Source of the DNA: Ignavibacteriales bacterium
Lineage (GTDB): Bacteria; Bacteroidota; Ignavibacteria; Ignavibacteriales; SURF-24
Length of the DNA stretch: 64,000 nt
Direction of reading: 5' to 3'
Assembly (NCBI GenBank): GCA_026390815.1
Contig: JAPLFH010000003.1
Coordinates: 1-64,000 of the forward strand
Shown: one piece after another, positions 1 to 64,000 of the stretch
Layout of the letters: the number at the start of each line of letters is the position of its first letter
How positions within the stretch are numbered: the first letter of the stretch is position 1
Position numbers and translations under genes: made by a program
Notes under the pieces: generated by a model
Told to the model about the DNA's origin: nothing
Database searches by the model: none
What the model saw: the letters and a program-made list of their open reading frames with translations, nothing else

Positions 1-149
1 GGTTATCCAAACTAGATGATATTTTATATCGTATACTGTATGTGATGACTTTCTGTAATTTTCCATTGAGCGAATTTACTAAAGTCTTCGCCTAAAGGCG
101 AGGGTTTTTGCCCGCCAATCCCAGTAAGGGACAATAAAAAATTATATAA
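1..149. other. Left-edge gap with possible hairpin terminator
   Basis: No convincing gene is visible here. A short hairpin, CGCC-TAAA-GGCG at about 86-97, is followed by AGGGTTTTT, which fits a plus-strand Rho-independent terminator for a gene left of the window. GGGTTTTTGCCC at about 103-114 forms a second small inverted repeat that could serve the minus-strand gene ending at 150. Both are weak calls. Confidence 0.3.
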
Positions 150-1157
150 TCAGAAATGATATGGATAGCAGAAGATTTCCTTGTCAGTGATAATTCCAGT
201 AATTAATGATGCAGGAGTAACATCAAAAGCAGGAGAATAAACAGGATAATCTTCATTAGTAATTTGCTTATCGCCAAAATGAGTTAATTCTTTTTTATTC
301 CTTTCTTCAATCAAAATTTCACTACCATCGTTGCAATGTTTATCTACAGTAGTAACAGGTGCTGCAATATAAAATGGAATTTTATGAAATGAACAAGCAA
401 CAGCCAGGTTATATGTTCCAACTTTATTTGCTGTATCTCCATTCCTGGCAATTCTATCAGCACCAACCACTACAAGATCTATTTTCCCTTGTTGCATTAA
501 AAACGCTGCAGTAGAATCGGTAATTATTGAAAATGGAATTCCTTCTTTATCCAATTCAAATGCAGTTAACCTTGAACCTTGAAGCAATGGACGTGTTTCA
601 TCCGCATAAACATGCTTCACAAAATTATTTTCAAAACCTTTCTTAATTACATTAAGTGCAGTTCCCTCCCCAGAAGTTGCAAGTTTTCCCGCGTTGCAAT
701 GGGTAAGCACATTACATCTCTTTTTAAAAATCTTTAATCCATTCAATCCAATACGTTCACACATTTCAATATCATGCTGATGAATTTCTTTTGCTCGTTT
801 CACCAGTACGTTGTAAGAATTCTCTTGTTGATTCAATTCCTGGAATGATCCTTTAATTTCATTCAGTGCCCAAAATAAATTTACCGCTGTTGGTCGTGTG
901 GAAGCTAATCTTTGATATGCTTTTTCAAATTCTTCCTGCTGACTGGTTTTAACTTTCTTAATTGATAAAGCTAATGCGTAAGCTGCAGCAACTCCAATTG
1001 CTGGTGCTCCCCTAATTTCCAGCTTTTCAATTGCATCTGCAATTCTTTCGTAGGAATCAGTCTCAATGTATTCTTCAACTAAAGGTAATTTTGTTTGATC
1101 AATAAAAACTAATTTATCATTAACAAAATCTAAAACAGTAAAACTATTCCTGGTCAT
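150..1157 (-). CDS. mtnA: MtnA-type aldose-1-phosphate isomerase (methylthioribose-1-phosphate isomerase family)
   Basis: This family converts 5-methylthioribose-1-phosphate to methylthioribulose-1-phosphate in methionine salvage; some members act on other 1-phospho-aldoses such as 5-deoxyribose-1-phosphate or ribose-1,5-bisphosphate. The protein is about 335 residues, the usual family length. It shows the RGAPAIG motif near residue 50, the catalytic cysteine in THCNAG (about C154), the SGEGTALN phosphate-binding stretch and the catalytic aspartate in VVGADRIARNGD (about D234). The open frame extends to a TTG at 1163, but the ATG at 1157 is preferred. It overlaps the end of the upstream PfkB-type kinase gene by about 14 bases, so the two are probably cotranscribed and translationally coupled. 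No other methionine-salvage gene is visible, so the physiological substrate is uncertain. Confidence 0.88.
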   Translation of the reverse strand: MTRNSFTVLDFVNDKLVFIDQTKLPLVEEYIETDSYERIADAIEKLEIRGAPAIGVAAAYALALSIKKVKTSQQEEFEKAYQRLASTRPTAVNLFWALNEIKGSFQELNQQENSYNVLVKRAKEIHQHDIEMCERIGLNGLKIFKKRCNVLTHCNAGKLATSGEGTALNVIKKGFENNFVKHVYADETRPLLQGSRLTAFELDKEGIPFSIITDSTAAFLMQQGKIDLVVVGADRIARNGDTANKVGTYNLAVACSFHKIPFYIAAPVTTVDKHCNDGSEILIEERNKKELTHFGDKQITNEDYPVYSPAFDVTPASLITGIITDKEIFCYPYHF

Positions 1158-2064
1158 CTTCAAATTTGGATAGTTTAAGAAATTCCCTGAATCTATTTTG
1201 GATGAGCTTGTAATCTAAGTTTTCCAATCCCTTTGTACTAAATTGTTCAACGCAAAATGATGCCATTGTGCTACCATAAATAACAGCGCGCTTCATAATT
1301 TCAAAGTTCAGATCGTCTTTTTTATGTAAGTAACCAATAAATCCACCAGCAAAAACATCACCAGCACCAGTTGGATCGAAAATATTTTCCAATGGATAAG
1401 CTGGAGCAGAAAATATTCCTTCCTCTCCAAAGATCAACGCACCATGTTCACCTTTTTTAATTATTAAATATTTTGGACCAAGTTCTTTAATCAATCTGGC
1501 GGCTTTAATTATATTCGGTTCATGGGTAAGAAGCCGGGCTTCTGAATCATTAATAATTAAAACATCAACACGTTTCAGAACTTCAAGCAGTTCAGCATTT
1601 TTTCCTTCAATCCAAAAATTCATAGTATCACAAACAACTAATTTTGGCTTGTCCATTTGATCTAATACTCTTAACTGAAGAACAGGGTCGATATTTCCGA
1701 GTAGAACATATTGAGCCTTCCTATAGTTAACTGGAATAATGGGATTAAATTTTTCAAATACGTTTAAATCTGTGTACAATGTATCGCGTACATTTAAATC
1801 GTAATGATATTTGCCGCCCCACCTGAATGTCTTTTCTCCTTTAACTATCTGCAATCCTTCAAGATCAATATGGTGATCCTCTAATAATTTTATGTGCTCT
1901 TTTCCAAAATCTTCTCCAACAACACCAACAATATAAATTGGAGTGGAGAAATAACTTGCAGCAAGTGAAACATAAACTGTAGAACCACCAAGTGCATTAT
2001 CGATTTTTGCAAACGGAGTGATTACCGAATCCAAAGCGATTGAACCAACAACCAATAAACTCAT
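1144..2064 (-). CDS. PfkB-family carbohydrate/nucleoside kinase
   Basis: A ribokinase-fold sugar kinase of 306 residues, the normal length. The N-terminal substrate-binding GGS segment is at about residues 26-28, and the C-terminal PfkB signature DPTGAGDVFAGG is at 230-241, with D236 as the expected catalytic base and GAGD forming the anion hole. The start is an ATG preceded by AAAGGA. It is the first gene of a two-gene unit with the MtnA-type isomerase, overlapping it slightly. The pairing suggests the kinase acts on a sugar or nucleoside whose phosphorylated product feeds the isomerase. That link is inferred from position only, and the substrate cannot be named from sequence. Confidence 0.85.
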   Translation of the reverse strand: MSLLVVGSIALDSVITPFAKIDNALGGSTVYVSLAASYFSTPIYIVGVVGEDFGKEHIKLLEDHHIDLEGLQIVKGEKTFRWGGKYHYDLNVRDTLYTDLNVFEKFNPIIPVNYRKAQYVLLGNIDPVLQLRVLDQMDKPKLVVCDTMNFWIEGKNAELLEVLKRVDVLIINDSEARLLTHEPNIIKAARLIKELGPKYLIIKKGEHGALIFGEEGIFSAPAYPLENIFDPTGAGDVFAGGFIGYLHKKDDLNFEIMKRAVIYGSTMASFCVEQFSTKGLENLDYKLIQNRFREFLKLSKFEDDQE

Positions 2065-2128
2065 TTTAATCCTTTAGTAATAATTTGGTGAGTAAAATAC
2101 GAAAATTTTTAATTCAACAGAATTTATT

Positions 2129-2611
2129 TTAGTTAATGCGATTTACATTGTTAAGATTTATTTCTTCAAAATTTAGGAAATTAATTTCATTCATAAAATA
2201 TTCAAGAATAATTTCAACCGAATTCCGCTGACCGATCCATGCTAATAATTTAACTGCGGCAGATTTATCCACCCATTGATATTCAGTATGCTCAGTTGAT
2301 ATTTTTACTTCTGCATCATCATCAACTAAAGCAGCAAAAACCGGGACCATGCAAATATGATCTCTTCTGCGTGAGTAAAATGAATTTACATTTGGAACAA
2401 CCCACATTTTTTTTGGTATTAATCCGGTTTCCTCACTTATTTCTCTAATTGCTGCTTCGTAGGCTTTTTCTCCACTTAGAATTGAGCCGGTTACCATTTG
2501 CCATACACCAGGATAAATGTCTTCTTTTGATCTTTTGAGTAACAGAAATTCAATTCCATTTCCTTTTCTTTTAACTATATGTGCCTCTATCATATATGAA
2601 AAAATTTTCAA
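2129..2611 (-). CDS. Nudix hydrolase (NudB-like)
   Basis: The protein carries an exact Nudix box at residues 42-64, reading G-x5-E-x7-REISEETGL, the Mg2+-binding pyrophosphohydrolase motif. The preceding PGVWQMVTGS stretch and the 160-residue length resemble dihydroneopterin triphosphate pyrophosphatase (NudB), a folate-pathway enzyme, but the assignment is not firm; general (d)NTP or dinucleotide hydrolases share these features. The start is TTG, supported by GGAG five bases upstream; an in-frame ATG lies six codons downstream at 2593 but has no ribosome-binding site. It lies 64 bases upstream of the PfkB-type kinase gene in the same orientation and could belong to that transcript. Confidence 0.8.
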   Translation of the reverse strand: MKIFSYMIEAHIVKRKGNGIEFLLLKRSKEDIYPGVWQMVTGSILSGEKAYEAAIREISEETGLIPKKMWVVPNVNSFYSRRRDHICMVPVFAALVDDDAEVKISTEHTEYQWVDKSAAVKLLAWIGQRNSVEIILEYFMNEINFLNFEEINLNNVNRIN

Positions 2612-2710
2612 AGTTGCTCCAAATTTTTATACCAATATACCTGAAAAAATTATTAGAATACAGAAGATGGGATTAGTACTTTGTGTGTACTTATCCATAA
2701 TAATTTTCAT

Positions 2711-5700
2711 TTAAAAATAAGCTCTTACTTCGGCTCTTGCTGTATGAACTACTTTACCACTCCCTTGCAATCTTCCATCATAATTAATTGATGATTGCAG
2801 ATTGCCAGTAAGCCTATAATCAAAATTAAGCCGCCAGAAATAATTCTTACCAAGTAAATTCCCTTTTGTTAATTCAAACGGAAGATAATTTTTATCTGTG
2901 TTCGCCGTTAATTCATTTCGTTCAATTTCAATTCTTAATCTCCCAGTACCGGCAAAGGAAATGTTTAATCGTAACTGAAGAGAATTCTGATCAATAATTG
3001 TTGGAGTTTTAGGAAAATCATCCTGACTTCTACCAACTCCAATTTTAAATCCAACTTCAATATTTCTTTCTGGTCTGTAAGAAAAATCAGAAGTAATTGT
3101 ATTGGAAGTTAGCATCCTTGCACGGTTAGAATTAATTGGAGCAATTACATTATCCACCTGGTTCACAAATTCAGTTTGGTTACCAATTTCCTCAACCATC
3201 TTAAAGCGGATTCTTATACTTCTTTCTTTGTTATAACCTTTTTCCAAACCACCGCTATATTGATTTAAATTTTTCCTTTGTGTAAAACGGAAGCGGAATG
3301 AAAGATCGCTGCTGTTTTCCCAAAAAAATAAATCCTGCTGGAATTGATTAAAACCCCTGATAGTTGTGGAATCATTTAAGAAGGATGAAAAGTTAAGTAA
3401 ATATATTTTTTCGGTTTTAGTCTCCTTACTATTCTCCTCAACGCGGAAAGAAGTTTCTGATGAAATTGGAGATAATATTTTTCCGGTAATACTACTTTTA
3501 TCAAAAACTTTTTCCAATTCAATTTTCCAGCGTGTGTTTACCTTTAAATCCACAACTGGAAACAATTTATCTGTTGGAATTGAAGCGATAATATAATCTC
3601 CATCATACACTGTTGGTTCAAACTCATTCTCATCAGCAATTCCATTGTTGTTAAGATCTCCAAGATATTTGTAATTACCTGTACCCTGTGTAACTCTTAC
3701 AAAAACTCTTTCCAGCTTTGCAGAGCGCTGGGTAGATGCTTCATAATAAATATCTCCATTAACAATTCTTTGCCAAAAATTAAATCTTGATTGTGACCTG
3801 ATAAGAATAGTTTGGTTATCTAACGAACCTAACTGTTTATAAAATGGAGTATATTTTTTATCTCTGATTACCAGGCTGAATGAGGAATTTACTTCCTGGA
3901 TTCCTCTAAAATTCATGTCGTAGGATTGCATATAAGCATTAGATTCCTTTTGCATCACTCCATTGATTGGGAATGATTCTTCTCTTAAAGAATATTGTGC
4001 TTTTAATGTAAATCCATAAAGATCCAGTAATTCCAGTGAAGGAATAACTTCCACATATTTCAAACTGCCAGTCAATAACGAATCCGTGTTGGTTAATTTG
4101 TCTTTTTTATCTTCATAAAGGAATCCGATCCCAGGTTTAATTTTGTTCCAAAGATAATAAGCGTTTGCTGTTTGCCTGTTCCAGTTTGTATTCAGAAAAC
4201 TTGTTTTTGAACTAACATAATCGATTTTGTACTCAACATTATATATATCCTTATCGCTGAATAAAAGATTACTTAGGAACCGATTTGATTTAAAATCATT
4301 TCCCCTGCTCAAAAATCCATATGTTGATGTGAGATTCAATTTTTCGAATGGAATTAAACTTAATGATGCTTCTCTTAGCTGTTCATTTTCAGTTTTATCA
4401 GATTGAAGCACATTGTAATTTCTGCTAAACTCAATTTCATTTACCCGGTCCAGTGTTGTAAATTTATTTTGAATGAACCTATCTTTATAACTTAATCCGA
4501 TCTGTCCGAAGTTAATGCCGGCAACTTCTATTTGCCGTGGTTTTATATTAAGAAAAATATTTCTTGCCGATCCAAAATTATCCTTATCATCAATTGTAGA
4601 GAAACGATTTTTATCCCAAAGGCTTCCGGCAATATCAACATTAAGATTAACATCAGTAAAAGGAATTGCTTCAATAGATATATTTCCGATCTGCTTTAAT
4701 TCTGGCAAAAAAAGAAATACAATTGGCAGGTAAGATCCTCCGCCAACACCAACAAAACTATAATTGCCAAGACTCTCTTTTAAATAATCGCCTTTTCCAT
4801 CTCCAACATAGCTGAAAGATACATCGAACAACCCATTGCCCGGATTGTAAACATAATATTGAAATGAATTTCCGTTTATAATTGTATCAACACGTGAATA
4901 TGTTCCCTTGATTTTCCCCGTTGAATCCGGGACTGCTTCTATTATACCGGATTTTGCTGCTAAAAATTTATTATCCCCGGAAGCTGCTAAAATTCTTTTA
5001 TCACTTTCTGTAAGAGAAATATCAATTGGTGAATCCTGGTCGTCACCTTCTCTAAAGTAATTTACTTTCACATTCAACTTATTATTTAATAGGTTGGATG
5101 CAAAGCTTGCTCCAAAGAAATTCCTGGTAAATCTTCTATCAGTATATTCAAAATCGATGGTAATCCTGCTTGTGGATGTAATCAACCGTTTTGGTGTAAA
5201 GGTAACTTCTGCATTTGAATATTCAATCACATAATCGTTTCCTTCACCACGTCTCATCTCTTCGCCATTTAGATAAACTCTTTCACTGCCGGCAATAATT
5301 ATAATATCACGTTCGTTGTTAATTCCATAAACCCGGTAAGGTCCCTGAACACCATCAATTCCATTAAGCTGATTTGTATTGAACTTTCCCTTTGAACTTG
5401 CCAATGATATTTTACCGGAATAATTATCGTAAGTAAATTCCCCTTTCAAGCCTTGCAGCTTGCGTTGAATATTGCTGAACTCACTTGTTTTTGTATTAAA
5501 ATCATAATCGCCAAAAGTACCAACCGCATTTGGATGACGAACTTCAATAAAAACTTTATCAAGTTCTTCTAATCTTTCAGTATTCCCTTCCGGTTGAATT
5601 GGAGTATTCTCATCTGTTAGTGCTGCAACTATTTCAATGTCATTAGAAAGTTTGCCGGATAGTTGAAGTCGAAGTCCGCTGGTTAACGTAAAATCCCTGG

Positions 5701-6178
5701 TGGTGCCAACAGTAAAACCACGAATAATAGAACCGCTTTTCTGAACATCTTTTCCGAATATAGATTCAGATGTAAATCCGGATGATACTTGCTGCGCAAT
5801 TCTAATTGTATCCGCAAACCGGTCATCATATTTTACTACAAGACTGCGGTGGAAATATTCCTTTTTAAGAGGAATATTATATGAGCGATAAGTTATGAAT
5901 AGTGTATCAAAGATTGAGTAAGCAAGAGTATCCGCAAGGGTAAAATATGCTTTATCATAAAATATTTTATAATCATTTTTTGTAAGTAGTTTTCCTCTAA
6001 GCATAATTGATTCGCTGAAAGGAATGATGGAAATGGATTTTAACTCATAGATATTATTAAAGTTGATAAGAAGAGTATCGGTTCTTGTTAATACAGAAAA
6101 ATTATTCTGAGCATAGCCTTCAGAAAAAAAATAACATACGCAGATTATTAAAAAGATTTTGGAAGAAAGTAACTTCAA
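2711..6178 (-). CDS. Large exported protein, probable outer-membrane beta-rich protein
   Basis: I do not recognise a named family. The 1155-residue protein begins with a signal peptide (hydrophobic stretch about residues 8-20, with an Ala-Gln cleavage-like site near residue 24). The rest is rich in alternating polar/aromatic strands, with frequent FNxxxR and IxIDFEYTDRR-like segments. It ends in an aromatic residue (AEVRAYF), as expected for an outer-membrane beta-barrel recognised by BamA. No TonB box, plug or sorting domain is evident. The start codon appears to be TTG at 6178, with no clear ribosome-binding site, so the exact N-terminus is uncertain. It stands alone, with repeat-filled DNA upstream. 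A cell-surface or outer-membrane role is inferred from signal peptide, composition and C-terminus only. Confidence 0.6.
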   Translation of the reverse strand: MKLLSSKIFLIICVCYFFSEGYAQNNFSVLTRTDTLLINFNNIYELKSISIIPFSESIMLRGKLLTKNDYKIFYDKAYFTLADTLAYSIFDTLFITYRSYNIPLKKEYFHRSLVVKYDDRFADTIRIAQQVSSGFTSESIFGKDVQKSGSIIRGFTVGTTRDFTLTSGLRLQLSGKLSNDIEIVAALTDENTPIQPEGNTERLEELDKVFIEVRHPNAVGTFGDYDFNTKTSEFSNIQRKLQGLKGEFTYDNYSGKISLASSKGKFNTNQLNGIDGVQGPYRVYGINNERDIIIIAGSERVYLNGEEMRRGEGNDYVIEYSNAEVTFTPKRLITSTSRITIDFEYTDRRFTRNFFGASFASNLLNNKLNVKVNYFREGDDQDSPIDISLTESDKRILAASGDNKFLAAKSGIIEAVPDSTGKIKGTYSRVDTIINGNSFQYYVYNPGNGLFDVSFSYVGDGKGDYLKESLGNYSFVGVGGGSYLPIVFLFLPELKQIGNISIEAIPFTDVNLNVDIAGSLWDKNRFSTIDDKDNFGSARNIFLNIKPRQIEVAGINFGQIGLSYKDRFIQNKFTTLDRVNEIEFSRNYNVLQSDKTENEQLREASLSLIPFEKLNLTSTYGFLSRGNDFKSNRFLSNLLFSDKDIYNVEYKIDYVSSKTSFLNTNWNRQTANAYYLWNKIKPGIGFLYEDKKDKLTNTDSLLTGSLKYVEVIPSLELLDLYGFTLKAQYSLREESFPINGVMQKESNAYMQSYDMNFRGIQEVNSSFSLVIRDKKYTPFYKQLGSLDNQTILIRSQSRFNFWQRIVNGDIYYEASTQRSAKLERVFVRVTQGTGNYKYLGDLNNNGIADENEFEPTVYDGDYIIASIPTDKLFPVVDLKVNTRWKIELEKVFDKSSITGKILSPISSETSFRVEENSKETKTEKIYLLNFSSFLNDSTTIRGFNQFQQDLFFWENSSDLSFRFRFTQRKNLNQYSGGLEKGYNKERSIRIRFKMVEEIGNQTEFVNQVDNVIAPINSNRARMLTSNTITSDFSYRPERNIEVGFKIGVGRSQDDFPKTPTIIDQNSLQLRLNISFAGTGRLRIEIERNELTANTDKNYLPFELTKGNLLGKNYFWRLNFDYRLTGNLQSSINYDGRLQGSGKVVHTARAEVRAYF

Positions 6179-6843
6179 TCGTTTGCTGCTTTTTTAAAGG
6201 CAAATCTAAAGGTTAATGTTTCTATGTGCAAGGGATTTTTAATTACTGATTGATGATTGCACCTGCCTGCCGTGTCTGTTACAGAACTTGTCATTCTGAA
6301 TGTAGCAAAGCGAAATGAAGAATCTCAATGCTAATAATGGTACTTACTCTTATCTGGGCTTTAGATTCTTTGCTCATAACCCTGCCTACCGGTCAGGCAG
6401 GCCTGTCTGCCCTGCCTACCGCAGGCAGGCGACAAAGGCGCAGGCCTGTCTGCCCTGCCTACCGCACATAGGCGTCAACCCAAGGAAATTTTGTACTTGA
6501 ATAGCTCAGGCATTTATGCCGGAGTATCGGAATCCTAAAAATATCCTGGACTTTAGTCCAACCCACTTGCAGTAGGCAAGTACAATCCTAATGTTGGGCT
6601 AAAGCCCTAAATTCTTGGAGAATATTCTTTCCCCGACTTGAAAACCTGCCTACGGTAAGCAGGGTCGGGGCTATTTTCATCATAAACTAAATATTTTACC
6701 TTAGGTTGACGCCTATGTGCCTACCGCAGGCAGGCGACAAAGGCAGATTCGCTAAGAATGCCATATCCGCGTTGTGCAACAGTCACCTTAAGCGGGTTCT
6801 ATTCTTATTTTTCAATATAAACAATGGTTGGCAGGCTGACTAA
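6179..6843. repeat. Non-coding stretch packed with GC-rich palindromic repeats
   Basis: No gene is supported here. At 6381-6473 there are three successive imperfect palindromes of the form CCTGCCTACCGgtCAGGCAGG or its shortened version CCTGCCTACCGCAGGCAGG. A further degenerate copy is at about 6647-6662 and another at 6719-6735. A 17-base perfect inverted repeat (GCACATAGGCGTCAACC at 6464-6480 against its complement at 6704-6720) brackets about 220 bases. That interval also contains GGACTTTAGTCC and GGGCTAAAGCCC palindromes. The same 21-base palindrome family recurs inside a histidine kinase gene at 26165-26185. Short open frames here are made of repeat sequence. Confidence 0.75.
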
Positions 6844-7122
6844 CTATAATTCGTTTATAATTTTTGCAAGTTTTATATCATTTTCTGTTACACCACCATC
6901 GCTATGTGTGGATAATGTAATTTTAATTTTATTGTAGGAATGGATAAGTACATCCGGGTGATGGTCCATTTTTTCGGCTTGGACAGTTATCTTTAACAAA
7001 AAGGAAACAGCATCTACAAAGTTTTTTGTTTTAAATTCCTTGGTAATGGAATTGTTTTTGTAAACCCAGCCATTTAATAAATTAATTCGGTGCTGGATTT
7101 CATCTTTGGTAAGTAAATCCAT
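6844..7122 (-). CDS. 4a-hydroxytetrahydrobiopterin dehydratase (pterin carbinolamine dehydratase)
   Basis: The 92-residue protein matches the PCD/DCoH fold in length and motif. The family signature appears as AEKMDHHPDV near residues 49-58, with the adjacent catalytic histidines, and a later THSDGG stretch contributes to the active site. The enzyme dehydrates 4a-hydroxytetrahydropterin formed by aromatic amino acid hydroxylases and also occurs in organisms using tetrahydropterins for other purposes. The open frame extends upstream to 7233 through repeat-derived sequence, but the ATG at 7122 with GAGGAG just before it is clearly the start. It lies 111 bases downstream of clpC in the same direction; that gap contains small direct repeats and another degenerate palindrome near 7193-7211. 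Confidence 0.9.
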   Translation of the reverse strand: MDLLTKDEIQHRINLLNGWVYKNNSITKEFKTKNFVDAVSFLLKITVQAEKMDHHPDVLIHSYNKIKITLSTHSDGGVTENDIKLAKIINEL

Positions 7123-7233
7123 TTTCTCCTCTCGTTTTAGGAACCAGAGTTTCGGCGAACCGGCGAATCGGTGAATCGGCGAACTCATCTTGCCTATCGG
7201 CAGACAGGTTCTCCGTTTCACACATTCATTCAA

Positions 7234-9744
7234 TTACGCTTCCGCAGCTCCGGTCTTTTCTTCCTGGTGATCTGATTCTCCGGTTTCTATTGCTTCTTCA
7301 ATAAAAATTAATTCCTCAGCACCTTCTATACCTTTTACAAGAATCTTACTCCCCTGCTTAAATGTGCCTTTAAGAATTTCTTCAGCCATTGGATCTTCTA
7401 CATATTTTTGGATTGATCTCCTTAATGGGCGCGCGCCATACTTTGGATCGTAACCTTTAGCCAACAAAAATTCTTTTGCTGTTTGCTCTAAGGTTAATTC
7501 CATTTTGTTTTCTTTTATGTTATCGAGTAAATCCTTTATCTCGATATCAATAATTTTAATTATATCTTCTTTTTCAAGATTTCTGAAAACGATAGTTTCA
7601 TCAATCCTGTTTAGAAATTCCGGATTAAACAATCTTTTAATTGCATCATCAATTGTGGATTTCATCGAATCATATTTGGTGCTTTCTGTTGCACCGCCAA
7701 AACCCATTGCACCGGCAGCTTTAATATCCCGCGTTCCCACATTGGAAGTCATTATTATGATTGCATTTTTAAAATCAACTCTTCTGCCCAAACTATCCGT
7801 AAGAATTCCATCATCAAGCACCTGAAGCAAAATATTGAATACATCGGGATGAGCTTTTTCTATTTCATCAAGAAGCACAACTGAATAAGGTTTTCTTCTA
7901 ACCTTTTCTGTAAGCTGCCCGCCTTCTTCATAACCAACATATCCCGGAGGCGCTCCAACTAAGCGCGATACAGCAAATTTTTCCATGTACTCACTCATAT
8001 CAATTCTAATCAGCGCATCTTCAGTATCAAAAAGATATTTTGCAAGAACTTTTGCTAATTCTGTTTTACCAACTCCAGTAGGACCGAGAAAAATAAAACT
8101 GCCAATTGGCTTATGCGGATTTTTTAATCCAGCGCGGGTTCTTCTGATTGCTTTTGTTAATTTTATAACAGCTTCATCCTGCCCAACAATAGAAGCTTTT
8201 AACGCATCTTCCATCTTCATTAGCTTTTCAGATTCAGCTTGTACAACTCTTGTAACCGGAATGCCAGTCATCATGGAAACAACTGTACCGATGTCATCTT
8301 CACTAACATCAAAAACAAGATCCTGGGTTTTTGCTTCCCACTCACGCTTAGCAATTTCTAAATCGGATTGCAGATTTCGTTCTCTATCTCTTAATCGTGC
8401 GGCTTCTTCATAATCCTGTCGTTTAACAACTTTAACTTTATCCTGTCTAACTTTTTCAATTTCTTCTTCAAGCACAAGGATTTCTTCTGATACAGAAAAG
8501 TGCCCCATATGAACTCTTGAACCTGCTTCATCAAGTACATCAATTGCTTTATCTGGAAGGTATCGATCTGTAATATATCTGTCGCTTAACCTAACAGCAT
8601 AATCAATTGCCTTATCAGAATATTTTACGTGATGATGTTCTTCATATTTAAATTTTATGTTGGTAAGAATTTGAATAGTTTCATCGACTGTTGGCGGATC
8701 AACCATAACTTTCTGGAATCTTCTATCCAATGCTCCATCTGTTTCTATATATTTCCGATATTCATTCAATGTTGTTGCACCAATACATTGAATATCTCCA
8801 CGTGCTAAAGCTGGCTTAAACATATTTGAAGCATCAAGTGATCCTGAAGCGCCGCCAGCACCAACTATTGTGTGCAGTTCATCAATAAAAAGAATAACAT
8901 CGCTTGCCTTTTCTAATTCGTTCATCAACGCTTTCATTCGCTCTTCAAATTGTCCGCGGTATTTTGTACCTGCAACTAAACCGGCAATATCCAAAGTTAC
9001 TACTCGTTTGTCCTGTAAAATTCGCGGTACTTTTCTTTGAATGATTCTTAAAGCTAATCCTTCAGCTATAGCTGTTTTACCAACGCCGGGTTCTCCGATT
9101 AAAACCGGATTATTTTTCTTACGTCTGCTAAGAACCTGCGCAACTCTTTCAATTTCTTTTTCTCTGCCAATAACAGGATCAAGCTTATCTTCAATAGCAA
9201 GCTTTGTTAAATCCCTGCCAAAATTATCCAGAACAGGAGTTTTAGTTCTTTCAAACTTCTTTTCTGATGATGGAGGAGGAGTGATTGATCCAGACTCGCG
9301 CGGATTTTTACTGCTTAAAATATTGTTCAATTCGGCACGGGCATTCTCATAAGTAACATTGAATTGATGCAAAATCTGCGTGGCAATATTGTCTTCATCC
9401 CTTAACAAAGAAAGAAGTATATGTTCGGTACCAATTACATCCGATTTATAAATTTTCGATTCTATCTGTGTAATCTTTAATACTTTTTCTGCCTGCTTTG
9501 TTAGCGGAATATTACCAATAGTTAGAGTTCCGCCGGAAGCTCTTACTGTATCTTCAATAGCTTTTTTTAATTTTACAAGATCAACATCTAAGTTTCGCAA
9601 AATCCTAACAGCCATTCCCTGTCCTTCGCGGATAATGCCGAGTAATAAATGTTCAGTCCCAATATAATCATGACCAAGTCTTAAAGCTTCTTCGCGACTT
9701 AAACGAATAACATCTTGTACTCTTTCCGAAAAATTACCGTCCAT
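7234..9744 (-). CDS. clpC: ClpC AAA+ unfoldase, ATP-binding subunit of the Clp protease
   Basis: This is a cytoplasmic Hsp100 unfoldase that feeds substrates to ClpP. The 836 residues show two N-terminal Clp repeats (about 1-145, each with a [14 protein letters not shown] core) and a first AAA+ domain with Walker A GEPGVGKT at 217-224. A UVR-type middle segment ([11 protein letters not shown]) marks ClpC rather than ClpB. The second AAA+ domain has Walker A GPTGVGKT, and a GFGG loop occupies the position of the ClpP-docking loop. The C-terminus is acidic. The ATG is preceded by AGAGGA. A plausible sigma-70-like promoter lies 45-75 bases upstream. clpP is not in the window. Confidence 0.96.
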
Positions 9745-9789
9745 ATTTTCCTCTGTTTTGAAGTTTAATGGGATATTTATCCTGAGATA

Positions 9790-9818
9790 AATATAACCAA
9801 TGATTCCACATCAATCAA
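9790..9818 (-). promoter_or_regulatory. Putative sigma-70-type promoter of clpC
   Basis: Read on the minus strand, TTGATT and TATATT are separated by exactly 17 bases, placing the start of transcription roughly 40 bases before the clpC ATG. No CtsR- or HrcA/CIRCE-like operator was recognised beside it. Confidence 0.4.
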
Positions 9819-10135
9819 GGCTATAGATTTCTTCTCATTTATAACCTTTCTTTCATTTAGAACAAAATATTTGTATTTAAGTTTCATTTTAATGTGATAT
9901 GAAATGATTTTAAAATATTTATTCTTCTTCAATTATCGCCCAATTAAAACATTTTTATAGTAAGCCAAATTAAAATTACAATTCAAATCGTTATATTGAT
10001 AAAGGGTAGTTCTAAAAAGTTCAATACTCTTTGCGAAATCTCTGCGCTCTTTGAGTTTAAGATTTCAAAAAGATGGTTTTTAGAACCATACAAAGTAAAA
10101 AATGAATTTGGTATTTGAATAAAAACAGTTGGGTT
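9819..10135. other. Intergenic stretch between divergent clpC and helicase genes
   Basis: About 300 bases of AT-rich DNA with no gene. An imperfect inverted repeat, GTTCTAAAAA near 10009 against TTTTTAGAAC near 10078, flanks a segment containing CTCTGCGCTCTTTGAG. It could be a repeat remnant. No confident helicase promoter is visible. Confidence 0.4.
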
Positions 10136-12136
10136 ATGGTAAAAAAATATCATATAAAAAAAATTGAACCTTCTGGTTTAATTAAGCTTCAGGCAGATGA
10201 ATCTAAGTTTCAAATAAATTATAAGCTGGAATTAAATCCTGCACAGTATGAAGCTGTAACATCTACAGAAGGCGCTTACTTAGTTATTGCTGGTGCAGGA
10301 ACCGGAAAGACAAGAACACTCGTCTATCGCGTAGCAAGATTGGTTGAAATGGGTATTGATCCCAAATCCATTTTGCTTTTAACTTTTACCAGGAAAGCCG
10401 CAAACGAAATGATGAACCGTGCAGCAATCCTGCTGGATAACCGTTGTTCTAAAATAAATGGAGGAACTTTTCATTCTTTTGCTAATCTTACTTTAAGAAA
10501 ATACGCTAAAATAGTTGGTCTGGATTCCGGGTTTACTATTCTGGATCAATCCGACAGCGAAGATGTAATTAATTTAATTCGTTCTCAGCTTAATCTAACC
10601 GACATCAAGAAAAGATTTCCAAAGAAACAAACAATTAACAAAATATTAAGCTTTAGTGTAAATACAGGAATTCCAGTTGAAAAGATACTAGAAGATGAAT
10701 ACCAGCATTTTTATGAATTCTTAGTATTGATTCTGGAAATTCAAAAAATTTATGCTTCTTATAAAAGTAAAAATAGTTTGCTTGATTATGATGATTTGCT
10801 TGTTTACTTAAATCGTTTTTTATCAGAATCCAATTCCGCCTCTAAAACTTTTCTTGCATCAATTAAATATGTAATGGTTGATGAATACCAGGATACAAAC
10901 AAACTGCAAGCAGAAATTGTGAAAGGATTAACACGCTACAATGATAACGTAATGGTAGTCGGCGATGATTCACAATCAATTTATTCTTTTCGCGGAGCCA
11001 ATTTCAAGAACATTATGGAATTCCCTTTACTTTACAAGGATGTAAAAATTATTAAGCTTGAAGAGAATTACAGAAGTACACAGGAGATTTTGAATTTTAC
11101 AAATCATATTATTGATGGAGCAATTGAGAAGTATCAGAAATATCTATTCACAAGAAAAGGAAGCGGTGAACTGCCGGCAATTATTTCTGCAACAACTGAG
11201 AATATGCAGTCCAAATTTATTGTTGATAGAATCCTTGAGTTGCGAGAAGAAGGAGTTCCGTTAAAAGATGTTGCTGTTCTTTTCCGCTCTTCTTATTCCT
11301 CTTTCGATCTAGAAATTGAATTGAATAAGGCGAACATTCCTTTCCAGAAATTTGGCGGAATGAAATTTATAGAAACTGCGCATGTAAAAGATGTTCTTGC
11401 ATTCCTTCGCATTGCAGCAAATCCAAGTGATGTTGTAAGCTGGTTTAGAATTTTACTATTGCACGAAGGTGTTGGACCAAAAACAGCACAAAAAATCCTG
11501 GACGAAATTTCATCCTCCCGCCTTACAATAAAAGCAAATCCGGAAGCGCTTGTTTCCTCAAAGTATAATGATAAAATAGTTAAGCTGTTTGTTTTGCTTA
11601 ATACAATTCACACCAGGGAAATGACTCCAACTGAAAAAGCTGAAATGGTTATGGAGTATTATCAACCATTCTTTAATGCAAAGTATGATGATTTTAATAA
11701 ACGGAAAAAAGATTTGGATATTTTCCTTAACATCACCCAAAATTATAAAAACCTTGATTCGCTGCTTGCTGATATGGCTTTAGATCCACCATTGGATAGT
11801 GTTACCGATGTTGATGCTGGTGATAAAGAAGATGAATTTGTTACATTGTCAACAATTCATTCGGCAAAGGGATTGGAGTGGCATTCCGTTTTTATAATTC
11901 ACGCGATGGAAGGATTCTTTCCCATTAGTCAGGCGTTTGATAATATTGAAGCATTAGAAGAAGAACGAAGATTAATGTATGTTGCATCCACAAGGGCAAA
12001 ACAAAATCTTTACATTTCTTACCCGATGAATATTTTTGATAGAGAAAGAGGTGTTACTTTTTCTAAACCTTCACGGTTTATTGCCGGCATTAATGAAGAA
12101 CTTGCTGAAGAATGGCTGCTGGAAGAAGATTTTTGA
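10136..12136 (+). CDS. UvrD/PcrA/Rep-family ATP-dependent DNA helicase
   Basis: This superfamily 1A 3'-5' helicase would act in repair or replication restart. All key motifs are readable: Walker A AGAGTGKTRT, motif Ia LLTFTRKAANEM, Walker B VDEYQDTN, motif III GDDSQSIYSFRGA, motif IV ENYRST, the STIHSAKGLEW motif V region and the C-terminal motif VI EERRLMYVASTRAK. About 666 residues is slightly shorter than typical PcrA, and the C-terminal Tudor-like extension seen in PcrA is absent. The ATG at 10136 is preferred; a TTG seven codons upstream (10115) is possible and neither has a strong ribosome-binding site. It is monocistronic and ends before a hairpin terminator at 12275. Confidence 0.9.
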   Translation: MVKKYHIKKIEPSGLIKLQADESKFQINYKLELNPAQYEAVTSTEGAYLVIAGAGTGKTRTLVYRVARLVEMGIDPKSILLLTFTRKAANEMMNRAAILLDNRCSKINGGTFHSFANLTLRKYAKIVGLDSGFTILDQSDSEDVINLIRSQLNLTDIKKRFPKKQTINKILSFSVNTGIPVEKILEDEYQHFYEFLVLILEIQKIYASYKSKNSLLDYDDLLVYLNRFLSESNSASKTFLASIKYVMVDEYQDTNKLQAEIVKGLTRYNDNVMVVGDDSQSIYSFRGANFKNIMEFPLLYKDVKIIKLEENYRSTQEILNFTNHIIDGAIEKYQKYLFTRKGSGELPAIISATTENMQSKFIVDRILELREEGVPLKDVAVLFRSSYSSFDLEIELNKANIPFQKFGGMKFIETAHVKDVLAFLRIAANPSDVVSWFRILLLHEGVGPKTAQKILDEISSSRLTIKANPEALVSSKYNDKIVKLFVLLNTIHTREMTPTEKAEMVMEYYQPFFNAKYDDFNKRKKDLDIFLNITQNYKNLDSLLADMALDPPLDSVTDVDAGDKEDEFVTLSTIHSAKGLEWHSVFIIHAMEGFFPISQAFDNIEALEEERRLMYVASTRAKQNLYISYPMNIFDRERGVTFSKPSRFIAGINEELAEEWLLEEDF

Positions 12137-12274
12137 TTTATGAGTGCGGATTGCGGAATGTAGAATGAAACTGAGATCAAAGGAAAATCAATAATTTCTT
12201 TTAACAATTGGAATTTTGGATTAAGAATTTGGTGCTTATTTGGGATTTGGAAATTATAATTTGGTATTATAAAC

Positions 12275-12302
12275 AAAACCCGGCTCATTTGAACCGGGTT
12301 TT
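12275..12302. terminator. Hairpin terminator between converging helicase and sorting-domain genes
   Basis: AAAACCCGG and CCGGGTTTT form a strong GC-rich stem with a short loop. T-runs follow on the plus strand and A-runs precede it, so it can serve both converging genes. An almost identical copy is present at 15371-15398. Confidence 0.75.
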
Positions 12303-12368
12303 AATTTTGGAAGGATTATTAATTGTAGATTATTTCAATCCGCAATCACCAATCTGTTATCTGCAATT

Positions 12369-15077
12369 TTATTTAACCAACATCATCTTCTTTGCTTGAA
12401 CAAAACTACCTGCAGTAATCTTATAGAAGTATGTTCCATTTGCAAGATTGCTTGCATTGAAATCTACTGTATATGTTCCAGCTGATTGAACTTCATTTAC
12501 CAACTCAATTACAAGTTCGCCAGTGATTGAGTAAACATCTAATGTTACTTTGCTATCAACTGGTATTGTATAATTGATTTTTGTTGTTGGGTTAAATGGA
12601 TTTGGATAATTCTGGCTCAACTCAAATTTATTTGGCTGTTTAGTAGCAACTTCAACTTCTGAAGAATAATTGTATGAACCATTCAGATCAATTTGTTTCA
12701 AACGATAAGAAACTTTTTCAATCTGGCGAACATTATTATCAACAAAAGAATATTGATTTATATTTGATGAAGTACCTGCACCTTTAACATAACCAACTTT
12801 TTCCCAGTCTCCATTTGCTTTTCTTTCAACCTGGAAGCCCTGGTTGTTAGTTTCTGTTGCAGTTTTCCAATTTAATGTAACAACAGAATTAGAGTACTGT
12901 GCATTGAATGCTACTAGTTCCACAGGAACTACATCTAAATTTTCATCTGCACCAATGTCTGGTGTTGCTTTTCTTAATTCATTATCAATATCTGTTGTAA
13001 TGCCAGGAATAGCAATTCCCTTACCAACAACTGGTGATAAATTTGAAGATAAATGTAAATCGGTAGCTGAAGTAAATCCTGGATTAACTGCCAAACTATG
13101 TGCATCCTGGGCTGCTACTTGCCAAGCTGCTAAGTTAGCATACGATGTACCTTGATAATTGACAAAATTCTGATTGGAGAGTAAATCATTATAATCTGAA
13201 GTCAGCACTGAGGTAGCCGGAATCATACCAATGGCGGAGGAGCCAACATTACCTGAGTGATTGTTTATGATAATATTGTTTTTCAGATCAATATTAACCG
13301 GACCTGTACCATTTGTGTGGTTTCCGATACCATAGCTCACAAGCGTAGATGCATTATCATTGATCACTATTGTATTAAAATAAACTTTAAGATTACCCAT
13401 ATTACCTGCTGAACGTAATCCGATGCCATACGTAGAACGTGTTTCATTCGAGGCGCCTACATTGATAATGTTATTGACGACACTTATACTATCCGTTGCA
13501 TCAAAACTATTTCCGGCAAAGGCAATACCGACAAGATAGGCACTGGCATTAATAGTTTTTTCAAGACAGTTGATTGTATTTTCCTTAATGACTATACTAC
13601 CTGAAGCACCAGTAATATAAATTCCATGATTATAGGAATCCGTAGCTCCGGCAGTGGTAGGAAGCAGGTTTATCGTATTGCCAATTATTTCACTTTCGGT
13701 GAGGTAAAGAGAAGTAACACCGCGTGTTCCACAATAAATCTCATTATTCACGAAGCTAAATTGGTTTGGTGCAGTAGTACCCCAAGGAGCAAGTCCATCA
13801 CGTCGTACTGGCCGCGTTGCTGTACCGATTTGGCAATTCTCAACCCGTAAACCCCAAACACCGTCTTTGTCATTAATAACTGCACCGTATCTGAAATTTG
13901 TAGTTACATTATCAAGATTCTTGATAATGAGGTTTTTAAGAACAACGGTATCTGCATTTGAGGTATTCAAACCAAAAGGAACTGCGACGGCATCAGTTTC
14001 TGTTGTAACGATAAGGTTACGGCTTGTTGATCCATTATTACTTCCATCAAATGTTACATAACCTTTGTCGAAACCAATCATCTGGATGCCATTACCCATT
14101 GACGTACCGGGTGCTACAATTAAGCAAACATTTCTTCCGGGTGCTGGTTTAATAACAACATTATTAGCAGCCGACAAAGGTGCATTAAAAGTAAAGCTAT
14201 TTTCCCTTAATGTGTCTGCATCTAATAGAAAGTTTACTGTTCCGGTAACCCCAATTAAATTTAATGAAGTAACAGCATCATTAAGGGTTGCAAATCCTTG
14301 CGGATTTGAACCTTGAGGAATATAATAATTGCCACTAAGAACATTTTTTAGCCAAGTTGTTTGGATTCTAAACTCGTCAATAGTAAATGTAGGTGCAGCA
14401 GTAGCATTTCCCTGGCGAAGTGTTATATAACCAAGATCTGTTGCATCGGTTTTACCTGGAAAAGTGTAAGGACCTACCTCCGGAGTTACAGGTTCCGTAG
14501 TTGGAAAAGAAGCTTCGGTTATTACATAAACGCTAACGGCATCATCTGTAGCATCAACTGTATTAAAAGTATATTTTACGCAAACTGGATATGTTTGGTT
14601 AAAATTTAATACAGTGCTTCCATATAATGCACCACCAGAAACTTCATTATTTTTGCTTATACCTAATACAAATCCGGCTCCAGATGCTTTTGAATGTAAA
14701 CGTGCATAATAATTTGTTTGAGCAGTTGATTGTGATAGTGCAATAAAATAATCACCTGTTTGTGATGCAGAGAAATTAACTAAAAAGAATAGATAAACAC
14801 TCCCTGAATCTTCAGGTGTAAATGCTTTATAATCATCTTCACCACTTGTTGTCATTGCAAGAGCATTTCCTTTTACACCAGGATAATTAGGGAAAGTAAG
14901 TCCTGGACTTACAACTGTTAAAGGATTTGAAGTATTTGTTCCACTGAGCACCCAACCTGGGGTTGGTGTTGCAGTAATAAGTGTACCTGCATCATAAGCG
15001 AAACTTTCTTCTAGAAGAGCTTGAGCGAAGAATTGACTAGAGACAAGAATTACTAAGAGAAGTACGATTTTTTTCAT
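12369..15077 (-). CDS. Secreted beta-helix protein with type IX secretion sorting domain
   Basis: A signal peptide (MKKIVLLLVILVSSQFFAQA) starts at the ATG at 15077, preceded by GGAG; the four extra codons upstream are not needed. Residues about 25-250 look like a concanavalin/jelly-roll-type domain. A long region of N-rich, V/I-rich repeats with NNII(I/N) turns follows, typical of a right-handed parallel beta-helix. A fibronectin-III-like module (VELVAFNA ... YSSEVEV) comes next, and the final approximately 80 residues are the sorting domain with QNYPNPFNPTTKINY and terminal KKMMLVK. The product is therefore expected to be exported across the outer membrane by the type IX system and attached to or released from the surface. 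Its role cannot be told. It is a paralogue of the gene at 15457-17607. Confidence 0.85.
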   Translation of the reverse strand: MKKIVLLLVILVSSQFFAQALLEESFAYDAGTLITATPTPGWVLSGTNTSNPLTVVSPGLTFPNYPGVKGNALAMTTSGEDDYKAFTPEDSGSVYLFFLVNFSASQTGDYFIALSQSTAQTNYYARLHSKASGAGFVLGISKNNEVSGGALYGSTVLNFNQTYPVCVKYTFNTVDATDDAVSVYVITEASFPTTEPVTPEVGPYTFPGKTDATDLGYITLRQGNATAAPTFTIDEFRIQTTWLKNVLSGNYYIPQGSNPQGFATLNDAVTSLNLIGVTGTVNFLLDADTLRENSFTFNAPLSAANNVVIKPAPGRNVCLIVAPGTSMGNGIQMIGFDKGYVTFDGSNNGSTSRNLIVTTETDAVAVPFGLNTSNADTVVLKNLIIKNLDNVTTNFRYGAVINDKDGVWGLRVENCQIGTATRPVRRDGLAPWGTTAPNQFSFVNNEIYCGTRGVTSLYLTESEIIGNTINLLPTTAGATDSYNHGIYITGASGSIVIKENTINCLEKTINASAYLVGIAFAGNSFDATDSISVVNNIINVGASNETRSTYGIGLRSAGNMGNLKVYFNTIVINDNASTLVSYGIGNHTNGTGPVNIDLKNNIIINNHSGNVGSSAIGMIPATSVLTSDYNDLLSNQNFVNYQGTSYANLAAWQVAAQDAHSLAVNPGFTSATDLHLSSNLSPVVGKGIAIPGITTDIDNELRKATPDIGADENLDVVPVELVAFNAQYSNSVVTLNWKTATETNNQGFQVERKANGDWEKVGYVKGAGTSSNINQYSFVDNNVRQIEKVSYRLKQIDLNGSYNYSSEVEVATKQPNKFELSQNYPNPFNPTTKINYTIPVDSKVTLDVYSITGELVIELVNEVQSAGTYTVDFNASNLANGTYFYKITAGSFVQAKKMMLVK

Positions 15078-15456
15078 AGGTAGCTCCATTTTATTATTCT
15101 ATAAAAAATTAATTTAGAGACTGCAATTTAAAACGAAAAGTAACCACTTTTACAATCTTTCCTTTTTACGAAGTGAATATATAAATATAAATTTTTATTG
15201 TAAACATATATCTCAAACTAATTTTGGTTTGGATGTTAATATTTAGGTGGGAGATGAATATATTACGTTATCAACAATTTATTCTGTAAAAGGATTAGAA
15301 TTATTTCTGTATTCAAATAATATGATGCGTTGAATTATCATAATTAATCTGGTAATTGGGATGTAAAATAAAAACCCGGTTCAAATGAACCGGGTTTTGT
15401 TTTGAAAAGATTTTGGATTATTTCAATCCGCAATCACCAATCTGTTATCTGCAATT
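15078..15456. other. Gap between two sorting-domain genes
   Basis: The right end holds the terminator of the upstream gene at 15371-15398. The left part is the leader of the gene ending at 12369; it shares stretches with the leader of the paralogue (around 17640-17760), notably ACGAAGTGAATATATA and a TTCTATAAAAAA segment. That suggests a common promoter. A fragment near 15250-15300 reads like a degenerate UvrD motif (VGDEYITLSTIYSVKGLE on the plus strand), resembling part of the helicase gene. No intact gene is present. Confidence 0.5.
15371..15398. terminator. Hairpin terminator after second sorting-domain gene
   Basis: AAAACCCGGTTCA and TGAACCGGGTTTT make a 13-base stem with a short loop, nearly identical to the hairpin at 12275-12302. 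It lies just past the stop codon of the minus-strand gene at 15457. Confidence 0.75.
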
Positions 15457-17607
15457 TTATTTAACCAACATCATCTTCTTTGCTTGAATAAAATTACCAG
15501 CGGAAATCTTATAGAAGTATGTTCCATTTGCAAGATTGCTTGCATTGAAATCTACTGTATATGTTCCAGCTGTCTGTAATTCATTAACTAACTCAATTAC
15601 AAGTTCGCCAGTGATTGAGTAAACAGCTAATGTTACTTTGCTATCAACTGGTATTGTATAATTGATCTTTGTTGTTGGGTTAAATGGATTAGGATAATTC
15701 TGACTCAACTCAAATTTATTTGGCTGTTGTGTTGCAACTTCAACTTCTGAAGAATAATTGTATGAACCATTCAGATCAATTTGTTTCAAACGATAAGAAA
15801 CTTTTTCAACCTGGGGAACATTATTATCAACATAAGAATACTGATTTATATTTGATGAAGTACCTGCACCTTTAACATAACCAACTTTTTCCCAGTTTCC
15901 GTTTGCTTTTCTTTCAACCTGGAAGCCCTGGTTGTTAGTTTCTGTTGCAGTTTTCCAGTTTAATGTAACAATGGAATTAGAGAATTGTGCATTAAATGCA
16001 ACAAGCTCAACTGGAACTAATCCTGGAATTTCATCTGCACCAAGTTCTGGAGGTGTATCCCGATCCTGTCCATCAATATCTTTTGTAATTGTAGAAATCG
16101 GTGTTCCCTTTCCCATAACAAGAGAAGTATTTACTGCTAAGTGTAAATCAGTAGTAGAAACAAATTGTGGATCAACACTAATACTATGGGAATCTAATTG
16201 TGAAGCTGTTGTCCAATCTGAAAGCAATGGTGTTGGTGCATTTTGCCAATATCCTGCATAACCTGTAGCAGATGATGTACCAAAATCATTGTAATCAGAA
16301 ACTAAAGTACCAGCAACTCCTCTACGATAAACTCCGTATACACTATCGGTAGCTTCCTGAGAGAAAATTATATTATTTTTTAGAGCAACAGTCCCATTAC
16401 TAACATAAATTCCTCTATAACCCAAAACTCCAGTACCACGGATTATTGCTATTTCTGGTAATAATATGCTATTGAAGTAAGCATTTACTGTCGCAGCAGC
16501 AGACTCTGTTCGAATACCATATAATTGGCAGTTAGGATTTGCGGCTACAGTGGTTGTGGCAAAACCATAAATCATATTATTATAAATATTATAAGTACCC
16601 CCTGAACTAACATTAATAGCATTTATACCGTAATCACCTGCATCTTTATTCCCTGTTGAGAGTAGGGAAAATTTATTATTATAAATATTTATAACCGCAG
16701 ATGGATCAATAGTTAAAGACAATACCGCGGAACTCGAAAACCCAGTAGTAGTTTGATTTACCAAAATTTCATTATTATAAATATCAGTATTTCCACCTGT
16801 ATTTATCATAATGCCTCTTGTTCTACCAGTTATTTTACAATTTCTTATAACACAACCTTGTGAGAATGATGTCCAAGTAGGGCTACCTGAAAAGCTATTT
16901 GTTATGGAAAACGCCTGAGCAGCATTACCATTATTACAAAGTATATCGCAATTATCCACAAGGATTGAGTCTGGTGTAGAAAATACGGCTGGTGTACCAC
17001 CATATCTGTTTACAAATGTTACACCATATATACTGCTTCCAGTTGCTCCTAAAGTTCTTACAATGCAATTTTTAATGATACAATGATTTACATCGCCCAT
17101 TAATGTAATAGTGTGGGCGCCTGAAAAGGATGTAGAAGGAGAAAGGAAAGTTAAATCTCTACTCGTTCCTCCAACTATATTAGAACCATCTATTACTATA
17201 TTTTCTGTTTTAACCATACCATAATTATTAGCTGAAGTAACTGCTAAATTGGGGCAACCTATTACCAGGTTCCCTGTGCGTCCAGCATTATCTGTAGTTT
17301 TGGTAAAAGTGATAGTAGGCTGTATTCCCTCGGCAGGCTTAAAAGTAATTGTAAATCCATTTGTATTTAATCCTAATCCAACATTCGCTGGTTCGGGTAT
17401 ATCACTACAAATAAGAAATGTACAATCCCCAATAATTATATTAGTATTTAAAGCAGTACAGGCAGCAAATAATGTAAGATATTCAGGATCACCACCTCCT
17501 GGTCTGGTACCAGCAACGCCAACATAATATGTCCCCGATAAAAATTGTGCAAATAGCCACGAGTTAGTTATTAAAGTAAAACAGATTATCAGTAGAATCT
17601 TTTTCAT
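15457..17607 (-). CDS. Secreted beta-helix protein with type IX secretion sorting domain (paralogue)
   Basis: The signal peptide (MKKILLIICFTLITNSWLFA) starts at the ATG at 17607. The body is a right-handed beta-helix-like region with repeated IYNNxxxL and NIYNNMIYG turns. An Fn3-like module and a sorting domain ending KKMMLVK follow. From VPVELVAFNAQ onward the protein is almost identical to the C-terminal part of the neighbouring 903-residue paralogue, while the N-terminal portion differs and lacks the jelly-roll-like domain. This modular pattern points to duplication followed by exchange of the surface-exposed part, or to gene conversion keeping the secretion module uniform. Its terminator is also a copy of the neighbour's. 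The function of the exposed region is unknown. Confidence 0.85.
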   Translation of the reverse strand: MKKILLIICFTLITNSWLFAQFLSGTYYVGVAGTRPGGGDPEYLTLFAACTALNTNIIIGDCTFLICSDIPEPANVGLGLNTNGFTITFKPAEGIQPTITFTKTTDNAGRTGNLVIGCPNLAVTSANNYGMVKTENIVIDGSNIVGGTSRDLTFLSPSTSFSGAHTITLMGDVNHCIIKNCIVRTLGATGSSIYGVTFVNRYGGTPAVFSTPDSILVDNCDILCNNGNAAQAFSITNSFSGSPTWTSFSQGCVIRNCKITGRTRGIMINTGGNTDIYNNEILVNQTTTGFSSSAVLSLTIDPSAVINIYNNKFSLLSTGNKDAGDYGINAINVSSGGTYNIYNNMIYGFATTTVAANPNCQLYGIRTESAAATVNAYFNSILLPEIAIIRGTGVLGYRGIYVSNGTVALKNNIIFSQEATDSVYGVYRRGVAGTLVSDYNDFGTSSATGYAGYWQNAPTPLLSDWTTASQLDSHSISVDPQFVSTTDLHLAVNTSLVMGKGTPISTITKDIDGQDRDTPPELGADEIPGLVPVELVAFNAQFSNSIVTLNWKTATETNNQGFQVERKANGNWEKVGYVKGAGTSSNINQYSYVDNNVPQVEKVSYRLKQIDLNGSYNYSSEVEVATQQPNKFELSQNYPNPFNPTTKINYTIPVDSKVTLAVYSITGELVIELVNELQTAGTYTVDFNASNLANGTYFYKISAGNFIQAKKMMLVK

Positions 17608-18113
17608 GAGCAACTCCATTTTTTGTTCTATTTTTAATTCTATAAAAAAATAATTTCCAGTCTAAAAGAATAAGAACGAAAGACAATCTACAACAAAAAG
17701 TAATCTATCTTTTATTTTACGAAGTGAATATATATATATTTTGTTTTATAGTAAACAAATATTTTAGTCTTTTTTAAGTTTTTTTGTTAAATGGAATTGC
17801 TGATAGGTGTTTTGCTATAATGAGTAAAACACAGATTTCAATTGGAAATTTCTGGATTGATCTTGCTACTAATTATTATAAGGTTTGGTTTAATCTAAAA
17901 AGTCAAATTTCATTATTGCCTTTCCCACAAACCTGCCTCTACAATAGCAGGCTGTTGCATAACTTGTTAATCACTCATCCCGAGTGAAGTCGAGGGATGA
18001 TTTTGCGTTATTTCCGTAGTTCAACTAAGCTTACCACAATATAATTTAGCTTTTTGCAATAACCTGCATCGGTAGGCGGGATTGGGAATGACGCTCAACC
18101 TATTAATAATTTT
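17608..18113. repeat. Intergenic leader and dispersed repeats
   Basis: The left 150 bases are the AT-rich leader of the sorting-domain gene. Further right are dispersed repeats. 17948-17994 (GCAGGCTGTTGCATAAC ...) recurs at 37674-37717. TCATCCC ... GGGATGA at about 17977-18002 is a hairpin. A TTTAATCTAAAAAGTC segment near 17890 recurs after nuoN near 51308. A degenerate GC-rich palindrome lies at about 18063-18079. No gene is supported. Confidence 0.6.
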
Positions 18114-21100
18114 TCAGAAGTTTCTAGTATTTATTGCTCCTTTTAATAAAGCAAGCATTTCACTCCTTGAAAAAGGTTTAGATAAATAGTGAGTACATCC
18201 ACCCTCAATCATTTTTTCTTTATCACCAACCATTGCGTATGCTGTTACAGCAATTATTGGAACTGTTTTGTAATTGGGTATTTTTCCAATTTCCCTGGCT
18301 ATTTCCAAACCGTTTAAGCTGCCTCCAAGATTTATATCCATAAGAATAATATCATATTTTTTCTTTTTTACAGATTCAATAGCTTCTATGCCATCTTCAA
18401 CGCAATCAATTCCATAATAATTAATAACCATTGCTCTAATTACTTGTTGACTAACAATATCATCTTCCACATATAAAATTAATGGTTTACTAATTTTTTC
18501 TATTTCAATTATTTTACTTAACTCCCTCTCTATAATAATTGATTTTTCAATCTTCTTAAATTCTGTTTTTATAATTGGGAAGGTTACTTTAAATGCCGAA
18601 CCAACTCCGATTTTACTCTCAACAGTTATAGTACCATGCATACGCTCAACATATTTTTTAACAAGTGTTAATCCCAAACCTGTACCTTCAAAATTTCTAT
18701 TCCATCCTTCGCTTGCCTGCCTGAAAGGTTCAAAAATAACTAACTGGTTCTCTTTGGCTATACCTATTCCTGTATCCTTTACCAGAATTTCCACATCTGA
18801 AGAACTATTGTTATCATTTATTTTTTTTATATCAACAGTTACACTACCTTTTTGTGTATACTTTATGGCGTTGTTTAACAAATTATTTATTATGGAATCT
18901 AACAGTACTTTATCCAGTTTGGAATATAATAATTCCTCAGCAGTAATTATTTTTAATTCTAATCCTTTACTTTCGGCAGATTTTTTGAAAACTTTTATTA
19001 ATGATGACACATAATCTGTTATCTCTAATTCTTCTAAATTTAATTCAAATGCCTCAGATTCAATTTTTGATAAGTCAAGAATTAGATTTAAAGTTTCCTT
19101 TAACCTGGTTCCGCTGTCAAAAATTAATTCTGCTGGTCCTTTAAAATTTTGATCAGTTAGTTCATCTTTTAAAATTTCGGCAAAACCAAGGATACCAATT
19201 AAAGGTGTGCGCAGCTCGTGACTCATATTTGCTAAGAAACAGGATTTCAGCCGGTTCATTTCTTCGGCTTTTTCTTTTGCTTTAATTACTTCCTCTTCCG
19301 CATTTTTACGTTCTGTAATATCACCCAGAATGCCAATACTTCCTATCAAATTACCAGCATCATCGTTCCAAGGATATGAATGATCGGCTAACCAGATAAA
19401 CTTACCATCCTTAGTTCTAACTTTGTAATCGGCTTGCCACTCACTGGTATTTCCATGTTCCCTGTCAGACACAATTAATTCTGTATTGATGTTTTCAATA
19501 TGGTATTTACTAATCTTTACTACTATGTTTTTAAATCCGATTTGGTTGATTTCATCCGGTGAATAGCCAGTTAGTTTTTCTATTGCATGATTTATATAAT
19601 CATACTTCATTGAATTATATCTTAGCCGGTAGATAACATCGTTGGTAGCTTCTACAATAAACCGATAACGTTCTTCACTTTCTCTTGTTTGTTTTTCAGC
19701 CAGCATTCTCTTATAAGCAATTCCTATTGTGGATCCAATCTTTTCAAAGAACTGAATCATACCAAGAGTAAACCTATCCTTGCGTTTATCATTAAACTGT
19801 AGCAATCCAATAACTTTTTCTCCGGATTTTAAAGGAATTAAAGCTAAAGATTCATAATCTTCGCCTCCCAAACAATTCCTTGTACTTACTTGAACCTCTT
19901 TTTCTGTTTTAGCCGCAAGCAGACTTGATGTGCAGTTAGTCCAAAAGCTGCCTTCATTTGTAAAAAACGGAAATGAAGGATTGGTATGACCGGAAATTAT
20001 ATTATTACATATACATTCCATGTGTAATTTACCTTCGGAGTCCAAAATAATTTCAGTTTCAGGATTTCTTGAACATAAAAATCTTCCAGCTTCTGCAAAA
20101 GTTGATGGAAATCCGTTAACAACAAAGTATGGATAATCTTCACCTTCTTTCAAGCGAATGGCTATTGCTTCTAAATTTGTAAATGTTTTTATCTCGTTAA
20201 GAATATCATTAATAATTTGTTGCCACTCATTTGGTCTGTTAAGGATTAATAAAATTTTTGTTATTAACATTTGTCTATCTTCAGAAATCTTTCGTTCAGT
20301 TATATCTTCCTTAACCGCAAGAAAATGTGTGATCTCTCCTTTTGTATTTAAGATTGGTGAGATTGATACGGATTCCCAGTAAAGTTCACCATTTTTCTTT
20401 TTATTATGAAGTTCTCCGCGCCATTCCTTACCAGACGAAATAGTATCCCACAGAGTTTTGTATTCGCTTTTTGGTTTTTCTCCTGAACTTAAAATTCTCG
20501 GATTTTTTCCTAATAACTCTTCAGGTTTATAGCCGGTAATTTCTATTACTTTTGGGTTTGAATATTCTATGTTGCCAATAGTATCAGTAATAATAATTGA
20601 AACCGGACTTTGTTCAACTGCGTGTGATAATTTTAGAAGCTCTTTTTCAGCTTGTTTGCGTTCGGTTATATCACGAATAATTCCGGTGAAAAATTTGCCA
20701 GAAGGTGTTTCCCATTCTGCTATTGATAATTCCAACGGGAATTCTTTACTATTTTTATGCAATCCGCATAATTCTACAGTTCTGCCCATTATATTGTGTT
20801 GACCGCCTTGTTCTATACGGTTAATACCGTTAATGTGCCTCTCACGATAACCTTTAGGAATTATAATATCCAATTTTTCCCCAGTTATTTCTGCTTCCAA
20901 ATAACCAAACATTTTTTCTGCACCCTTATTCCAACCGAATATTATTCCTTTATTATTTGTTGAAATAATTGCATCGTTTGCTGATTGCGCTACTGAGCGG
21001 AATTTTTCTTCGCTTTCTCTTATTTGATCCTCTAACTCTCGTTTTTCCCTCCAATACTTTGCTTCTTCTTCTGCTTTAACTTTTAAACGGTTGTTAAAGG

Positions 21101-22082
21101 AGTAAATTAGTGAGGAACTTCCTAAAAGAGTAACGATCAATACACCAACGAGGAGTAATATCATGGAAAGATTTTTTTCAAAGAAACCCGCTGCTTCTTC
21201 TAATGGAACAATGAGAACAATCGTCCATGCGATATTCTTATATTCGAATGAAGAAAAACTTGCCAGCTTCTTTGGTCCTTCCTTAAGTCTATATTCAGTT
21301 GTTCCGTCCTTTTGGGTAACAATAGTTTCCACATGTTTGAACGAGATGTGGCATTGCATACATGTTTCATCTTGATGCCGGATATTATTCATCACCATTT
21401 CCGGGTGTTCGGAGTGGAAAAGTATAGTTTCATTCTGATCTAAAACCATTACATGCTCTCTGATAGAATTAGGCCTGACATTTGGACGAAATGCGGAAAT
21501 AGTTTCTTCTAAGTCAATAGTTGTAGCAACAACGCCTACGTATTTATACATTAAGGTAGGTTGCTTAACTTCCTTATAAATAGGAGCAACAATTAAAAAG
21601 CGGAAATTAACATTATTTTCTTTCTGGTTGTCTGGTTTTTGTATTAGTGAGTAAAATAACTGCTTTCCCTTATTTTCCTTTTTTAATGCCCACTGAAAAA
21701 AATCACTCACTGCATAATTTTGTCCAACATATTCTTTTATAGTTGAAAAGATGATTGTACCTTTTTCGTTATATATACTAATCGATTTTACATTTTCTGT
21801 TTTTACATGATCGTAAAATTTTGATATGTCTATTGCCATCTGCTGCATATCACTATTTTGAAGTGAAGAAAAGGATGTGAGTAAATCAACTGTTTGAGCC
21901 TGGTCCTTTAAATAAGTTTCAACAGCATTAGTTAGTTGTCGCGTAGCTACATTCCGTTCAAAGCAGAATTTCTCGAAGACTTCCTTTTTACTTGCATTAC
22001 TTAGCTCGAAGAGTAAAAACCCTATTACAATTAAAATAAGAGTTGTAACGATTATGATAATTTTAGATTTCATAAAATCCAT
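18114..22082 (-). CDS. Membrane hybrid sensor histidine kinase with CXXCH periplasmic sensor
   Basis: This 1322-residue hybrid kinase runs as follows: TM1 (about 7-27), a Cache-like periplasmic region, TM2 (about 303-325), two PAS domains (355-475 and 480-600) and a Cys-rich GAF domain (605-795). A third PAS (800-930), HisKA with H955 in ANMSHELRTP, an HATPase with NNAIKY, and a receiver (1200-1320; phosphoacceptor D1249, K1302) follow. The periplasmic part contains CMQCH at 241-245, a c-type haem attachment motif, suggesting redox or gas sensing. The second methionine (22073) has GGATGG five bases upstream and may be the true start. The HisKA-to-receiver half closely matches the next kinase gene, so the two are paralogues. 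Nothing in the sequence identifies a target. Confidence 0.93.
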   Translation of the reverse strand: MDFMKSKIIIIVTTLILIVIGFLLFELSNASKKEVFEKFCFERNVATRQLTNAVETYLKDQAQTVDLLTSFSSLQNSDMQQMAIDISKFYDHVKTENVKSISIYNEKGTIIFSTIKEYVGQNYAVSDFFQWALKKENKGKQLFYSLIQKPDNQKENNVNFRFLIVAPIYKEVKQPTLMYKYVGVVATTIDLEETISAFRPNVRPNSIREHVMVLDQNETILFHSEHPEMVMNNIRHQDETCMQCHISFKHVETIVTQKDGTTEYRLKEGPKKLASFSSFEYKNIAWTIVLIVPLEEAAGFFEKNLSMILLLVGVLIVTLLGSSSLIYSFNNRLKVKAEEEAKYWREKRELEDQIRESEEKFRSVAQSANDAIISTNNKGIIFGWNKGAEKMFGYLEAEITGEKLDIIIPKGYRERHINGINRIEQGGQHNIMGRTVELCGLHKNSKEFPLELSIAEWETPSGKFFTGIIRDITERKQAEKELLKLSHAVEQSPVSIIITDTIGNIEYSNPKVIEITGYKPEELLGKNPRILSSGEKPKSEYKTLWDTISSGKEWRGELHNKKKNGELYWESVSISPILNTKGEITHFLAVKEDITERKISEDRQMLITKILLILNRPNEWQQIINDILNEIKTFTNLEAIAIRLKEGEDYPYFVVNGFPSTFAEAGRFLCSRNPETEIILDSEGKLHMECICNNIISGHTNPSFPFFTNEGSFWTNCTSSLLAAKTEKEVQVSTRNCLGGEDYESLALIPLKSGEKVIGLLQFNDKRKDRFTLGMIQFFEKIGSTIGIAYKRMLAEKQTRESEERYRFIVEATNDVIYRLRYNSMKYDYINHAIEKLTGYSPDEINQIGFKNIVVKISKYHIENINTELIVSDREHGNTSEWQADYKVRTKDGKFIWLADHSYPWNDDAGNLIGSIGILGDITERKNAEEEVIKAKEKAEEMNRLKSCFLANMSHELRTPLIGILGFAEILKDELTDQNFKGPAELIFDSGTRLKETLNLILDLSKIESEAFELNLEELEITDYVSSLIKVFKKSAESKGLELKIITAEELLYSKLDKVLLDSIINNLLNNAIKYTQKGSVTVDIKKINDNNSSSDVEILVKDTGIGIAKENQLVIFEPFRQASEGWNRNFEGTGLGLTLVKKYVERMHGTITVESKIGVGSAFKVTFPIIKTEFKKIEKSIIIERELSKIIEIEKISKPLILYVEDDIVSQQVIRAMVINYYGIDCVEDGIEAIESVKKKKYDIILMDINLGGSLNGLEIAREIGKIPNYKTVPIIAVTAYAMVGDKEKMIEGGCTHYLSKPFSRSEMLALLKGAINTRNF

Positions 22083-22233
22083 CCCATTACTTTTTATTGT
22101 GTAGTATCATTTCAGTAAATGACAACTCACTTGGACATCCTTACGGTAGCTTCATCCATCAAGTCAATACTCTAAAAATCTACTGCTTCAAAAACACTCT
22201 ACATCTTTGGTAAAATTTTTTATTGAGGCAATA
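22083..22233. other. Proximal leader of the CXXCH kinase gene
   Basis: About 150 bases separate the kinase start from a repeated leader segment (22234-22404). No gene is visible. TTGACT occurs on the minus strand near 22165, but I could not identify a confident -10 partner. Confidence 0.3.
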
Positions 22234-22404
22234 TCTACCAAACTCATTAAAAAATATTTTGGCTAAATAATTTCTTCAATAGTTTCATCAGCGAAATAAA
22301 TTGACTGGATACCTAAGATAGGCGTTTTGGGAAGACAATTTTAATCCAGGTGAAACCCTCATTGGAATCTAAAAAGCAAATTACGTTTATATAAATACTT
22401 AAAC
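22234..22404. repeat. Repeat copy A, shared with 37852-38022
   Basis: About 65 bases beginning TCTACCAAACTCATTA are identical, and the following 100 bases diverged, relative to 37852-38022 in the same orientation. Both copies lie upstream of minus-strand kinase reading frames (an intact one here, a truncated one at the other site). This suggests a common promoter or leader carried along by duplication. Confidence 0.7.
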
Positions 22405-22580
22405 AACCGGTTGTGTGAATTAAAAAAATTTAGAATGATAAACTGTTAAAACAGTTAATGATCTAGTCTTTTCTTTAGCCAACCCACGAATTAATTCGTG
22501 GGTTACTTAATAAACCACGCAAATAAAAACCGTTTTAACGCCTGCCAGCCGGTAGGCGGCGTTTACAATTTAATTCACAC
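22405..22580. mobile_element. MITE-like element, copy 1
   Basis: A non-coding element of about 175 bases has terminal inverted repeats: GTTGTGTGAATTAAA on the left and TTTAATTCACAC on the right. An internal palindrome reads CCCACGAATTAATTCGTGGG (about 22484-22503), with an AACTGTTAAAACAGTT palindrome near 22440. It is present again in inverted orientation at 55348-55527. No transposase is encoded, which fits a miniature element mobilised in trans. Confidence 0.75.
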
Positions 22581-22711
22581 TACTAAATACCAAGAACTTT
22601 TTGGCTCTTTTCTTATGCAGAATTTATTCCATCTTCTTCCAATCACTGCGAACTATTCTATTCCGTGTTTTAGTTTTTTAAAGTTAAACTTGTTCAATTC
22701 CAATTTATATT

Positions 22712-25639
22712 CTAACGATTAAGAGATTCGCTTAATAAAGAAAGAAACTCATCTTTTAAAAATGGTTTGGATATATAATAGGTACAACCTCCGCTTAATA
22801 ATTTTTCTTTTTCACCTGCCATAGCGTATGCCGTTACTGCTATTATTGAAGTTCTTTCGTATCCTTCTATTTTTTTTATTTCTTTGGCAGTTTCCAGACC
22901 ATTTAGCTTACCTTTTAGATTAATATCCATTAAAATTATATCGTATTTTTTTTGCTTTACTAATTCAATTGCTCCTTCACCTTCGGCAATATGTTCAATT
23001 CTATAATAATTACTAACCATTGCTTTAATAACTTGTTGGCTAACAATGTCGTCTTCGACATATAAAATTAATGGTTTATTAATTCTTTCTGTTTCAATTA
23101 CGTAAGTTTCTTCTTTTGTTCCATTATCGGCTTTTTCACTTTCCTTAAATACTGATTTTGTAATTGGTAACCTGACTTTAAATGTTGAACCGACGCCAAC
23201 TTTACTTTCCACGCTTATAGTTCCTTTCATACTCGCAACATATTTCTTTACCAGCGTAAGACCCAACCCTGTACCTTCATAATTTCTGCTCCAGCCTTCA
23301 CTTGCCTGCCTGAAAGGTTCGAAAATAATTGCCAGATTTTCTTCCGCTATTCCTATACCGGAATCTGCTACCAACAGTTCTGCATACAATTTTTCATTGT
23401 CAATTATTTTATTAATTTCAACTGTTACTTTACCTTGGTGTGTATACTTAATTGCATTATTCACAAGGTTATTGTTGATGGAATCTAATAGTGCTTTATC
23501 CAAATTAGAAAATAATAATTCTTCTCCAGTAATCAATTTTAGTTCTATTCCTTTAGACTCCGCAGATTTTTCAAATACTTTAACCAGATTTGGAATGTAA
23601 GAAGTCAGTTCAATCTCTTCAAGATTCACAGTTAAAGATTCTGCTTCAATTTTGGATAAGTCAAGAATTAGATTTAAAGTTTTCTTTAGCCTTGTTCCGC
23701 CATCAAAAATTAATTCTGCTTGTTCTCTAAAATTTTCATCAGTTAATTCTTCTTTAAGGATTTCTGCAAAGCCAAGTATTCCAATTAACGGTGTACGCAG
23801 TTCGTGGCTCATATTGGCTAAAAAGCAGGATTTCAGCCGGTTCAGTTCTTCTGCTTTTTCTTTGGCAACGATTAATTCATCCGCCTGTTTTTCTTTTTCT
23901 TTGTTTTCAAAGTCAAGCACTTTATTGGCTATGACCAATTCTTCTGCGCGTTTTTCTTTCTCTTCGTTTTGGAAAGTAAGCTCTTTGTTCGTAGTAATTA
24001 ATTCATTCTCTGCCCGTATGCGATCTGTAATGTCAATGTCCATCTCAAGAACGAGAGGTGAACCATCTGTGTCTGTAAAGGGAAAGTCGAAGACATCAAT
24101 AATCCTCGATCCATCCCGATTTTTACAGCACCAATGATGAGGTTTGCCTGTCTTCAGGACATTGAATGTTTCGCAAAACACGCAAGGTTTTTCATTCCCA
24201 AAAATATAATCATAGCAGAATCGGCCGTTGCCCTCGCCAAACATAGTCCGGAAAGCGCTATTGGAAAATATGACATGGTAATCAGGCGTCAATAGACATA
24301 CCATTACCGGTATAGATTCAAGCACATCAAATAGCCGCTGTCTCTCCATTTTCAATACTTCTTCAGCACGTTTGCGTTCAGTGATGTCGTTTGTAAAAAC
24401 AAGAAATATACTTTTAGAGTTAAGGTAAACTGTATTTATCTCCACATCTATTATTTTTCCATCGGCACGTATATGTTTGCTTTCAAATCGATCATGACCA
24501 GTTGAAATAATTTTTTTTATATGTTCACGCGTATTTTCTTGTGTTTCTGCACATTCCAAATCACTAATGTTCATTGTGAGTAATTTTTCTTTCGAATATC
24601 CTGTCATTAAACAATAAGCATCGTTCACTTCTAAAAGATGTCCTTGGGCATCAGCAACCCAAAAACCATCAAGGGATGTTTGGATCAAGCTTTGGTAACG
24701 TTCTTCTTTCTCAATCAAAGCTTCTTCCACACGTTTACGGTCTGCCTCCTTCTGAATGAATTCAAATGCAAAAGAAATATCGGTTGCCATTTCATCAAGC
24801 AAACTAATTTCTTGAGAATCGAAAAAATCAATCTCATTTGAATAGATACAAAAAACACCAATTACTTTTCCAAGAACTATAAGTGGAAATACTGTGAAAG
24901 ATCTAAATCCCAAAGACACAGAATTCTGTTTCCAAATATCGGTTATGTTTTCATCGCCATTAATGTTATTTGAAACAAAATGTTTTCCAGATTTTAATGC
25001 ATTTACAATCGGATTTTGTTTTGGACTCACTTCTATTAAATTGTTTGCTAATCCGGCAGTTGCAGAGGTCTCAATTTTCTTTGTTTCGTTATTTACGATA
25101 CCAATCCAAGCACTTTGAAATTTTCCTTCATCAACAGTAATCATGCAAGCATCTTTAATCAATTGATTTGTATCATGAATTCGGACAATAGCTTGATTGA
25201 TATTACTAAGTACTGAATAGACGCGATTTAATTTTTTTACTTGCTGTTCCGCTTGCCGTTTAGTTTCTTTTTCCTTAGCTTCAACAAGCGCCCGTTTAAT
25301 AGCAAAGGGAAGTCTTTTTGGTCTATCCTTTAAGACATAATCGACAGCTCCCAGCTTTAAAAATTCTACTGCGGTTTCCTCGCCTATCGCTCCTGAGACG
25401 CAGATGAAAGGAACATTCGGGCAAATTTCTTTAGCCCATCTAAGCGCGCTGAACCCATCGAATCCGGGTAGTTTGAAATCAGCGAGAATAACATCATAAG
25501 TATTGCTGCGGAGCAAAGAGACGAATTCCTTTTCTAACGCAGTACAATCCATATCCAGGTCAAATCCCGCGTCTATCAATAACTCGCGGATGATCTCAAC
25601 ATCTTGAGGCGAATCCTCCAGTATGAGTACTCTTAACAT
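22712..25639 (-). CDS. Cytoplasmic hybrid histidine kinase, REC-GAF-PAS-PAS-HisKA-HATPase-REC
   Basis: A soluble 975-residue kinase with receivers at both ends. The N-terminal receiver (1-120) has D54 as phosphoacceptor and K104. GAF (135-300) and PAS1 (312-425) follow. PAS2 (435-540) carries cysteines at 474, 485, 488, 503 and 504 beside HH, a possible metal- or redox-binding variant. A coiled coil with repeated (E/Q)KEKxA(D/E)ELI(V/I)A units (550-600) leads into HisKA (H611 in ANMSHELRTP), HATPase and a C-terminal receiver (about 850-970). The ATG is preceded by GGAG. It is the last of four closely spaced genes (29778-30140, 26128-29733, 25663-26115, then this one), so it probably belongs to one multi-step phosphorelay. 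Confidence 0.93.
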   Translation of the reverse strand: MLRVLILEDSPQDVEIIRELLIDAGFDLDMDCTALEKEFVSLLRSNTYDVILADFKLPGFDGFSALRWAKEICPNVPFICVSGAIGEETAVEFLKLGAVDYVLKDRPKRLPFAIKRALVEAKEKETKRQAEQQVKKLNRVYSVLSNINQAIVRIHDTNQLIKDACMITVDEGKFQSAWIGIVNNETKKIETSATAGLANNLIEVSPKQNPIVNALKSGKHFVSNNINGDENITDIWKQNSVSLGFRSFTVFPLIVLGKVIGVFCIYSNEIDFFDSQEISLLDEMATDISFAFEFIQKEADRKRVEEALIEKEERYQSLIQTSLDGFWVADAQGHLLEVNDAYCLMTGYSKEKLLTMNISDLECAETQENTREHIKKIISTGHDRFESKHIRADGKIIDVEINTVYLNSKSIFLVFTNDITERKRAEEVLKMERQRLFDVLESIPVMVCLLTPDYHVIFSNSAFRTMFGEGNGRFCYDYIFGNEKPCVFCETFNVLKTGKPHHWCCKNRDGSRIIDVFDFPFTDTDGSPLVLEMDIDITDRIRAENELITTNKELTFQNEEKEKRAEELVIANKVLDFENKEKEKQADELIVAKEKAEELNRLKSCFLANMSHELRTPLIGILGFAEILKEELTDENFREQAELIFDGGTRLKKTLNLILDLSKIEAESLTVNLEEIELTSYIPNLVKVFEKSAESKGIELKLITGEELLFSNLDKALLDSINNNLVNNAIKYTHQGKVTVEINKIIDNEKLYAELLVADSGIGIAEENLAIIFEPFRQASEGWSRNYEGTGLGLTLVKKYVASMKGTISVESKVGVGSTFKVRLPITKSVFKESEKADNGTKEETYVIETERINKPLILYVEDDIVSQQVIKAMVSNYYRIEHIAEGEGAIELVKQKKYDIILMDINLKGKLNGLETAKEIKKIEGYERTSIIAVTAYAMAGEKEKLLSGGCTYYISKPFLKDEFLSLLSESLNR

Positions 25640-25662
25640 AGTAACTCCTATTAGCTTTTGGT

Positions 25663-26115
25663 TTATGCGGATAGCTTACTCTCTGGCGGTACTTCATTAA
25701 TTATAGCCCAGAAGACACCAATCTCTTTCACTGCTTGTATAAAATCTTTGAAATCTACCGGCTTTACAACATAAGCATTAACTCCAAGTTCATAACTATT
25801 TATCAAATCCTTCTCTTCACGGGAGGATGTAAGTACCACCACAGGTAATAGCTTCAGTGCCGGATCGCTTCGTACAGTTCGAAGAACTTCAATTCCATCC
25901 ATGCGGGGCATTTTAATATCCAGAAGCAATACTGCGGGAAGTCCTGATTTGCGTAATTTATACTTGCCTTCGCATCGCAGAAATTCCATTGCTTCCACTC
26001 CATCTTTAACGACAGTAACGTGGTTGGCAAGGTTATGTTCAGACAGAGCCTCAAGAGTCAATTCAACATCCTTGGGATTGTCTTCTGCTAAAAGTATCGT
26101 CCTTAGTTCTACCAT
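25663..26115 (-). CDS. Stand-alone receiver domain protein (Rcp1-like)
   Basis: A 150-residue single receiver domain without an output domain. It has the acidic pocket (ED at about 10-11), phosphoacceptor aspartate in LLLDIKMPRMDG, the threonine/serine in VVLTSSREEKD and the conserved lysine in YVVKPVDF. The slightly long form with a LTLEALSEH helix resembles receivers paired with phytochrome-like and PAS kinases. It sits 12 bases downstream of one kinase gene and 23 bases upstream of another, with AAGGAG before the ATG. A phosphotransfer shuttle between the two large kinases is the natural inference. Confidence 0.92.
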   Translation of the reverse strand: MVELRTILLAEDNPKDVELTLEALSEHNLANHVTVVKDGVEAMEFLRCEGKYKLRKSGLPAVLLLDIKMPRMDGIEVLRTVRSDPALKLLPVVVLTSSREEKDLINSYELGVNAYVVKPVDFKDFIQAVKEIGVFWAIINEVPPESKLSA

Positions 26116-26127
26116 AATATTTTCTCC

Positions 26128-29100
26128 TTAATTATGTTGTATAGAAAAATAAAATGTCGCTCCTCCTGCCTTGCCGGCAGGCAGGTTATCTAGTTCAGCT
26201 TCTGCCCACGTACGCCCGCCGTGACGCATTATTATCCGCTGCACATTTGCCAGACCGATCCCGGTTCCTTCAAATTCTTCCGTTGGATGCAAGCGTTGGA
26301 AAACTCCAAAGAGCTTTTGTGCATATTGCATATCAAACCCTACTCCATTGTCCCGGACAAAAAAGATTACTTCATTCTTTTCAACCTTCGCTCCGATCTC
26401 AATCAAAGCTTTCTCCCTTGTTCGCGTGAATTTAACCGCATTACTCAGGAGATTCATCCACACGAGCCGCATCATTGCACTATCACAAAAAACTGATGGT
26501 AATTTGGCTACCTTCCATTTTATAGAGCGATCAGGATTATCTTTGTCAAGTGATTCTATTACTTCATTAATGATTCCATTCATATCAGAATCAATTCTAC
26601 GCATCTCCGCCCGCCCTGTTCTGGAGAATTGCAGCAGATTGTCTATGAGCAATCCCATCTGATGCACGGAATCTGCAATAGAGTCTAAATAGTGCTGACC
26701 TTTATCTGACAAAGCGGGATGGAACCGGCTGATGAGCAACTGCACGTATCCGCTAATATGCCGTAACGGAGCGCGCAGATCGTGAGACACTGAATAAGTG
26801 AACGCTTCGAGTTCCTTATTAGAGGCTTCCAACTGAGCTGTTCGCATTACCACGCGATGTTCAAGGTCGGCGTTGAGTTGACGTATTTCTTCCTCTGCCC
26901 TCTTGCGTTCGGTTATATCGCGCACTACCTTGGAGACACCAAAGAGATTGCCAGCAGCATCCTTGATTGGTGAAGAGGTCACTGCAACATCAATCAGTTG
27001 TCCGTCTCTTGTTAGTCGAACGGTCTCAAAACGGTGAGCGTGTCCGGTGCGCCGTATATTAACTAATAATTGCTCTTCCTCGTTCCAGCGGTCTTGCGGC
27101 ACTATTTGCATTATTGAGCGCCCCACCGATTCATTTGCGGAATATCCAAAGAGCTTTTCCGCACCTGAGTTCCAACTGGTGATGATACCGTTAAAATCTT
27201 TTCCGATGATAGCATCATCTGATGCTTCGACTAACGCCGCCAGACGGATGGAGGTTTCCTCCGCCAACTTGTGTTCAGTTACATCACGGGCTACACAATA
27301 GAGGAGTTCCTCATTGACAGCAGGAATCACAGACCAGGATAACCACCGGTAAGACCCATCAGTACAACGATAACGATTTTCAAAGCTAATTGTTCTGGTG
27401 CCTGCAGCAAGTTTTGCGGCTTCAGCTAATGTTGCATCCTTATCTTCAGGATGCACAAAATTTATGAATGGCTCAAACAACATTTTGTTTAATGAAAAAC
27501 CGAGGGTTTTTTCCCAGGCAGGATTAAGCCGCTTGAAACATCCGTCGAAACCGATAATACTCATCATATCTACCGAAACTTCATAAAACCGTCCGAGTTC
27601 TTCCTCCGCATGTTTGCGTTCAGTAATGTCTCTGGCATTTACAGCCATAAATTCAGGTTCGCCATTTTTATTTTTTAGTAGTGTGCATGATAATGCTGCC
27701 GGAATTTTCTTCCCGATAATATCCTTAAATACACTGTCTCCAATCCAACTGCCAACCCTAAATATTGCCGGCAGGGTTATATTGAACATATCATGCTTTG
27801 CGTCATCGCTTATGAAATTTTCTATTTTGTACTTTGTAATATCATCATCAGCATTTAGCCCGAGCATTTTTTTGCCCGCTAAATTCATATAAATAATGTT
27901 GGCATTTAAGTCGGCATAAGAAATCATATCTGTTGATGATTCAATAGTTGATACTAATCTTTCCTGCGTTTCCAAACTTCTTTTCAGGTCATCAAACTCA
28001 GTATTGGAACCGAACCACTTAATAATATTATTATTTGTGTCCCGCATCGGTACGGCTCTTGTTTTGAACCATCGATAGATACCGTCGGCTCTTCTTATCC
28101 TGAATTCAATATCAAAGCTAAATCCGGTTTTTACTTTTTCCATCCACTCAGAAACCGTTCTGTCCTTATCATCGGGATGAAGCTGTTCAAGCCAGCCGTA
28201 ACCCAATTGTTCTACTTCCGGTATTCCGGTAAATTCCACCCATTGTTTGCTTAAATAATCGCATGGTCCATCTACCCGGCAAGTCCAAAATAGTTGAGGT
28301 AACGATTCAATCAGTTCTCTAAAGCGTTTTTCATTATCTCTAATTACTTCTTCAACACGCTTGCGCTCAGTGATGTTACGCACGATCACCAGGTCGGCTG
28401 GTTTTCCTTCATACTGGACAACGCTGGCATTAATCTCAACGAGTATCCTCTCTCCATTTTTATGAAGCAACGTAGTTTCATATAATGCAGGGACTTGCTC
28501 ACCGGCCAGTCTTCTCTGATGTCGTTCCTGCAAAAATTCTAAATTCTCCGGCGGAATCGTCTTGCTGAATTCGGCTCCTTCCACTTCATTCACCTCGTAA
28601 CCCAACATAGCCGCAAAGCCGGCATTCGAAAACTTCATGGTTCCATCCTGACCGATCATAAAGCCATCACTTGCTCTGTCAACGATGGTGCGGTATTTTT
28701 TCTCAATTTCCCGCAATGCATCTTCCGCCCGTTTGCGTTCGGTGATATCATATCCTTGTGCAATTGTTGCAATAATATTTTTCCTTTCTTTATCAAAAAT
28801 ATTTGCTGAATTCCACAAAAGTGTCCGTACAAAACCATTGATTTGAAGGATATTAATTTCTACAACTTCCATCCGTTCACCCTCAAGGGTTTTTCTGATA
28901 AGTTCCATCGAACTATCTCTCTCGGTAGGCGGAAACAGAATTTTTAGAGATTTGCCCATTACATCTTTTTCAGTTTTTCCGGTTAGTGTTTCGAAGGCTT
29001 TGTTAAATCGTGTGATTTCATATTGCGTATTCCAGACAATGATCGGAGCATTCGCGTAATCAAGTAAATTTTCCAGATACTCGTTCGTCTCCCGTCTTTC

Positions 29101-29733
29101 GTCGTTTGCAATGATTAATTCTGTGGCTCGTTTTTCTTTCTCTTCTTTTTGAAAAGCAAGCTCTTTGTCAGCAATGATCAACTCATCTGCCCGCTTTCCT
29201 TTTTCTTTATTAGCAACAATTAATTCTGTTGCCCGCTTTCCTTTTTCTTCTTTTTGAAAGGCAAGCTCTTTGTCAGCAATGATTAACTCATCTGCTCGCT
29301 TTCCTTTCTCTTCTTTTTGAAAAGCAAGTTCTTTGTCAGCAATGATCAACTCATCTGCCCGCTTTCCTTTTTCTTTATTAGCAACAATTAATTCTGCGGC
29401 TCGCTTTCCTTTCTCTTCTTTTTGAAAAGCAAGCTCTTTGTCAGCAATGATCAACTCATTTGCACGTTTTTCTTTTTCTTTATTAGCAATGACTAATTCT
29501 GCGGCTCGCTTTCCTTTCTCTTCTTTTTGAAAAGCAAGCTCTTTGTCAGCAATGATTAACTCATCTGCCCGCTTCTTCTCCTCTTCTTTTTGAAAATCAA
29601 GCGCTTTGCCGATTTGAACAAACATTTCGTTTTCGGCGAGTTCATTTACTTCATCTGCCGCCTTCAATTTGTTTTTTGCAGTGGAAGAATTATTATTTAA
29701 AACTTCATTTACTTTTTTGTCATGTTTTTTCAT
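26128..29733 (-). CDS. Multi-PAS histidine kinase with repeated N-terminal coiled coil
   Basis: A soluble 1201-residue kinase. Residues about 55-211 are a coiled coil built from near-identical tandem units (ADELIIADKELAFQKEEKGK and ATELIVANKEKGKR). Six PAS domains follow (about 221-965), each ending in a (D/N)xTE(R/H)K-type linker except the third. HisKA carries H984 in SVSHDLRAPL, a class common in phytochrome-like kinases, and the HATPase domain ends the protein. Just before the final strand, residues 1183-1191 (NLPAGKAGG) are encoded by a GC-rich palindromic repeat at 26165-26185, apparently inserted in frame into the ATPase domain. Separate receivers flank the gene (44 and 12 bases away), as expected for a non-hybrid kinase. 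Confidence 0.93.
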   Translation of the reverse strand: MKKHDKKVNEVLNNNSSTAKNKLKAADEVNELAENEMFVQIGKALDFQKEEEKKRADELIIADKELAFQKEEKGKRAAELVIANKEKEKRANELIIADKELAFQKEEKGKRAAELIVANKEKGKRADELIIADKELAFQKEEKGKRADELIIADKELAFQKEEKGKRATELIVANKEKGKRADELIIADKELAFQKEEKEKRATELIIANDERRETNEYLENLLDYANAPIIVWNTQYEITRFNKAFETLTGKTEKDVMGKSLKILFPPTERDSSMELIRKTLEGERMEVVEINILQINGFVRTLLWNSANIFDKERKNIIATIAQGYDITERKRAEDALREIEKKYRTIVDRASDGFMIGQDGTMKFSNAGFAAMLGYEVNEVEGAEFSKTIPPENLEFLQERHQRRLAGEQVPALYETTLLHKNGERILVEINASVVQYEGKPADLVIVRNITERKRVEEVIRDNEKRFRELIESLPQLFWTCRVDGPCDYLSKQWVEFTGIPEVEQLGYGWLEQLHPDDKDRTVSEWMEKVKTGFSFDIEFRIRRADGIYRWFKTRAVPMRDTNNNIIKWFGSNTEFDDLKRSLETQERLVSTIESSTDMISYADLNANIIYMNLAGKKMLGLNADDDITKYKIENFISDDAKHDMFNITLPAIFRVGSWIGDSVFKDIIGKKIPAALSCTLLKNKNGEPEFMAVNARDITERKHAEEELGRFYEVSVDMMSIIGFDGCFKRLNPAWEKTLGFSLNKMLFEPFINFVHPEDKDATLAEAAKLAAGTRTISFENRYRCTDGSYRWLSWSVIPAVNEELLYCVARDVTEHKLAEETSIRLAALVEASDDAIIGKDFNGIITSWNSGAEKLFGYSANESVGRSIMQIVPQDRWNEEEQLLVNIRRTGHAHRFETVRLTRDGQLIDVAVTSSPIKDAAGNLFGVSKVVRDITERKRAEEEIRQLNADLEHRVVMRTAQLEASNKELEAFTYSVSHDLRAPLRHISGYVQLLISRFHPALSDKGQHYLDSIADSVHQMGLLIDNLLQFSRTGRAEMRRIDSDMNGIINEVIESLDKDNPDRSIKWKVAKLPSVFCDSAMMRLVWMNLLSNAVKFTRTREKALIEIGAKVEKNEVIFFVRDNGVGFDMQYAQKLFGVFQRLHPTEEFEGTGIGLANVQRIIMRHGGRTWAEAELDNLPAGKAGGATFYFSIQHN
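26165..26185. repeat. 21-base palindromic repeat inside kinase coding sequence
   Basis: CCTGCCTTGCCGGCAGGCAGG belongs to the same family as the palindromes at 6381-6473. It lies within the HATPase coding region and contributes the residues LPAGKAG without breaking the frame. Confidence 0.75.
29101..29571. repeat. In-frame tandem repeats in kinase gene (63- and 105-base units)
   Basis: The coding sequence for the coiled coil consists of repeated blocks encoding ADELIIADKELAFQKEEKGK with or without a 14-residue spacer, giving units of 63 or 105 bases. Copies are highly similar at DNA level, so copy number may vary between strains by slippage or recombination while keeping frame. Confidence 0.85.
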
Positions 29734-29777
29734 ACTCTAATTTTCCTTAAATCAAAAATAATAATTGTTCAACCTGC

Positions 29778-30140
29778 TCACTTCTGTGCAAGTTGTACTA
29801 TCAGGTCAGTTACTTCTTTGAAATCTTTATTTTTATCAAAGATGTAATCTGCACCTTCTTCTTTGCACTTCTCTTTATATTGAGAATATGGATAGTTTGT
29901 AAAGATGCATACTTTAGCTTTACTTCCTATCTCTTTCATCTTTTTTAGAACACCAATACCGTTCAACTCAGGCATTCTAATATCGAGTAAGACAAAATCA
30001 GGATTTTTCTCTTTGATGATCTCAATGGCTTCAATTCCATTACCTGCTTCACCTACAATTTCTATGTTTTTTGTATCTTTCAGAGATTCTTTTATTCTAT
30101 CGCGCAGCAGTACTGAATCATCAGCAATCACTATCTTCAT
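29778..30140 (-). CDS. CheY-like stand-alone receiver
   Basis: A 120-residue receiver domain alone. Acidic residues sit at 7-8 (ADDS) and the phosphoacceptor aspartate is D53 in LLDIRMPELNG. The switch position lies in CIFTNYP and a lysine in FDKNKDF. An ATG with AAAGG upstream starts the gene. It is the first gene of the four-gene kinase/receiver run. Its sequence resembles the receiver half of NarL-type regulators, but no DNA-binding domain follows. Confidence 0.9.
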   Translation of the reverse strand: MKIVIADDSVLLRDRIKESLKDTKNIEIVGEAGNGIEAIEIIKEKNPDFVLLDIRMPELNGIGVLKKMKEIGSKAKVCIFTNYPYSQYKEKCKEEGADYIFDKNKDFKEVTDLIVQLAQK

Positions 30141-30300
30141 TTTATTACCTTTGTTCTTTTTATTGTTTTTGATTGTAAGTTAAATAAGGGAATGTGTAAT
30201 TGGTATCAGCGCTATACTGATTCTTGTGTAGGGATTACCTGACAGGTTCGTAGAGCGATATTTATGTCGTTACCGGTTTTATTAGTTGATGCTTTATTGG
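30141..30300. other. Leader of the kinase/receiver operon
   Basis: AT-rich non-coding DNA between the receiver gene and the REP array. It contains a degenerate hairpin GCGATATTTATGTCGT near 30262, probably an old repeat unit. No gene is seen. Confidence 0.4.
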
Positions 30301-30566
30301 GTTGTCGAGATAAATCTCGACTTACAGTTTGTAACACGACATTTATGTTGTGAAGGTACTAACATTTAGAACACTTTATGTTTATCGAGATGAATCTCGA
30401 CTTACAGTTTGTAACACGACATTTATGTCGTGAAGGTACTAACATTTAGAACACTTTATGTTTATCGAGATGAATCTGGACTTACAGTTTGTAACACGAC
30501 ATTTATGTCGTGAAGGTACTAACATTTAGAACACTTTATGTTTATCGAGATGAATCTCGACTTACA
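30301..30566. repeat. REP-like array, 80-base period
   Basis: Three complete units and a partial one start at 30301, 30381, 30461 and 30541, an exact 80-base period. Each carries two hairpins: TCGAGATGAATCTCGA (or TAAATC variant) and ACGACATTTATGTCGT. They are followed by ACTAACATTTAGAACACTTT. The array directly abuts the transposase gene's 3' end and is the presumed substrate of that enzyme. Confidence 0.9.
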
Positions 30567-30580
30567 AAACTATCTTGTAT

Positions 30581-31327
30581 TTAAATCAAATATTTTGGGT
30601 TATAATAACTCCAAATCCATTTCCCCCATTCATCAACCAAACCAGCTTTTACGGGATTCTGCAAAACGTAGTTTACTATTCTTCTCAATTCATCAATACT
30701 TCTAACAACATGGTCGTAACTCTCATGCTGCCAAAATGCACCTTGGCGATTTAGAATTTTATTACATTCCCTCGAAGTCGATCCTTTGAGTTTCCTTAAT
30801 ATTTCAGTTACAATATAATTTTGTTTTTGTAGAACGACATTCATGTCGTTGTTTATTAGGTCTTCTTTTGTGTTTTTATTTTGTCGAGATAAATCTCGAC
30901 TTACAGTTTGTAAATCGACATTTATGCCGATAGGTATTGGTGTGAAAGCTAAATGTACATGGTTTGACATAATTGTATATGCAATTAATTCGTATTCTTT
31001 TTCATCTCTGTAATGAATCGCTTCTTTTACTAGTTCTGCAACTTTTTCTTCTTTTAGCCACATTGGTCCACTCTTGTTTTTATCCAATATGCTGTCAAAT
31101 ATTCCAAAATATTTTCGCTGATATTCATAATATTTTTCTGTTTTTTGTTTTTGTTCAATAATACCGGATATTATTTTTAATTCCTTCTCTCTATCTTCTT
31201 TAAGCTTTTTAATTACTGCTATCGGTAATGATCCAACTAATCTAAATGTAACGAAAAAAGTATATCCTGCAGGCTGATAATGTGGTAAATTCCGTTTATA
31301 GTATGTTTTATTTTCTTGTTGTTTCAT
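30581..31327 (-). CDS. REP-associated tyrosine transposase (RAYT, IS200-like Y1 family)
   Basis: A 248-residue HUH-superfamily single-strand DNA transposase. It has the N-terminal RNLPHYQPAGYTFFVTFR strand, the HVH metal-binding motif in MSNHVHLAF (about 121-128), and the GAFWQHESYDH segment containing the catalytic tyrosine, followed by a PVKAGLV C-terminal motif. The ATG at 31327 is the likely start; the frame extends two codons to a TTG. Between HVH and the tyrosine helix, about 33 residues (VDLQTVSRDL ... NNDMNV) are encoded by REP hairpins and are absent from the family pattern. The gene is flanked on both sides by its repeats. Whether the enzyme is active is unclear. Confidence 0.9.
   Translation of the reverse strand: MKQQENKTYYKRNLPHYQPAGYTFFVTFRLVGSLPIAVIKKLKEDREKELKIISGIIEQKQKTEKYYEYQRKYFGIFDSILDKNKSGPMWLKEEKVAELVKEAIHYRDEKEYELIAYTIMSNHVHLAFTPIPIGINVDLQTVSRDLSRQNKNTKEDLINNDMNVVLQKQNYIVTEILRKLKGSTSRECNKILNRQGAFWQHESYDHVVRSIDELRRIVNYVLQNPVKAGLVDEWGKWIWSYYNPKYLI
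30834..30930. repeat. REP unit embedded in the transposase gene
   Basis: Hairpins ACGACATTCATGTCGT (30834-30849), TCGAGATAAATCTCGA (30884-30899) and the degenerate TCGACATTTATGCCGA (30915-30930) occur inside the coding sequence, separated by the same CTTACAGTTTGTAA linker used in the flanking arrays. The reading frame is kept. Confidence 0.88.
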
Positions 31328-31379
31328 ATTCAATACACTTTTGCAATTTGCATTACAATTTTTGTATGTTGTGAAAATA

Positions 31380-31560
31380 CTAACATTGGTAACACTTTAT
31401 GTTTATCGAGATAAATCTCGATTTACAGTTTGTAACTCGACATTTATGTCGTGAAGATACTAACATTTAGAACACTTTATGTTTATCGAGATAAATCTCG
31501 ATTTACAGCTTGTAGCTCGAATTGCCAATTCGAGTATTTGTACCACGACATTTAGAAGCT
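31380..31560. repeat. REP-like repeats, right side block 1
   Basis: Two 80-base-spaced units (hairpins starting at 31406 and 31486) carry TCGAGATAAATCTCGA and a TCGACATTTATGTCGT variant. A third hairpin type, CTCGAATTGCCAATTCGAG, lies at about 31527. The block is repeated with few changes at 31690-31870. Confidence 0.85.
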
Positions 31561-31689
31561 GTGTGATAATTGTAGAGTGAAATTTATTTCGCTCATAAAA
31601 ACCTTGAGAATATTAGTTCTTCGCAATAATCGAGATGAATCTCGCTTTACAATTAGTATTTTCACACTGACTCTTTATGTTGTCAAAAG
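31561..31689. repeat. Degenerate repeat spacer between REP blocks
   Basis: No gene. GAGTGAAATTTATTTCGCTC (about 31576-31595) and CGAGATGAATCTCG (about 31630-31643) are further hairpins related to the REP units. Short open frames here are made of repeats. Confidence 0.6.
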
Positions 31690-31905
31690 AATAACATTGG
31701 TAACACTTTATGTTTATCGAGATAAATCTCGATTTACATTTTGTAACTCGACATTTATGACGTGAAGATACTAACATTTAGAACACTTTATGTTTATCGA
31801 GATAAATCTCGATTTACAGCTTGTAGCTCGAATTGCCAATTCGAGAATTTGTACTATGACATTTATGTCGTGATGTATGCTTTTGTCGAGATAAATCTCG
31901 ACTTA
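31690..31905. repeat. REP-like repeats, right side block 2
   Basis: A near-duplicate of 31380-31560, with hairpins at about 31716 and 31796 and the CTCGAATTGCCAATTCGAG hairpin. It is followed by another TATGACATTTATGTCGTG and TCGAGATAAATCTCGA pair ending next to the regulator gene's stop codon. Confidence 0.85.
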
Positions 31906-31916
31906 CATTTGCCTAT

Positions 31917-32546
31917 TTATTCTATCAAATTATTCCTGATGGCATATTGGGTAAGCTCAGCATTTTTATTCAAACCCATTTTTTCAAGAATACGCATCCT
32001 ATATGTACTAACAGTTTTATCGCTGATAAAAAGCTCGCATGCAATTTCTTTAAGCGATCTTCCATTAGCAATCATATACATTATTTGGAATTCACGTTCA
32101 GAAAGTTTCTCGTGAGGCAATTTATTAAGCTCATCTTCTTTTTCGAAGATAATTTTTTCTGCCAAAGCTGCGGAAATATATTTGCCGCCTGCAGCAATTT
32201 TTTTTACTGCCAACGTAAGTTCTTCATATATACTGTTTTTACATAAATATCCTGAAGCACCTAATCTTAATGCACGTATTGCATATTGTTCCTGTGGATG
32301 CATGCTAAGAATTAATATGTGCGCCTTTTCTTTTCTATCCTTCATCATCTTAAGAATATCCAGTCCACTCAAACCGGGCATTGATATATCGAGTATTATT
32401 AAATCATATCTGTTCTTCTCTATTTTAGTTAATGTTTCGTGTCCATCTCCTGCTTCTTCAACTGAATATTTTTCATCCATACTCATAACAATTTGTTTCA
32501 GTCCTTCTCTAACTATGGTGTGGTCGTCTGCAATTAATACTTTCAT
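31917..32546 (-). CDS. NarL/FixJ-family response regulator
   Basis: A 209-residue transcription factor. The receiver domain (1-120) has DD at 7-8, phosphoacceptor D53 in ILDISMPGLSG, S in ILILSMH and K in YLCKNS. A LuxR-type helix-turn-helix lies at about 145-205 (LSEREFQIMYMIANGRSLKE ... SDKTVSTYRMRI). It starts 9 bases after the giant kinase gene, whose HisKA_3 domain is the type that phosphorylates NarL regulators, so the two form a cognate pair. Target promoters cannot be seen. Confidence 0.95.
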   Translation of the reverse strand: MKVLIADDHTIVREGLKQIVMSMDEKYSVEEAGDGHETLTKIEKNRYDLIILDISMPGLSGLDILKMMKDRKEKAHILILSMHPQEQYAIRALRLGASGYLCKNSIYEELTLAVKKIAAGGKYISAALAEKIIFEKEDELNKLPHEKLSEREFQIMYMIANGRSLKEIACELFISDKTVSTYRMRILEKMGLNKNAELTQYAIRNNLIE

Positions 32547-32555
32547 ATCAGTTCC

Positions 32556-35500
32556 TTATTGAATATTAGGGATACGAATGGTAAGACTTGTGCCTTTATT
32601 TTTAGAAGAAATTATTTTTAAGCTTCCATTAAATTGTTTAAGCCTCTCTTTCATTCCAATAAGACCAAATGAATCTTTAGAATTTATTTTCTCTTTGCTG
32701 ATGCCAACTCCATCATCGCTAATATTTAAATAAATATTGCCTGATGATGGATATAGTTTTATTACTACACCCTTTGCTTTTGCATGTCTGATAATATTGG
32801 TCATCCCTCCTTGAAATATCCTGAACAAAGTTAGAATTATTTTTGGGTCAAGATCAGGAATTTCTTTCAATTCTAAATGGCATGGTAAGCCGGTGCGTTC
32901 TTCAAATTCCTGACAGTACCATTCTAAGGTGGGTATCAAACCCAAATCATCTAACATACCGGGACGCAAGGATGATGAAATTTTTTGTACTTTTGTTATA
33001 GTCTCGTTCACAATATCTACCATACCGTTTATTTTCTTATCGATGAGCATTTTGTCCGTAGTATTTTCTTTTGTCCAATTCAAATCCATTTTAAGAGCAG
33101 TTAGAGATTGACCCAGCTCATCATGTATTTCGCGGGATATTTCGGCGCGTTCATTTTCTCTAATATCGTTTAAATTTTTATAAAGTTGCTCTAATTGTTC
33201 ATGTGATTTTTTTATTTCCATTTCCGCACGCTTTCTTTCGGTGGTGACTTCGGTGTACGTTATCATTCCCCCGATAGAACCATCGGAATTGTACCATGGA
33301 CGGCATTCCCAACGATTATAAGTAATTGAACCATCGGACCGTTCGAAATAATCGTCATCATTTCGTTCAATCGCACCGGATAGACATCGCTGATGCACTT
33401 CTTTCCATCTTTGCGGCATCTCCGGAAACACTTCGTAATGATGTTTTCCAATTATGTCCTCTTCCTTAACATTATAATCCTGAAGGTAACGATCACTTAC
33501 TGCGATGTAATAAAGTTCGCGGTCGTACACAGCCATGGCATTGGGATCGTGTTTGATAATATATCGCATATTTTCTTCACTGTGGCGCAGCATTTCTTCT
33601 GCCTTTTTGCGTTCTGTGATATCACGAATATTACACTGGATCACTTTCTTATGATCAACGAAATAAACATTGCTTACAAACTCAACATAAAGTTTCTTTC
33701 CATCTGAAGCTTTAAGAGCTAAATTTTCATAACGAACATAATGCTTCTGCTGTAATTCAAAAAATTTATCTTCATTATCAATTACATCTTTAAAGAATCC
33801 TATTTCCCAGATTGATTTTTCGATAAATTGTTCTTTTGAATAGCCCAACTTCTCAATCATAAATGGATTTATATCTACGATCTTTCCCGTTTCTGCATCG
33901 AGGATAACAATTCCATCTCTTGCCGCTTCAAAGAGGCGGCGGTACCTGGTTTCCGAAACATTCAATATTTCTTCAGCACGTTTGCGTTCGGTAATGTCGA
34001 TCGCAACTCCAATTAGTCCTAAAGGTTTACCATCATTATCATTAATAGTTGTTGTAGAAAGATAAATAGGAAATTCACTTCCATCCTTTCTTTTATTCCA
34101 CAATTCACCATTCCATCCTCCACGTATTGTAGCAGGAAGAATTTCCCGTACGATTTCCGGTGGATTGTTTGATGACCGTACAATATGTATATCCTTTCCG
34201 ATTAATTCTTCTTCAGAATAACCATAAGTCTCCAAAAAGGATTGGTTAACAAAAATAAGTTTATCTTCCAGGTCAGTAATACTCACACATTCATTAATAC
34301 TTTTGAGAGCATAAGCAAGCATTGTAATTTTTTCTTCAGCCCGCTTGCGCTCGGATATTTCATCATATACGGCAACGATCTCGCCGGAGGGAAGTCGATA
34401 TACAAAGTTGCTGTACCAACCATGCAATTTTTCATCCATGTAAAACTTGGCTGGGTAATGCTCGGAAATACCGGTCTCAAAAACCCGCTTGAACACTTCC
34501 AATATTCCAAATTCAGTGATGCCCTTCCGGACTTGATAGATGCTCTTTCCGATGATATCCTCTTTCCGGTTACCATCTATCCGCTCGCCAGCCCGATTGC
34601 AATCCTTGAAGATAAAATCGTTGCCGTTGCCTGTTACTTCATAAATGGCAACTCCGCTGCTTATATTGTCGAAAAGTTCACGATAACGTTTCTCACTTTC
34701 GCGCAGCGATTCCTCTGCCTGCTTGCGTCCGGTAATATCACGAATGAAACCAACATTAATTTTTTGATTATTATAAGAAAATAAACTGTTTCTAATTTCT
34801 ACAGGGAATATTGAACCATTCTTATTCTTATGATAACGAATAGGTATTTGTGCCTCTCCTGTTTGGACAGCTTTTAACGTAACATTTGGTTGAGTTGAAA
34901 GATCCATAACATTCATTTTACATATCTCATCATGTGTATAACCATATAGGATGGTAGTTGCTGAATTGACATCTAAAATATTTCCTGTCAATTGATTAAC
35001 TAAAAGGACGGCATCGGCTGCTGTTTCAAATAATGCACGATATTTTTCTTCACTCTCGTGCAATGCTTCTTCTGATTTCTTGCGCTCGGTTACATTTCTG
35101 AAATATCCAATTAATCCGTTAACCTTGCCGGTTGAATCAAATTTAGGAATATAAGTTCCTTCGAAAAACTCCGGTTCATTTTTCAAGTTCAGGATTGATG
35201 TTTCCAAATGAATAGATTCGCCTTTTTCCAAAACTTTTCTTTTTAAGACTATGAGATTTTCTGCTTCTTCTTTTTGGAGTAAGTCTAAATCTGTTTTCCC
35301 AATCATATCCGCTTCTGTTAAACCAAGCTGAGGATTAATAACTAACGTATACCGAAGATTGTTATCTTGCATAATGATATGATCGGGGGTATTAGAAGCG
35401 ATACATCGAAATTTTTCTTCGCTCTTCTGCAACGCTTCTGCCGCGCGTTTGCGGTCAGTTACGTCGCGTAGAATAACTTGTGAAGCTATTTTGCCCTGGT

Positions 35501-37586
35501 AAGTAGTAAGTACACCAGCTACTTCAACATAAATAACAGTGCCATCCATTTTTATAAATCGTTCTTCGATTAATGAAGCAGGTTTTCCACTTTTAAACAT
35601 TTCAGCAATTCGGCTTCTTGCCACTTCACGGTCATCGGGATGAACAAATTCCATGGCTGCTTTACCAATCAAGTCTTTTGGGCTAGATGTGCAAAGTAAC
35701 TTTACCGCTGCGGGATTTACAAAAACAATTTTACCTTCACAATGGATAGCAATAGTATCTGGTGATACATTAACGACCTCCCGATAGTGTTCCTCACTTT
35801 CCCGCAGCGCCTCCTCCATCTGCTTGCGCTCGGTAATATCCTGGATAACGCCGAAGATAATATTGTTCTCTTTATCAAATTCGGCAATGGAATGGATATC
35901 AATTATTTCGCCCGCGTCGTTTTTAAGTTTGAATTCAAGATTATACGGCTCGCCGTTTTCAATTAATTTGCGTAAAGCATTTTCGAGAATTAGGCGATAT
36001 TCCGGCAGTGGCATTTCTTTAATTGCAGAATAGTCAAATTGGACTCCATGAAGTCCATAGATTTTGGAGGCGCCTTCTGAAGCAATTATAATTTTGGAAT
36101 CGAGATGCAATTCCCAGTTACCGGTTTTAGAAACAGACTCAGCTCTTTTTAAGTTTGCTTCGCTATAGCGGATAAGTTTTTCTGCTTTGCGTTCTTCTGT
36201 TTTATCACGGAAAACTAAAACGACACCATCAATTTTACCTTGCTCATTGCGGATAGGCGCACCGCTATCGGCAATGGGTATTTCTTTTCCGTCTTTGGAA
36301 ATCAAGAGTGTATGATTTGCAAGCCCTACAATCATTCCTTCTCTTATAACTCTTCCTGCGGGATTTTCAACTTTATTCCGCGTTTCTTCATTTACAATTT
36401 GAAAAATATCTTCAAGTAGTTTGCCTTTAGCATCGGCTTCACTCCAGCCGGTTAACTCTTCTGCGGTTCGATTCATATGTTTAACAACACCATTGTTATC
36501 GGAAGTCATTACGCCATCGCCAATGCTGAATAATGTTGTTTTAAATTCTTCATGCGCTTCACGCAATTCTTTTTCTTTAACAAAAAGTTCTCTGTAAATA
36601 TTTCTTTGACGTGAATAATAAATCCAAGCCAAACCGGTACCTGATAAAAGAATTAAAACTAATGTAAATACGCTTATTAAGATTGATCTAAAAGTAAGTT
36701 CAGAGTAGATTTCACTTTTATCAATTTTGGCAACCATAAACCAAGGTGTGCCGGGGATTGCTTGAATATCCGATAGCACCCGTACGCCCCGGTAGTCTTT
36801 CCCTTCCCAAATTCCTTTATAACCTAAAACAGCTTGCACTGCGGGGATTTCTTTTTTGGTTAAAGGAATCCGGAGTTTTAGTGCAGTATTTTTCTGGTGC
36901 CGTAATTCATTAAGATAGAAAACGCTGTCCCCTTCTCTGCGAAGTAGTAATGTTTCGGCTGTTTTGCTTGGAATGGGCCATTTTTGTATTAAAGGGTATA
37001 AATAATCATTCGGGTCAATACGGAACAGCATTGCTCCAATTGAAATATTTTTATTATCAATAATCGGTGCAATAATATCAAAGTGAATTTTTTTGTGTAT
37101 AGTGCAATAATAAAAATCTGTAAATGTTATTTGCTGTTTTTTAATTGCTTCCCGAATTTTGGATGATGTAACCTTATTAAAGATTTTCTCTTTAGGATTG
37201 AGAGAAAGCAGAAATTCTCCTTGTGGTGATGCAAGAAAAATATCTTCATAACCAAAATGTAATTGAAATCGAGCGAATTGTTTTAATATATTTTTTTTAA
37301 TCGAAAGATCTTTTCTATTGCCAAACCATTGTTCAATTTCTCTAATAAAGGGCGGTGCTTGCGTTGCACTGGCTGCATCGCCAAATCTTTCTTTTCGCCA
37401 TTGTGTAATCTGACTAATTTTTAATTCAGCAATTGCTTTAATTTCTTGGTGCTTTGCTTTGCTGATGGAATTTTCTTCAGATGAATAATAGAGAATACCG
37501 CCGAATATAAGCAGTGTGCTTATGGCGCTTACTAAAACAACAAAGTGCCATTTTTTAATTACCCTCTGTTTAGATTTTTTTTTCAT
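32556..37586 (-). CDS. Giant membrane sensor kinase, Cache + nine PAS + HisKA_3
   Basis: A 1676-residue NarX/DegS-type kinase. TM1 is at about 14-33, a double-Cache-like extracytoplasmic region spans 35-300 and TM2 is at about 303-325. Nine PAS domains follow, each ending in a DITERK-like linker. The HisKA_3 dimerisation domain has H1488 in EISREIHDELGQ, and the HATPase ends with GLIGMKER and GTSLTIRIP. The family dimerises and phosphorylates NarL-type regulators; its cognate partner follows directly. Nine serial PAS domains are many even for this group, suggesting integration of several signals or a long signalling stalk. The ATG has AGGAT upstream. The N-terminus resembles a truncated kinase start at 37702-37851, implying a local duplication. 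Confidence 0.95.
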   Translation of the reverse strand: MKKKSKQRVIKKWHFVVLVSAISTLLIFGGILYYSSEENSISKAKHQEIKAIAELKISQITQWRKERFGDAASATQAPPFIREIEQWFGNRKDLSIKKNILKQFARFQLHFGYEDIFLASPQGEFLLSLNPKEKIFNKVTSSKIREAIKKQQITFTDFYYCTIHKKIHFDIIAPIIDNKNISIGAMLFRIDPNDYLYPLIQKWPIPSKTAETLLLRREGDSVFYLNELRHQKNTALKLRIPLTKKEIPAVQAVLGYKGIWEGKDYRGVRVLSDIQAIPGTPWFMVAKIDKSEIYSELTFRSILISVFTLVLILLSGTGLAWIYYSRQRNIYRELFVKEKELREAHEEFKTTLFSIGDGVMTSDNNGVVKHMNRTAEELTGWSEADAKGKLLEDIFQIVNEETRNKVENPAGRVIREGMIVGLANHTLLISKDGKEIPIADSGAPIRNEQGKIDGVVLVFRDKTEERKAEKLIRYSEANLKRAESVSKTGNWELHLDSKIIIASEGASKIYGLHGVQFDYSAIKEMPLPEYRLILENALRKLIENGEPYNLEFKLKNDAGEIIDIHSIAEFDKENNIIFGVIQDITERKQMEEALRESEEHYREVVNVSPDTIAIHCEGKIVFVNPAAVKLLCTSSPKDLIGKAAMEFVHPDDREVARSRIAEMFKSGKPASLIEERFIKMDGTVIYVEVAGVLTTYQGKIASQVILRDVTDRKRAAEALQKSEEKFRCIASNTPDHIIMQDNNLRYTLVINPQLGLTEADMIGKTDLDLLQKEEAENLIVLKRKVLEKGESIHLETSILNLKNEPEFFEGTYIPKFDSTGKVNGLIGYFRNVTERKKSEEALHESEEKYRALFETAADAVLLVNQLTGNILDVNSATTILYGYTHDEICKMNVMDLSTQPNVTLKAVQTGEAQIPIRYHKNKNGSIFPVEIRNSLFSYNNQKINVGFIRDITGRKQAEESLRESEKRYRELFDNISSGVAIYEVTGNGNDFIFKDCNRAGERIDGNRKEDIIGKSIYQVRKGITEFGILEVFKRVFETGISEHYPAKFYMDEKLHGWYSNFVYRLPSGEIVAVYDEISERKRAEEKITMLAYALKSINECVSITDLEDKLIFVNQSFLETYGYSEEELIGKDIHIVRSSNNPPEIVREILPATIRGGWNGELWNKRKDGSEFPIYLSTTTINDNDGKPLGLIGVAIDITERKRAEEILNVSETRYRRLFEAARDGIVILDAETGKIVDINPFMIEKLGYSKEQFIEKSIWEIGFFKDVIDNEDKFFELQQKHYVRYENLALKASDGKKLYVEFVSNVYFVDHKKVIQCNIRDITERKKAEEMLRHSEENMRYIIKHDPNAMAVYDRELYYIAVSDRYLQDYNVKEEDIIGKHHYEVFPEMPQRWKEVHQRCLSGAIERNDDDYFERSDGSITYNRWECRPWYNSDGSIGGMITYTEVTTERKRAEMEIKKSHEQLEQLYKNLNDIRENERAEISREIHDELGQSLTALKMDLNWTKENTTDKMLIDKKINGMVDIVNETITKVQKISSSLRPGMLDDLGLIPTLEWYCQEFEERTGLPCHLELKEIPDLDPKIILTLFRIFQGGMTNIIRHAKAKGVVIKLYPSSGNIYLNISDDGVGISKEKINSKDSFGLIGMKERLKQFNGSLKIISSKNKGTSLTIRIPNIQ

Positions 37587-37673
37587 AAACTATCCTAAAA
37601 AAAAATAAGAATAAAAAGTGATTCGTTTTTCGTTTTGTTCATTTGTTTTCATAATATCAACCTATCTAACAAT

Positions 37674-37717
37674 GCAGGCTGTTGCATAACTTGTTAATCA
37701 CTCATCCAGAGCGAAGT
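37674..37717. repeat. Dispersed repeat shared with 17948-17994
   Basis: GCAGGCTGTTGCATAACTTG and the bases after it (through CACTCATCC..GAAGTCG) match 17948-17994. Here the repeat runs into the end of a truncated kinase reading frame, suggesting it marks the breakpoint. Confidence 0.7.
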
Positions 37718-37851
37718 CGGTAGTTCTGTTTAAAATTTTTGTAAAAGAGTTTACCGGTAGTAACAATTCCGGCAGAGAGGAAGATGAATAAAAGGAGAAA
37801 GATAAATTTGGTTCGTCGTTCTTTTAGGATAGAATTTTTCATTGCTGACAT
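37702..37851 (-). pseudogene. Amino-terminal remnant of a sensor kinase
   Basis: A 49-codon frame begins ATG and encodes a basic start (MSAMKNSILKERR), one transmembrane helix (FIFLLLFIFLSAGIVTTG) and the beginning of a periplasmic helix (KLFYKNFKQNYR). Membrane kinases with the AIAELK-type sensor, such as the neighbour at 32556-37586, begin this way. It then runs into a dispersed repeat and stops. A shared kinase leader (37852-38022) lies directly upstream. The best reading is a gene truncated by a repeat-associated deletion. A functional 49-residue membrane peptide is less likely. Confidence 0.6.
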
Positions 37852-38022
37852 TCTACCAAACTCATTAAAAAATATTTTGGCTAAATAATTTCTTCAATAG
37901 TTTCACCATCGAAATCAAGTGTCTGGATATCAACGATAAGCGTTGTTTAAGATCTATTACAATTCCTATGAAACCCTCTTTGAGATCTCAAATGCAAGAT
38001 ACATTTATGAAAACACTTAATC
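37852..38022. repeat. Repeat copy B, shared with 22234-22404
   Basis: The first approximately 65 bases match copy A and the remainder is recognisably related (GAAACCCTC, CTTAA and intervening segments). It lies immediately upstream of the kinase remnant. The conserved part is short of open reading frames, so a promoter or leader role is inferred. Confidence 0.65.
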
Positions 38023-38102
38023 AATAGGTTATAATAACTGACTCTTATATACTGACATTTCCATTGAGTTAATACAGCGAATAAATTAGTCAATCTCATT
38101 CC

Positions 38103-38131
38103 TTGACATTAGTTGCACCTTATACTATTTT
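38103..38131 (+). promoter_or_regulatory. Putative promoter of the nuo operon
   Basis: TTGACA and TATTTT are separated by 17 bases, about 24 bases before the nuoA ATG, giving a very short leader. No operator was recognised. Confidence 0.45.
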
Positions 38132-38154
38132 TGGTGAAAATTTTTCATAAAATT

Positions 38155-38634
38155 ATGATAACAGAATTCGGTAAAGTTCTAATATTTATTTTATTAGCGG
38201 CAATATTTGTCCCGGTTGCTCTATTTGTTGCAAAATTACTCCGCCCCGCACGTCCCACCAGAGAAAAACTTCTTACCTATGAGTGTGGTGAAGATGCATT
38301 AGGATCACCTTGGGTAAAGTTTAACATCCGCTTTTACGTTGTAGCCTTAATATTTTTAATATTTGATGTTGAAGTTGTTCTATTATTTCCGTGGGCAGTT
38401 GCTTACAAAGATTATGGTTTAGCTGGATTTTTAGTTGGATTGATATTCCTTGTGGTACTTGGTTTAGGTATGGCTTACGAATGGCGCAAAGGAGATCTTG
38501 AATGGTCGCGCCCTGTAATTAAACCTCCCGTTATTCAAAATAAAAGTGTTAATAAATACGAAACCAAATCTTTAAACAAAATCCCGAATGCTAAAGCAGT
38601 TGAAGGGAACGAAATTCCAAACACAGTTCACTGA
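38155..38634 (+). CDS. nuoA: NADH-quinone oxidoreductase subunit A
   Basis: The membrane subunit NuoA helps couple the peripheral and membrane arms of complex I. About 159 residues contain three transmembrane helices and the family motif [20 protein letters not shown], whose C-G-E core forms the conserved loop at the quinone site. The ATG at 38155 gives the normal N-terminus (MITEFGKVL); an earlier TTG at 38113 would add 14 residues and overlap the promoter. The C-terminal tail after the third helix is about 40 residues longer than usual, hydrophilic and Asn/Lys-rich. First gene of the operon. Confidence 0.94.
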
Positions 38635-38642
38635 AAGAAAAA

Positions 38643-39125
38643 ATGAAAAGTTTATTAGATACAGAATTTTCAGATGGTAATATAGTAATAACAACCGCTG
38701 AAGATTTATTCAATTGGGCAAGACTAAATTCAATCTGGCAGTTAGGATTTGGATTAGCCTGCTGTGCTATCGAAATGATGGCTACCTCTGCTTCACATTA
38801 CGATTTTGATAGGTTTGGTGTTATACCGCGTGCTTCCCCCCGGCAGGCAGATGTAATTATAATTTCCGGAACGCTGACTTTAAAGATGGCGTTACGAACT
38901 AAAAGATTATTCGAGCAAATGCCTGAGCCAAAATATATTATTTCCATGGGAAGCTGTGCAAACTGTGGCGGACCGTATTGGGAACACGGATATCATGTTC
39001 TAAAGGGTGTTGATAGAGTAATTCCGGTTGATGTATATGTTCCAGGCTGCCCTCCACGTCCGGAAGCGCTGCTTGAAGGCTTATTAAAATTACAGGAAAA
39101 AATAAGAAACGAATCATTTGGTTAA
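38643..39125 (+). CDS. nuoB: NADH-quinone oxidoreductase subunit B
   Basis: A peripheral-arm subunit that carries the N2 [4Fe-4S] cluster next to the quinone pocket. All four ligand cysteines are visible: the tandem pair in LACCAIEMM, one in [10 protein letters not shown] and one in PGCPPRPE. The 160 residues are the normal length for the family. It starts 8 bases after nuoA, followed by nuoC after 9 bases. Confidence 0.97.
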
Positions 39126-39134
39126 AAATTTTGT

Positions 39135-39662
39135 ATGAAAACTCCAGAAGAAATTTACACAATAATTAAAGAAAAATTCCAGGATAAAGTAATTGAATTC
39201 AAGAATGTACAATTTGAACCGCATATTATTGTAGACCCTAAATCAATTAAAGAGATTGGTTTATTCTTGCGGGATGAAGCTGAATTAGATTTCGATTCGA
39301 TGATGTGCCTTTCCGGAGTTGATGATGCAAACGGTGAAAAGAAAACTGACGAAGATGGTTCAACTACTATTATTGGCGGAACGTTGAGCGTTTATTATCA
39401 TCTTCATTCAATATTGAAAAACCATAAAGTAACTCTTAAAGTATCAACTCCACGCGAAGAACCGGAAGTAGAATCGGTTGAGAGCGTTTGGAGAACTGCC
39501 GACTGGCACGAGCGCGAAGCCTTTGATATGTTTGGAATTAAATTTCTCAATCATCCCGATTTAAGAAGAATACTTATTCCAGATGATTGGGAAGCTGGTT
39601 ATCCTTTAAGAAAAGATTATAAGAATCCTGAGTTTTACCAGGGAATGAAAGTACCGTATTAA
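39135..39662 (+). CDS. nuoC: NADH-quinone oxidoreductase subunit C
   Basis: A 30-kDa-type peripheral subunit that docks NuoB and NuoD. The signature region ESVWRTADWHEREAFDMFGI is followed by HPDLRRILIPDDWEAGYPLRKDY; together they define NuoC. At 175 residues it is separate from NuoD, not fused as in enteric bacteria. Two unrelated exported-protein genes separate it from nuoD. Confidence 0.96.
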   Translation: MKTPEEIYTIIKEKFQDKVIEFKNVQFEPHIIVDPKSIKEIGLFLRDEAELDFDSMMCLSGVDDANGEKKTDEDGSTTIIGGTLSVYYHLHSILKNHKVTLKVSTPREEPEVESVESVWRTADWHEREAFDMFGIKFLNHPDLRRILIPDDWEAGYPLRKDYKNPEFYQGMKVPY

Positions 39663-39684
39663 ATTGCTGCATTGTCAAATTGAT

Positions 39685-39710
39685 AAATTGTTTTTTCTTG
39701 AAAACAATTT
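39685..39710. repeat. Inverted repeat after nuoC
   Basis: AAATTGTTTT (39685-39694) and AAAACAATTT (39701-39710) form a 10-base stem with a six-base loop. It lies where the conserved operon is interrupted by two non-nuo genes; it could attenuate transcription or be an insertion scar. Confidence 0.45.
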
Positions 39711-39735
39711 AACAATAGAAATGAATAAGAAATAA

Positions 39736-40977
39736 ATGAAAAAATTCTTTAATATATTTTTAATTGTTTTGTTTGGTTTAATTGGATGTAAGGACAAATC
39801 TACAAATCCAAAGGAGGAATTACCTCCAGGTTACCAGCAGGATATTCCCTGGCCCAGCCTGGCAGATTCTCCCTGGCCCATGAATCATCACGATCCACAA
39901 TCGACAGGTAGAAGTAAATTTGCCGGACCAAAATTAGGATTAATTAATTGGGAGATTGACAGTATATATATGAGATCCGGTGTTTCTGTCGGACCCGACT
40001 CTACAATTTATTTTGTATCTATTGAAAGAAAAGGATTATTTGCGGTAAGACCTGATGGAAAAATTAAATGGATACTGAAAGATGTTGTAGAAAATGGATG
40101 GGTATATACAACCCCCTTAATAGCAAGTGATGGTACCATTTATATTGGAGGTGGTCTTAATGGTAAACTTTATGCGATTAGTCCAGATGGTAAAATAAAA
40201 TGGGAATTAAAAACACTTGGATTTATTTACCATGTTGGATTAAATATAGGAAAAGACGGAACAATTTATTTATTAAATGGGGATCCTACATCAATTGCAA
40301 AATTAGTTGCCATTAAACCAACTGGAAAAATAGATTGGTATTTTGAAAATCCAAATATTGATTATGGTTCTTCTTCCGGTACGGCAATTTCCCCGGACGG
40401 TAATACTATCTATGTCCCGGGAATTGGACCATCTATTTTTGCTATTGATTTAGAAACACATCAATTAAAATGGAGCTTTGGTAATTCAAGATATCAAACC
40501 ACACCAATTGTGGATTCCTATGGTAATATTTATTTAGTAAGTAAATTAGATTCAGTTAATTCCGGAAATGCTTCTGTCTTTTGCATAAAGCCTGATGGTA
40601 AAATAAAATGGTCTTATAAACTTGCATTCACAGCGGTTCCATTTCATTTTATTTCAGAAGGAACAATAGATAAAAATGGGAATTATTATTTTGCTTTAGA
40701 CACAGTATACTCATTTAACTTTAATGGAAATATTAATTGGAAATTAAACATAGGGGGTTATTATATTGGTTTTTTAATAAATGATTTTGAAGGAGATATT
40801 TATTTTACAGTAGATTTCTCTTATCCGTTAAAATATTATAAGGTGGATAACAAAGGTAATTTAATGTGGACAACCGAGCTAGGTAATCAATTCGGTGGAT
40901 ATTCACCGGCAATCGGAACAAATAAAAATATTTATATTCCAACTTTTAAATCCGCTAAAGTTTTTTCGATAAAATAG
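39736..40977 (+). CDS. PQQ-like beta-propeller lipoprotein
   Basis: The N-terminus is a lipoprotein signal peptide with lipobox LIGC (lipidated C18), followed by a charged linker. Repeats of the form DGTIYIGGG-(L)NGKLYAISPDGK-IKWEL recur through about 413 residues, the hallmark of an eight-bladed PQQ-like (BamB/pyrrolo-quinoline quinone type) propeller; several blades share DGKIKW. The catalytic residues of quinoprotein dehydrogenases are not evident, so a binding or scaffold role at the outer surface or periplasm is more likely. It is inserted between nuoC and nuoD on the same strand and may be cotranscribed with them. No functional link to complex I can be shown. Confidence 0.8.
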   Translation: MKKFFNIFLIVLFGLIGCKDKSTNPKEELPPGYQQDIPWPSLADSPWPMNHHDPQSTGRSKFAGPKLGLINWEIDSIYMRSGVSVGPDSTIYFVSIERKGLFAVRPDGKIKWILKDVVENGWVYTTPLIASDGTIYIGGGLNGKLYAISPDGKIKWELKTLGFIYHVGLNIGKDGTIYLLNGDPTSIAKLVAIKPTGKIDWYFENPNIDYGSSSGTAISPDGNTIYVPGIGPSIFAIDLETHQLKWSFGNSRYQTTPIVDSYGNIYLVSKLDSVNSGNASVFCIKPDGKIKWSYKLAFTAVPFHFISEGTIDKNGNYYFALDTVYSFNFNGNINWKLNIGGYYIGFLINDFEGDIYFTVDFSYPLKYYKVDNKGNLMWTTELGNQFGGYSPAIGTNKNIYIPTFKSAKVFSIK

Positions 40978-40986
40978 AAGATAATT

Positions 40987-42189
40987 ATGAAAAAAATATT
41001 ATTACTAGTAATTGTTTTATTCAAAATTATATCTCCTCAAAATTTACTCGTTCCTTACGATATGGAGATTTTGCCTCAAACGCAAAATTTTGATTTAGAA
41101 AGTATTACTTTCACAATTGAACCACAAAATACAGTTGCATATTGTATAAGTGGTTCACAATGGTATGTTAATGGAGCAAATAGTTGTGATACAACAATAA
41201 TTGGTAATTATTTACAACCACATCTTAACCCACAAAATGAGTGGATTGACTATGGTTTTGATGTTTGCTATAGCACTAGTGGTTATCCTAAATTTTGGCT
41301 AACAGTAAATAAAATAACAATATCAAAAGGTGAAACGTCATTTTATTTTTATATTGATTATCGGGATTGTGGTTATGGCAATAATTGGAATGATATAACA
41401 ATAAGGTATGATGATAATTGGGGCTATTTTATTTCAGCAATGTTAAATACAAGTATTCCAAGTAATGGGCAATCACCTACAACCTGTGGTTTTTCCACCA
41501 TTAGTCTTGGACAAATCTTTAGAATTGGTTTGTTGAATAATTTTGGTACTTATAATACCGATTGTATGGCTAATTTAAATTATTGGGCAAATTGCTTAGT
41601 CTTAGTAAATCAGAATAATCATCCTGCATTAATTTGGGGACCTAATCCATCGTTTAGTGCTACTCATTTTAAAATATATAGGGCAGAATCAAACGGCCAA
41701 GTTGGTAATCCCATAAATCTTAATTATTCTTTAATCGCTACTGTTGAATCAAATATACTTCATTATACTGATTTTGATGTTTTAATTAGTAACGAGATCG
41801 AAAGTTATTATCAATATTATTATATAAAAGGATTTAAAAATAGACAAAATACATATTCATCACCCACAAACATTGTCAATGTTCAAGGTGGTGTATATAA
41901 AATAAATTCAGACCGTGAAAAGAGCAATGAAAAAGTAAATTTTTTAACACAAAACTATCCCAATCCTTTTAATCCAATAACACAAATCAAATACTCACTT
42001 CCAGAACCTACTTTAGTGCAGTTACAAGTATTTGATCCATTTGGAAAAGAAGTACCAATATTAGTGAATGAAAGAAAAGATGAAGGAACATATGAAGTGG
42101 AATTTGATGCAAGCAATCTTTCAAGCGGAATATATTTCTATCAACTAAAAACAAATAATTTTATACAACAAAAAAGATGTTGGTTGTAA
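40987..42189 (+). CDS. Secreted protein with type IX sorting domain, C-terminus frameshifted
   Basis: A signal peptide (MKKILLLVIVLFKIISP) precedes about 300 residues of unrecognised sequence rich in W, Y and paired cysteines, with an Fn3-like part near 210-295 (ALIWGPN ... HFKIYRAES). The final part is a sorting domain with QNYPNPFNPITQIKYSLPEP and GTYEVEFDASNLSSGIYFYQ. The protein ends QQKRCWL instead of the expected KKM(L/V)xVK. Adding one A to the six-A run at 42170-42175 would restore QQKKMLVVK followed by a stop. The gene lies between the propeller gene and nuoD. Export may be impaired if the frameshift is real. Confidence 0.8.
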   Translation: MKKILLLVIVLFKIISPQNLLVPYDMEILPQTQNFDLESITFTIEPQNTVAYCISGSQWYVNGANSCDTTIIGNYLQPHLNPQNEWIDYGFDVCYSTSGYPKFWLTVNKITISKGETSFYFYIDYRDCGYGNNWNDITIRYDDNWGYFISAMLNTSIPSNGQSPTTCGFSTISLGQIFRIGLLNNFGTYNTDCMANLNYWANCLVLVNQNNHPALIWGPNPSFSATHFKIYRAESNGQVGNPINLNYSLIATVESNILHYTDFDVLISNEIESYYQYYYIKGFKNRQNTYSSPTNIVNVQGGVYKINSDREKSNEKVNFLTQNYPNPFNPITQIKYSLPEPTLVQLQVFDPFGKEVPILVNERKDEGTYEVEFDASNLSSGIYFYQLKTNNFIQQKRCWL

Positions 42190-42207
42190 AATAATTAGTA
42201 GATTTTT

Positions 42208-43323
42208 ATGGCTTTAAAAACTGAAGAAATGGTTTTGAATCTGGGACCTCAGCACCCGTCAACACACGGTGTGCTGCGGCTTGAACTTGAACTTGAAGGT
42301 GAACTGATTGTAAACCTTAGACCGCACATTGGTTACCTTCACCGCTGCTTCGAAAAACATTGTGAAGCAATGACTTATCCCCAGGTTATTCCTTACACTG
42401 ATAGATTAGATTATCTTGCCGCGATGTCTAATAATTTTGGTTACGTTGTTACAATGGAAAGATTCCTTGGCATCCAGGTGCCGGAAAGAGTTGAATACAT
42501 AAGAGTAATTATGGCAGAGCTGCAAAGAATTGCTTCTCATCTTGTAGCTCTTGGAACCTATGGAAATGATATCGGTGCTATGACTCCATTTCTTTATTGC
42601 TTCAGAGATCGAGAGAAAATTCTTACTCTGTTTGAAATGACCTGCGGCGCACGCATGCTTTATAATTATATGTGGGTTGGCGGACTCTCGCACGATCTGC
42701 ATCCGGACTTCATTAGGATGACAAAAGAATTCATCACTTACTTCAAACCGAAAATTGTTGAGCTGAATAATCTTTTATCTTACAATAAGATTTTTATAGA
42801 AAGAACAGCAAACGTTGGCGTACTTCCGCTTGATACTGCGGTCAATTACGGAATTACAGGACCCTGCCTTCGTGCAAGCGGATTGAAATTCGATTTAAGA
42901 AGAGATGATCCTTATTCAATTTACGATAGATTTGATTTTGAAATTCCGGTTGGTACTGGAAAAGTTGGAACCGTTGGCGACTGCTGGGATAGATATTATT
43001 TAAGAGTTCGCGAAATGGAAGAAAGTTTAAAAATTGTTGAACAAGCGATTGATGTAATTCCAGAAGGTGATGTAAAAGCAGCACTTCCAAAAAGAATTAA
43101 ACCACCGATTGGTTCAATGTACTGTAGAGTAGAAAATCCTAAAGGCGAACTTGGATTCTTTGTCATCAGTGATGGAAGTGTAAATCCATATAGAATTAAA
43201 TTACGTGGTCCATCTTTCGTTAATCTGGAAGTTCTTGGCGAATTGTGCAAAGGACATCTTGTTGCAGACGTTATAGCTATACTTGGAAGCATTGATATTG
43301 TACTTGGCGAAGTTGACAGGTAA
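42208..43323 (+). CDS. nuoD: NADH-quinone oxidoreductase subunit D
   Basis: A 49-kDa-type subunit forming the quinone-binding cavity with NuoB. It starts with the family motif LNLGPQHPSTHGVLRL, and the quinone-site histidine lies in HPSTHG. Further conserved stretches include IGYLHRCFEK and a C-terminal LRGPSFVNL with a typical DIVLGEVDR ending. Its 371 residues are slightly short but complete at both ends. Confidence 0.96.
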   Translation: MALKTEEMVLNLGPQHPSTHGVLRLELELEGELIVNLRPHIGYLHRCFEKHCEAMTYPQVIPYTDRLDYLAAMSNNFGYVVTMERFLGIQVPERVEYIRVIMAELQRIASHLVALGTYGNDIGAMTPFLYCFRDREKILTLFEMTCGARMLYNYMWVGGLSHDLHPDFIRMTKEFITYFKPKIVELNNLLSYNKIFIERTANVGVLPLDTAVNYGITGPCLRASGLKFDLRRDDPYSIYDRFDFEIPVGTGKVGTVGDCWDRYYLRVREMEESLKIVEQAIDVIPEGDVKAALPKRIKPPIGSMYCRVENPKGELGFFVISDGSVNPYRIKLRGPSFVNLEVLGELCKGHLVADVIAILGSIDIVLGEVDR

Positions 43324-43416
43324 AAAAATATTACAAATTTCGAATAACGAATTACGAAAATTGAATTAAAGCAAATTCTAATTTCAATTAAAAGTTGTAG
43401 AAAACAGAGAAATTAA

Positions 43417-44484
43417 ATGTATCAGTTTCTAAATAACCTTATCGGAAATGAATATATTGCAGCGGTAGTTGGCGCCCTGTTACCAATTCCTTTCATTTTA
43501 ACATTTGCCTTGCTGGGCGTTTTAATGGAAAGAAAAGTTTCTGCACATATGCAGGATAGACTTGGACCTATGCGTGTTGGACCACACGGAATCTTCCAAA
43601 CTGTTGCTGATATTTTTAAATTACTGCAAAAAGAAGATATAACTGCAACGCTTACAGATAAAAAACTTTTCAATCTTGCTCCTGTAATTGTTTTTACCGG
43701 CAGCTATGCAGCGTTTGCAGCAATTCCGTTTTCAAGTGGTTACATTGGCTCTGGAATAGATATGGGAATATTTTACATTCTCGCTATCACTAGTTTAGTT
43801 GTTGTTGGAATTTTGATGGCTGGCTGGGCTTCGAACAATAAATATTCTTTACTCGGTGCAATAAGGTCTGCCGCCCAGGTAATCAGTTATGAAATTCCTT
43901 CGGCATTAGTTGTTCTAACAATGGTTATGCTTTTAGGAACTCTTAATTTAAAAACAATGAGCGAAATGCAGACTTCATACTTTTGGAATTGGAATCTTTT
44001 TGGGGGACCAGTTTTCAACTTATCAAAGGTGCTTTTAATTCCTTTTATGTTTGTTGGATTTATAATTTTCTTCTTAAGTACGTTAGCAGAAACAAATCGT
44101 ACTCCGTTTGATATTCCTGAAGCGGAATCTGAATTGGTTGCAGGTTTCCATACGGAATATTCAGGTATGAAATGGGCAATGTTTATGCTAACTGAATACG
44201 GAAATATGTTTGCTGTTTCAGCAATCATTTCTGCAATTTTTCTTGGTGGATACCAATCACCTTTTGGTTATATAGGCAACTCATTAGGTATTACCTGGCT
44301 GGTTCCATGGGAACAGTTCTTTTGGTTTACAATTAAAGGAGTATCATTTGTGTTCGTTCAGATGTGGTTAAGATGGACGCTTCCAAGATTACGTGTAGAC
44401 CAACTTATGAATATGTGCTGGAAATATTTAATTCCTTATTCGTTTGTTAATTTGATAATTGTAGGATTTATTACACTGATTTAA
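43417..44484 (+). CDS. nuoH: NADH-quinone oxidoreductase subunit H
   Basis: A membrane subunit at the junction with the peripheral arm, lining the quinone channel. It has 355 residues and about eight transmembrane helices. Conserved ERKVSAHMQDRLGPMRVG and the cytoplasmic loop AETNRTPFDIPEAESELVAG are both intact, including the acidic residues implicated in coupling. About 90 bases separate it from nuoD. Confidence 0.97.
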   Translation: MYQFLNNLIGNEYIAAVVGALLPIPFILTFALLGVLMERKVSAHMQDRLGPMRVGPHGIFQTVADIFKLLQKEDITATLTDKKLFNLAPVIVFTGSYAAFAAIPFSSGYIGSGIDMGIFYILAITSLVVVGILMAGWASNNKYSLLGAIRSAAQVISYEIPSALVVLTMVMLLGTLNLKTMSEMQTSYFWNWNLFGGPVFNLSKVLLIPFMFVGFIIFFLSTLAETNRTPFDIPEAESELVAGFHTEYSGMKWAMFMLTEYGNMFAVSAIISAIFLGGYQSPFGYIGNSLGITWLVPWEQFFWFTIKGVSFVFVQMWLRWTLPRLRVDQLMNMCWKYLIPYSFVNLIIVGFITLI

Positions 44485-44486
44485 TT

Positions 44487-45065
44487 ATGAAAGAATATTT
44501 CAAAAATACATGGTTCGGGCTTTGGACTGCATTTGTTGGAATGAAGATAACCTTCAAGCATCTCTTCGTTCCTGCTGTTACAATCCAGTATCCTGATGTT
44601 AAAGTTCAAATGCCGGAACGAGCACGCAATCGGCTTTATGTTAATATGGATGATTGTATTGGCTGCGATCAATGCTCCCGCGCTTGCCCGGTTGATTGCA
44701 TTACCATCGAAACTGTAAAGAGTGTTCCCGGAGATGATCTTGGTATAACTTCTAACGGTAAAAAGAAGGCTCTTTGGGTAACACAATTTGATATTGATAT
44801 TGCAAAATGCTGTTATTGTGCTTTATGTGTTTATCCTTGTCCAACAGATTGTATTTATATGACGGATGTTTACGAATTTTCTGAATACGAAAGAGATAAT
44901 TTTATATATCATTTTTCTACTTTAACTAAAGAAGAAGCTGATATTAAAAAACAAAATTATGCAAAGCTTGAAGCTGAAAAAGCGGCTCAGAAAGCTGCAG
45001 CAGCGGCAAAACCAAAACCTCCTGCTCAGGCAGATAATTCAAAGCCTGAACCTGGAACAAATTAA
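44487..45065 (+). CDS. nuoI: NADH-quinone oxidoreductase subunit I
   Basis: A ferredoxin-like subunit holding clusters N6a and N6b. Two CxxCxxCxxxC motifs are intact: CIGCDQCSRACPVDC and CCYCALCVYPCPTDC. An amphipathic N-terminal helix lies on the membrane surface. An unusual Ala/Lys/Pro-rich tail (about the last 35 residues, QKAAAAAKPKPPAQ) extends past the fold. It starts 2 bases after nuoH. Confidence 0.96.
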   Translation: MKEYFKNTWFGLWTAFVGMKITFKHLFVPAVTIQYPDVKVQMPERARNRLYVNMDDCIGCDQCSRACPVDCITIETVKSVPGDDLGITSNGKKKALWVTQFDIDIAKCCYCALCVYPCPTDCIYMTDVYEFSEYERDNFIYHFSTLTKEEADIKKQNYAKLEAEKAAQKAAAAAKPKPPAQADNSKPEPGTN

Positions 45066-45089
45066 AAATAAATTTGGTGATTTAAATAA

Positions 45090-45587
45090 ATGACTTTATA
45101 CGATGTAACTTTTTATTTTTTTGCTGCAATAACACTTATTTCCGGATTCGCAGTTGTTACTACCAGGAATATTGTTTATTCAGCTTTCTCTCTGCTATTC
45201 ACTTTTTTGGGAGTTGCAGGTCTTTACATTTTGCTTGGTGCTGATTTTATCGCAGTTGTTCAGATAATGGTTTATGTTGGCGGAATTTTAATTTTGATGC
45301 TATTCGGTGTAATGCTTACAAGTAAAATTACCAATGTTCAGATTAAAACCGGTACACTTCAAATCGTACCTGCTATTGTTGGTGTTGGTTTGTTTGCCGG
45401 AATATTAACCAACGTTTTACTAAACACAGAATGGAAACTTTCAGATTCAGAAATTCCATTAAACACAACCATTTTTGATTTAGGGAAATATCTTATAACG
45501 GATTACGTTTTAATCTTTGAACTACTTGGTATTTTACTTTTAGTGGCTCTTATTGGTGCTGCAACAATTGCAAGAAAGGAAAGTTAA
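45090..45587 (+). CDS. nuoJ: NADH-quinone oxidoreductase subunit J
   Basis: A five-helix membrane subunit of 165 residues. The third helix with the conserved VYVGGILILMLFGVML motif, including the pi-bulge region, identifies it. It lies between nuoI and nuoK in the usual order. Confidence 0.94.
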   Translation: MTLYDVTFYFFAAITLISGFAVVTTRNIVYSAFSLLFTFLGVAGLYILLGADFIAVVQIMVYVGGILILMLFGVMLTSKITNVQIKTGTLQIVPAIVGVGLFAGILTNVLLNTEWKLSDSEIPLNTTIFDLGKYLITDYVLIFELLGILLLVALIGAATIARKES

Positions 45588-45634
45588 TTGAATACAGTTT
45601 TTCAATACTTTAATATTTTTTAAAGGAGTTTCAC

Positions 45635-45946
45635 TTGGCTCACGTTGGTTTAAATCATTTTTTATTTGTTAGTGCAATTCTATTCTCGCTTGGAATATTT
45701 GGAATTGTAACAAGAAAAAATGCTGTAATGGTTTTAATGGGAATTGAATTGGTACTTAACTCTGCAAATATAAACTTTATAGCTTTTGCCAAGTTCGGCA
45801 ATTTTGGATTCAGTGGACAGATTATGGCACTATTCGTAATTGTACTGGCTGCTGCCGAAGCCGCTATTGCGCTGGCAATTGTACTAAATATTTACAAAAC
45901 ATTTTCAACTGTAAACGTTGATGAAATAGATAAACTAAAAGAATAA
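45635..45946 (+). CDS. nuoK: NADH-quinone oxidoreductase subunit K
   Basis: A three-helix Mrp-like membrane subunit of 103 residues. Conserved glutamates are present in MGIELVLNSANINF and in AAAEAAIALAIV. The start codon is TTG, justified by the strong AAAGGAG six bases upstream and by the family N-terminus (HVGLNHFLFVSAILF). nuoL follows after 3 bases. Confidence 0.95.
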   Translation: MAHVGLNHFLFVSAILFSLGIFGIVTRKNAVMVLMGIELVLNSANINFIAFAKFGNFGFSGQIMALFVIVLAAAEAAIALAIVLNIYKTFSTVNVDEIDKLKE

Positions 45947-45949
45947 ATT

Positions 45950-48049
45950 ATGTCTGAAGCATTACTACTTAATACATCGATAGCAATTTTATTTTTGCCT
46001 CTGTTTGGATTCGCTTTACTAATATTATTTAATAAGCATATTCCAAAAGCTCACCTTGTGGAAACGTTCATTATGTTCGTAACGCTTGCCCTCTCAGTTT
46101 TTGTTGTTGTTGGAAAGTTAGCATTCTACCTGAATACAAATCTGATTGCTGAAACAAGATGGATTTACCTGTGGAATGTTCCGATGATTGGAAGCATTGA
46201 TATCTATCTGGGAATTAAGATTGATAACATTACAGCAATAATGCTTGTTGTGGTTAATCTTATCAGTTTTCTGGTTCATACTTTCTCCATCGCTTATATG
46301 GATGGAGATATAAGATACAGAAGATACTTTGCTTACCTTGGCTTATTCACTTTTTCTATGTTGGGAATTGTATTAACTCACAATTTGCTGATGATGTACA
46401 TTTTCTGGGAGCTGGTCGGCATTTCTTCTTACTTGCTGATTGGTCACTGGTTCGAAAAAAAATCTGCTGCGGATGCAGGCAAAAAAGCATTTTTAGTAAA
46501 CAGAATTGGTGATATTGGTTTCTTTATCGGTATAATGATTTTGTTCACTCATTACCGCACATTCACACTTGATACAATATTTGCTCAAATATCAGCAGGT
46601 AATATTCCATTTAATAGTCCCGCAACTTTAACTGCAACAGGAATTTTACTTTTTATGGGGGCTGTTGGTAAATCGGCTCAATTCCCTCTTCACGTTTGGC
46701 TGCCAGATGCAATGGAAGGTCCGACTCCGGTTAGCGCGTTAATCCATGCAGCAACAATGGTTGCCGCCGGTGTTTATTTGGTTGCAAGAATTTTTGTTAT
46801 GCTAACAGCGGATGCAATGCTAACCATCGCTATAGTTGGAATGGTTACTTCGTTTGTGGCGGCTACAATTGCATTAACTCAAAATGATATTAAGAAAGTT
46901 CTCGCTTACTCAACTGTTAGTCAACTTGGATATATGATAATGGCACTTGGAGTAGGTGCTTACGCTTACGCTTTTTTCCATCTTGTAACTCACGCATTTT
47001 TTAAAGCTTGCTTGTTTCTTGGTTCTGGATCTGTAATTCACGGGATGCACCACGAACAGGACATTAGAAATATGGGCGGATTGAGGAAAAAGCTTCCTCT
47101 TACCTATTATACTTTTCTCATTTCAACATTGGCTATATCAGGAGTTCCGTTTACCTCCGGATTTTTAAGCAAGGATGGCTTGCTGGCAGGAACAATAGCT
47201 TTCGGAAGTTTAACAGGTCACTGGATAATTCCTGTTGTTGCATTTGTTGTTGCATTGATGACTGCATTTTATATGTTCCGTCTGGTAATCCTTACATTTC
47301 ATGGCGAACCGAGAGATCAACATAAATTCGAGCACGCTAAAGAATCACCTTTTGTTATGGTAATGCCTTTAGTTGTTTTGAGCGCTTTGTCCGTTTTCTT
47401 CTGGTACAGCTATAATCCAATTGATGGTGGAAGCGGTTGGTTCTTACAGAAATGGGTTCACACGCCGGCAACTGTCGTTCCGCAAAATCAAAGATTTGAT
47501 TTTATGAAAACTGAAGTAAATGCTGAAGTACCAAAAGTTGAATCGGCTGAATATGTTTCTCATTCAGAATCTTATATGCATGCAATGCACCAGGCACACT
47601 ATCCAGCTATGGGTCTTTCGTTACTTGTTGGCGGACTTGGAATTCTGTTAGCATTTTCAATGTACCAATGGAAAAAAATTAATGCAGACAAACTCGCAGA
47701 AAAAATAAAACCGCTTTACAATTTCTCATTAAACAAATGGTATATCGATGAGTTTTACCATGCAACTTTTATTGCGGGAACAATTGGCATAAGTAAGGTT
47801 CTCGCCTGGTTCGATAATTATATTGTTGATGGAATAGTAAACGGTACTGCTTTTGTTACTAAATGGTTCTCTAAAGCGAATGGTGTTTTTGATAATGTTG
47901 TGATAGATGGTTTTGTAAACTTTACTGCTTATCTAACAGGATTCTTTGGAATCGCATTTAGAAAGCTGCAAACCGGCAAAGTGCAAACTTATATTGTCTT
48001 TGTAGTTTTTTCAGTAATAATTTTGTTGTTTATTTTCAGACCATTTTAA
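45950..48049 (+). CDS. nuoL: NADH-quinone oxidoreductase subunit L
   Basis: The largest antiporter-like proton-pumping subunit, 699 residues and about 16 helices, including the long lateral amphipathic helix at the C-terminus. Key residues are present in YIFWELVGISSYLLIGHWFE (helix 5 glutamate), VGKSAQFPLHVWLPDAMEGP (lysine and PLHVWLP), and the HAFFKACLFLGSGSVIH segment. A C-terminal region with a repeated hydrophobic-DG pattern (NYIVDGIVNG, DNVVIDGFVN) precedes the last helix, as in other NuoL proteins. Confidence 0.96.
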   Translation: MSEALLLNTSIAILFLPLFGFALLILFNKHIPKAHLVETFIMFVTLALSVFVVVGKLAFYLNTNLIAETRWIYLWNVPMIGSIDIYLGIKIDNITAIMLVVVNLISFLVHTFSIAYMDGDIRYRRYFAYLGLFTFSMLGIVLTHNLLMMYIFWELVGISSYLLIGHWFEKKSAADAGKKAFLVNRIGDIGFFIGIMILFTHYRTFTLDTIFAQISAGNIPFNSPATLTATGILLFMGAVGKSAQFPLHVWLPDAMEGPTPVSALIHAATMVAAGVYLVARIFVMLTADAMLTIAIVGMVTSFVAATIALTQNDIKKVLAYSTVSQLGYMIMALGVGAYAYAFFHLVTHAFFKACLFLGSGSVIHGMHHEQDIRNMGGLRKKLPLTYYTFLISTLAISGVPFTSGFLSKDGLLAGTIAFGSLTGHWIIPVVAFVVALMTAFYMFRLVILTFHGEPRDQHKFEHAKESPFVMVMPLVVLSALSVFFWYSYNPIDGGSGWFLQKWVHTPATVVPQNQRFDFMKTEVNAEVPKVESAEYVSHSESYMHAMHQAHYPAMGLSLLVGGLGILLAFSMYQWKKINADKLAEKIKPLYNFSLNKWYIDEFYHATFIAGTIGISKVLAWFDNYIVDGIVNGTAFVTKWFSKANGVFDNVVIDGFVNFTAYLTGFFGIAFRKLQTGKVQTYIVFVVFSVIILLFIFRPF

Positions 48050-48097
48050 GTTTAGTGGCTGATAAAAGTTAAAGTAAAATATTTAAGAGGCTGAAAC

Positions 48098-49699
48098 GTG
48101 CAATTTCCGATTTTAACATTCATTACCTTTTTGCCAATATTAGGAATGCTTCTCATTCTTTTTATCCCCGGCAAACAGGAAAAATTTATAAAATGGTTTT
48201 CCATTGGTGTAACTGCGTTGCAAGTTGTACTTGCAGGAATTATACTTGCTGGTTACAATTATTCTCTCGGCGGTGTATTCGATCAAAATTCATTTCAATT
48301 CATAGAAAAATTCAGATGGATTGAAATCACCGGTGTATCCTGGATAGGAACTGTAAAGATCGATTATTTCCTCGGCATCGATGGAATAAGCGCTCCGATG
48401 ATTTTATTAACTGCACTTGTTTCTTTCATAGCGGCAATTTCATCCTGGACAATTACCAAATCAGTTAAAGGCTACTTTGCTATGTTCCTTTTACTTGATG
48501 CTGGTATGATGGGCGTTTTCGTTTCACTCGATTTCTTTTTGTTCTACGTGTTCTGGGAATTGATGCTTTTACCGATGTACTTCCTTATCGGTATTTGGGG
48601 TGGTCCAAGAAAAGAATATGCAGCAATTAAGTTTTTCATTTATACTTTGTTCGGCAGTGTATTTATGCTGCTCGTTATGATCGGATTATATTTCAGCTCT
48701 ACTGAACTTTTAGCTGATGGTTCAAAAGTATTTACTTTCAATATGCTTGCGATGATGGATATGAAGAATTTCACACCGAATGGAATTCTTTCTCCGCTTA
48801 ATCCAAATAATTTAAGATTGATCGCATACATTGCTCTATTCGTAGGATTTGCTATTAAAATTCCTATGTTCCCTTTCCATACATGGCTGCCAGACGCACA
48901 CGTAGAAGCGCCGACACCAATAAGTGTTATTCTTGCAGGTGTTCTTTTAAAAATGGGCACGTATGGAATTTTAAGAATCAGCTTTCCAATTTTTCCAGAA
49001 ATAACGCGGCAATTGATGTGGTATATTGCTCTCTTTGGAATGATCAACATTGTTTATGGCGCGCTTGTGGCAATGGCGCAAAAGGATTTTAAAAAGTTGA
49101 TTGCCTACTCTTCAATTTCTCATATGGGTTACGTCCTGTTAGGGATGGCTTCATTAACTTCAACCGGAATAAATGGTGCAATATTCCAAATGTTCAATCA
49201 CGGAACGATTACAGCAATGCTCTTCTTGATTGTTGGAGTTCTTTACGATCGCACACATACAAGAGGTCTTGATGATTTTGGTGGGATTGCTTTGCAAATG
49301 CCGGCTTATACAGGATTTGTTTCTGTCGCATTCTTTGCAGCAATCGGATTACCAAGTTTAAGCGGATTTATTTCCGAATCTTTTGTATTCCTTGGTGCTT
49401 TTAGTGTAGTAGGAATCAGAACACTTACTATTGTTTCTACACTTGGAATTCTTTTAGGTGCTGGTTATATGCTCTGGACAATGCAGCGAGTTTACTTAGG
49501 AAAGTTAAATGAAAAATGGAATCAACTTAAAGACCTTGATGCACGGGAATATATTATGTTTGTTCCGTTAACAATCATTATAATTTTCCTTGGTGTTTAT
49601 CCATCTGGGATGCTGAACATAATGAATACATCAGTTAATTCGTTAGTAAGTTTTATGGCAAAATCATCAGCCAGTTTTATGTCTCTTGGAGGATTATAG
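48098..49699 (+). CDS. nuoM: NADH-quinone oxidoreductase subunit M
   Basis: The second antiporter-like pump subunit, 533 residues and about 14 helices. Helix 5 glutamate is in FYVFWELMLLPMYFLIGIWG, and the pump lysine and signature are in IKIPMFPFHTWLPDAHVEAP. A further lysine region follows (KKLIAYSSISHMGYVL). The start is GTG with AAGAGG seven bases upstream. Confidence 0.96.
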   Translation: MQFPILTFITFLPILGMLLILFIPGKQEKFIKWFSIGVTALQVVLAGIILAGYNYSLGGVFDQNSFQFIEKFRWIEITGVSWIGTVKIDYFLGIDGISAPMILLTALVSFIAAISSWTITKSVKGYFAMFLLLDAGMMGVFVSLDFFLFYVFWELMLLPMYFLIGIWGGPRKEYAAIKFFIYTLFGSVFMLLVMIGLYFSSTELLADGSKVFTFNMLAMMDMKNFTPNGILSPLNPNNLRLIAYIALFVGFAIKIPMFPFHTWLPDAHVEAPTPISVILAGVLLKMGTYGILRISFPIFPEITRQLMWYIALFGMINIVYGALVAMAQKDFKKLIAYSSISHMGYVLLGMASLTSTGINGAIFQMFNHGTITAMLFLIVGVLYDRTHTRGLDDFGGIALQMPAYTGFVSVAFFAAIGLPSLSGFISESFVFLGAFSVVGIRTLTIVSTLGILLGAGYMLWTMQRVYLGKLNEKWNQLKDLDAREYIMFVPLTIIIIFLGVYPSGMLNIMNTSVNSLVSFMAKSSASFMSLGGL

Positions 49700-49778
49700 A
49701 TCTTGATTTTAGATACTGGTTGCTGGATTTAATAATTGTATCCAGTATCAAAAAAATATTACAACTAAATAAAAAAAA

Positions 49779-51299
49779 ATGAATATGGAATTTGCTAAAA
49801 TATATAACAGTATCTCTTACGTGCTTCCAGAAGTATCGATATCATTCTTTTTGATCCTGGTTTTATTAACCGATCTTATTTTTGGAAAGAACAAAAAAAT
49901 CATTCCTTACATTGCATTAACAGGAATTGCAGTTACGTTTTTCTTTGTTCTTAACCAGCTTACATTCAGCGGATTTGCGTTTGGAAAAGTATGGCACACA
50001 ACAGATACTCTTGGAATGATTACAGTAGATTCCTTTGGCGTATTTTTCAAGGTGATTGTGCTTGTTGCTACTACACTGGTAATTCTGTTTTCATTTTCTT
50101 CTGATGAAATAAATAAAAGCCTGGATAGAGCAGGCGAATATTATACTTTGATATTTGGAATGGTTCTCGGAATGTTCCTGATGATTTCTGCTTCTGATTT
50201 AATCCTCATCTATCTTTCTCTCGAATTGCTTTCTTTATCTTCTTACGTGTTGGCAGGATTTACAAAGTTAAGAGACAGGAACAGTGAAGCCGCGCTTAAA
50301 TACATTATCTATGGCGCAGTTTCTTCGGGATTAATGCTTTTTGGTATTTCACTTTTCTTTGGAATGACCGGAAGTACTAACCTTTATGTTATAAATTCTT
50401 TAATGCAGGCACCAAGTATAAATACTTTTACGCTTGCAATGGCTTCCATATTAATTTTTGTTGGAATTGGTTATAAAATTTCTGCTGCTCCATTTCACTT
50501 TTGGACTCCTGATGTTTACGAAGGTGCACCGATAACTATTACAGCGTTTCTATCCGTTGCAAGTAAAGCGGCTGGCTTTGCTTTGTTGATAAGATTTGTT
50601 AAAACTACTTTCCTATCATCCATAAATCCATCAGGTCACTGGCAGATGATTCCTGTTTTCCCCTGGAAGGAATTGCTTACAGTAATTTCCATTTTAACGA
50701 TGACGCTTGGAAACTTCTCGGCACTCTGGCAGAATAATCTTAAAAGAATGCTTGCCTATTCCAGCATTGCACACGCCGGATATTTAATGCTTGGCTTGGT
50801 TGTATTATCAAACCAGGGATTGATTGCAATATTAATTTATTTTGCCTTTTATGCTTTTATGAATCTTGGAGCATTCTTTATTGTAATGTTGATTGCGAAC
50901 AAAACAGGGAGCGAGGATATTGAAGATTATAAAGGACTTGGTTACTCCACCCCATTTCTTGGAGTAACGCTGGGAATGTTCTTAGTTTCTTTAATTGGTC
51001 TTCCACCTTCGGCAGGATTTATTGGAAAGCTATATCTCTTTGTTGCATTGATCGATTCCAATATGATTGTTCTTGCTGTAATTGCAATTTTGAATACAGT
51101 AGTTTCATTGTTTTATTATATAAGAGTTTTAAAAGAAATGTTCCTTTCAAAACCATCCACCAAAGTTGCCCCGTTTAAAGTTTCTGCATATAACGTTATT
51201 GTTATTTTAATTTTGCTTGCACCAGTGGTAGTATTTGGAGTTTACTTTACCCCGGTTGTGGATTTTGCTAAAAGCTGTATAACGATATTTGGGTTATAA
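49779..51299 (+). CDS. nuoN: NADH-quinone oxidoreductase subunit N
   Basis: The third antiporter-like subunit, 506 residues and about 14 helices. Conserved LIYLSLELLSLSSYVLAGF, KISAAPFHFWTPDVYEGAP and LKRMLAYSSIAHAGYLMLG stretches carry the coupling glutamate and lysines. It is the last gene of the operon. nuoE, nuoF and nuoG are absent from both ends, so this complex has no NADH-input module here and must take electrons from another donor or from subunits encoded elsewhere. Confidence 0.96.
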   Translation: MNMEFAKIYNSISYVLPEVSISFFLILVLLTDLIFGKNKKIIPYIALTGIAVTFFFVLNQLTFSGFAFGKVWHTTDTLGMITVDSFGVFFKVIVLVATTLVILFSFSSDEINKSLDRAGEYYTLIFGMVLGMFLMISASDLILIYLSLELLSLSSYVLAGFTKLRDRNSEAALKYIIYGAVSSGLMLFGISLFFGMTGSTNLYVINSLMQAPSINTFTLAMASILIFVGIGYKISAAPFHFWTPDVYEGAPITITAFLSVASKAAGFALLIRFVKTTFLSSINPSGHWQMIPVFPWKELLTVISILTMTLGNFSALWQNNLKRMLAYSSIAHAGYLMLGLVVLSNQGLIAILIYFAFYAFMNLGAFFIVMLIANKTGSEDIEDYKGLGYSTPFLGVTLGMFLVSLIGLPPSAGFIGKLYLFVALIDSNMIVLAVIAILNTVVSLFYYIRVLKEMFLSKPSTKVAPFKVSAYNVIVILILLAPVVVFGVYFTPVVDFAKSCITIFGL

Positions 51300-51340
51300 T
51301 CTGTAAGTTTAATCTAAAAAGTCTAACTTCATTAATGTCA

Positions 51341-51358
51341 TTCCCACTTTCACGGGAA
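51341..51358. terminator. Possible hairpin after nuoN
   Basis: TTCCCACTTTCACGGGAA forms a short stem of the dispersed ATTCCC...GGGAA type. There is no strong T-run directly after it, so termination is uncertain. Confidence 0.35.
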
Positions 51359-51403
51359 CCTATTTTATAAAAAATATTTTACGTCCTAAATGCATTACAA
51401 CCT

Positions 51404-51727
51404 TCAGACACCATAAGCCTCAATCCTTTCAGAAATTAAAAGTTTTTTAGGTGATTGTCTGTTATCGAATAATTTTAGTATAACAATTTTATTGTCGATT
51501 AAGCGATAAATAATGGTAACCTGTTTCGAAAATACAAATGCTCTTATTAGTTTTGGTTTGAAAATAATTTTACCAATGAATGGAAATTGATTAAGAATTT
51601 TAAGTTGGTTTTCAAGTTTAGTTAAAAAATCAAATGCGGTTGTTTCAGTCCATTCCACTTTTAGATAATCAAGAATTTTTTCAAGGTCTTGTTGAGCAGA
51701 TTTTGTCCAGTATAGTTTAGTTAACAT
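51404..51727 (-). CDS. RelE/ParE-family toxin
   Basis: A 107-residue protein with the ParE/RelE fold pattern: WTKSAQQDLEKILDYL helix, a basic/hydrophobic core (PFIGKIIFKPKLIRAFVF), and the terminal strand (VTIIYRLIDNKIVILKLFDNRQSP). Members either poison gyrase (ParE) or cleave mRNA on the ribosome (RelE); sequence alone does not decide. The ATG overlaps the end of the upstream 82-residue gene by 11 bases, the classic toxin-after-antitoxin arrangement. Confidence 0.85.
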   Translation of the reverse strand: MLTKLYWTKSAQQDLEKILDYLKVEWTETTAFDFLTKLENQLKILNQFPFIGKIIFKPKLIRAFVFSKQVTIIYRLIDNKIVILKLFDNRQSPKKLLISERIEAYGV

Positions 51728-51965
51728 TTTTATATTTTGCCATTACAGTTTCATGTTCATCAAGATTAGCATTGTCTTCACTTTCTTCAAAGGATTGAAG
51801 TATTTCTGCCCTCTGCAATTCACTTATTACATTCCAATAATTATCCGCCACAATTGTTTGTTGTTTTAGAACATTAAATATTTTATAAACAAATTCAAGC
51901 ATTCCAGGATCATTTACATCATTAACTAATGAATGCAAATTTTCCTTTAATTCAGAGATAGACAT
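51717..51965 (-). CDS. Putative antitoxin of ParE/RelE-type pair
   Basis: A small acidic all-helical 82-residue protein (MSISELKENLHSLVNDVNDP ... ESEDNANLDEHETVMAKYKN) with no obvious DNA-binding fold. Its position directly upstream of and overlapping the toxin, plus its resemblance to other small helical proteins found beside ParE-type toxins, supports an antitoxin role. GGAG precedes the ATG. Confidence 0.75.
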   Translation of the reverse strand: MSISELKENLHSLVNDVNDPGMLEFVYKIFNVLKQQTIVADNYWNVISELQRAEILQSFEESEDNANLDEHETVMAKYKNVN

Positions 51966-52270
51966 ACTATTTCTCCACTTAAAATAATTTTACACCTTAA
52001 TTACAATTTCACTTATCGTTCAGGATTTCATTCAATTGGAATTAATCTTTCTACATTTAAAATAATATTACATTAACCTGTTTGCAACACTATAATTTGT
52101 TAACTACAGTTGTAGTTAGGAATAAGAAACAACAATCTATTAGAATTTTTTCTTCCCCGCGTTGCGATGTTTGCATTTCTCTTTTTAGTATCCATGTGTT
52201 AACGCATCACGGAATAGTCTGAGGCAGTAAAAATAACTTTTAATATTATGTTATAAATTTTATTTGTCTT
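51966..52270. repeat. Gap with accessory-strip repeat, copy 1
   Basis: The repeat runs about 52099-52210. It opens with TTAACTACAGTTGTAGTTA (an 8-base-stem palindrome) and passes through TTCTTCCCCGCGTTG. It ends near TGTGTTAACGCATCACGG. Related copies occur at about 54178-54258 and 55168-55277 in the same orientation. No gene is visible. Confidence 0.65.
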
Positions 52271-53050
52271 TCACGAACCGCTAAGTGATGTACGAAATAT
52301 CTTATAAATAATTTCGGAAATTCTTTTATGACCGATTTCATTTACCCTTTTTAAATCAGCACAGAAAAGGAAATTACCATGTTCATCCTTTGCACCAAAA
52401 AGGTTTGCATAAATTTGATTATGTAGAAACGAATATTGACTCATATATTTGTGTAATTTTTTTGATAGATGATTCTCAAGATTAGAGTAAGGTCTTGAAA
52501 CAGGTCCAGTAATTACAAGTGTAATACCGTATGTTTTACATAGTTCAATTATTTTAATCAATAAAGATAAATATTTAGAAAAAGCAGCAGACCAATCACC
52601 CATTATATAACCAAAGAAATAGTTTATTTCTCTAAATATATTCTGAACACTCGTACTAAATTTTGATTTTTTGCTCAATTCGTTATTAATAACTTTCTCC
52701 GAAGTACGCTTCTTTATTTTTCTATAGTTCAAATTAAATACGGCTAAATTAATATGCTTTATTAAGTTCCCATCTTTATCATAATATTTGGAATAGAATT
52801 TAGAAGAAAGAAGAATTGGTTCAACCCTTAAATGGAACAATAGACAATCCGGTTTCTCTTTATCAATAACTTCTTTAATATTTTCAAAACTTTTTGAGAT
52901 ACTTTCATATCTAATTATTCTTATGTCCAAATTAATATTAGATTCTTGTAATTTATTTTTTAACTGTTGATGGTATAATTTACTTGGTTCAATATTATCC
53001 TGTACTGGAAAGCATCCCCCAACGATTAGCAGCTTAATTTTTTGAAGCAT
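52271..53050 (-). CDS. SGNH-hydrolase-like protein (uncertain)
   Basis: A 259-residue protein with an alpha/beta pattern: a first strand LKLLIVGGCFP-like turn, DCLLFHLRVEP, a strand ITLVITGPVSRPY, and a C-terminal CADLKRVNEIGHKRIS helix where SGNH esterases carry their Asp-His pair. The catalytic serine of the GDS block is not visible (GGCF instead), so activity is doubtful and I give only a fold-level suggestion. It overlaps the end of the CitE-like gene by 17 bases, implying coupled translation and a shared pathway. Confidence 0.45.
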   Translation of the reverse strand: MLQKIKLLIVGGCFPVQDNIEPSKLYHQQLKNKLQESNINLDIRIIRYESISKSFENIKEVIDKEKPDCLLFHLRVEPILLSSKFYSKYYDKDGNLIKHINLAVFNLNYRKIKKRTSEKVINNELSKKSKFSTSVQNIFREINYFFGYIMGDWSAAFSKYLSLLIKIIELCKTYGITLVITGPVSRPYSNLENHLSKKLHKYMSQYSFLHNQIYANLFGAKDEHGNFLFCADLKRVNEIGHKRISEIIYKIFRTSLSGS

Positions 53051-54023
53051 CTAAAGCGCTTGTTTCTATTAAATACTTTTCGGCTGCAAGATATTCTTGT
53101 GGTGAAATAATAATTCTATTCTCCTTATTCATAGCAAAGCTTCTATCCTTAGTTATATTGGCTTCATATTCTTTAATTATCTTTTTTGCAATATCTTTTT
53201 TTATAATTTTGAATTCATTTTTATTAATAAAAGTTGTGTTCATAAGTGAATTACATTCATGAAGTGAGCATAACCTAACCTGATTTAATGATAGTGTAAT
53301 TTGACCAAAAATTCCATTTGTTCTTTGTCCTAACCTGTTTAACATATATAAAAAACTGCTATCATTATTCAGACGCAAATAAGGGGAATTGATAAATAGG
53401 ATATTGTAAACCTCACTTACACTCATAATAAAATTGATCCACTCCCAATACTTCTCAGAATCCTGGTGATAAAATGGAAAGTATCCATTGTTATAATTGT
53501 AATCACAATGACCAAAAGCTAATTTATTTGTAAAATTTTTTGATGAAATAATAATCTTTTCAAGATCATTAAAAGCTTTTTTGCTTTCTATAATTGGTAT
53601 TATTTCTAAAAATTCAATTTTTCTGTTCTTTAATATTTCTGAACATTTTTGTATTTCTTCTCCGCTTTCAATTTTCGGAAGGAATATACAATCCAGCGAT
53701 ATTCCACTTTTAATGCTTTCCAGTGTTTCAATGTCATTATAAAATTCTTTAGATCCAAAAACATTTATCCTTATACCAACTTTTGGTTTAACAAAATATT
53801 TAACTATAGATTCAATAGAACTTTTCACTTTTGCTCTGTGCATTTTTTTTTCTGCTTTTTTACCTGGTAAGTCTCTAACAATATCTTCAAGATCAAAACA
53901 AAGTACTGCATCTAATTCAAATATACTCCTGGCAAATTCCTGGATCTTATCATTAGTTGCTTTAGCAAAATGATATTTCTTAATTCTCAATTTCATGTTT
54001 TTAGTATTAACCCCAATATCCAT
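53034..54023 (-). CDS. CitE-like HpcH/HpaI aldolase/lyase-family protein
   Basis: A TIM-barrel of the citrate-lyase-beta/HpcH family, 329 residues. Landmarks are DAVLCFDLEDIVRD (metal-site region), GIRINVFGS (R85, substrate carboxylate/CoA region), FLPKIESGEE, EIIPIIESKKA (E146, metal ligand) and LAFGHCDYNYNNG (D174). Family members act on acyl-CoA or keto-acid substrates by C-C bond cleavage or formation. The substrate here is unknown. Two start codons are possible (54023, or 53996 giving MKLRIKKYHF); neither has a good ribosome-binding site. Its close partner is the SGNH-like gene. Confidence 0.75.
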   Translation of the reverse strand: MDIGVNTKNMKLRIKKYHFAKATNDKIQEFARSIFELDAVLCFDLEDIVRDLPGKKAEKKMHRAKVKSSIESIVKYFVKPKVGIRINVFGSKEFYNDIETLESIKSGISLDCIFLPKIESGEEIQKCSEILKNRKIEFLEIIPIIESKKAFNDLEKIIISSKNFTNKLAFGHCDYNYNNGYFPFYHQDSEKYWEWINFIMSVSEVYNILFINSPYLRLNNDSSFLYMLNRLGQRTNGIFGQITLSLNQVRLCSLHECNSLMNTTFINKNEFKIIKKDIAKKIIKEYEANITKDRSFAMNKENRIIISPQEYLAAEKYLIETSALDASKN

Positions 54024-54437
54024 TGTATATAAATATTTCCATCTATCTTTGTTGCTGAAGTAACATTAGAAAATCCGTTCATGGCTAAGTTATATTTTAT
54101 TCTATTTCTTAAATCCAGCGATATTGTTGTTAATTTTAGTTTTCTAAGGCAAGGTTTAGACATTGCCGACCGAGAAAGGCACTACAAGCAATTATTTTTT
54201 TCTTCCCCGCATTGGTATGCTTACATTACCCTTTTTTTTATCGTTGTTAACACTGCATGGGATGATCTGTGACGAGTTGGTATCTGTATAATGCCGAACA
54301 GTTTAAAGTAGCCGATTTTAGTCCACAATTTTGCATTTATCAAAATTAACTTATAAAATGAACTAATTCGTTTTTTGAACAAAAATGCATTTTATAAACA
54401 GGTCCATTAGTAGTTGCTGGTTATACACATTTTAGTG
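54024..54437. repeat. Gap with accessory-strip repeat, copy 2
   Basis: The core at about 54178-54258 (TTCTTCCCCGCATTGGTATG ... TATCGTTGTTAACACTGCA) is shared with copy 3 and more loosely with copy 1. The left arm differs. The rest is AT-rich with no supported gene; a 63-codon plus-strand frame here includes the repeat and is not convincing. Confidence 0.6.
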
Positions 54438-54713
54438 TTAAACTACTTCTATTCTGACTCTTCTTCCTAATGTTCTTGCGTAACGCCCAAGGGTAGAAAG
54501 CTTAATATCCTCTGAATGATTTTCTATTCTTGATATGACAGACTTTTTTGTTTTTAACTTTTTTGCTAATTCTTCTTGAGTTAATCCGGATTTTACACGC
54601 AACTGTTTAAGTAATATACCTATTTTAAAATTCTGATAACCTATATCATAATTTTCTGCAAACTCTGCATCTTCTTTTTTTCTTTGTGCAACATATTTTT
54701 TCAAATCACTCAT
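54438..54713 (-). CDS. HigA-like XRE-family antitoxin
   Basis: An antitoxin-repressor of about 91 residues with a Cro/C1 helix-turn-helix (LKQLRVKSGLTQEELAKKLK, TKKSVISRIENH). The ATG at 54713 is preferred; the frame extends 19 codons further into the toxin gene. It overlaps the upstream HigB-type toxin gene by 8 bases and follows it, which is the reverse gene order typical of hig modules. It would neutralise the toxin and repress the operon. Confidence 0.85.
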   Translation of the reverse strand: MSDLKKYVAQRKKEDAEFAENYDIGYQNFKIGILLKQLRVKSGLTQEELAKKLKTKKSVISRIENHSEDIKLSTLGRYARTLGRRVRIEVV

Positions 54714-55062
54714 TTCTTTTCTTCCTTTTATAATAGTTTCTTTTTCTTTCTTCTGCAACCTTAATTTCACTCAACGGTGTTTTTTGTGTTTTCTTCGCAA
54801 ATCCATTTGTTACCATAAAATTTCCATCTGGCTTAAAAAAACCTAATAACCTAAAAATATCCCCAGAATAAATTATTCTGATTGCCCAAATATCATCTGT
54901 GTTCCTTAACTTCTCAAAGTATTGTTTAGGAACTAAAGAAGTTTCCTCAAAAAGTTCTAAAATCCAAGTAACTTTTTTAGCTTGTTTTCCCGTAAGAGAA
55001 TTAAGAAATTCTTTTGCTGGATATTTTCCAGATTCCAGTTGATAAAAATTTACTTCTCGCAT
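54706..55062 (-). CDS. HigB-like (Gp49-type) toxin
   Basis: A 118-residue RelE-superfamily toxin of the phage-Gp49/HigB branch. It shows EFLNSLTGKQAKKVTWILEL, KLRNTDDIWAIRI, a FRLLGFF strand and the terminal GFAKKTQKTPLSEIKVAEER, which is the family signature. Family members cleave ribosome-bound mRNA. It is the first gene of the pair with the XRE antitoxin. Confidence 0.88.
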   Translation of the reverse strand: MREVNFYQLESGKYPAKEFLNSLTGKQAKKVTWILELFEETSLVPKQYFEKLRNTDDIWAIRIIYSGDIFRLLGFFKPDGNFMVTNGFAKKTQKTPLSEIKVAEERKRNYYKRKKRNE

Positions 55063-55347
55063 TTGTAAAGTTAGCCTAAATGCTAACCTTAATCAACAGA
55101 AAACCTTAATATTTTTATTGCGTATAACGATGTTGCCGCTAACCGGCTGCCCATTAATATTAAGAAAGCTAACTACAGTTGTAGTTACGAAAAAGGAACT
55201 ACAATCATTTAAATTTATTCTTCCACGCATTGGTATGCTTACATTACCCTTTTTATTATCGTTGTGTTAGCACTACACAGATTGATAAATTACGTGAAGG
55301 AATGGTTTGAAGTAATGCAACTCAGATTGATTCATATTATTCTATAC
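55063..55347. repeat. Gap with accessory-strip repeat, copy 3
   Basis: The repeat at about 55168-55277 begins CTAACTACAGTTGTAGTTA, contains ATTGGTATGCTTACATTACC and ends ATCGTTGTGTTAGCAC. It has the same orientation as copies 1 and 2. Together they separate the toxin-antitoxin and metabolic modules of this strip. No gene. Confidence 0.65.
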
Positions 55348-55527
55348 CAGTTGTGTGAATTAAATTGTAAACCCCGCCTACCGGCTGGCAGGCGTTAAAA
55401 CGGTTTTTATTTGCGTGGTTTATTAAGTAACCTACGAATTAATTCGTGGGTTGGCTAAAGAAAAGACTAGATCGTTAACTGTTTTAACAGTTTATCATTC
55501 TAAAATTTTTTAATTCACATAACCGGT
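55348..55527. mobile_element. MITE-like element, copy 2 (inverted)
   Basis: The reverse complement of 22405-22580 with few differences: terminal repeats GTTGTGTGAATTAAA and TTTAATTCACAT, the CGAATTAATTCGTGGG palindrome and an AACTGTTTTAACAGTT palindrome. Its presence 33 kb away in the opposite orientation supports a mobile element. Confidence 0.78.
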
Positions 55528-55546
55528 TATTTTATATAACTTTTTA

Positions 55547-55882
55547 TTACCCTAAAAATTTATCGCCATTAAAATGAATTGTATGATCAGGATCATTTCT
55601 TAACCAGATATAACTTCCCCAAGATATTTTTTGTGAAATTTTTGATAATTCATTCCTATCATTGAATAGTGTAAAAAAAACAACTTTACCTTTCCAATTT
55701 TTTAAATAGGATAAAATTCTATCCTTCTGCTCTTCAGATACAATTCCATTTTTACTTTGTGCAAAGATAATATAAATTGTGTCTTCCCTACAAAATGCAT
55801 TAATTGATTTATCCAGTAGAAAAATCTTTTTCGCTTTTTTAATAAATCGTTTTTTAAAATCAATAACAATCCCAACTTTCAT
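55547..55882 (-). CDS. Hypothetical protein
   Basis: A 111-residue basic protein of unknown family. It shows an alpha/beta alternation (IVIDFKKRF, AFCREDTIYIIFAQ, GKVVFFTLFND), and ends SYIWLRNDPDHTIHFNGDKF. The ATG is preceded by GAGGAT. It lies 7 bases after a methylase fragment, so it may be the surviving distal part of a restriction-modification or related locus. I cannot assign a function. Confidence 0.5.
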   Translation of the reverse strand: MKVGIVIDFKKRFIKKAKKIFLLDKSINAFCREDTIYIIFAQSKNGIVSEEQKDRILSYLKNWKGKVVFFTLFNDRNELSKISQKISWGSYIWLRNDPDHTIHFNGDKFLG

Positions 55883-55889
55883 ATTATCC

Positions 55890-56207
55890 TCAGTTTAATA
55901 AATTAATTAATAATATGTCTTTTGATTTATTTGTTTTAGCAAGATTTTCAATTAATGAACAAGCTATTACTCCGATACTACTCCCCGGATCTGAGATTTT
56001 ACTTTTTGCTTTTTGATTAAATAAAAGATTTGCCATATAATTGGCAATTTCAACTGGAGTAAAAAACTGTCCTAGATTTTTTTTATGAGTTGAGGTAACC
56101 TGTGAAGTATATAATAAACCTAATCTATCAGCATAAGTTGTAGGTGTTTCATCTTTTGCCGAAGGCATGGATTTCCAAATTGGTGTTACATCATTCCCGT
56201 CTCTCAT
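55890..56207 (-). pseudogene. N-6 DNA methylase fragment (Eco57I/type I-like), truncated
   Basis: The 105-residue frame matches the start of adenine-specific DNA methylases: the HKKNLGQFFTPVEIANYMAN motif that precedes the SAM-binding site, then SDPGSSIGV at the position of motif I (DPAxGxG). It stops about 30 residues later, well before the catalytic NPPY motif. No continuation was found in the neighbouring sequence. It is most likely the remnant of a lost restriction-modification gene. Confidence 0.7.
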
Positions 56208-56338
56208 AGAGCAAAAATACTGATATAAAACTTCCTATTCAATCATTTAAAAATATTTAAAAAACTGCTATGCAAGTTCTTATCATGTGTTACCTATTAA
56301 CTATTTTTTCTTCCCAGCAAGTGATCAGCAGGAAATTA

Positions 56339-57061
56339 TTAAGCGGCTTTTTTTATTCCCGGCATTTCATCCCAGGTTCTTCCTTCAAGCAATCGTCCAT
56401 TCTTCTTTTTATTTACACCGCCCCATTGCTTGAAGAAGAAAGGCACATTGGCTCTATTGCATTTATCTTTTATAGTTACTACCCATTCCTCTTCCATCGG
56501 TCTCGCACTGGGACCTGATTCCCCTCCAACAATTACCCAATCGATATTTTTTAAATTTAATTTTGTAATTGGTCCAATCAATGGTTCAATTGATAAAAAC
56601 TTCGTTTGTGCTTCTGTCTTTCTTAAATCATCAATTCTAAAAGTATAATCCTGGTTTTCTACACTTACTCCCATCCATATATTTTCTGCCCAGGTTAATT
56701 TTTTATTTAATTCCCATAATCTATCGGAACGTTTTGTTAGAATCTGGAAGCGATGCCAATAAGCTTTATTCATTACATCAAACATTTTTTGTATAAATTC
56801 AACTGGCACATTTTTATGAAAAAGATCACTCATTGAGTTAACAAAAATAGTCTGTGGTTTTTTCCAGGATAAGGGTAGTTCTAAAACCTGTTCTTGTAAA
56901 GTTAACTTAAATCCCTTTTCGTAATTAGGAGAGCCCATAGCTTTCAAGCGTTTTGCCATGCGCTCAGCATAACAAAACTTGCAGCCGGAACTAATTTTAT
57001 TGCAGCCTGTTATTGGATTCCAGGTTGATTCAGTCCATTCTATAGAAGATTTTTGTGCCAT
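56339..57061 (-). CDS. DUF5131 / phage Gp37-Gp68 family protein
   Basis: A 240-residue protein with the family's N-terminal signature [20 protein letters not shown] followed by [13 protein letters not shown]; the three closely spaced cysteines suggest an iron-sulfur or radical-SAM-type centre. Later conserved features include [32 protein letters not shown] and [11 protein letters not shown]. The family occurs in phages and accessory regions, often beside a three-Cys-motif partner (TcmP), which is not present here. The biochemical role is not established. The C-terminal [20 protein letters not shown] stretch is intact. Confidence 0.88.
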
Positions 57062-57476
57062 ATTTAAAATTCAAATTCTGGTTCAGTATTCCTTTTCTTT
57101 ACTTTCTTCCAAAAATTATATCCTTGTTCGTGCCTTGAAAAAAATGCTAAATAATATAATGGTAAATTCTTTTCATCTGATCTAATTGAAATAAAAAGCT
57201 GGATAAAACTTAAAGGAATTTAGAAAGAAAGGAAATAGAAAAAGAGATGATATCAATCTCAAATGATAATTTTGTAAATCATTATGTAATTTTTTTCGTC
57301 AATAGTATTTTATTCAAAATTTTTCCTAAATTATTTATTGTTACCAAATATTTAATTCCACCTAAATTATCACAAGAAATAAAGCTCTTTTAAATATTAT
57401 AAATTAAGAATTATTGTTCTTATTTATTTTATAGAATCAAAATAAACACTTTCAAAGCTTGAAAAGCGACACTTTA
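57062..57476. other. AT-rich intergenic stretch
   Basis: About 400 bases between the DUF5131 gene start and the end of the receiver-protease gene. It is very AT-rich, without hairpins or repeats that I recognise and without a supported gene. It should contain the DUF5131 promoter, which I could not place. Confidence 0.4.
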
Positions 57477-58622
57477 TTATAAAAGTTTTATTTTAGTTAT
57501 TCGATCCATAGAATTAATATATATCTCTATTGCAAATGTACGCAATAAATCACGACCATATAAAACTTGCCTGTTTTTATTATTTTGAATAAATGTACTA
57601 CTTTCCCAATCTTTCACAACTATGATTGTTAATTCTTTTTGAATTTCTTTTTCGAAATCATCAATTAATGAAATTGTTACTTTTTTTGTAAAATATTTGT
57701 AATCTCTACCTAAATGTATCCCGTATTCATTTGAACATATAAAATCAAAAATACTTGGTTCAACCAAATTTGAGGTAATAAATGAGCAATAAGCACCTGT
57801 ATCAAAATCATCTTTGATAATTCTATCATTAATTTTTGCAACAATAGTGGGATAAAAATCATTATCCAAATTTGTACGATTCCATTGTGTTAAAACATTT
57901 GGATCATAAAATGTATCTTCAGGCAATAATAATTTACTATAGGCAAACGGAATAAGATTTGTTCTATCACCAATTTGCACGAGTTCTTTTTCATTTGGAA
58001 ATTCTAACAAATCAGAAGAACCTTTATATAAATTTTCACCTATTACAACACACCATAGCCAGTTTTTTTTTGTTAATTCAATATCTATCCAATGTCCATG
58101 TTTCTCCCAATGAGATTCAACTGCTTTACTATAAAAGGATGTATTTGTAATGTAGTCATGGAATGTAATTAATTCCGGATAAATATTTTTGACTTTATTA
58201 TACTTGCCAGATTTTTCAAGAATAGTTTTAAAAAACCTTTGTGATAATAAAGGTTTTTGAAAATTTATTTCCTTTTGTTCTGTAATTATAGCTAAAGAAT
58301 TATCAATATAACTTTTATATTGTGGATCTGTTGTATAGGCACTATAAACATAAGTGGGTAAATGTTTAATTTTTTTATTTATATCTGATAAAAATCTTGC
58401 TCCATTTTCTAAAGCATCAAAAGGATCCATTTTGCAATCAACAATTAATCCACTATAATAATTAGTTTTTGATTCTAGAAAATTATTAGCTTCATTAATG
58501 GATGTAGCAACTTGAATTTCAAATAATTGTTTTCCTTCAATGATTAATAATTGTTTATAATTTTCTATGAATTGTGGTTCATCGTCCATCCATAATAATG
58601 GGATTTGATTTTTCACAGACAT
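57477..58622 (-). CDS. Response regulator with retropepsin-like aspartic protease output domain
   Basis: Residues 1-135 are a complete receiver: DDE at 13-15, phosphoacceptor D62 in GLIVDCKMDP, S94 in YVYSAYTT and K123 in FQKPL. Residues about 170-230 (HGHWIDIELTKKNWLWCVVI ... EFPNEKELVQIG) resemble the small domain found ahead of bacterial retropepsin-like proteins. Residues 255-380 then read as a retropepsin-like protease: PTIVAKINDRIIKDDFDTGA with the catalytic DTGA at 274-277, and the second signature VLYGRDLLRTFAIEI at about 353-367. The ATG follows GAGGA, which lies inside the end of the kinase gene only 2 bases away. A receiver controlling a protease is the inference; the domain call is from motifs, not a search. 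Confidence 0.75.
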   Translation of the reverse strand: MSVKNQIPLLWMDDEPQFIENYKQLLIIEGKQLFEIQVATSINEANNFLESKTNYYSGLIVDCKMDPFDALENGARFLSDINKKIKHLPTYVYSAYTTDPQYKSYIDNSLAIITEQKEINFQKPLLSQRFFKTILEKSGKYNKVKNIYPELITFHDYITNTSFYSKAVESHWEKHGHWIDIELTKKNWLWCVVIGENLYKGSSDLLEFPNEKELVQIGDRTNLIPFAYSKLLLPEDTFYDPNVLTQWNRTNLDNDFYPTIVAKINDRIIKDDFDTGAYCSFITSNLVEPSIFDFICSNEYGIHLGRDYKYFTKKVTISLIDDFEKEIQKELTIIVVKDWESSTFIQNNKNRQVLYGRDLLRTFAIEIYINSMDRITKIKLL

Positions 58623-58624
58623 AT

Positions 58625-60790
58625 TTATTCCTCACATATTGGTAATAATATTTCTAAGACTGCTTCTTTACCTGGTACAGATTTAATAAATTTAATGGAT
58701 CCATTAAAATATTGTATCAATTTCCGCGCATAAAACAAACCTAAACCAGTTCCATCTGGCCAAGTAGTAAAGAATTCATTAAATAATGAAGGTAATATTT
58801 GAGCCTCAATTCCTACACCCGTATCACTTATTTCAATTCGAAGCATTTTTGATTCAACAAGTTTCCTAACTGCTACAAATATTTCTTTCTTAGGAGATAA
58901 TTTATTTTCTTTAATAGCTTTAATAGAATTATTAAATAAATTAATTAGACTTTCGTATGCTAAATTTTTATCAATAATTACTAAATAATCTTCATTTGTC
59001 AACGAATGCTTAATACTAATATTTGTTCGAATAAGTCTATCTTCTATATACTTTATTGCAGGTCGCACGACATTTTCGACGAATAATATTTTTTGCGAAA
59101 TTGGTTTTAATGTTTTTCCTCTTTCTTGTGCTTGCTTAACAAGACCTGAACATAAATTCAATAATATTTTAAAGTTTTTTATTTGTTCTTCTAGTTCTTC
59201 TTTTTTACTATTTGGTTGTCCTGCTAAAGCATCTAAAAGCATTAACTCAGATCCTATTGTATAAACATGATTTCCTAACTCATGGAAAATTCTTAATGAT
59301 ACTTCTCTATAGAAAAACAAACTATCAGCTCTTTCTACCATCTTTTGTTTGATTTCTAATTTTTGAAATATTTCTGAAATAGATCTAATATTTGCTAATA
59401 AATTACTTATTGGTTCACTAAAGATTCTTAATGCAAGTAACTGTTCAATACCGAAAGCATTAATTTCATTAAAATTACCAACTTTAATTGCCCCTATATT
59501 TATTCCACTTTTAATTAATGGGTAATACATTACACTTTTTTCATCTTCAATAGTCTTTGGAGTAATAATGAAATTTAATTTTACTTTTTCCCAATTTTCA
59601 AATGAAATATTGTTTGGATTGAATTGAATAGCTTCACAGGTTAAGTCATCAAATGTCTTAGTAATAAAAAAAGCTTTGTTGTTTTTTATACAATGATATG
59701 TTAGACAATTATTCGAACTGAAATATTCTGTTTCAATCCCTCTTTCATAATGTTTATAGATTTTCCTAAAATAAAGTTTATTATTCTCTTCTTTTACAAC
59801 TTCTAAAATTGAAATTCCGTTAGCATTAAAAAAATTATTTAATATTTTAATTACATCATAAAGAACATCATCCTTTTCTCTATGAATATTTTCGATTTGT
59901 GTTAAGGTTTTTAAATTTTCATATTCTTGTTGCACCGTAATATGTCTCATAAGATGGAATATTTCTCGAGAACATAATTCATAAGAACTTATAAAACATT
60001 TGACCATATCATCTTTTGGGAATACATAAATTATATAGCTATAAACACCATTAAGAATAAATTTTGTAACATAGTACAAAATTTTTCCATTATAACTAGT
60101 TCTAATATTATTTGTTAATCCCGGTAATAATTCCTCACTAACAAATAAACTTTCATTTTTTGTTAATGCTTCATCTAATTCATTTATATATTTTTTTGTT
60201 ATTAATTCAAAATCCATTTTTATTAAACCTGCACTGGTATTAATGGAATATATTCCGGGAATATTTTCGCTTCTAATAACAGCAATAAACAAAGAATCAA
60301 TTTCTTTAAAAGATTTATTTAAGAATTTGTTGATTTTAATTTCTTGATTTATTTCTTTACGGGCTTCTTCATAATAAGAAATTAAATTTTTTATTTTATT
60401 TGATTGAATATTTAATTTGATATTTTCATATAAAGCATAAATTTTGGTTAGTAAATAAATTATATAATCTGCTGCTTTTTTATTAATAAAATGTATATTG
60501 CTATAACCTTTAAATAAATTGATCTCAACTGTTATCAAATTACTATGAATAAACACTATCTGAATTGAATCATTACTCTTTATTTCTTTTGTTTTTTCGA
60601 AAATTAAATTAACATTTATATCCTCTGTAAGATTAATTACTAGTATTTTCCCACTAATTTTTTCATCCATAAACTTCATGAGCTGTTCAATATCATTTAA
60701 TTCCAGCATTTGAGCACAGAGATCTATTTTTTTAATAATTGAAAATTCTTTTTTACTGAGTTTAAATGATGCTATTTTAAAGGTAACCAA
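58625..60790 (-). CDS. GAF-domain sensor histidine kinase
   Basis: A soluble kinase of about 721 residues. The N-terminal approximately 120 residues form an alpha/beta segment (GKILVINLTED, IQIVFIHSNL) that could be a degenerate receiver-like domain. A middle region and GAF domain follow (about 300-480). The phosphoacceptor helix has H503 in LRIFHELGNHVYTIGSEL, and the HATPase shows NLFNNSIKAI, DTGVGIEA and DGTGLGLFYARKLI. I place the start at the TTG at 60790: AAGGAG sits seven bases before it and directly follows the upstream stop codon. The ATG at 60856 would overlap the previous gene by 53 bases and lacks such a site. It abuts the receiver-protease gene, its probable partner. Confidence 0.88.
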   Translation of the reverse strand: MVTFKIASFKLSKKEFSIIKKIDLCAQMLELNDIEQLMKFMDEKISGKILVINLTEDINVNLIFEKTKEIKSNDSIQIVFIHSNLITVEINLFKGYSNIHFINKKAADYIIYLLTKIYALYENIKLNIQSNKIKNLISYYEEARKEINQEIKINKFLNKSFKEIDSLFIAVIRSENIPGIYSINTSAGLIKMDFELITKKYINELDEALTKNESLFVSEELLPGLTNNIRTSYNGKILYYVTKFILNGVYSYIIYVFPKDDMVKCFISSYELCSREIFHLMRHITVQQEYENLKTLTQIENIHREKDDVLYDVIKILNNFFNANGISILEVVKEENNKLYFRKIYKHYERGIETEYFSSNNCLTYHCIKNNKAFFITKTFDDLTCEAIQFNPNNISFENWEKVKLNFIITPKTIEDEKSVMYYPLIKSGINIGAIKVGNFNEINAFGIEQLLALRIFSEPISNLLANIRSISEIFQKLEIKQKMVERADSLFFYREVSLRIFHELGNHVYTIGSELMLLDALAGQPNSKKEELEEQIKNFKILLNLCSGLVKQAQERGKTLKPISQKILFVENVVRPAIKYIEDRLIRTNISIKHSLTNEDYLVIIDKNLAYESLINLFNNSIKAIKENKLSPKKEIFVAVRKLVESKMLRIEISDTGVGIEAQILPSLFNEFFTTWPDGTGLGLFYARKLIQYFNGSIKFIKSVPGKEAVLEILLPICEE

Positions 60791-60803
60791 ATCAATTCTC
60801 CTT

Positions 60804-61145
60804 CTACCTAGACCAGGCCATAAAATATCTCTTCTTTGGTACAATTTCTTCTGCATCTATTTTACTACTATTGGCGTTAAAATTCTTCAAACTAGTCATT
60901 TCGGAAATTCCAAATGCACTTGAATAAATTATAAAGCTATTAAACAAAGCTAAAATACAAGAGATAAATGAAATCTCATTTTTTATTATAATAGCCGTAT
61001 AAGAAATTAATAATGATATAAAAAAACCCACATATTTAGGTTTCAATTTAAAAAGAAAAAACAAGGTTTGAGCTGAAAAATAAGTTGCCGTTACTGCACC
61101 ACTTAAAGTAAGAATATCTTCAGTAGTTAACAATTCTTGAATCAT
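60804..61145 (-). CDS. Small membrane protein, three predicted helices
   Basis: A 113-residue protein with hydrophobic segments at about 14-32, 39-54 and 60-80, followed by a charged C-terminal tail (SSKIDAEEIVPKKRYF). No family was recognised; size and topology are holin-like, but so are many small membrane proteins. AGAGGAG precedes the ATG. It lies 85 bases after the PIN-like gene and directly before the kinase, so it could be the membrane sensor or anchor of the system. Confidence 0.7.
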   Translation of the reverse strand: MIQELLTTEDILTLSGAVTATYFSAQTLFFLFKLKPKYVGFFISLLISYTAIIIKNEISFISCILALFNSFIIYSSAFGISEMTSLKNFNANSSKIDAEEIVPKKRYFMAWSR

Positions 61146-61230
61146 TTTTATCTCCTCTTAAGGGATTAATATAATTTATTATTTTTGTATTTCTATTCTT
61201 AAAGTCTATTAAACAAATGCCCTTCTATCA

Positions 61231-63234
61231 TTACATTTTCATAATAATTTTATTCTTTTTTTTTGAAATTAATTCCTTTATTTCATTACTAACTTTTATA
61301 TCTATCCCTATAATTTTTTCACTATACTTACTTAAAATTTTAGGTTTTAAATAATAATTTGAAAATAATATTGAGCCTATTATTTCAATACTAATTGCTG
61401 AAGCAATTATTTCAAATTTACTGTTTGATTGAATAAATAATATGACAATTGAAGTAAGAATTAATAAAACTAAAGGCAATATTAAAAAAATCATCAATTT
61501 GTTTTTTCTAAGTTTACCATCATATTCATCATGCAATTCTCCTTTTCTCCGATTTCTAAATTCTTCAATAAATAAATCACGTTCTTTAATCATTTCTTCT
61601 TTCTCATCTTTTAAAAACTGATTTTCAATTTGCGATTTTTCAAGATCAGTTTTTATTTTTAATTTTTCATTCTGAAATTCTCTTCTTAAAAATAAACTTG
61701 CTTCTTCTTCACTGGCTCCGGAAATCCTTATTTTATTTAATTTTTGTGCAATTTCAGTAACTTTTTCATCCGGCAATTCATTTATCTGAATTTTAGTGTC
61801 AAGTATATACGACAAGTCAGCTAGAGTAAACGCATTTTTTTCGGGAATTAGTGATAATTTTATAACATCAACAAAGAGTGGGGCAAAGCTTGTAGGATCA
61901 ATATCAATATCATCAATGTAATAAACCATTAGATTTATTAATACGTCCATACTTATGGCTATTGGAAATTCATCTCTAATTATATTTTCTATTGCATATT
62001 GCTTTATCGTCCCATCTTTGGTTAAAATCCAACAGTTTTCTTTTTTTCTTATAAATTGGGCACCTTGTAATAATCCAGCGTCATGAATTAGTGCATTTTC
62101 TCTTCTTGGTCTATTCCACCTTTTAATATTTATTTCATTTATTCTATTTTTTATAGAATTATCTTGTGAAGCTTTACATACAATCATGTTAACCTCATCA
62201 TCATCTAATAATTCTATTTTCAATCTATTAAAAAATCTATCCGGTATTTTATATAATGAGTTAAAAAATTGTGTAATTTCTTCTTCATCAGTTTGGTTTC
62301 TTTTAATTAAAGTCCTTATATAACAGTCATCAACCTTCATCAAAACTTCTATTGAATAATTCTTAAAAACATTTAATACTTCTATTTTTTTATTTTCAAT
62401 AACTCTTTGATATTCTTTTCGGCTAATTGGGAGATGTTTTGTCTTAATACCATATTTCAAAAAAATATTTTCCATATTTTCTAATGATTTGGAAAATTCG
62501 TATCCCTCAAGTCCTAATATCATTAAAATATTTGTATCCAATATTAAGGTTGCATTTTTTAGATATTCCAGTGAAAGATTGTCCCCAAATAATCTTGCCG
62601 TAAGTAAAGTTGTAGAAAATTTTGATGTGCCATATGCCCATAACAAATTAATATCTTCACTTCTATCACTATCAAGAAATTTCAAATATTGCTTCGCCAA
62701 CCAATTTTTATCTTTATCTGAAATAGTATTATAATTGTTAAAACTACTTTCTATTAATTCTCTAATTCTTAAAGTATTCTTGGAAAATTCTGTAGGATTT
62801 TTACAGATTTCATGGATCCATTCATAACTAAATTTCTCAAAAAAAGTGATTGTTAAATCTTCAAACCAATTTCTAACGATACTTTTATCACATTCTGTAT
62901 TTTCAAACCAATTTTCTATAACATTTTGATGGCAAATTTCATTTTCATTAAACGCACTCTCTATCTTTACTCTATAATTATTATCAAAATAGAATCCTTC
63001 ATCTTTGTGAAAAATTTTGTTTTCATTTATTAATTCTTCAATGGATTTATCAAAATCCTTCTTACTAATTTTGGTATGTGTTATATTATTTAGTTCTTCT
63101 TTTAATAAATTTCTTTTTACACCTTCACCACAGACAAATATTAATTTTAAAATTAATTGTGAAAGTGCAATACTTGATAGAGATTTAAATGTATTGTCAT
63201 GTTTAAGATAAAGTGTTAGTAGTTTTTTCTTCAT
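61231..63234 (-). CDS. Membrane-anchored PIN-like nuclease protein
   Basis: A 667-residue protein. The N-terminal approximately 85 residues look like a winged-helix-type domain, followed by a helical region. A PIN-like domain spans about 225-415 with the expected acidic residues: D233 in LILDTNILM, E274 in SRKEY, D385 in ALIHDAGLL and D407 in WILTKDGTIK. A coiled coil lies at about 505-560 (KLKIKTDLEKSQIENQFLKD). Two hydrophobic helices at about 580-603 and 608-626 suggest membrane attachment near the C-terminus. The ATG at 63234 has GGGAAG upstream; a TTG five codons earlier is less likely. It is the first gene of the four-gene unit. PIN enzymes usually cleave RNA; here that is inference. 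Confidence 0.7.
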   Translation of the reverse strand: MKKKLLTLYLKHDNTFKSLSSIALSQLILKLIFVCGEGVKRNLLKEELNNITHTKISKKDFDKSIEELINENKIFHKDEGFYFDNNYRVKIESAFNENEICHQNVIENWFENTECDKSIVRNWFEDLTITFFEKFSYEWIHEICKNPTEFSKNTLRIRELIESSFNNYNTISDKDKNWLAKQYLKFLDSDRSEDINLLWAYGTSKFSTTLLTARLFGDNLSLEYLKNATLILDTNILMILGLEGYEFSKSLENMENIFLKYGIKTKHLPISRKEYQRVIENKKIEVLNVFKNYSIEVLMKVDDCYIRTLIKRNQTDEEEITQFFNSLYKIPDRFFNRLKIELLDDDEVNMIVCKASQDNSIKNRINEINIKRWNRPRRENALIHDAGLLQGAQFIRKKENCWILTKDGTIKQYAIENIIRDEFPIAISMDVLINLMVYYIDDIDIDPTSFAPLFVDVIKLSLIPEKNAFTLADLSYILDTKIQINELPDEKVTEIAQKLNKIRISGASEEEASLFLRREFQNEKLKIKTDLEKSQIENQFLKDEKEEMIKERDLFIEEFRNRRKGELHDEYDGKLRKNKLMIFLILPLVLLILTSIVILFIQSNSKFEIIASAISIEIIGSILFSNYYLKPKILSKYSEKIIGIDIKVSNEIKELISKKKNKIIMKM

Positions 63235-63306
63235 ACTTTTTCTTCCCAAAACCTATAAAGATTTAAGTACTTCTACCGATAATAATATTGGGTACCTAAA
63301 TATTGC

Positions 63307-63346
63307 ATGGTGGAGCTGGATGGATTTCCTCTCCACCATTTTTTTT
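63307..63346 (+). terminator. Strong hairpin with T-run, plus strand
   Basis: ATGGTGGAG (63307-63315) pairs with CTCCACCAT (63331-63339) and is followed by eight T on the plus strand. Flanking genes are on the minus strand, so it is oriented away from them; on their strand it is a hairpin preceded by an A-run. It may mark the boundary of the four-gene unit. Confidence 0.55.
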
Positions 63347-63358
63347 GTTGATATAATT

Positions 63359-63562
63359 TCATTTCTTCCTATTATACGGTGATTGATTAGTAGGTTTCAA
63401 AGAAATCTTTTCTTCGCTTGCCTTTGACTGAACTGCTCCTTCAGTTCTACCTAATTTTAATCCAATTACTCTTGTCGGTGTATTTTGTTTTGCCAATTGT
63501 TTTAATTGGCTAACCTCATTTGGTGTCCATACTTTACCGCTGTTTCTTGTTGATTTAGACAT
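63359..63562 (-). CDS. Small Myb/SANT-like helix-turn-helix protein
   Basis: A 67-residue basic protein with a tri-helical pattern: VWTPNEVSQLKQLAKQNTP, TRVIGLKLGRTEGAVQSKAS. The tryptophan and the RTEGAVQSKA recognition helix resemble Myb/SANT-type or GcrA-like DNA-binding proteins. GGAG precedes the ATG. Its target is unknown, and it is separated from the PIN gene by a hairpin. Confidence 0.65.
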   Translation of the reverse strand: MSKSTRNSGKVWTPNEVSQLKQLAKQNTPTRVIGLKLGRTEGAVQSKASEEKISLKPTNQSPYNRKK

Positions 63563-63599
63563 AATTTAATCTCCAATGAATTTTAAAATTTTTTAATTT

Positions 63600-63624
63600 C
63601 TCCACCTCCCTTTCAGAGGTAGAG
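63600..63624. repeat. Hairpin between two small genes
   Basis: CTCCACCTC and GAGGTAGAG form an imperfect stem downstream of the right-edge gene. No T-run follows on the minus strand, so it may be a processing or weak termination site. Confidence 0.35.
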
Positions 63625-63693
63625 TATTCTAACTCATCCTTTTTCCACAATCTTATTCTTAAATGCGTTCACGCATTCTTTAATTACAAACTT

Positions 63694-63999
63694 CTACGTT
63701 CCAGATGTACCTGTTCCACTTCCATCACCACCAACAGGTATAGCAGGTTCTTCTTTTTTCCTGTGTCTTACACCTAAGTTTTTAATACCTCGTGCGGTAA
63801 TGTACTGGTTATAAAAATCGGAATTTTCATCTTTGTAAGATTCAACCAAGCCATCAATTTCCTCCTTAAGCAGCAGGCTTGCCTGTTCAAACAGTACATT
63901 AAGGGATTTTCTTGCACCACCACGTTCGCTGTAACCGGTTCCCTGCTCACCGATAGTTAATTCAAACCGTTTAATTTTAGCATCAAGCAAATCAATTTC
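63694..63999 (-). CDS. Partial hypothetical protein, cut by window edge
   Basis: The frame is open to the right end of the window, so the N-terminus is missing. The visible approximately 101 residues are helical and charged (KSLNVLFEQASLLLKEEIDG, FYNQYITARGIKNLG) and end in a Gly/Thr-rich tail (GGDGSGTGTSGT). No family was recognised. Confidence 0.6.
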   Translation of the reverse strand, partial: EIDLLDAKIKRFELTIGEQGTGYSERGGARKSLNVLFEQASLLLKEEIDGLVESYKDENSDFYNQYITARGIKNLGVRHRKKEEPAIPVGGDGSGTGTSGT

Positions 64000-64000
64000 C

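Follow-up and report, generated by a model that had tools for sequence, protein, structure and literature searches.

Could a two-component system end in the cleavage of a protein? Response regulators mostly end in DNA-binding domains or second-messenger enzymes, and the question is raised by a gene at positions 57477-58622 of the window, that is, the whole 64,000-nucleotide stretch of Ignavibacteriales bacterium contig JAPLFH010000003.1 that we analyzed. A preliminary description of this DNA, which gave no strand for the interval, had claimed a 381-residue protein joining a receiver to a retropepsin-like aspartic protease. Translation places the protein (P0001) on the minus strand (58622→57477), where an unbroken 381-aa ORF is read, the plus strand of the interval being riddled with stops. 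Every residue singled out at the time (D62, S94, K123, DTGA at 274-277 and GRDLL) is present exactly as stated, and the occurrence, in one protein, of a receiver, a middle region and a tail bearing the two retropepsin-type motifs is confirmed.

Receiver domain, histidine kinase and gene order

As for the N-terminal module, the claim of a receiver is well supported. Residues 8-127 (58242-58601, minus strand) form this domain, in which the PF00072 Response_reg profile matches residues 10-106 with E = 4.2e-6 and 27.3 bits, just missing the curated cut-off of 30.2. Beyond the residues named previously, we found the acidic pair D13/D14, so that the receiver signature is present at conserved positions: the acidic pair, the putative phospho-acceptor aspartate D62 (58437-58439, minus strand), the Ser/Thr residue S94 and the lysine K123.

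The gene is the third of an operon-like, same-direction run of three, which encodes a 113-aa hydrophobic protein, a histidine kinase and then the receiver-protease. The 113-aa protein (60804-61145, minus strand) is probably a membrane protein and has no family match. The second gene (58625-60790, minus strand) encodes a cytosolic histidine kinase with a HATPase_c domain (PF02518, E = 1.7e-14), a general core of the AtoS type (E = 4e-25), an H-box at H525, an N-box at 639 and G1 and G2 boxes at 678 and 702. It thus combines the ATPase domain, the N/G1/G2 boxes and the phospho-acceptor histidine of a sensor histidine kinase; the HisKA profile gave no match in it. The longest ATG frame of the kinase extends to 60856, and its likely start is a TTG at 60790, seven bases behind an AAGGAG and 13 bases after the preceding stop. 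At the other end of the kinase gene (58621-58634, minus strand), the ATG of the receiver-protease, with a GAGG upstream, comes two bases after the TAA stop, and the two genes are likely translationally coupled.

A pseudo-receiver suspected at the N terminus of the kinase found no profile support, and searching 294 genomes of the class brought up no genuine relative of the N-terminal part of the kinase. A kinase match in one of these searches (genome G591) was rejected as a relative, since it has only a GAF-like stretch in common and no receiver-protease beside it. The window also contains, at 18114-37586 on the minus strand, a cluster of very large multi-PAS histidine kinases, hybrid kinases and receivers.

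Retropepsin-like features of the C terminus

The C-terminal module, which we place at residues 251-381 (57480-57872, minus strand), had been described as retropepsin-like. Clan AA proteases share a DTG/ILG motif template (PMC2642776), and both of its elements can be recognized here. FDTGA at residues 273-277 includes the putative catalytic DTGA (residues 274-277; 57792-57803, minus strand), and LYGRD lies 82 residues downstream at 354-358, within LYGRDLL, which bears out the distance of about 80 residues given in the preliminary description for GRDLL (residues 356-360; 57543-57557, minus strand). The protein therefore displays the clan AA pattern of D-T/S-G followed by A and, downstream, by a hydrophobic-hydrophobic-G motif. 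Since there is only one DTG in the 381-aa chain, each chain would supply a single lobe and a homodimer would be required.

Curated models in Pfam, NCBIfam and PHROGs reported no retropepsin family for the whole protein, and the C terminus scored over the cut-off of no curated family in these three collections. PF00077 (RVP) aligns with the isolated C terminus almost over its full length (profile positions 5-99 of 101), with E = 0.21 and 12.4 bits, its cut-off of 20.7 not being reached. We also made profiles from bacterial retropepsins of related genomes, the 381-aa protein being excluded; the merged profile comprises 21 sequences. The family used is, judged by its matches, one of true retropepsins, because several of the relatives score above the Pfam cut-offs for RVP or Asp_protease_2 and because a seven-row alignment (six relatives and the 381-aa protein) retrieves, from the PDB, DDI1 and proteases of retroviruses.

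When the C-terminal segment was scored with the 21-sequence profile, profile positions 13-116 aligned from end to end with residues 257-367 at 15.8 bits, a score reached by none of 50,000 shuffles (maximum, 11.8), the reversed sequence scoring -1.6. Scored as a whole with the same profile, the protein comes first with 12.2 bits, the runner-up among the window's 202 frames, real or reversed, having 3.4. Smaller retropepsin profiles were matched as well by 21, 3 and 0 of 20,000 shuffles, respectively, and in a profile-profile comparison the alignment covered no more than 35 columns and had a probability of 6%. Masking DTGA alone left a profile match equaled by 36 of 20,000 shuffles, and masking GRDLL alone left one equaled by 18 of 20,000. 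With both motifs masked, the score fell to -1.5 bits, 7,367 of 20,000 shuffles were as good and the retropepsin similarity was gone. The statistical case for a retropepsin therefore depends on the two motifs and the distance between them, the same features that had been singled out before our analysis.

On these two motifs and their spacing, residues 251-381 are probably a retropepsin-like domain. What stands of the original claim is the motif pair, the spacing, the end-to-end profile fit and the outcome of the decoy test; on the other side, the domain lies below every curated cut-off and shows no detectable similarity outside the two motifs. The host genome yielded no second retropepsin.

Proposed mechanism and alternative readings

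Many receivers dimerize on phosphorylation. In the mechanism that we propose as the most economical, the cytosolic kinase, possibly tied to the membrane via the 113-aa hydrophobic protein encoded upstream, would phosphorylate D62 of the receiver. The middle region connects this receiver to a retropepsin-like domain of a single lobe, each chain having one DTGA. Phosphorylation would lead the receivers to dimerize, the two protease lobes would meet and a cytosolic protein would be cleaved. Retropepsins are homodimers in which one aspartate comes from each chain (PMC12239564), and it is because two chains are needed for the aspartate dyad that receiver dimerization would switch on cleavage. What the sequence itself shows is the order of the genes, the receiver residues, the kinase core and the two protease motifs, correctly spaced and placed. 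The fold, the catalytic activity, the dimerization switch and the existence of a substrate are what we infer here, and the chances that the locus encodes such a kinase-controlled retropepsin-like protease, a two-component system in which phosphorylation dimerizes the receiver and thereby activates cleavage, seem to us evenly balanced.

The middle region (residues 128-250; 57873-58241, minus strand) may add to this picture. At twelve loci of several families (L013, L022, L042, L048-L054, L072 and L080), a short DUF5678-like gene lies directly upstream of a cytosolic retropepsin gene. This order was seen in all eight of the DUF5678 loci that were opened and likewise in L013, L022, L042 and L080, the partner encoded before the cytosolic retropepsins being small and W-containing, and the gene pair looks like a conserved two-gene module. 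By eye, residues ~172-240 of the 381-aa protein overlay the DUF5678-like partner (W..V.GE.L...S.D ... IPF ... PE; alignment A7). The PF18929 profile found no match in the middle region, pairwise comparison with the partner genes gave P of about 0.2 at best, and a DUF5678-like assignment of this region found no statistical support, the likeness being one seen by eye and every pairwise, profile and shuffle test being non-significant. That the protein is a receiver fused to a two-part DUF5678-like/retropepsin module is thus a lead drawn from visual likeness. We advance only tentatively, and with some doubt, the more specific idea that a phosphoryl signal would be turned directly into target cleavage by a dimerization-activated, retropepsin-type regulator, possibly composed of a receiver and such a module. 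A different kind of fusion was seen at another locus (L084 of genome G218, 1474-3384, minus strand), where the open frame of a MurC cell-wall enzyme continues without a break into a retropepsin-like domain at the C terminus (DTGATDCLIS ... IIGYSFF).

The same region bears on an alternative in which the C terminus is retropepsin-like in fold and is not switched by phosphorylation, being instead a constitutive dimer or a binding or scaffold domain, with the receiver controlling the binding of a partner or substrate. Retropepsin dimers form without a receiver in other bacteria (PMC12239564), and the likeness of the middle region to the partner of bacterial retropepsins suggests that partner or substrate binding could be what is regulated. 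However, that likeness is not significant, and a dead domain kept for binding or scaffolding would not be expected to retain an intact DTGA. We consider this alternative unlikely.

Could the C terminus instead be an unrelated, fast-evolving, beta-rich output domain in which DTGA and GRDLL are coincidental? Such a reading fits a retropepsin signal that comes entirely from two motifs and the lack of a curated match, as well as the isolation of the sequence. Homologues of the receiver-protease were found neither among 96 relatives nor in 341 genomes of the class, neither in plasmids and phages (tblastn) nor in viral contigs, and a less sensitive pattern search of genome contigs found none across 84,980 species; with the C terminus as query, there was none in 396 genomes of the phylum. 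One of the genome-contig searches used motif-weighted synthetic alignments, as query patterns only. A weak match in the phylum (L003) was rejected as a chance match to a metallo-beta-lactamase, and no further receiver-retropepsin fusion was present among the retropepsin matches inspected. The receiver-protease is an orphan, the single example in the collections searched. Structure prediction was uninformative as well: AlphaFold2, run without an alignment, gave unusable models with a pLDDT of 34 for the whole protein and 37 for the C-terminal 136 residues.

The frequency of the motif pair argues against coincidence. DTGA followed at retropepsin-like spacing by hydrophobic-hydrophobic-G-x-D arose in 7 of 1,500,000 shuffles of residues 126-381 (4.7e-6 per shuffle), and in none of 1,500,000 when the second motif also had to lie 12-32 residues from the C terminus. 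The motif tested was picked post hoc, after being seen, a point in favor of coincidence, and it is with this selection in mind that the pair is to be read as exceeding chance in residues 126-381. Moreover, either motif alone sustains the profile match in the masking experiments, and no frame of the window, real or reversed, scores higher than the protein. A chance origin of the two motifs is, in our view, improbable.

The surroundings of the run raise one more reading. GC content is 23-26% across 57-63 kb (about 25% in the three-gene run) vs. about 35% in the neighboring nuo genes, and the AT-rich stretch looks like acquired DNA. An N6 DNA methylase and a BsuBI/PstI-type restriction enzyme, both fragmentary, lie at 55547-56207 (minus strand) and are apparently remnants of a restriction-modification system; there is a HigBA-like pair at 54438-55062, and the same stretch holds a DUF5131 gene listed by PADLOC as a defense candidate. 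With these neighbors, a defense role is therefore thinkable, in which the kinase would sense infection and the receiver-linked enzyme would be a toxic or signaling effector of an anti-phage or conflict system, as in Detocs, which is understood to work through a kinase-driven receiver-effector fusion. This role would be compatible with the kinase-controlled protease that we favor, but it appears rather improbable, given that PADLOC models match neither the receiver-protease nor the 113-aa hydrophobic protein, that the PADLOC match to the kinase is a weak one falling on the generic core, that only two of the three genes expected of a system of the Detocs kind are present and that the locus could not be shown to recur in other genomes.

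Two further features of the window were recorded. A 672-aa protein encoded at 61231-63249 (minus strand), which matches no curated family, combines a PIN-nuclease-like motif (LILDTNILMILG) with a charged helical stretch and has hydrophobic segments at its C terminus. At 39736-42189 (plus strand), the NADH dehydrogenase (nuo) run is split by two unrelated genes, one for a PQQ-repeat-like protein and one for a protein with a type IX secretion-like tail.

Comparison with known systems

The preliminary description knew of no system of the receiver-protease kind. Likewise, our search of the literature, which covered mostly open papers outside Galperin's output-domain censuses, found no description of a receiver-aspartic protease fusion, and within the literature searched a retropepsin-like output domain is apparently undescribed for response regulators. 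If the proposed mechanism is true, two-component signaling and regulated proteolysis would be joined in one protein, and the protease would be switched by phosphorylation in a simple and testable manner, since the active site needs two chains. It would also add to the scant knowledge of cytosolic bacterial retropepsins.

Response regulators with an enzymatic output, such as CheB, offer a first parallel, their phosphorylated receiver controlling a fused enzyme. The outputs in this class are methylesterases, phosphatases and cyclic-dinucleotide enzymes. A receiver-controlled fused enzyme would thus be the common feature, and the difference lies in the output, which in CheB-type regulators is not an aspartic protease.

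In Detocs, a histidine kinase drives an effector enzyme that carries a receiver, and a kinase together with a receiver joined to a putative enzyme is what our locus has in common with it. Detocs is a defensive two-component system of three genes (PMC11249213). These encode a kinase, a second receiver protein and the receiver-effector, a set that is incomplete here; in contrast to Detocs, our locus has no second receiver gene and no effector of a described type, and a 113-aa hydrophobic protein is encoded instead.

As for the protease module itself, RloA and RimB are retropepsin-like proteases of Pseudomonas, the Rlo proteins having signal peptides and RimB having none, and APRc is named in the same paper as a retropepsin-like protease of Rickettsia (PMC12239564). 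The likeness to our protein consists in DTGA, a single-lobed chain, probable membership of clan AA and expected homodimers. In contrast, these proteases have no receiver fusion as described there (PMC12239564), and the 381-aa protein lies under every curated cut-off. The DUF5678-like/retropepsin pairs are similar in that a small W-containing partner precedes the retropepsin, with a stretch matching by eye in the fused protein; they differ in being two separate genes, without receiver or kinase, and in a likeness that is not significant.

SpoIIGA of Bacillus is a signal-transducing aspartic protease (PMC13174948). Like the protein proposed here, it is an aspartic protease activated by a signaling input, and its output is proteolytic, pro-sigma E being cleaved. 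The activator of SpoIIGA is SpoIIR and not a histidine kinase, and SpoIIGA is devoid of a receiver domain. It thus differs in having no receiver-based switch and is, in function, the nearest known counterpart.

Follow-up and report, generated by a model that had tools for sequence, protein, structure and literature searches.

The outputs of two-component systems are mostly DNA-binding proteins, a smaller number being enzymes of the cyclic-nucleotide, methylesterase or phosphatase kind, and activation by dimerisation is common among response regulators. Proteolysis serves as the trigger in the gasdermin systems, where the effector, a pore former, is activated by a protease of the caspase- or trypsin-like kind. 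Among described systems whose effector is an enzyme, Detocs is a family of three genes in which a PNP effector cleaves ATP (PMC11249213). The retropepsin APRc, which is itself membrane-bound, provides the definition of the marks by which such enzymes are recognised, i.e. hydrophobic-hydrophobic-Asp-Thr/Ser-Gly-Ser/Thr/Ala and a downstream hydrophobic-hydrophobic-Gly, and it is also the bacterial enzyme for which the dimer requirement of retropepsins has been described (PMC4140852). As for nucleases, a part in phage defence has been validated for the PIN proteins DS-3 and DS-5 (PMC13092281).

The locus considered here, positions 57477-63234 of a 64,000-nucleotide window (the whole stretch of DNA that was analysed) from an Ignavibacteriales bacterium, encodes a histidine kinase, a receiver joined to a putative retropepsin, a small membrane protein and a PIN-like membrane protein. 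The receiver–retropepsin is its novel part, and would add direct proteolysis to the outputs of two-component systems. This novelty is provisional, because the literature search was limited to open papers; no paper found in that open literature describes either a receiver joined to a retropepsin or the four-gene set.

The gene run and its genomic island

The locus lies within an island of low GC, about 14.6 kb long and situated between nuoN, which ends at 51299, and a 5'-truncated cysteine desulfurase gene, which is without roughly its first 32 codons. The part of the island inside the window, 51315..64000, was recognised from a drop in GC and from an empty site in three other genomes from its family, in which nuoN and the cysteine desulfurase gene adjoin, about 100 bases apart; the desulfurase boundary itself lies past the window, at about 65.9 kb of the contig. 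The island is an acquired one with conflict genes, which is context for a defence role, not proof of it. An earlier note on this DNA had placed toxin–antitoxin pairs and a methylase fragment among the neighbours of the gene run, and the island does contain two toxin–antitoxin-type pairs, one ParE-type and one Gp49/HTH-type, along with restriction–modification remnants. These remnants, at 55547-56207, comprise a C-terminal fragment of a BsuBI/PstI-type restriction enzyme and an N-terminal fragment of an N6 adenine methylase, and to judge by these matches the pair is a decayed type II restriction–modification system.

Other contents of the island include a complete DUF5131 gene at 56339-57061 (E 3e-103). 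Its PADLOC matches are the candidate families PDC-M41B and PDC-M30B, and a GC of 35.5% sets it apart from its AT-rich neighbours. At 52271-54023, a gene for an HpcH/HpaI-like lyase overlaps a 259-residue gene that has no Pfam match, odd company for toxin–antitoxin genes. Just past the window, at 64.5-64.8 kb of the contig, the island carries a tandem array in which a 21-base unit, TCATTTCCAATTTCTAATTAC, is present in 14 copies.

Re-checking on the sequence bore out the arrangement first described for the run itself: four minus-strand genes, encoding in order the PIN-like protein (61231..63234), the small membrane protein (60804..61145), the histidine kinase (58625..60790) and the receiver-protease (57477..58622), with gaps of exactly 85, 13 and 2 bases. 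The last three genes are tightly packed and the PIN gene stands off from them by a gap with space enough for a separate promoter. All four have a GC of 24-28%, compared with 35% in the rest of the window (the first 51 kb). Terminator-like sites between the genes were not found beyond chance, and promoter-like sites in the run were no commoner than in shuffles, so a single transcript for the four genes is plausible. It had also been stated that each gene has a good ribosome-binding site; this stands for the second to fourth genes (GAGGAG, AAGGAG and GAGG), but not for the PIN gene, whose site (GGGAAG) is modest and the weakest of the set. The PIN gene starts with ATG, an alternative TTG being possible at 63249. 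The kinase gene very probably starts with the TTG at 60790, since AAGGAG stands before it; if it started instead with the in-frame ATG at 60856, it would run into the preceding gene, that for the small membrane protein.

Kinase and receiver-protease

The kinase, with 721 amino acids counted from the TTG, has a putative N-terminal sensor region followed by DHp and HATPase domains. It matches the HATPase_c profile at E 1.7e-14 and histidine kinases of the PDB at values to E 1e-13, and its motifs are intact, namely FHELGN at 502, which holds the phospho-accepting H503, NLFNNS at 617, DTGVGI at 656 and GTGLGL at 680. Hydropathy revealed no membrane helix in the kinase, which is predicted to be soluble. 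The product of the adjoining gene begins with a receiver domain (aa 8-125; Pfam Response_reg E 4e-6, with 27.3 bits, just below the curated 30.2) in which the phosphotransfer residues are all kept: the acid pair D13/D14, the phospho-Asp D62, S94 and K123. Taken together with H503, the N, G1 and G2 boxes and the 2-base gap between the genes, these residues make up a complete two-component pair, as had been proposed, and the two are well supported by their sequences as a phosphorelay pair, with phosphotransfer from this kinase to this receiver predicted.

Behind the receiver, at aa about 228-381, the protein has a C-terminal domain that looks retropepsin-like, an assignment which rests on motifs and on profile comparisons slightly above shuffles. 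The putative catalytic residue is D274, in F-DTGA, and 82 residues further on stands LYGRD, in which L-Y-G356-R-D provides the downstream hydrophobic-hydrophobic-Gly element of retropepsins. Compared with the family A2 signature, D-F-D-T-G-A retains DTGA and one of the two hydrophobics; two positions ahead of the putative catalytic Asp there is a D, where the published retropepsin signature has a hydrophobic. The strict double motif arose in none of 100,000 shuffles of the protein (a close variant in 3 of 100,000), and among 483 background frames it was found elsewhere only in two proteins that had been fetched as Asp_protease_2. The presence of this signature is in line with the earlier suggestion that the receiver is joined to a protease-type output.

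Comparison of the domain by hhalign with eight Asp_protease_2 proteins from related genomes gave a score of 22.3, where the best of 100 shuffles reached 18.6, and in this comparison the 28 residues round the DTGA motif had 36% identity to the retropepsin-like proteins. Profiles of Pfam, NCBIfam, PADLOC and the PDB gave no match to the domain. The missing family HMM match is weak counter-evidence, since APRc itself has been reported to share <14% identity with other retropepsins (PMC4140852). Single-sequence folding of the receiver-protease gave a poor model, with a pLDDT of 34.

Membrane proteins and the search for relatives

The PIN-like protein has 667 amino acids and comprises an N-terminal region, a putative PIN core, a coiled coil at about aa 510-575 and a C-terminal membrane anchor, which hydropathy resolves into two helices (aa 582-600 and 607-625). 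The acidic residues of the core, D233, E274, D385 and D407, stand in the order D, E, D, D and are invariant in the one relative found, from the genome G648, to which the protein shows 26% identity. The finding of these residues and of the two helices upholds its description as a PIN-like protein with a membrane anchor. The PIN-type assignment rests on motifs together with a profile comparison slightly above shuffles: hhalign against 17 PIN_4 sequences gave 26.2, where the best of 100 shuffles reached 23.5, and the alignment spanned 12 columns only. The protein was unmatched in Pfam, NCBIfam, PADLOC and PDB profile searches, and its single-sequence fold was likewise poor, with a pLDDT of 40. 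The small membrane protein (113 aa) has about three helices by hydropathy and, among Pfam, NCBIfam and PADLOC profiles, belongs to no known family.

The genome G648 comes from another order of the same class, and the relative was found there with E 4e-55. It is broken over two contig ends, between which there is no overlap and on which stand GTGTACTGTCCC and GGGACGTTACAC; the appearance of these mirror-image sequences suggests that they are the inverted termini of an inserted element, and for this reason the gene in G648 may be an interrupted copy. On neither side of it was there a kinase of this type or a receiver-protease, and downstream lies a gene for a membrane protein of the 8xMP family, which is without sequence similarity to the small membrane protein of our locus. 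From this neighbourhood, that of one relative at a contig break, the PIN-membrane family is one that exists apart from the kinase, receiver-protease and small protein genes.

The claim that the four genes form one conserved system was not sustained by a co-occurrence search of about 1,000 overlapping genome look-ups, in which this PIN relative, unaccompanied by kinase or protease, was the only one found. For the receiver-protease the search covered 395 genomes of the phylum and, together with the PIN protein, 391 of the class; further searches for the PIN protein took in 164 genomes from the order, 395 from the phylum and 98 from one other order, and those for the sensor part of the kinase 296 and 169 genomes, with overlap among the samples. 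Other phyla were covered by a motif scan only, and single-protein scans reach close relatives only. Artificial alignments that preserved the motifs and randomised every other position were used to choose search patterns and never as evidence. In the genomes, plasmids, phages and viral contigs searched, no relatives of the receiver-protease, the kinase or the small protein were found, and neither was a second example of the four-gene set, so the PIN gene is not independently tied to the other three.

The single-protein scans of plasmids, phages and viral contigs returned nothing specific, only generic kinases. A contig scan with the receiver motif [LC][LI]W[MIV]DDEP gave two chance matches, again to generic kinases, and two weak PIN matches (E 0.0006-0.007) were likewise put down to chance. 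A kinase cluster on a Leptolinea plasmid was rejected as a relative: its kinase is an ordinary one of the PAS kind, and after it come a single receiver, a receiver-GAF protein and an HD-GYP-type gene.

Possible functions and comparison with known systems

We favour, tentatively and with somewhat less than even confidence, an acquired two-component proteolytic switch of which the PIN nuclease is the most likely substrate. In such a switch, we infer, the soluble kinase would sense an internal cue and phosphorylate the receiver at D62, and the receiver would dimerise on phosphorylation, so that two retropepsin domains meet; as each active site of a retropepsin is built jointly by two chains, this dimerisation would switch the protease on. 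The active protease would then cut a membrane-associated partner from the same gene run, most likely the PIN nuclease, and the cut would fall between the catalytic core and the C-terminal membrane anchor, freeing the nuclease onto cellular RNA with growth arrest or defence as a possible outcome. Cleavage of the PIN protein and an anti-phage role, both put forward in the earlier note, are conjectural. Among candidate substrates the PIN protein comes first, though unproven: it is a natural one, since its core and anchor are joined by a coiled coil that could act as a cuttable tether and its gene belongs to the same run, but the G648 relative speaks for an ability to function in the absence of such a protease. 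The most specific version, in which receiver phosphorylation assembles a retroviral-type dimeric protease that frees a membrane-tethered PIN nuclease, giving a suicide or defence switch that operates by proteolysis and not by transcription, is distinctly more doubtful and, taken whole, unlikely.

Bacteria commonly control membrane regulators by cutting them at specific sites, and the kinase and receiver-protease may switch another target, whether the small membrane protein or an anti-sigma-like or envelope protein, with the PIN gene an independent neighbour in the island. This model carries nearly equal weight to that with PIN as substrate and is itself credible at somewhat under an even chance. 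It accords with the sole PIN relative, which has no such kinase or receiver-protease and an 8xMP gene downstream instead, and with the spacing of the run, where the other three genes are packed at 13 and 2 bases and the PIN gene is 85 away. The four genes nevertheless share a strand and the same low GC with no terminator between them, and one relative, broken at a contig end, is thin evidence on neighbourhood.

Two further readings dispense with cleavage altogether. The poor match to all protease profiles, and the replacement of the signature's first hydrophobic by D, would fit a C-terminal domain that has the retropepsin fold and serves binding or dimerisation without proteolysis, in a regulator acting by protein contact; this is improbable, given that DTGA and GRD are both intact and would be unlikely to persist unused. 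Slightly less credence still is given to the PIN and small membrane proteins as a toxin with its own restraint, beside a two-component pair that senses stress. PIN enzymes are typical RNase toxins, and the PIN gene of G648 is likewise followed by a gene for a small multi-helix membrane protein, albeit of another family; yet the small protein and the 8xMP protein have no sequence similarity, and the small protein gene is packed with the kinase gene, not the PIN gene.

Considering how the favoured proteolytic switch relates to described systems, the nearest in logic is Detocs, as both have a histidine kinase and a receiver-linked enzyme effector in a small cluster with a proposed defence role. 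Unlike Detocs, the present locus has a single receiver protein, on which a retropepsin-like domain is carried, and no PNP domain; no PADLOC model matches the four-gene set, and Detocs is defined by three genes with a PNP effector. With the bacterial retropepsin-like proteases (Asp_protease_2, PF13650, and APRc of Rickettsia) the protein has in common DTGA, the hydrophobic-hydrophobic-Gly element and one Asp per chain, but it differs from them in being joined to a receiver, encoded with a kinase and without a profile match. A dimer requirement of both receiver and retropepsin would amount to a simple phosphate switch for the protease, and a protease switched directly by a sensor kinase, if true, would be a new kind of output.

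The PIN-domain RNases (VapC toxins, PIN_4, DS-3 and DS-5) share the four acidic residues and an LDTN motif with the PIN-like protein, which, unlike them, is large, with an N-terminal region, a coiled coil, two C-terminal membrane helices and no profile match; no antitoxin for it was seen. If this protein is the target, two-component sensing would be linked to a nuclease weapon in one step. In that case the locus would resemble the protease-activated gasdermin systems, in that a protease encoded nearby is proposed to free the effector, and would differ from them in having a nuclease as the effector, an aspartic protease as its activator and phosphorylation as the switch.
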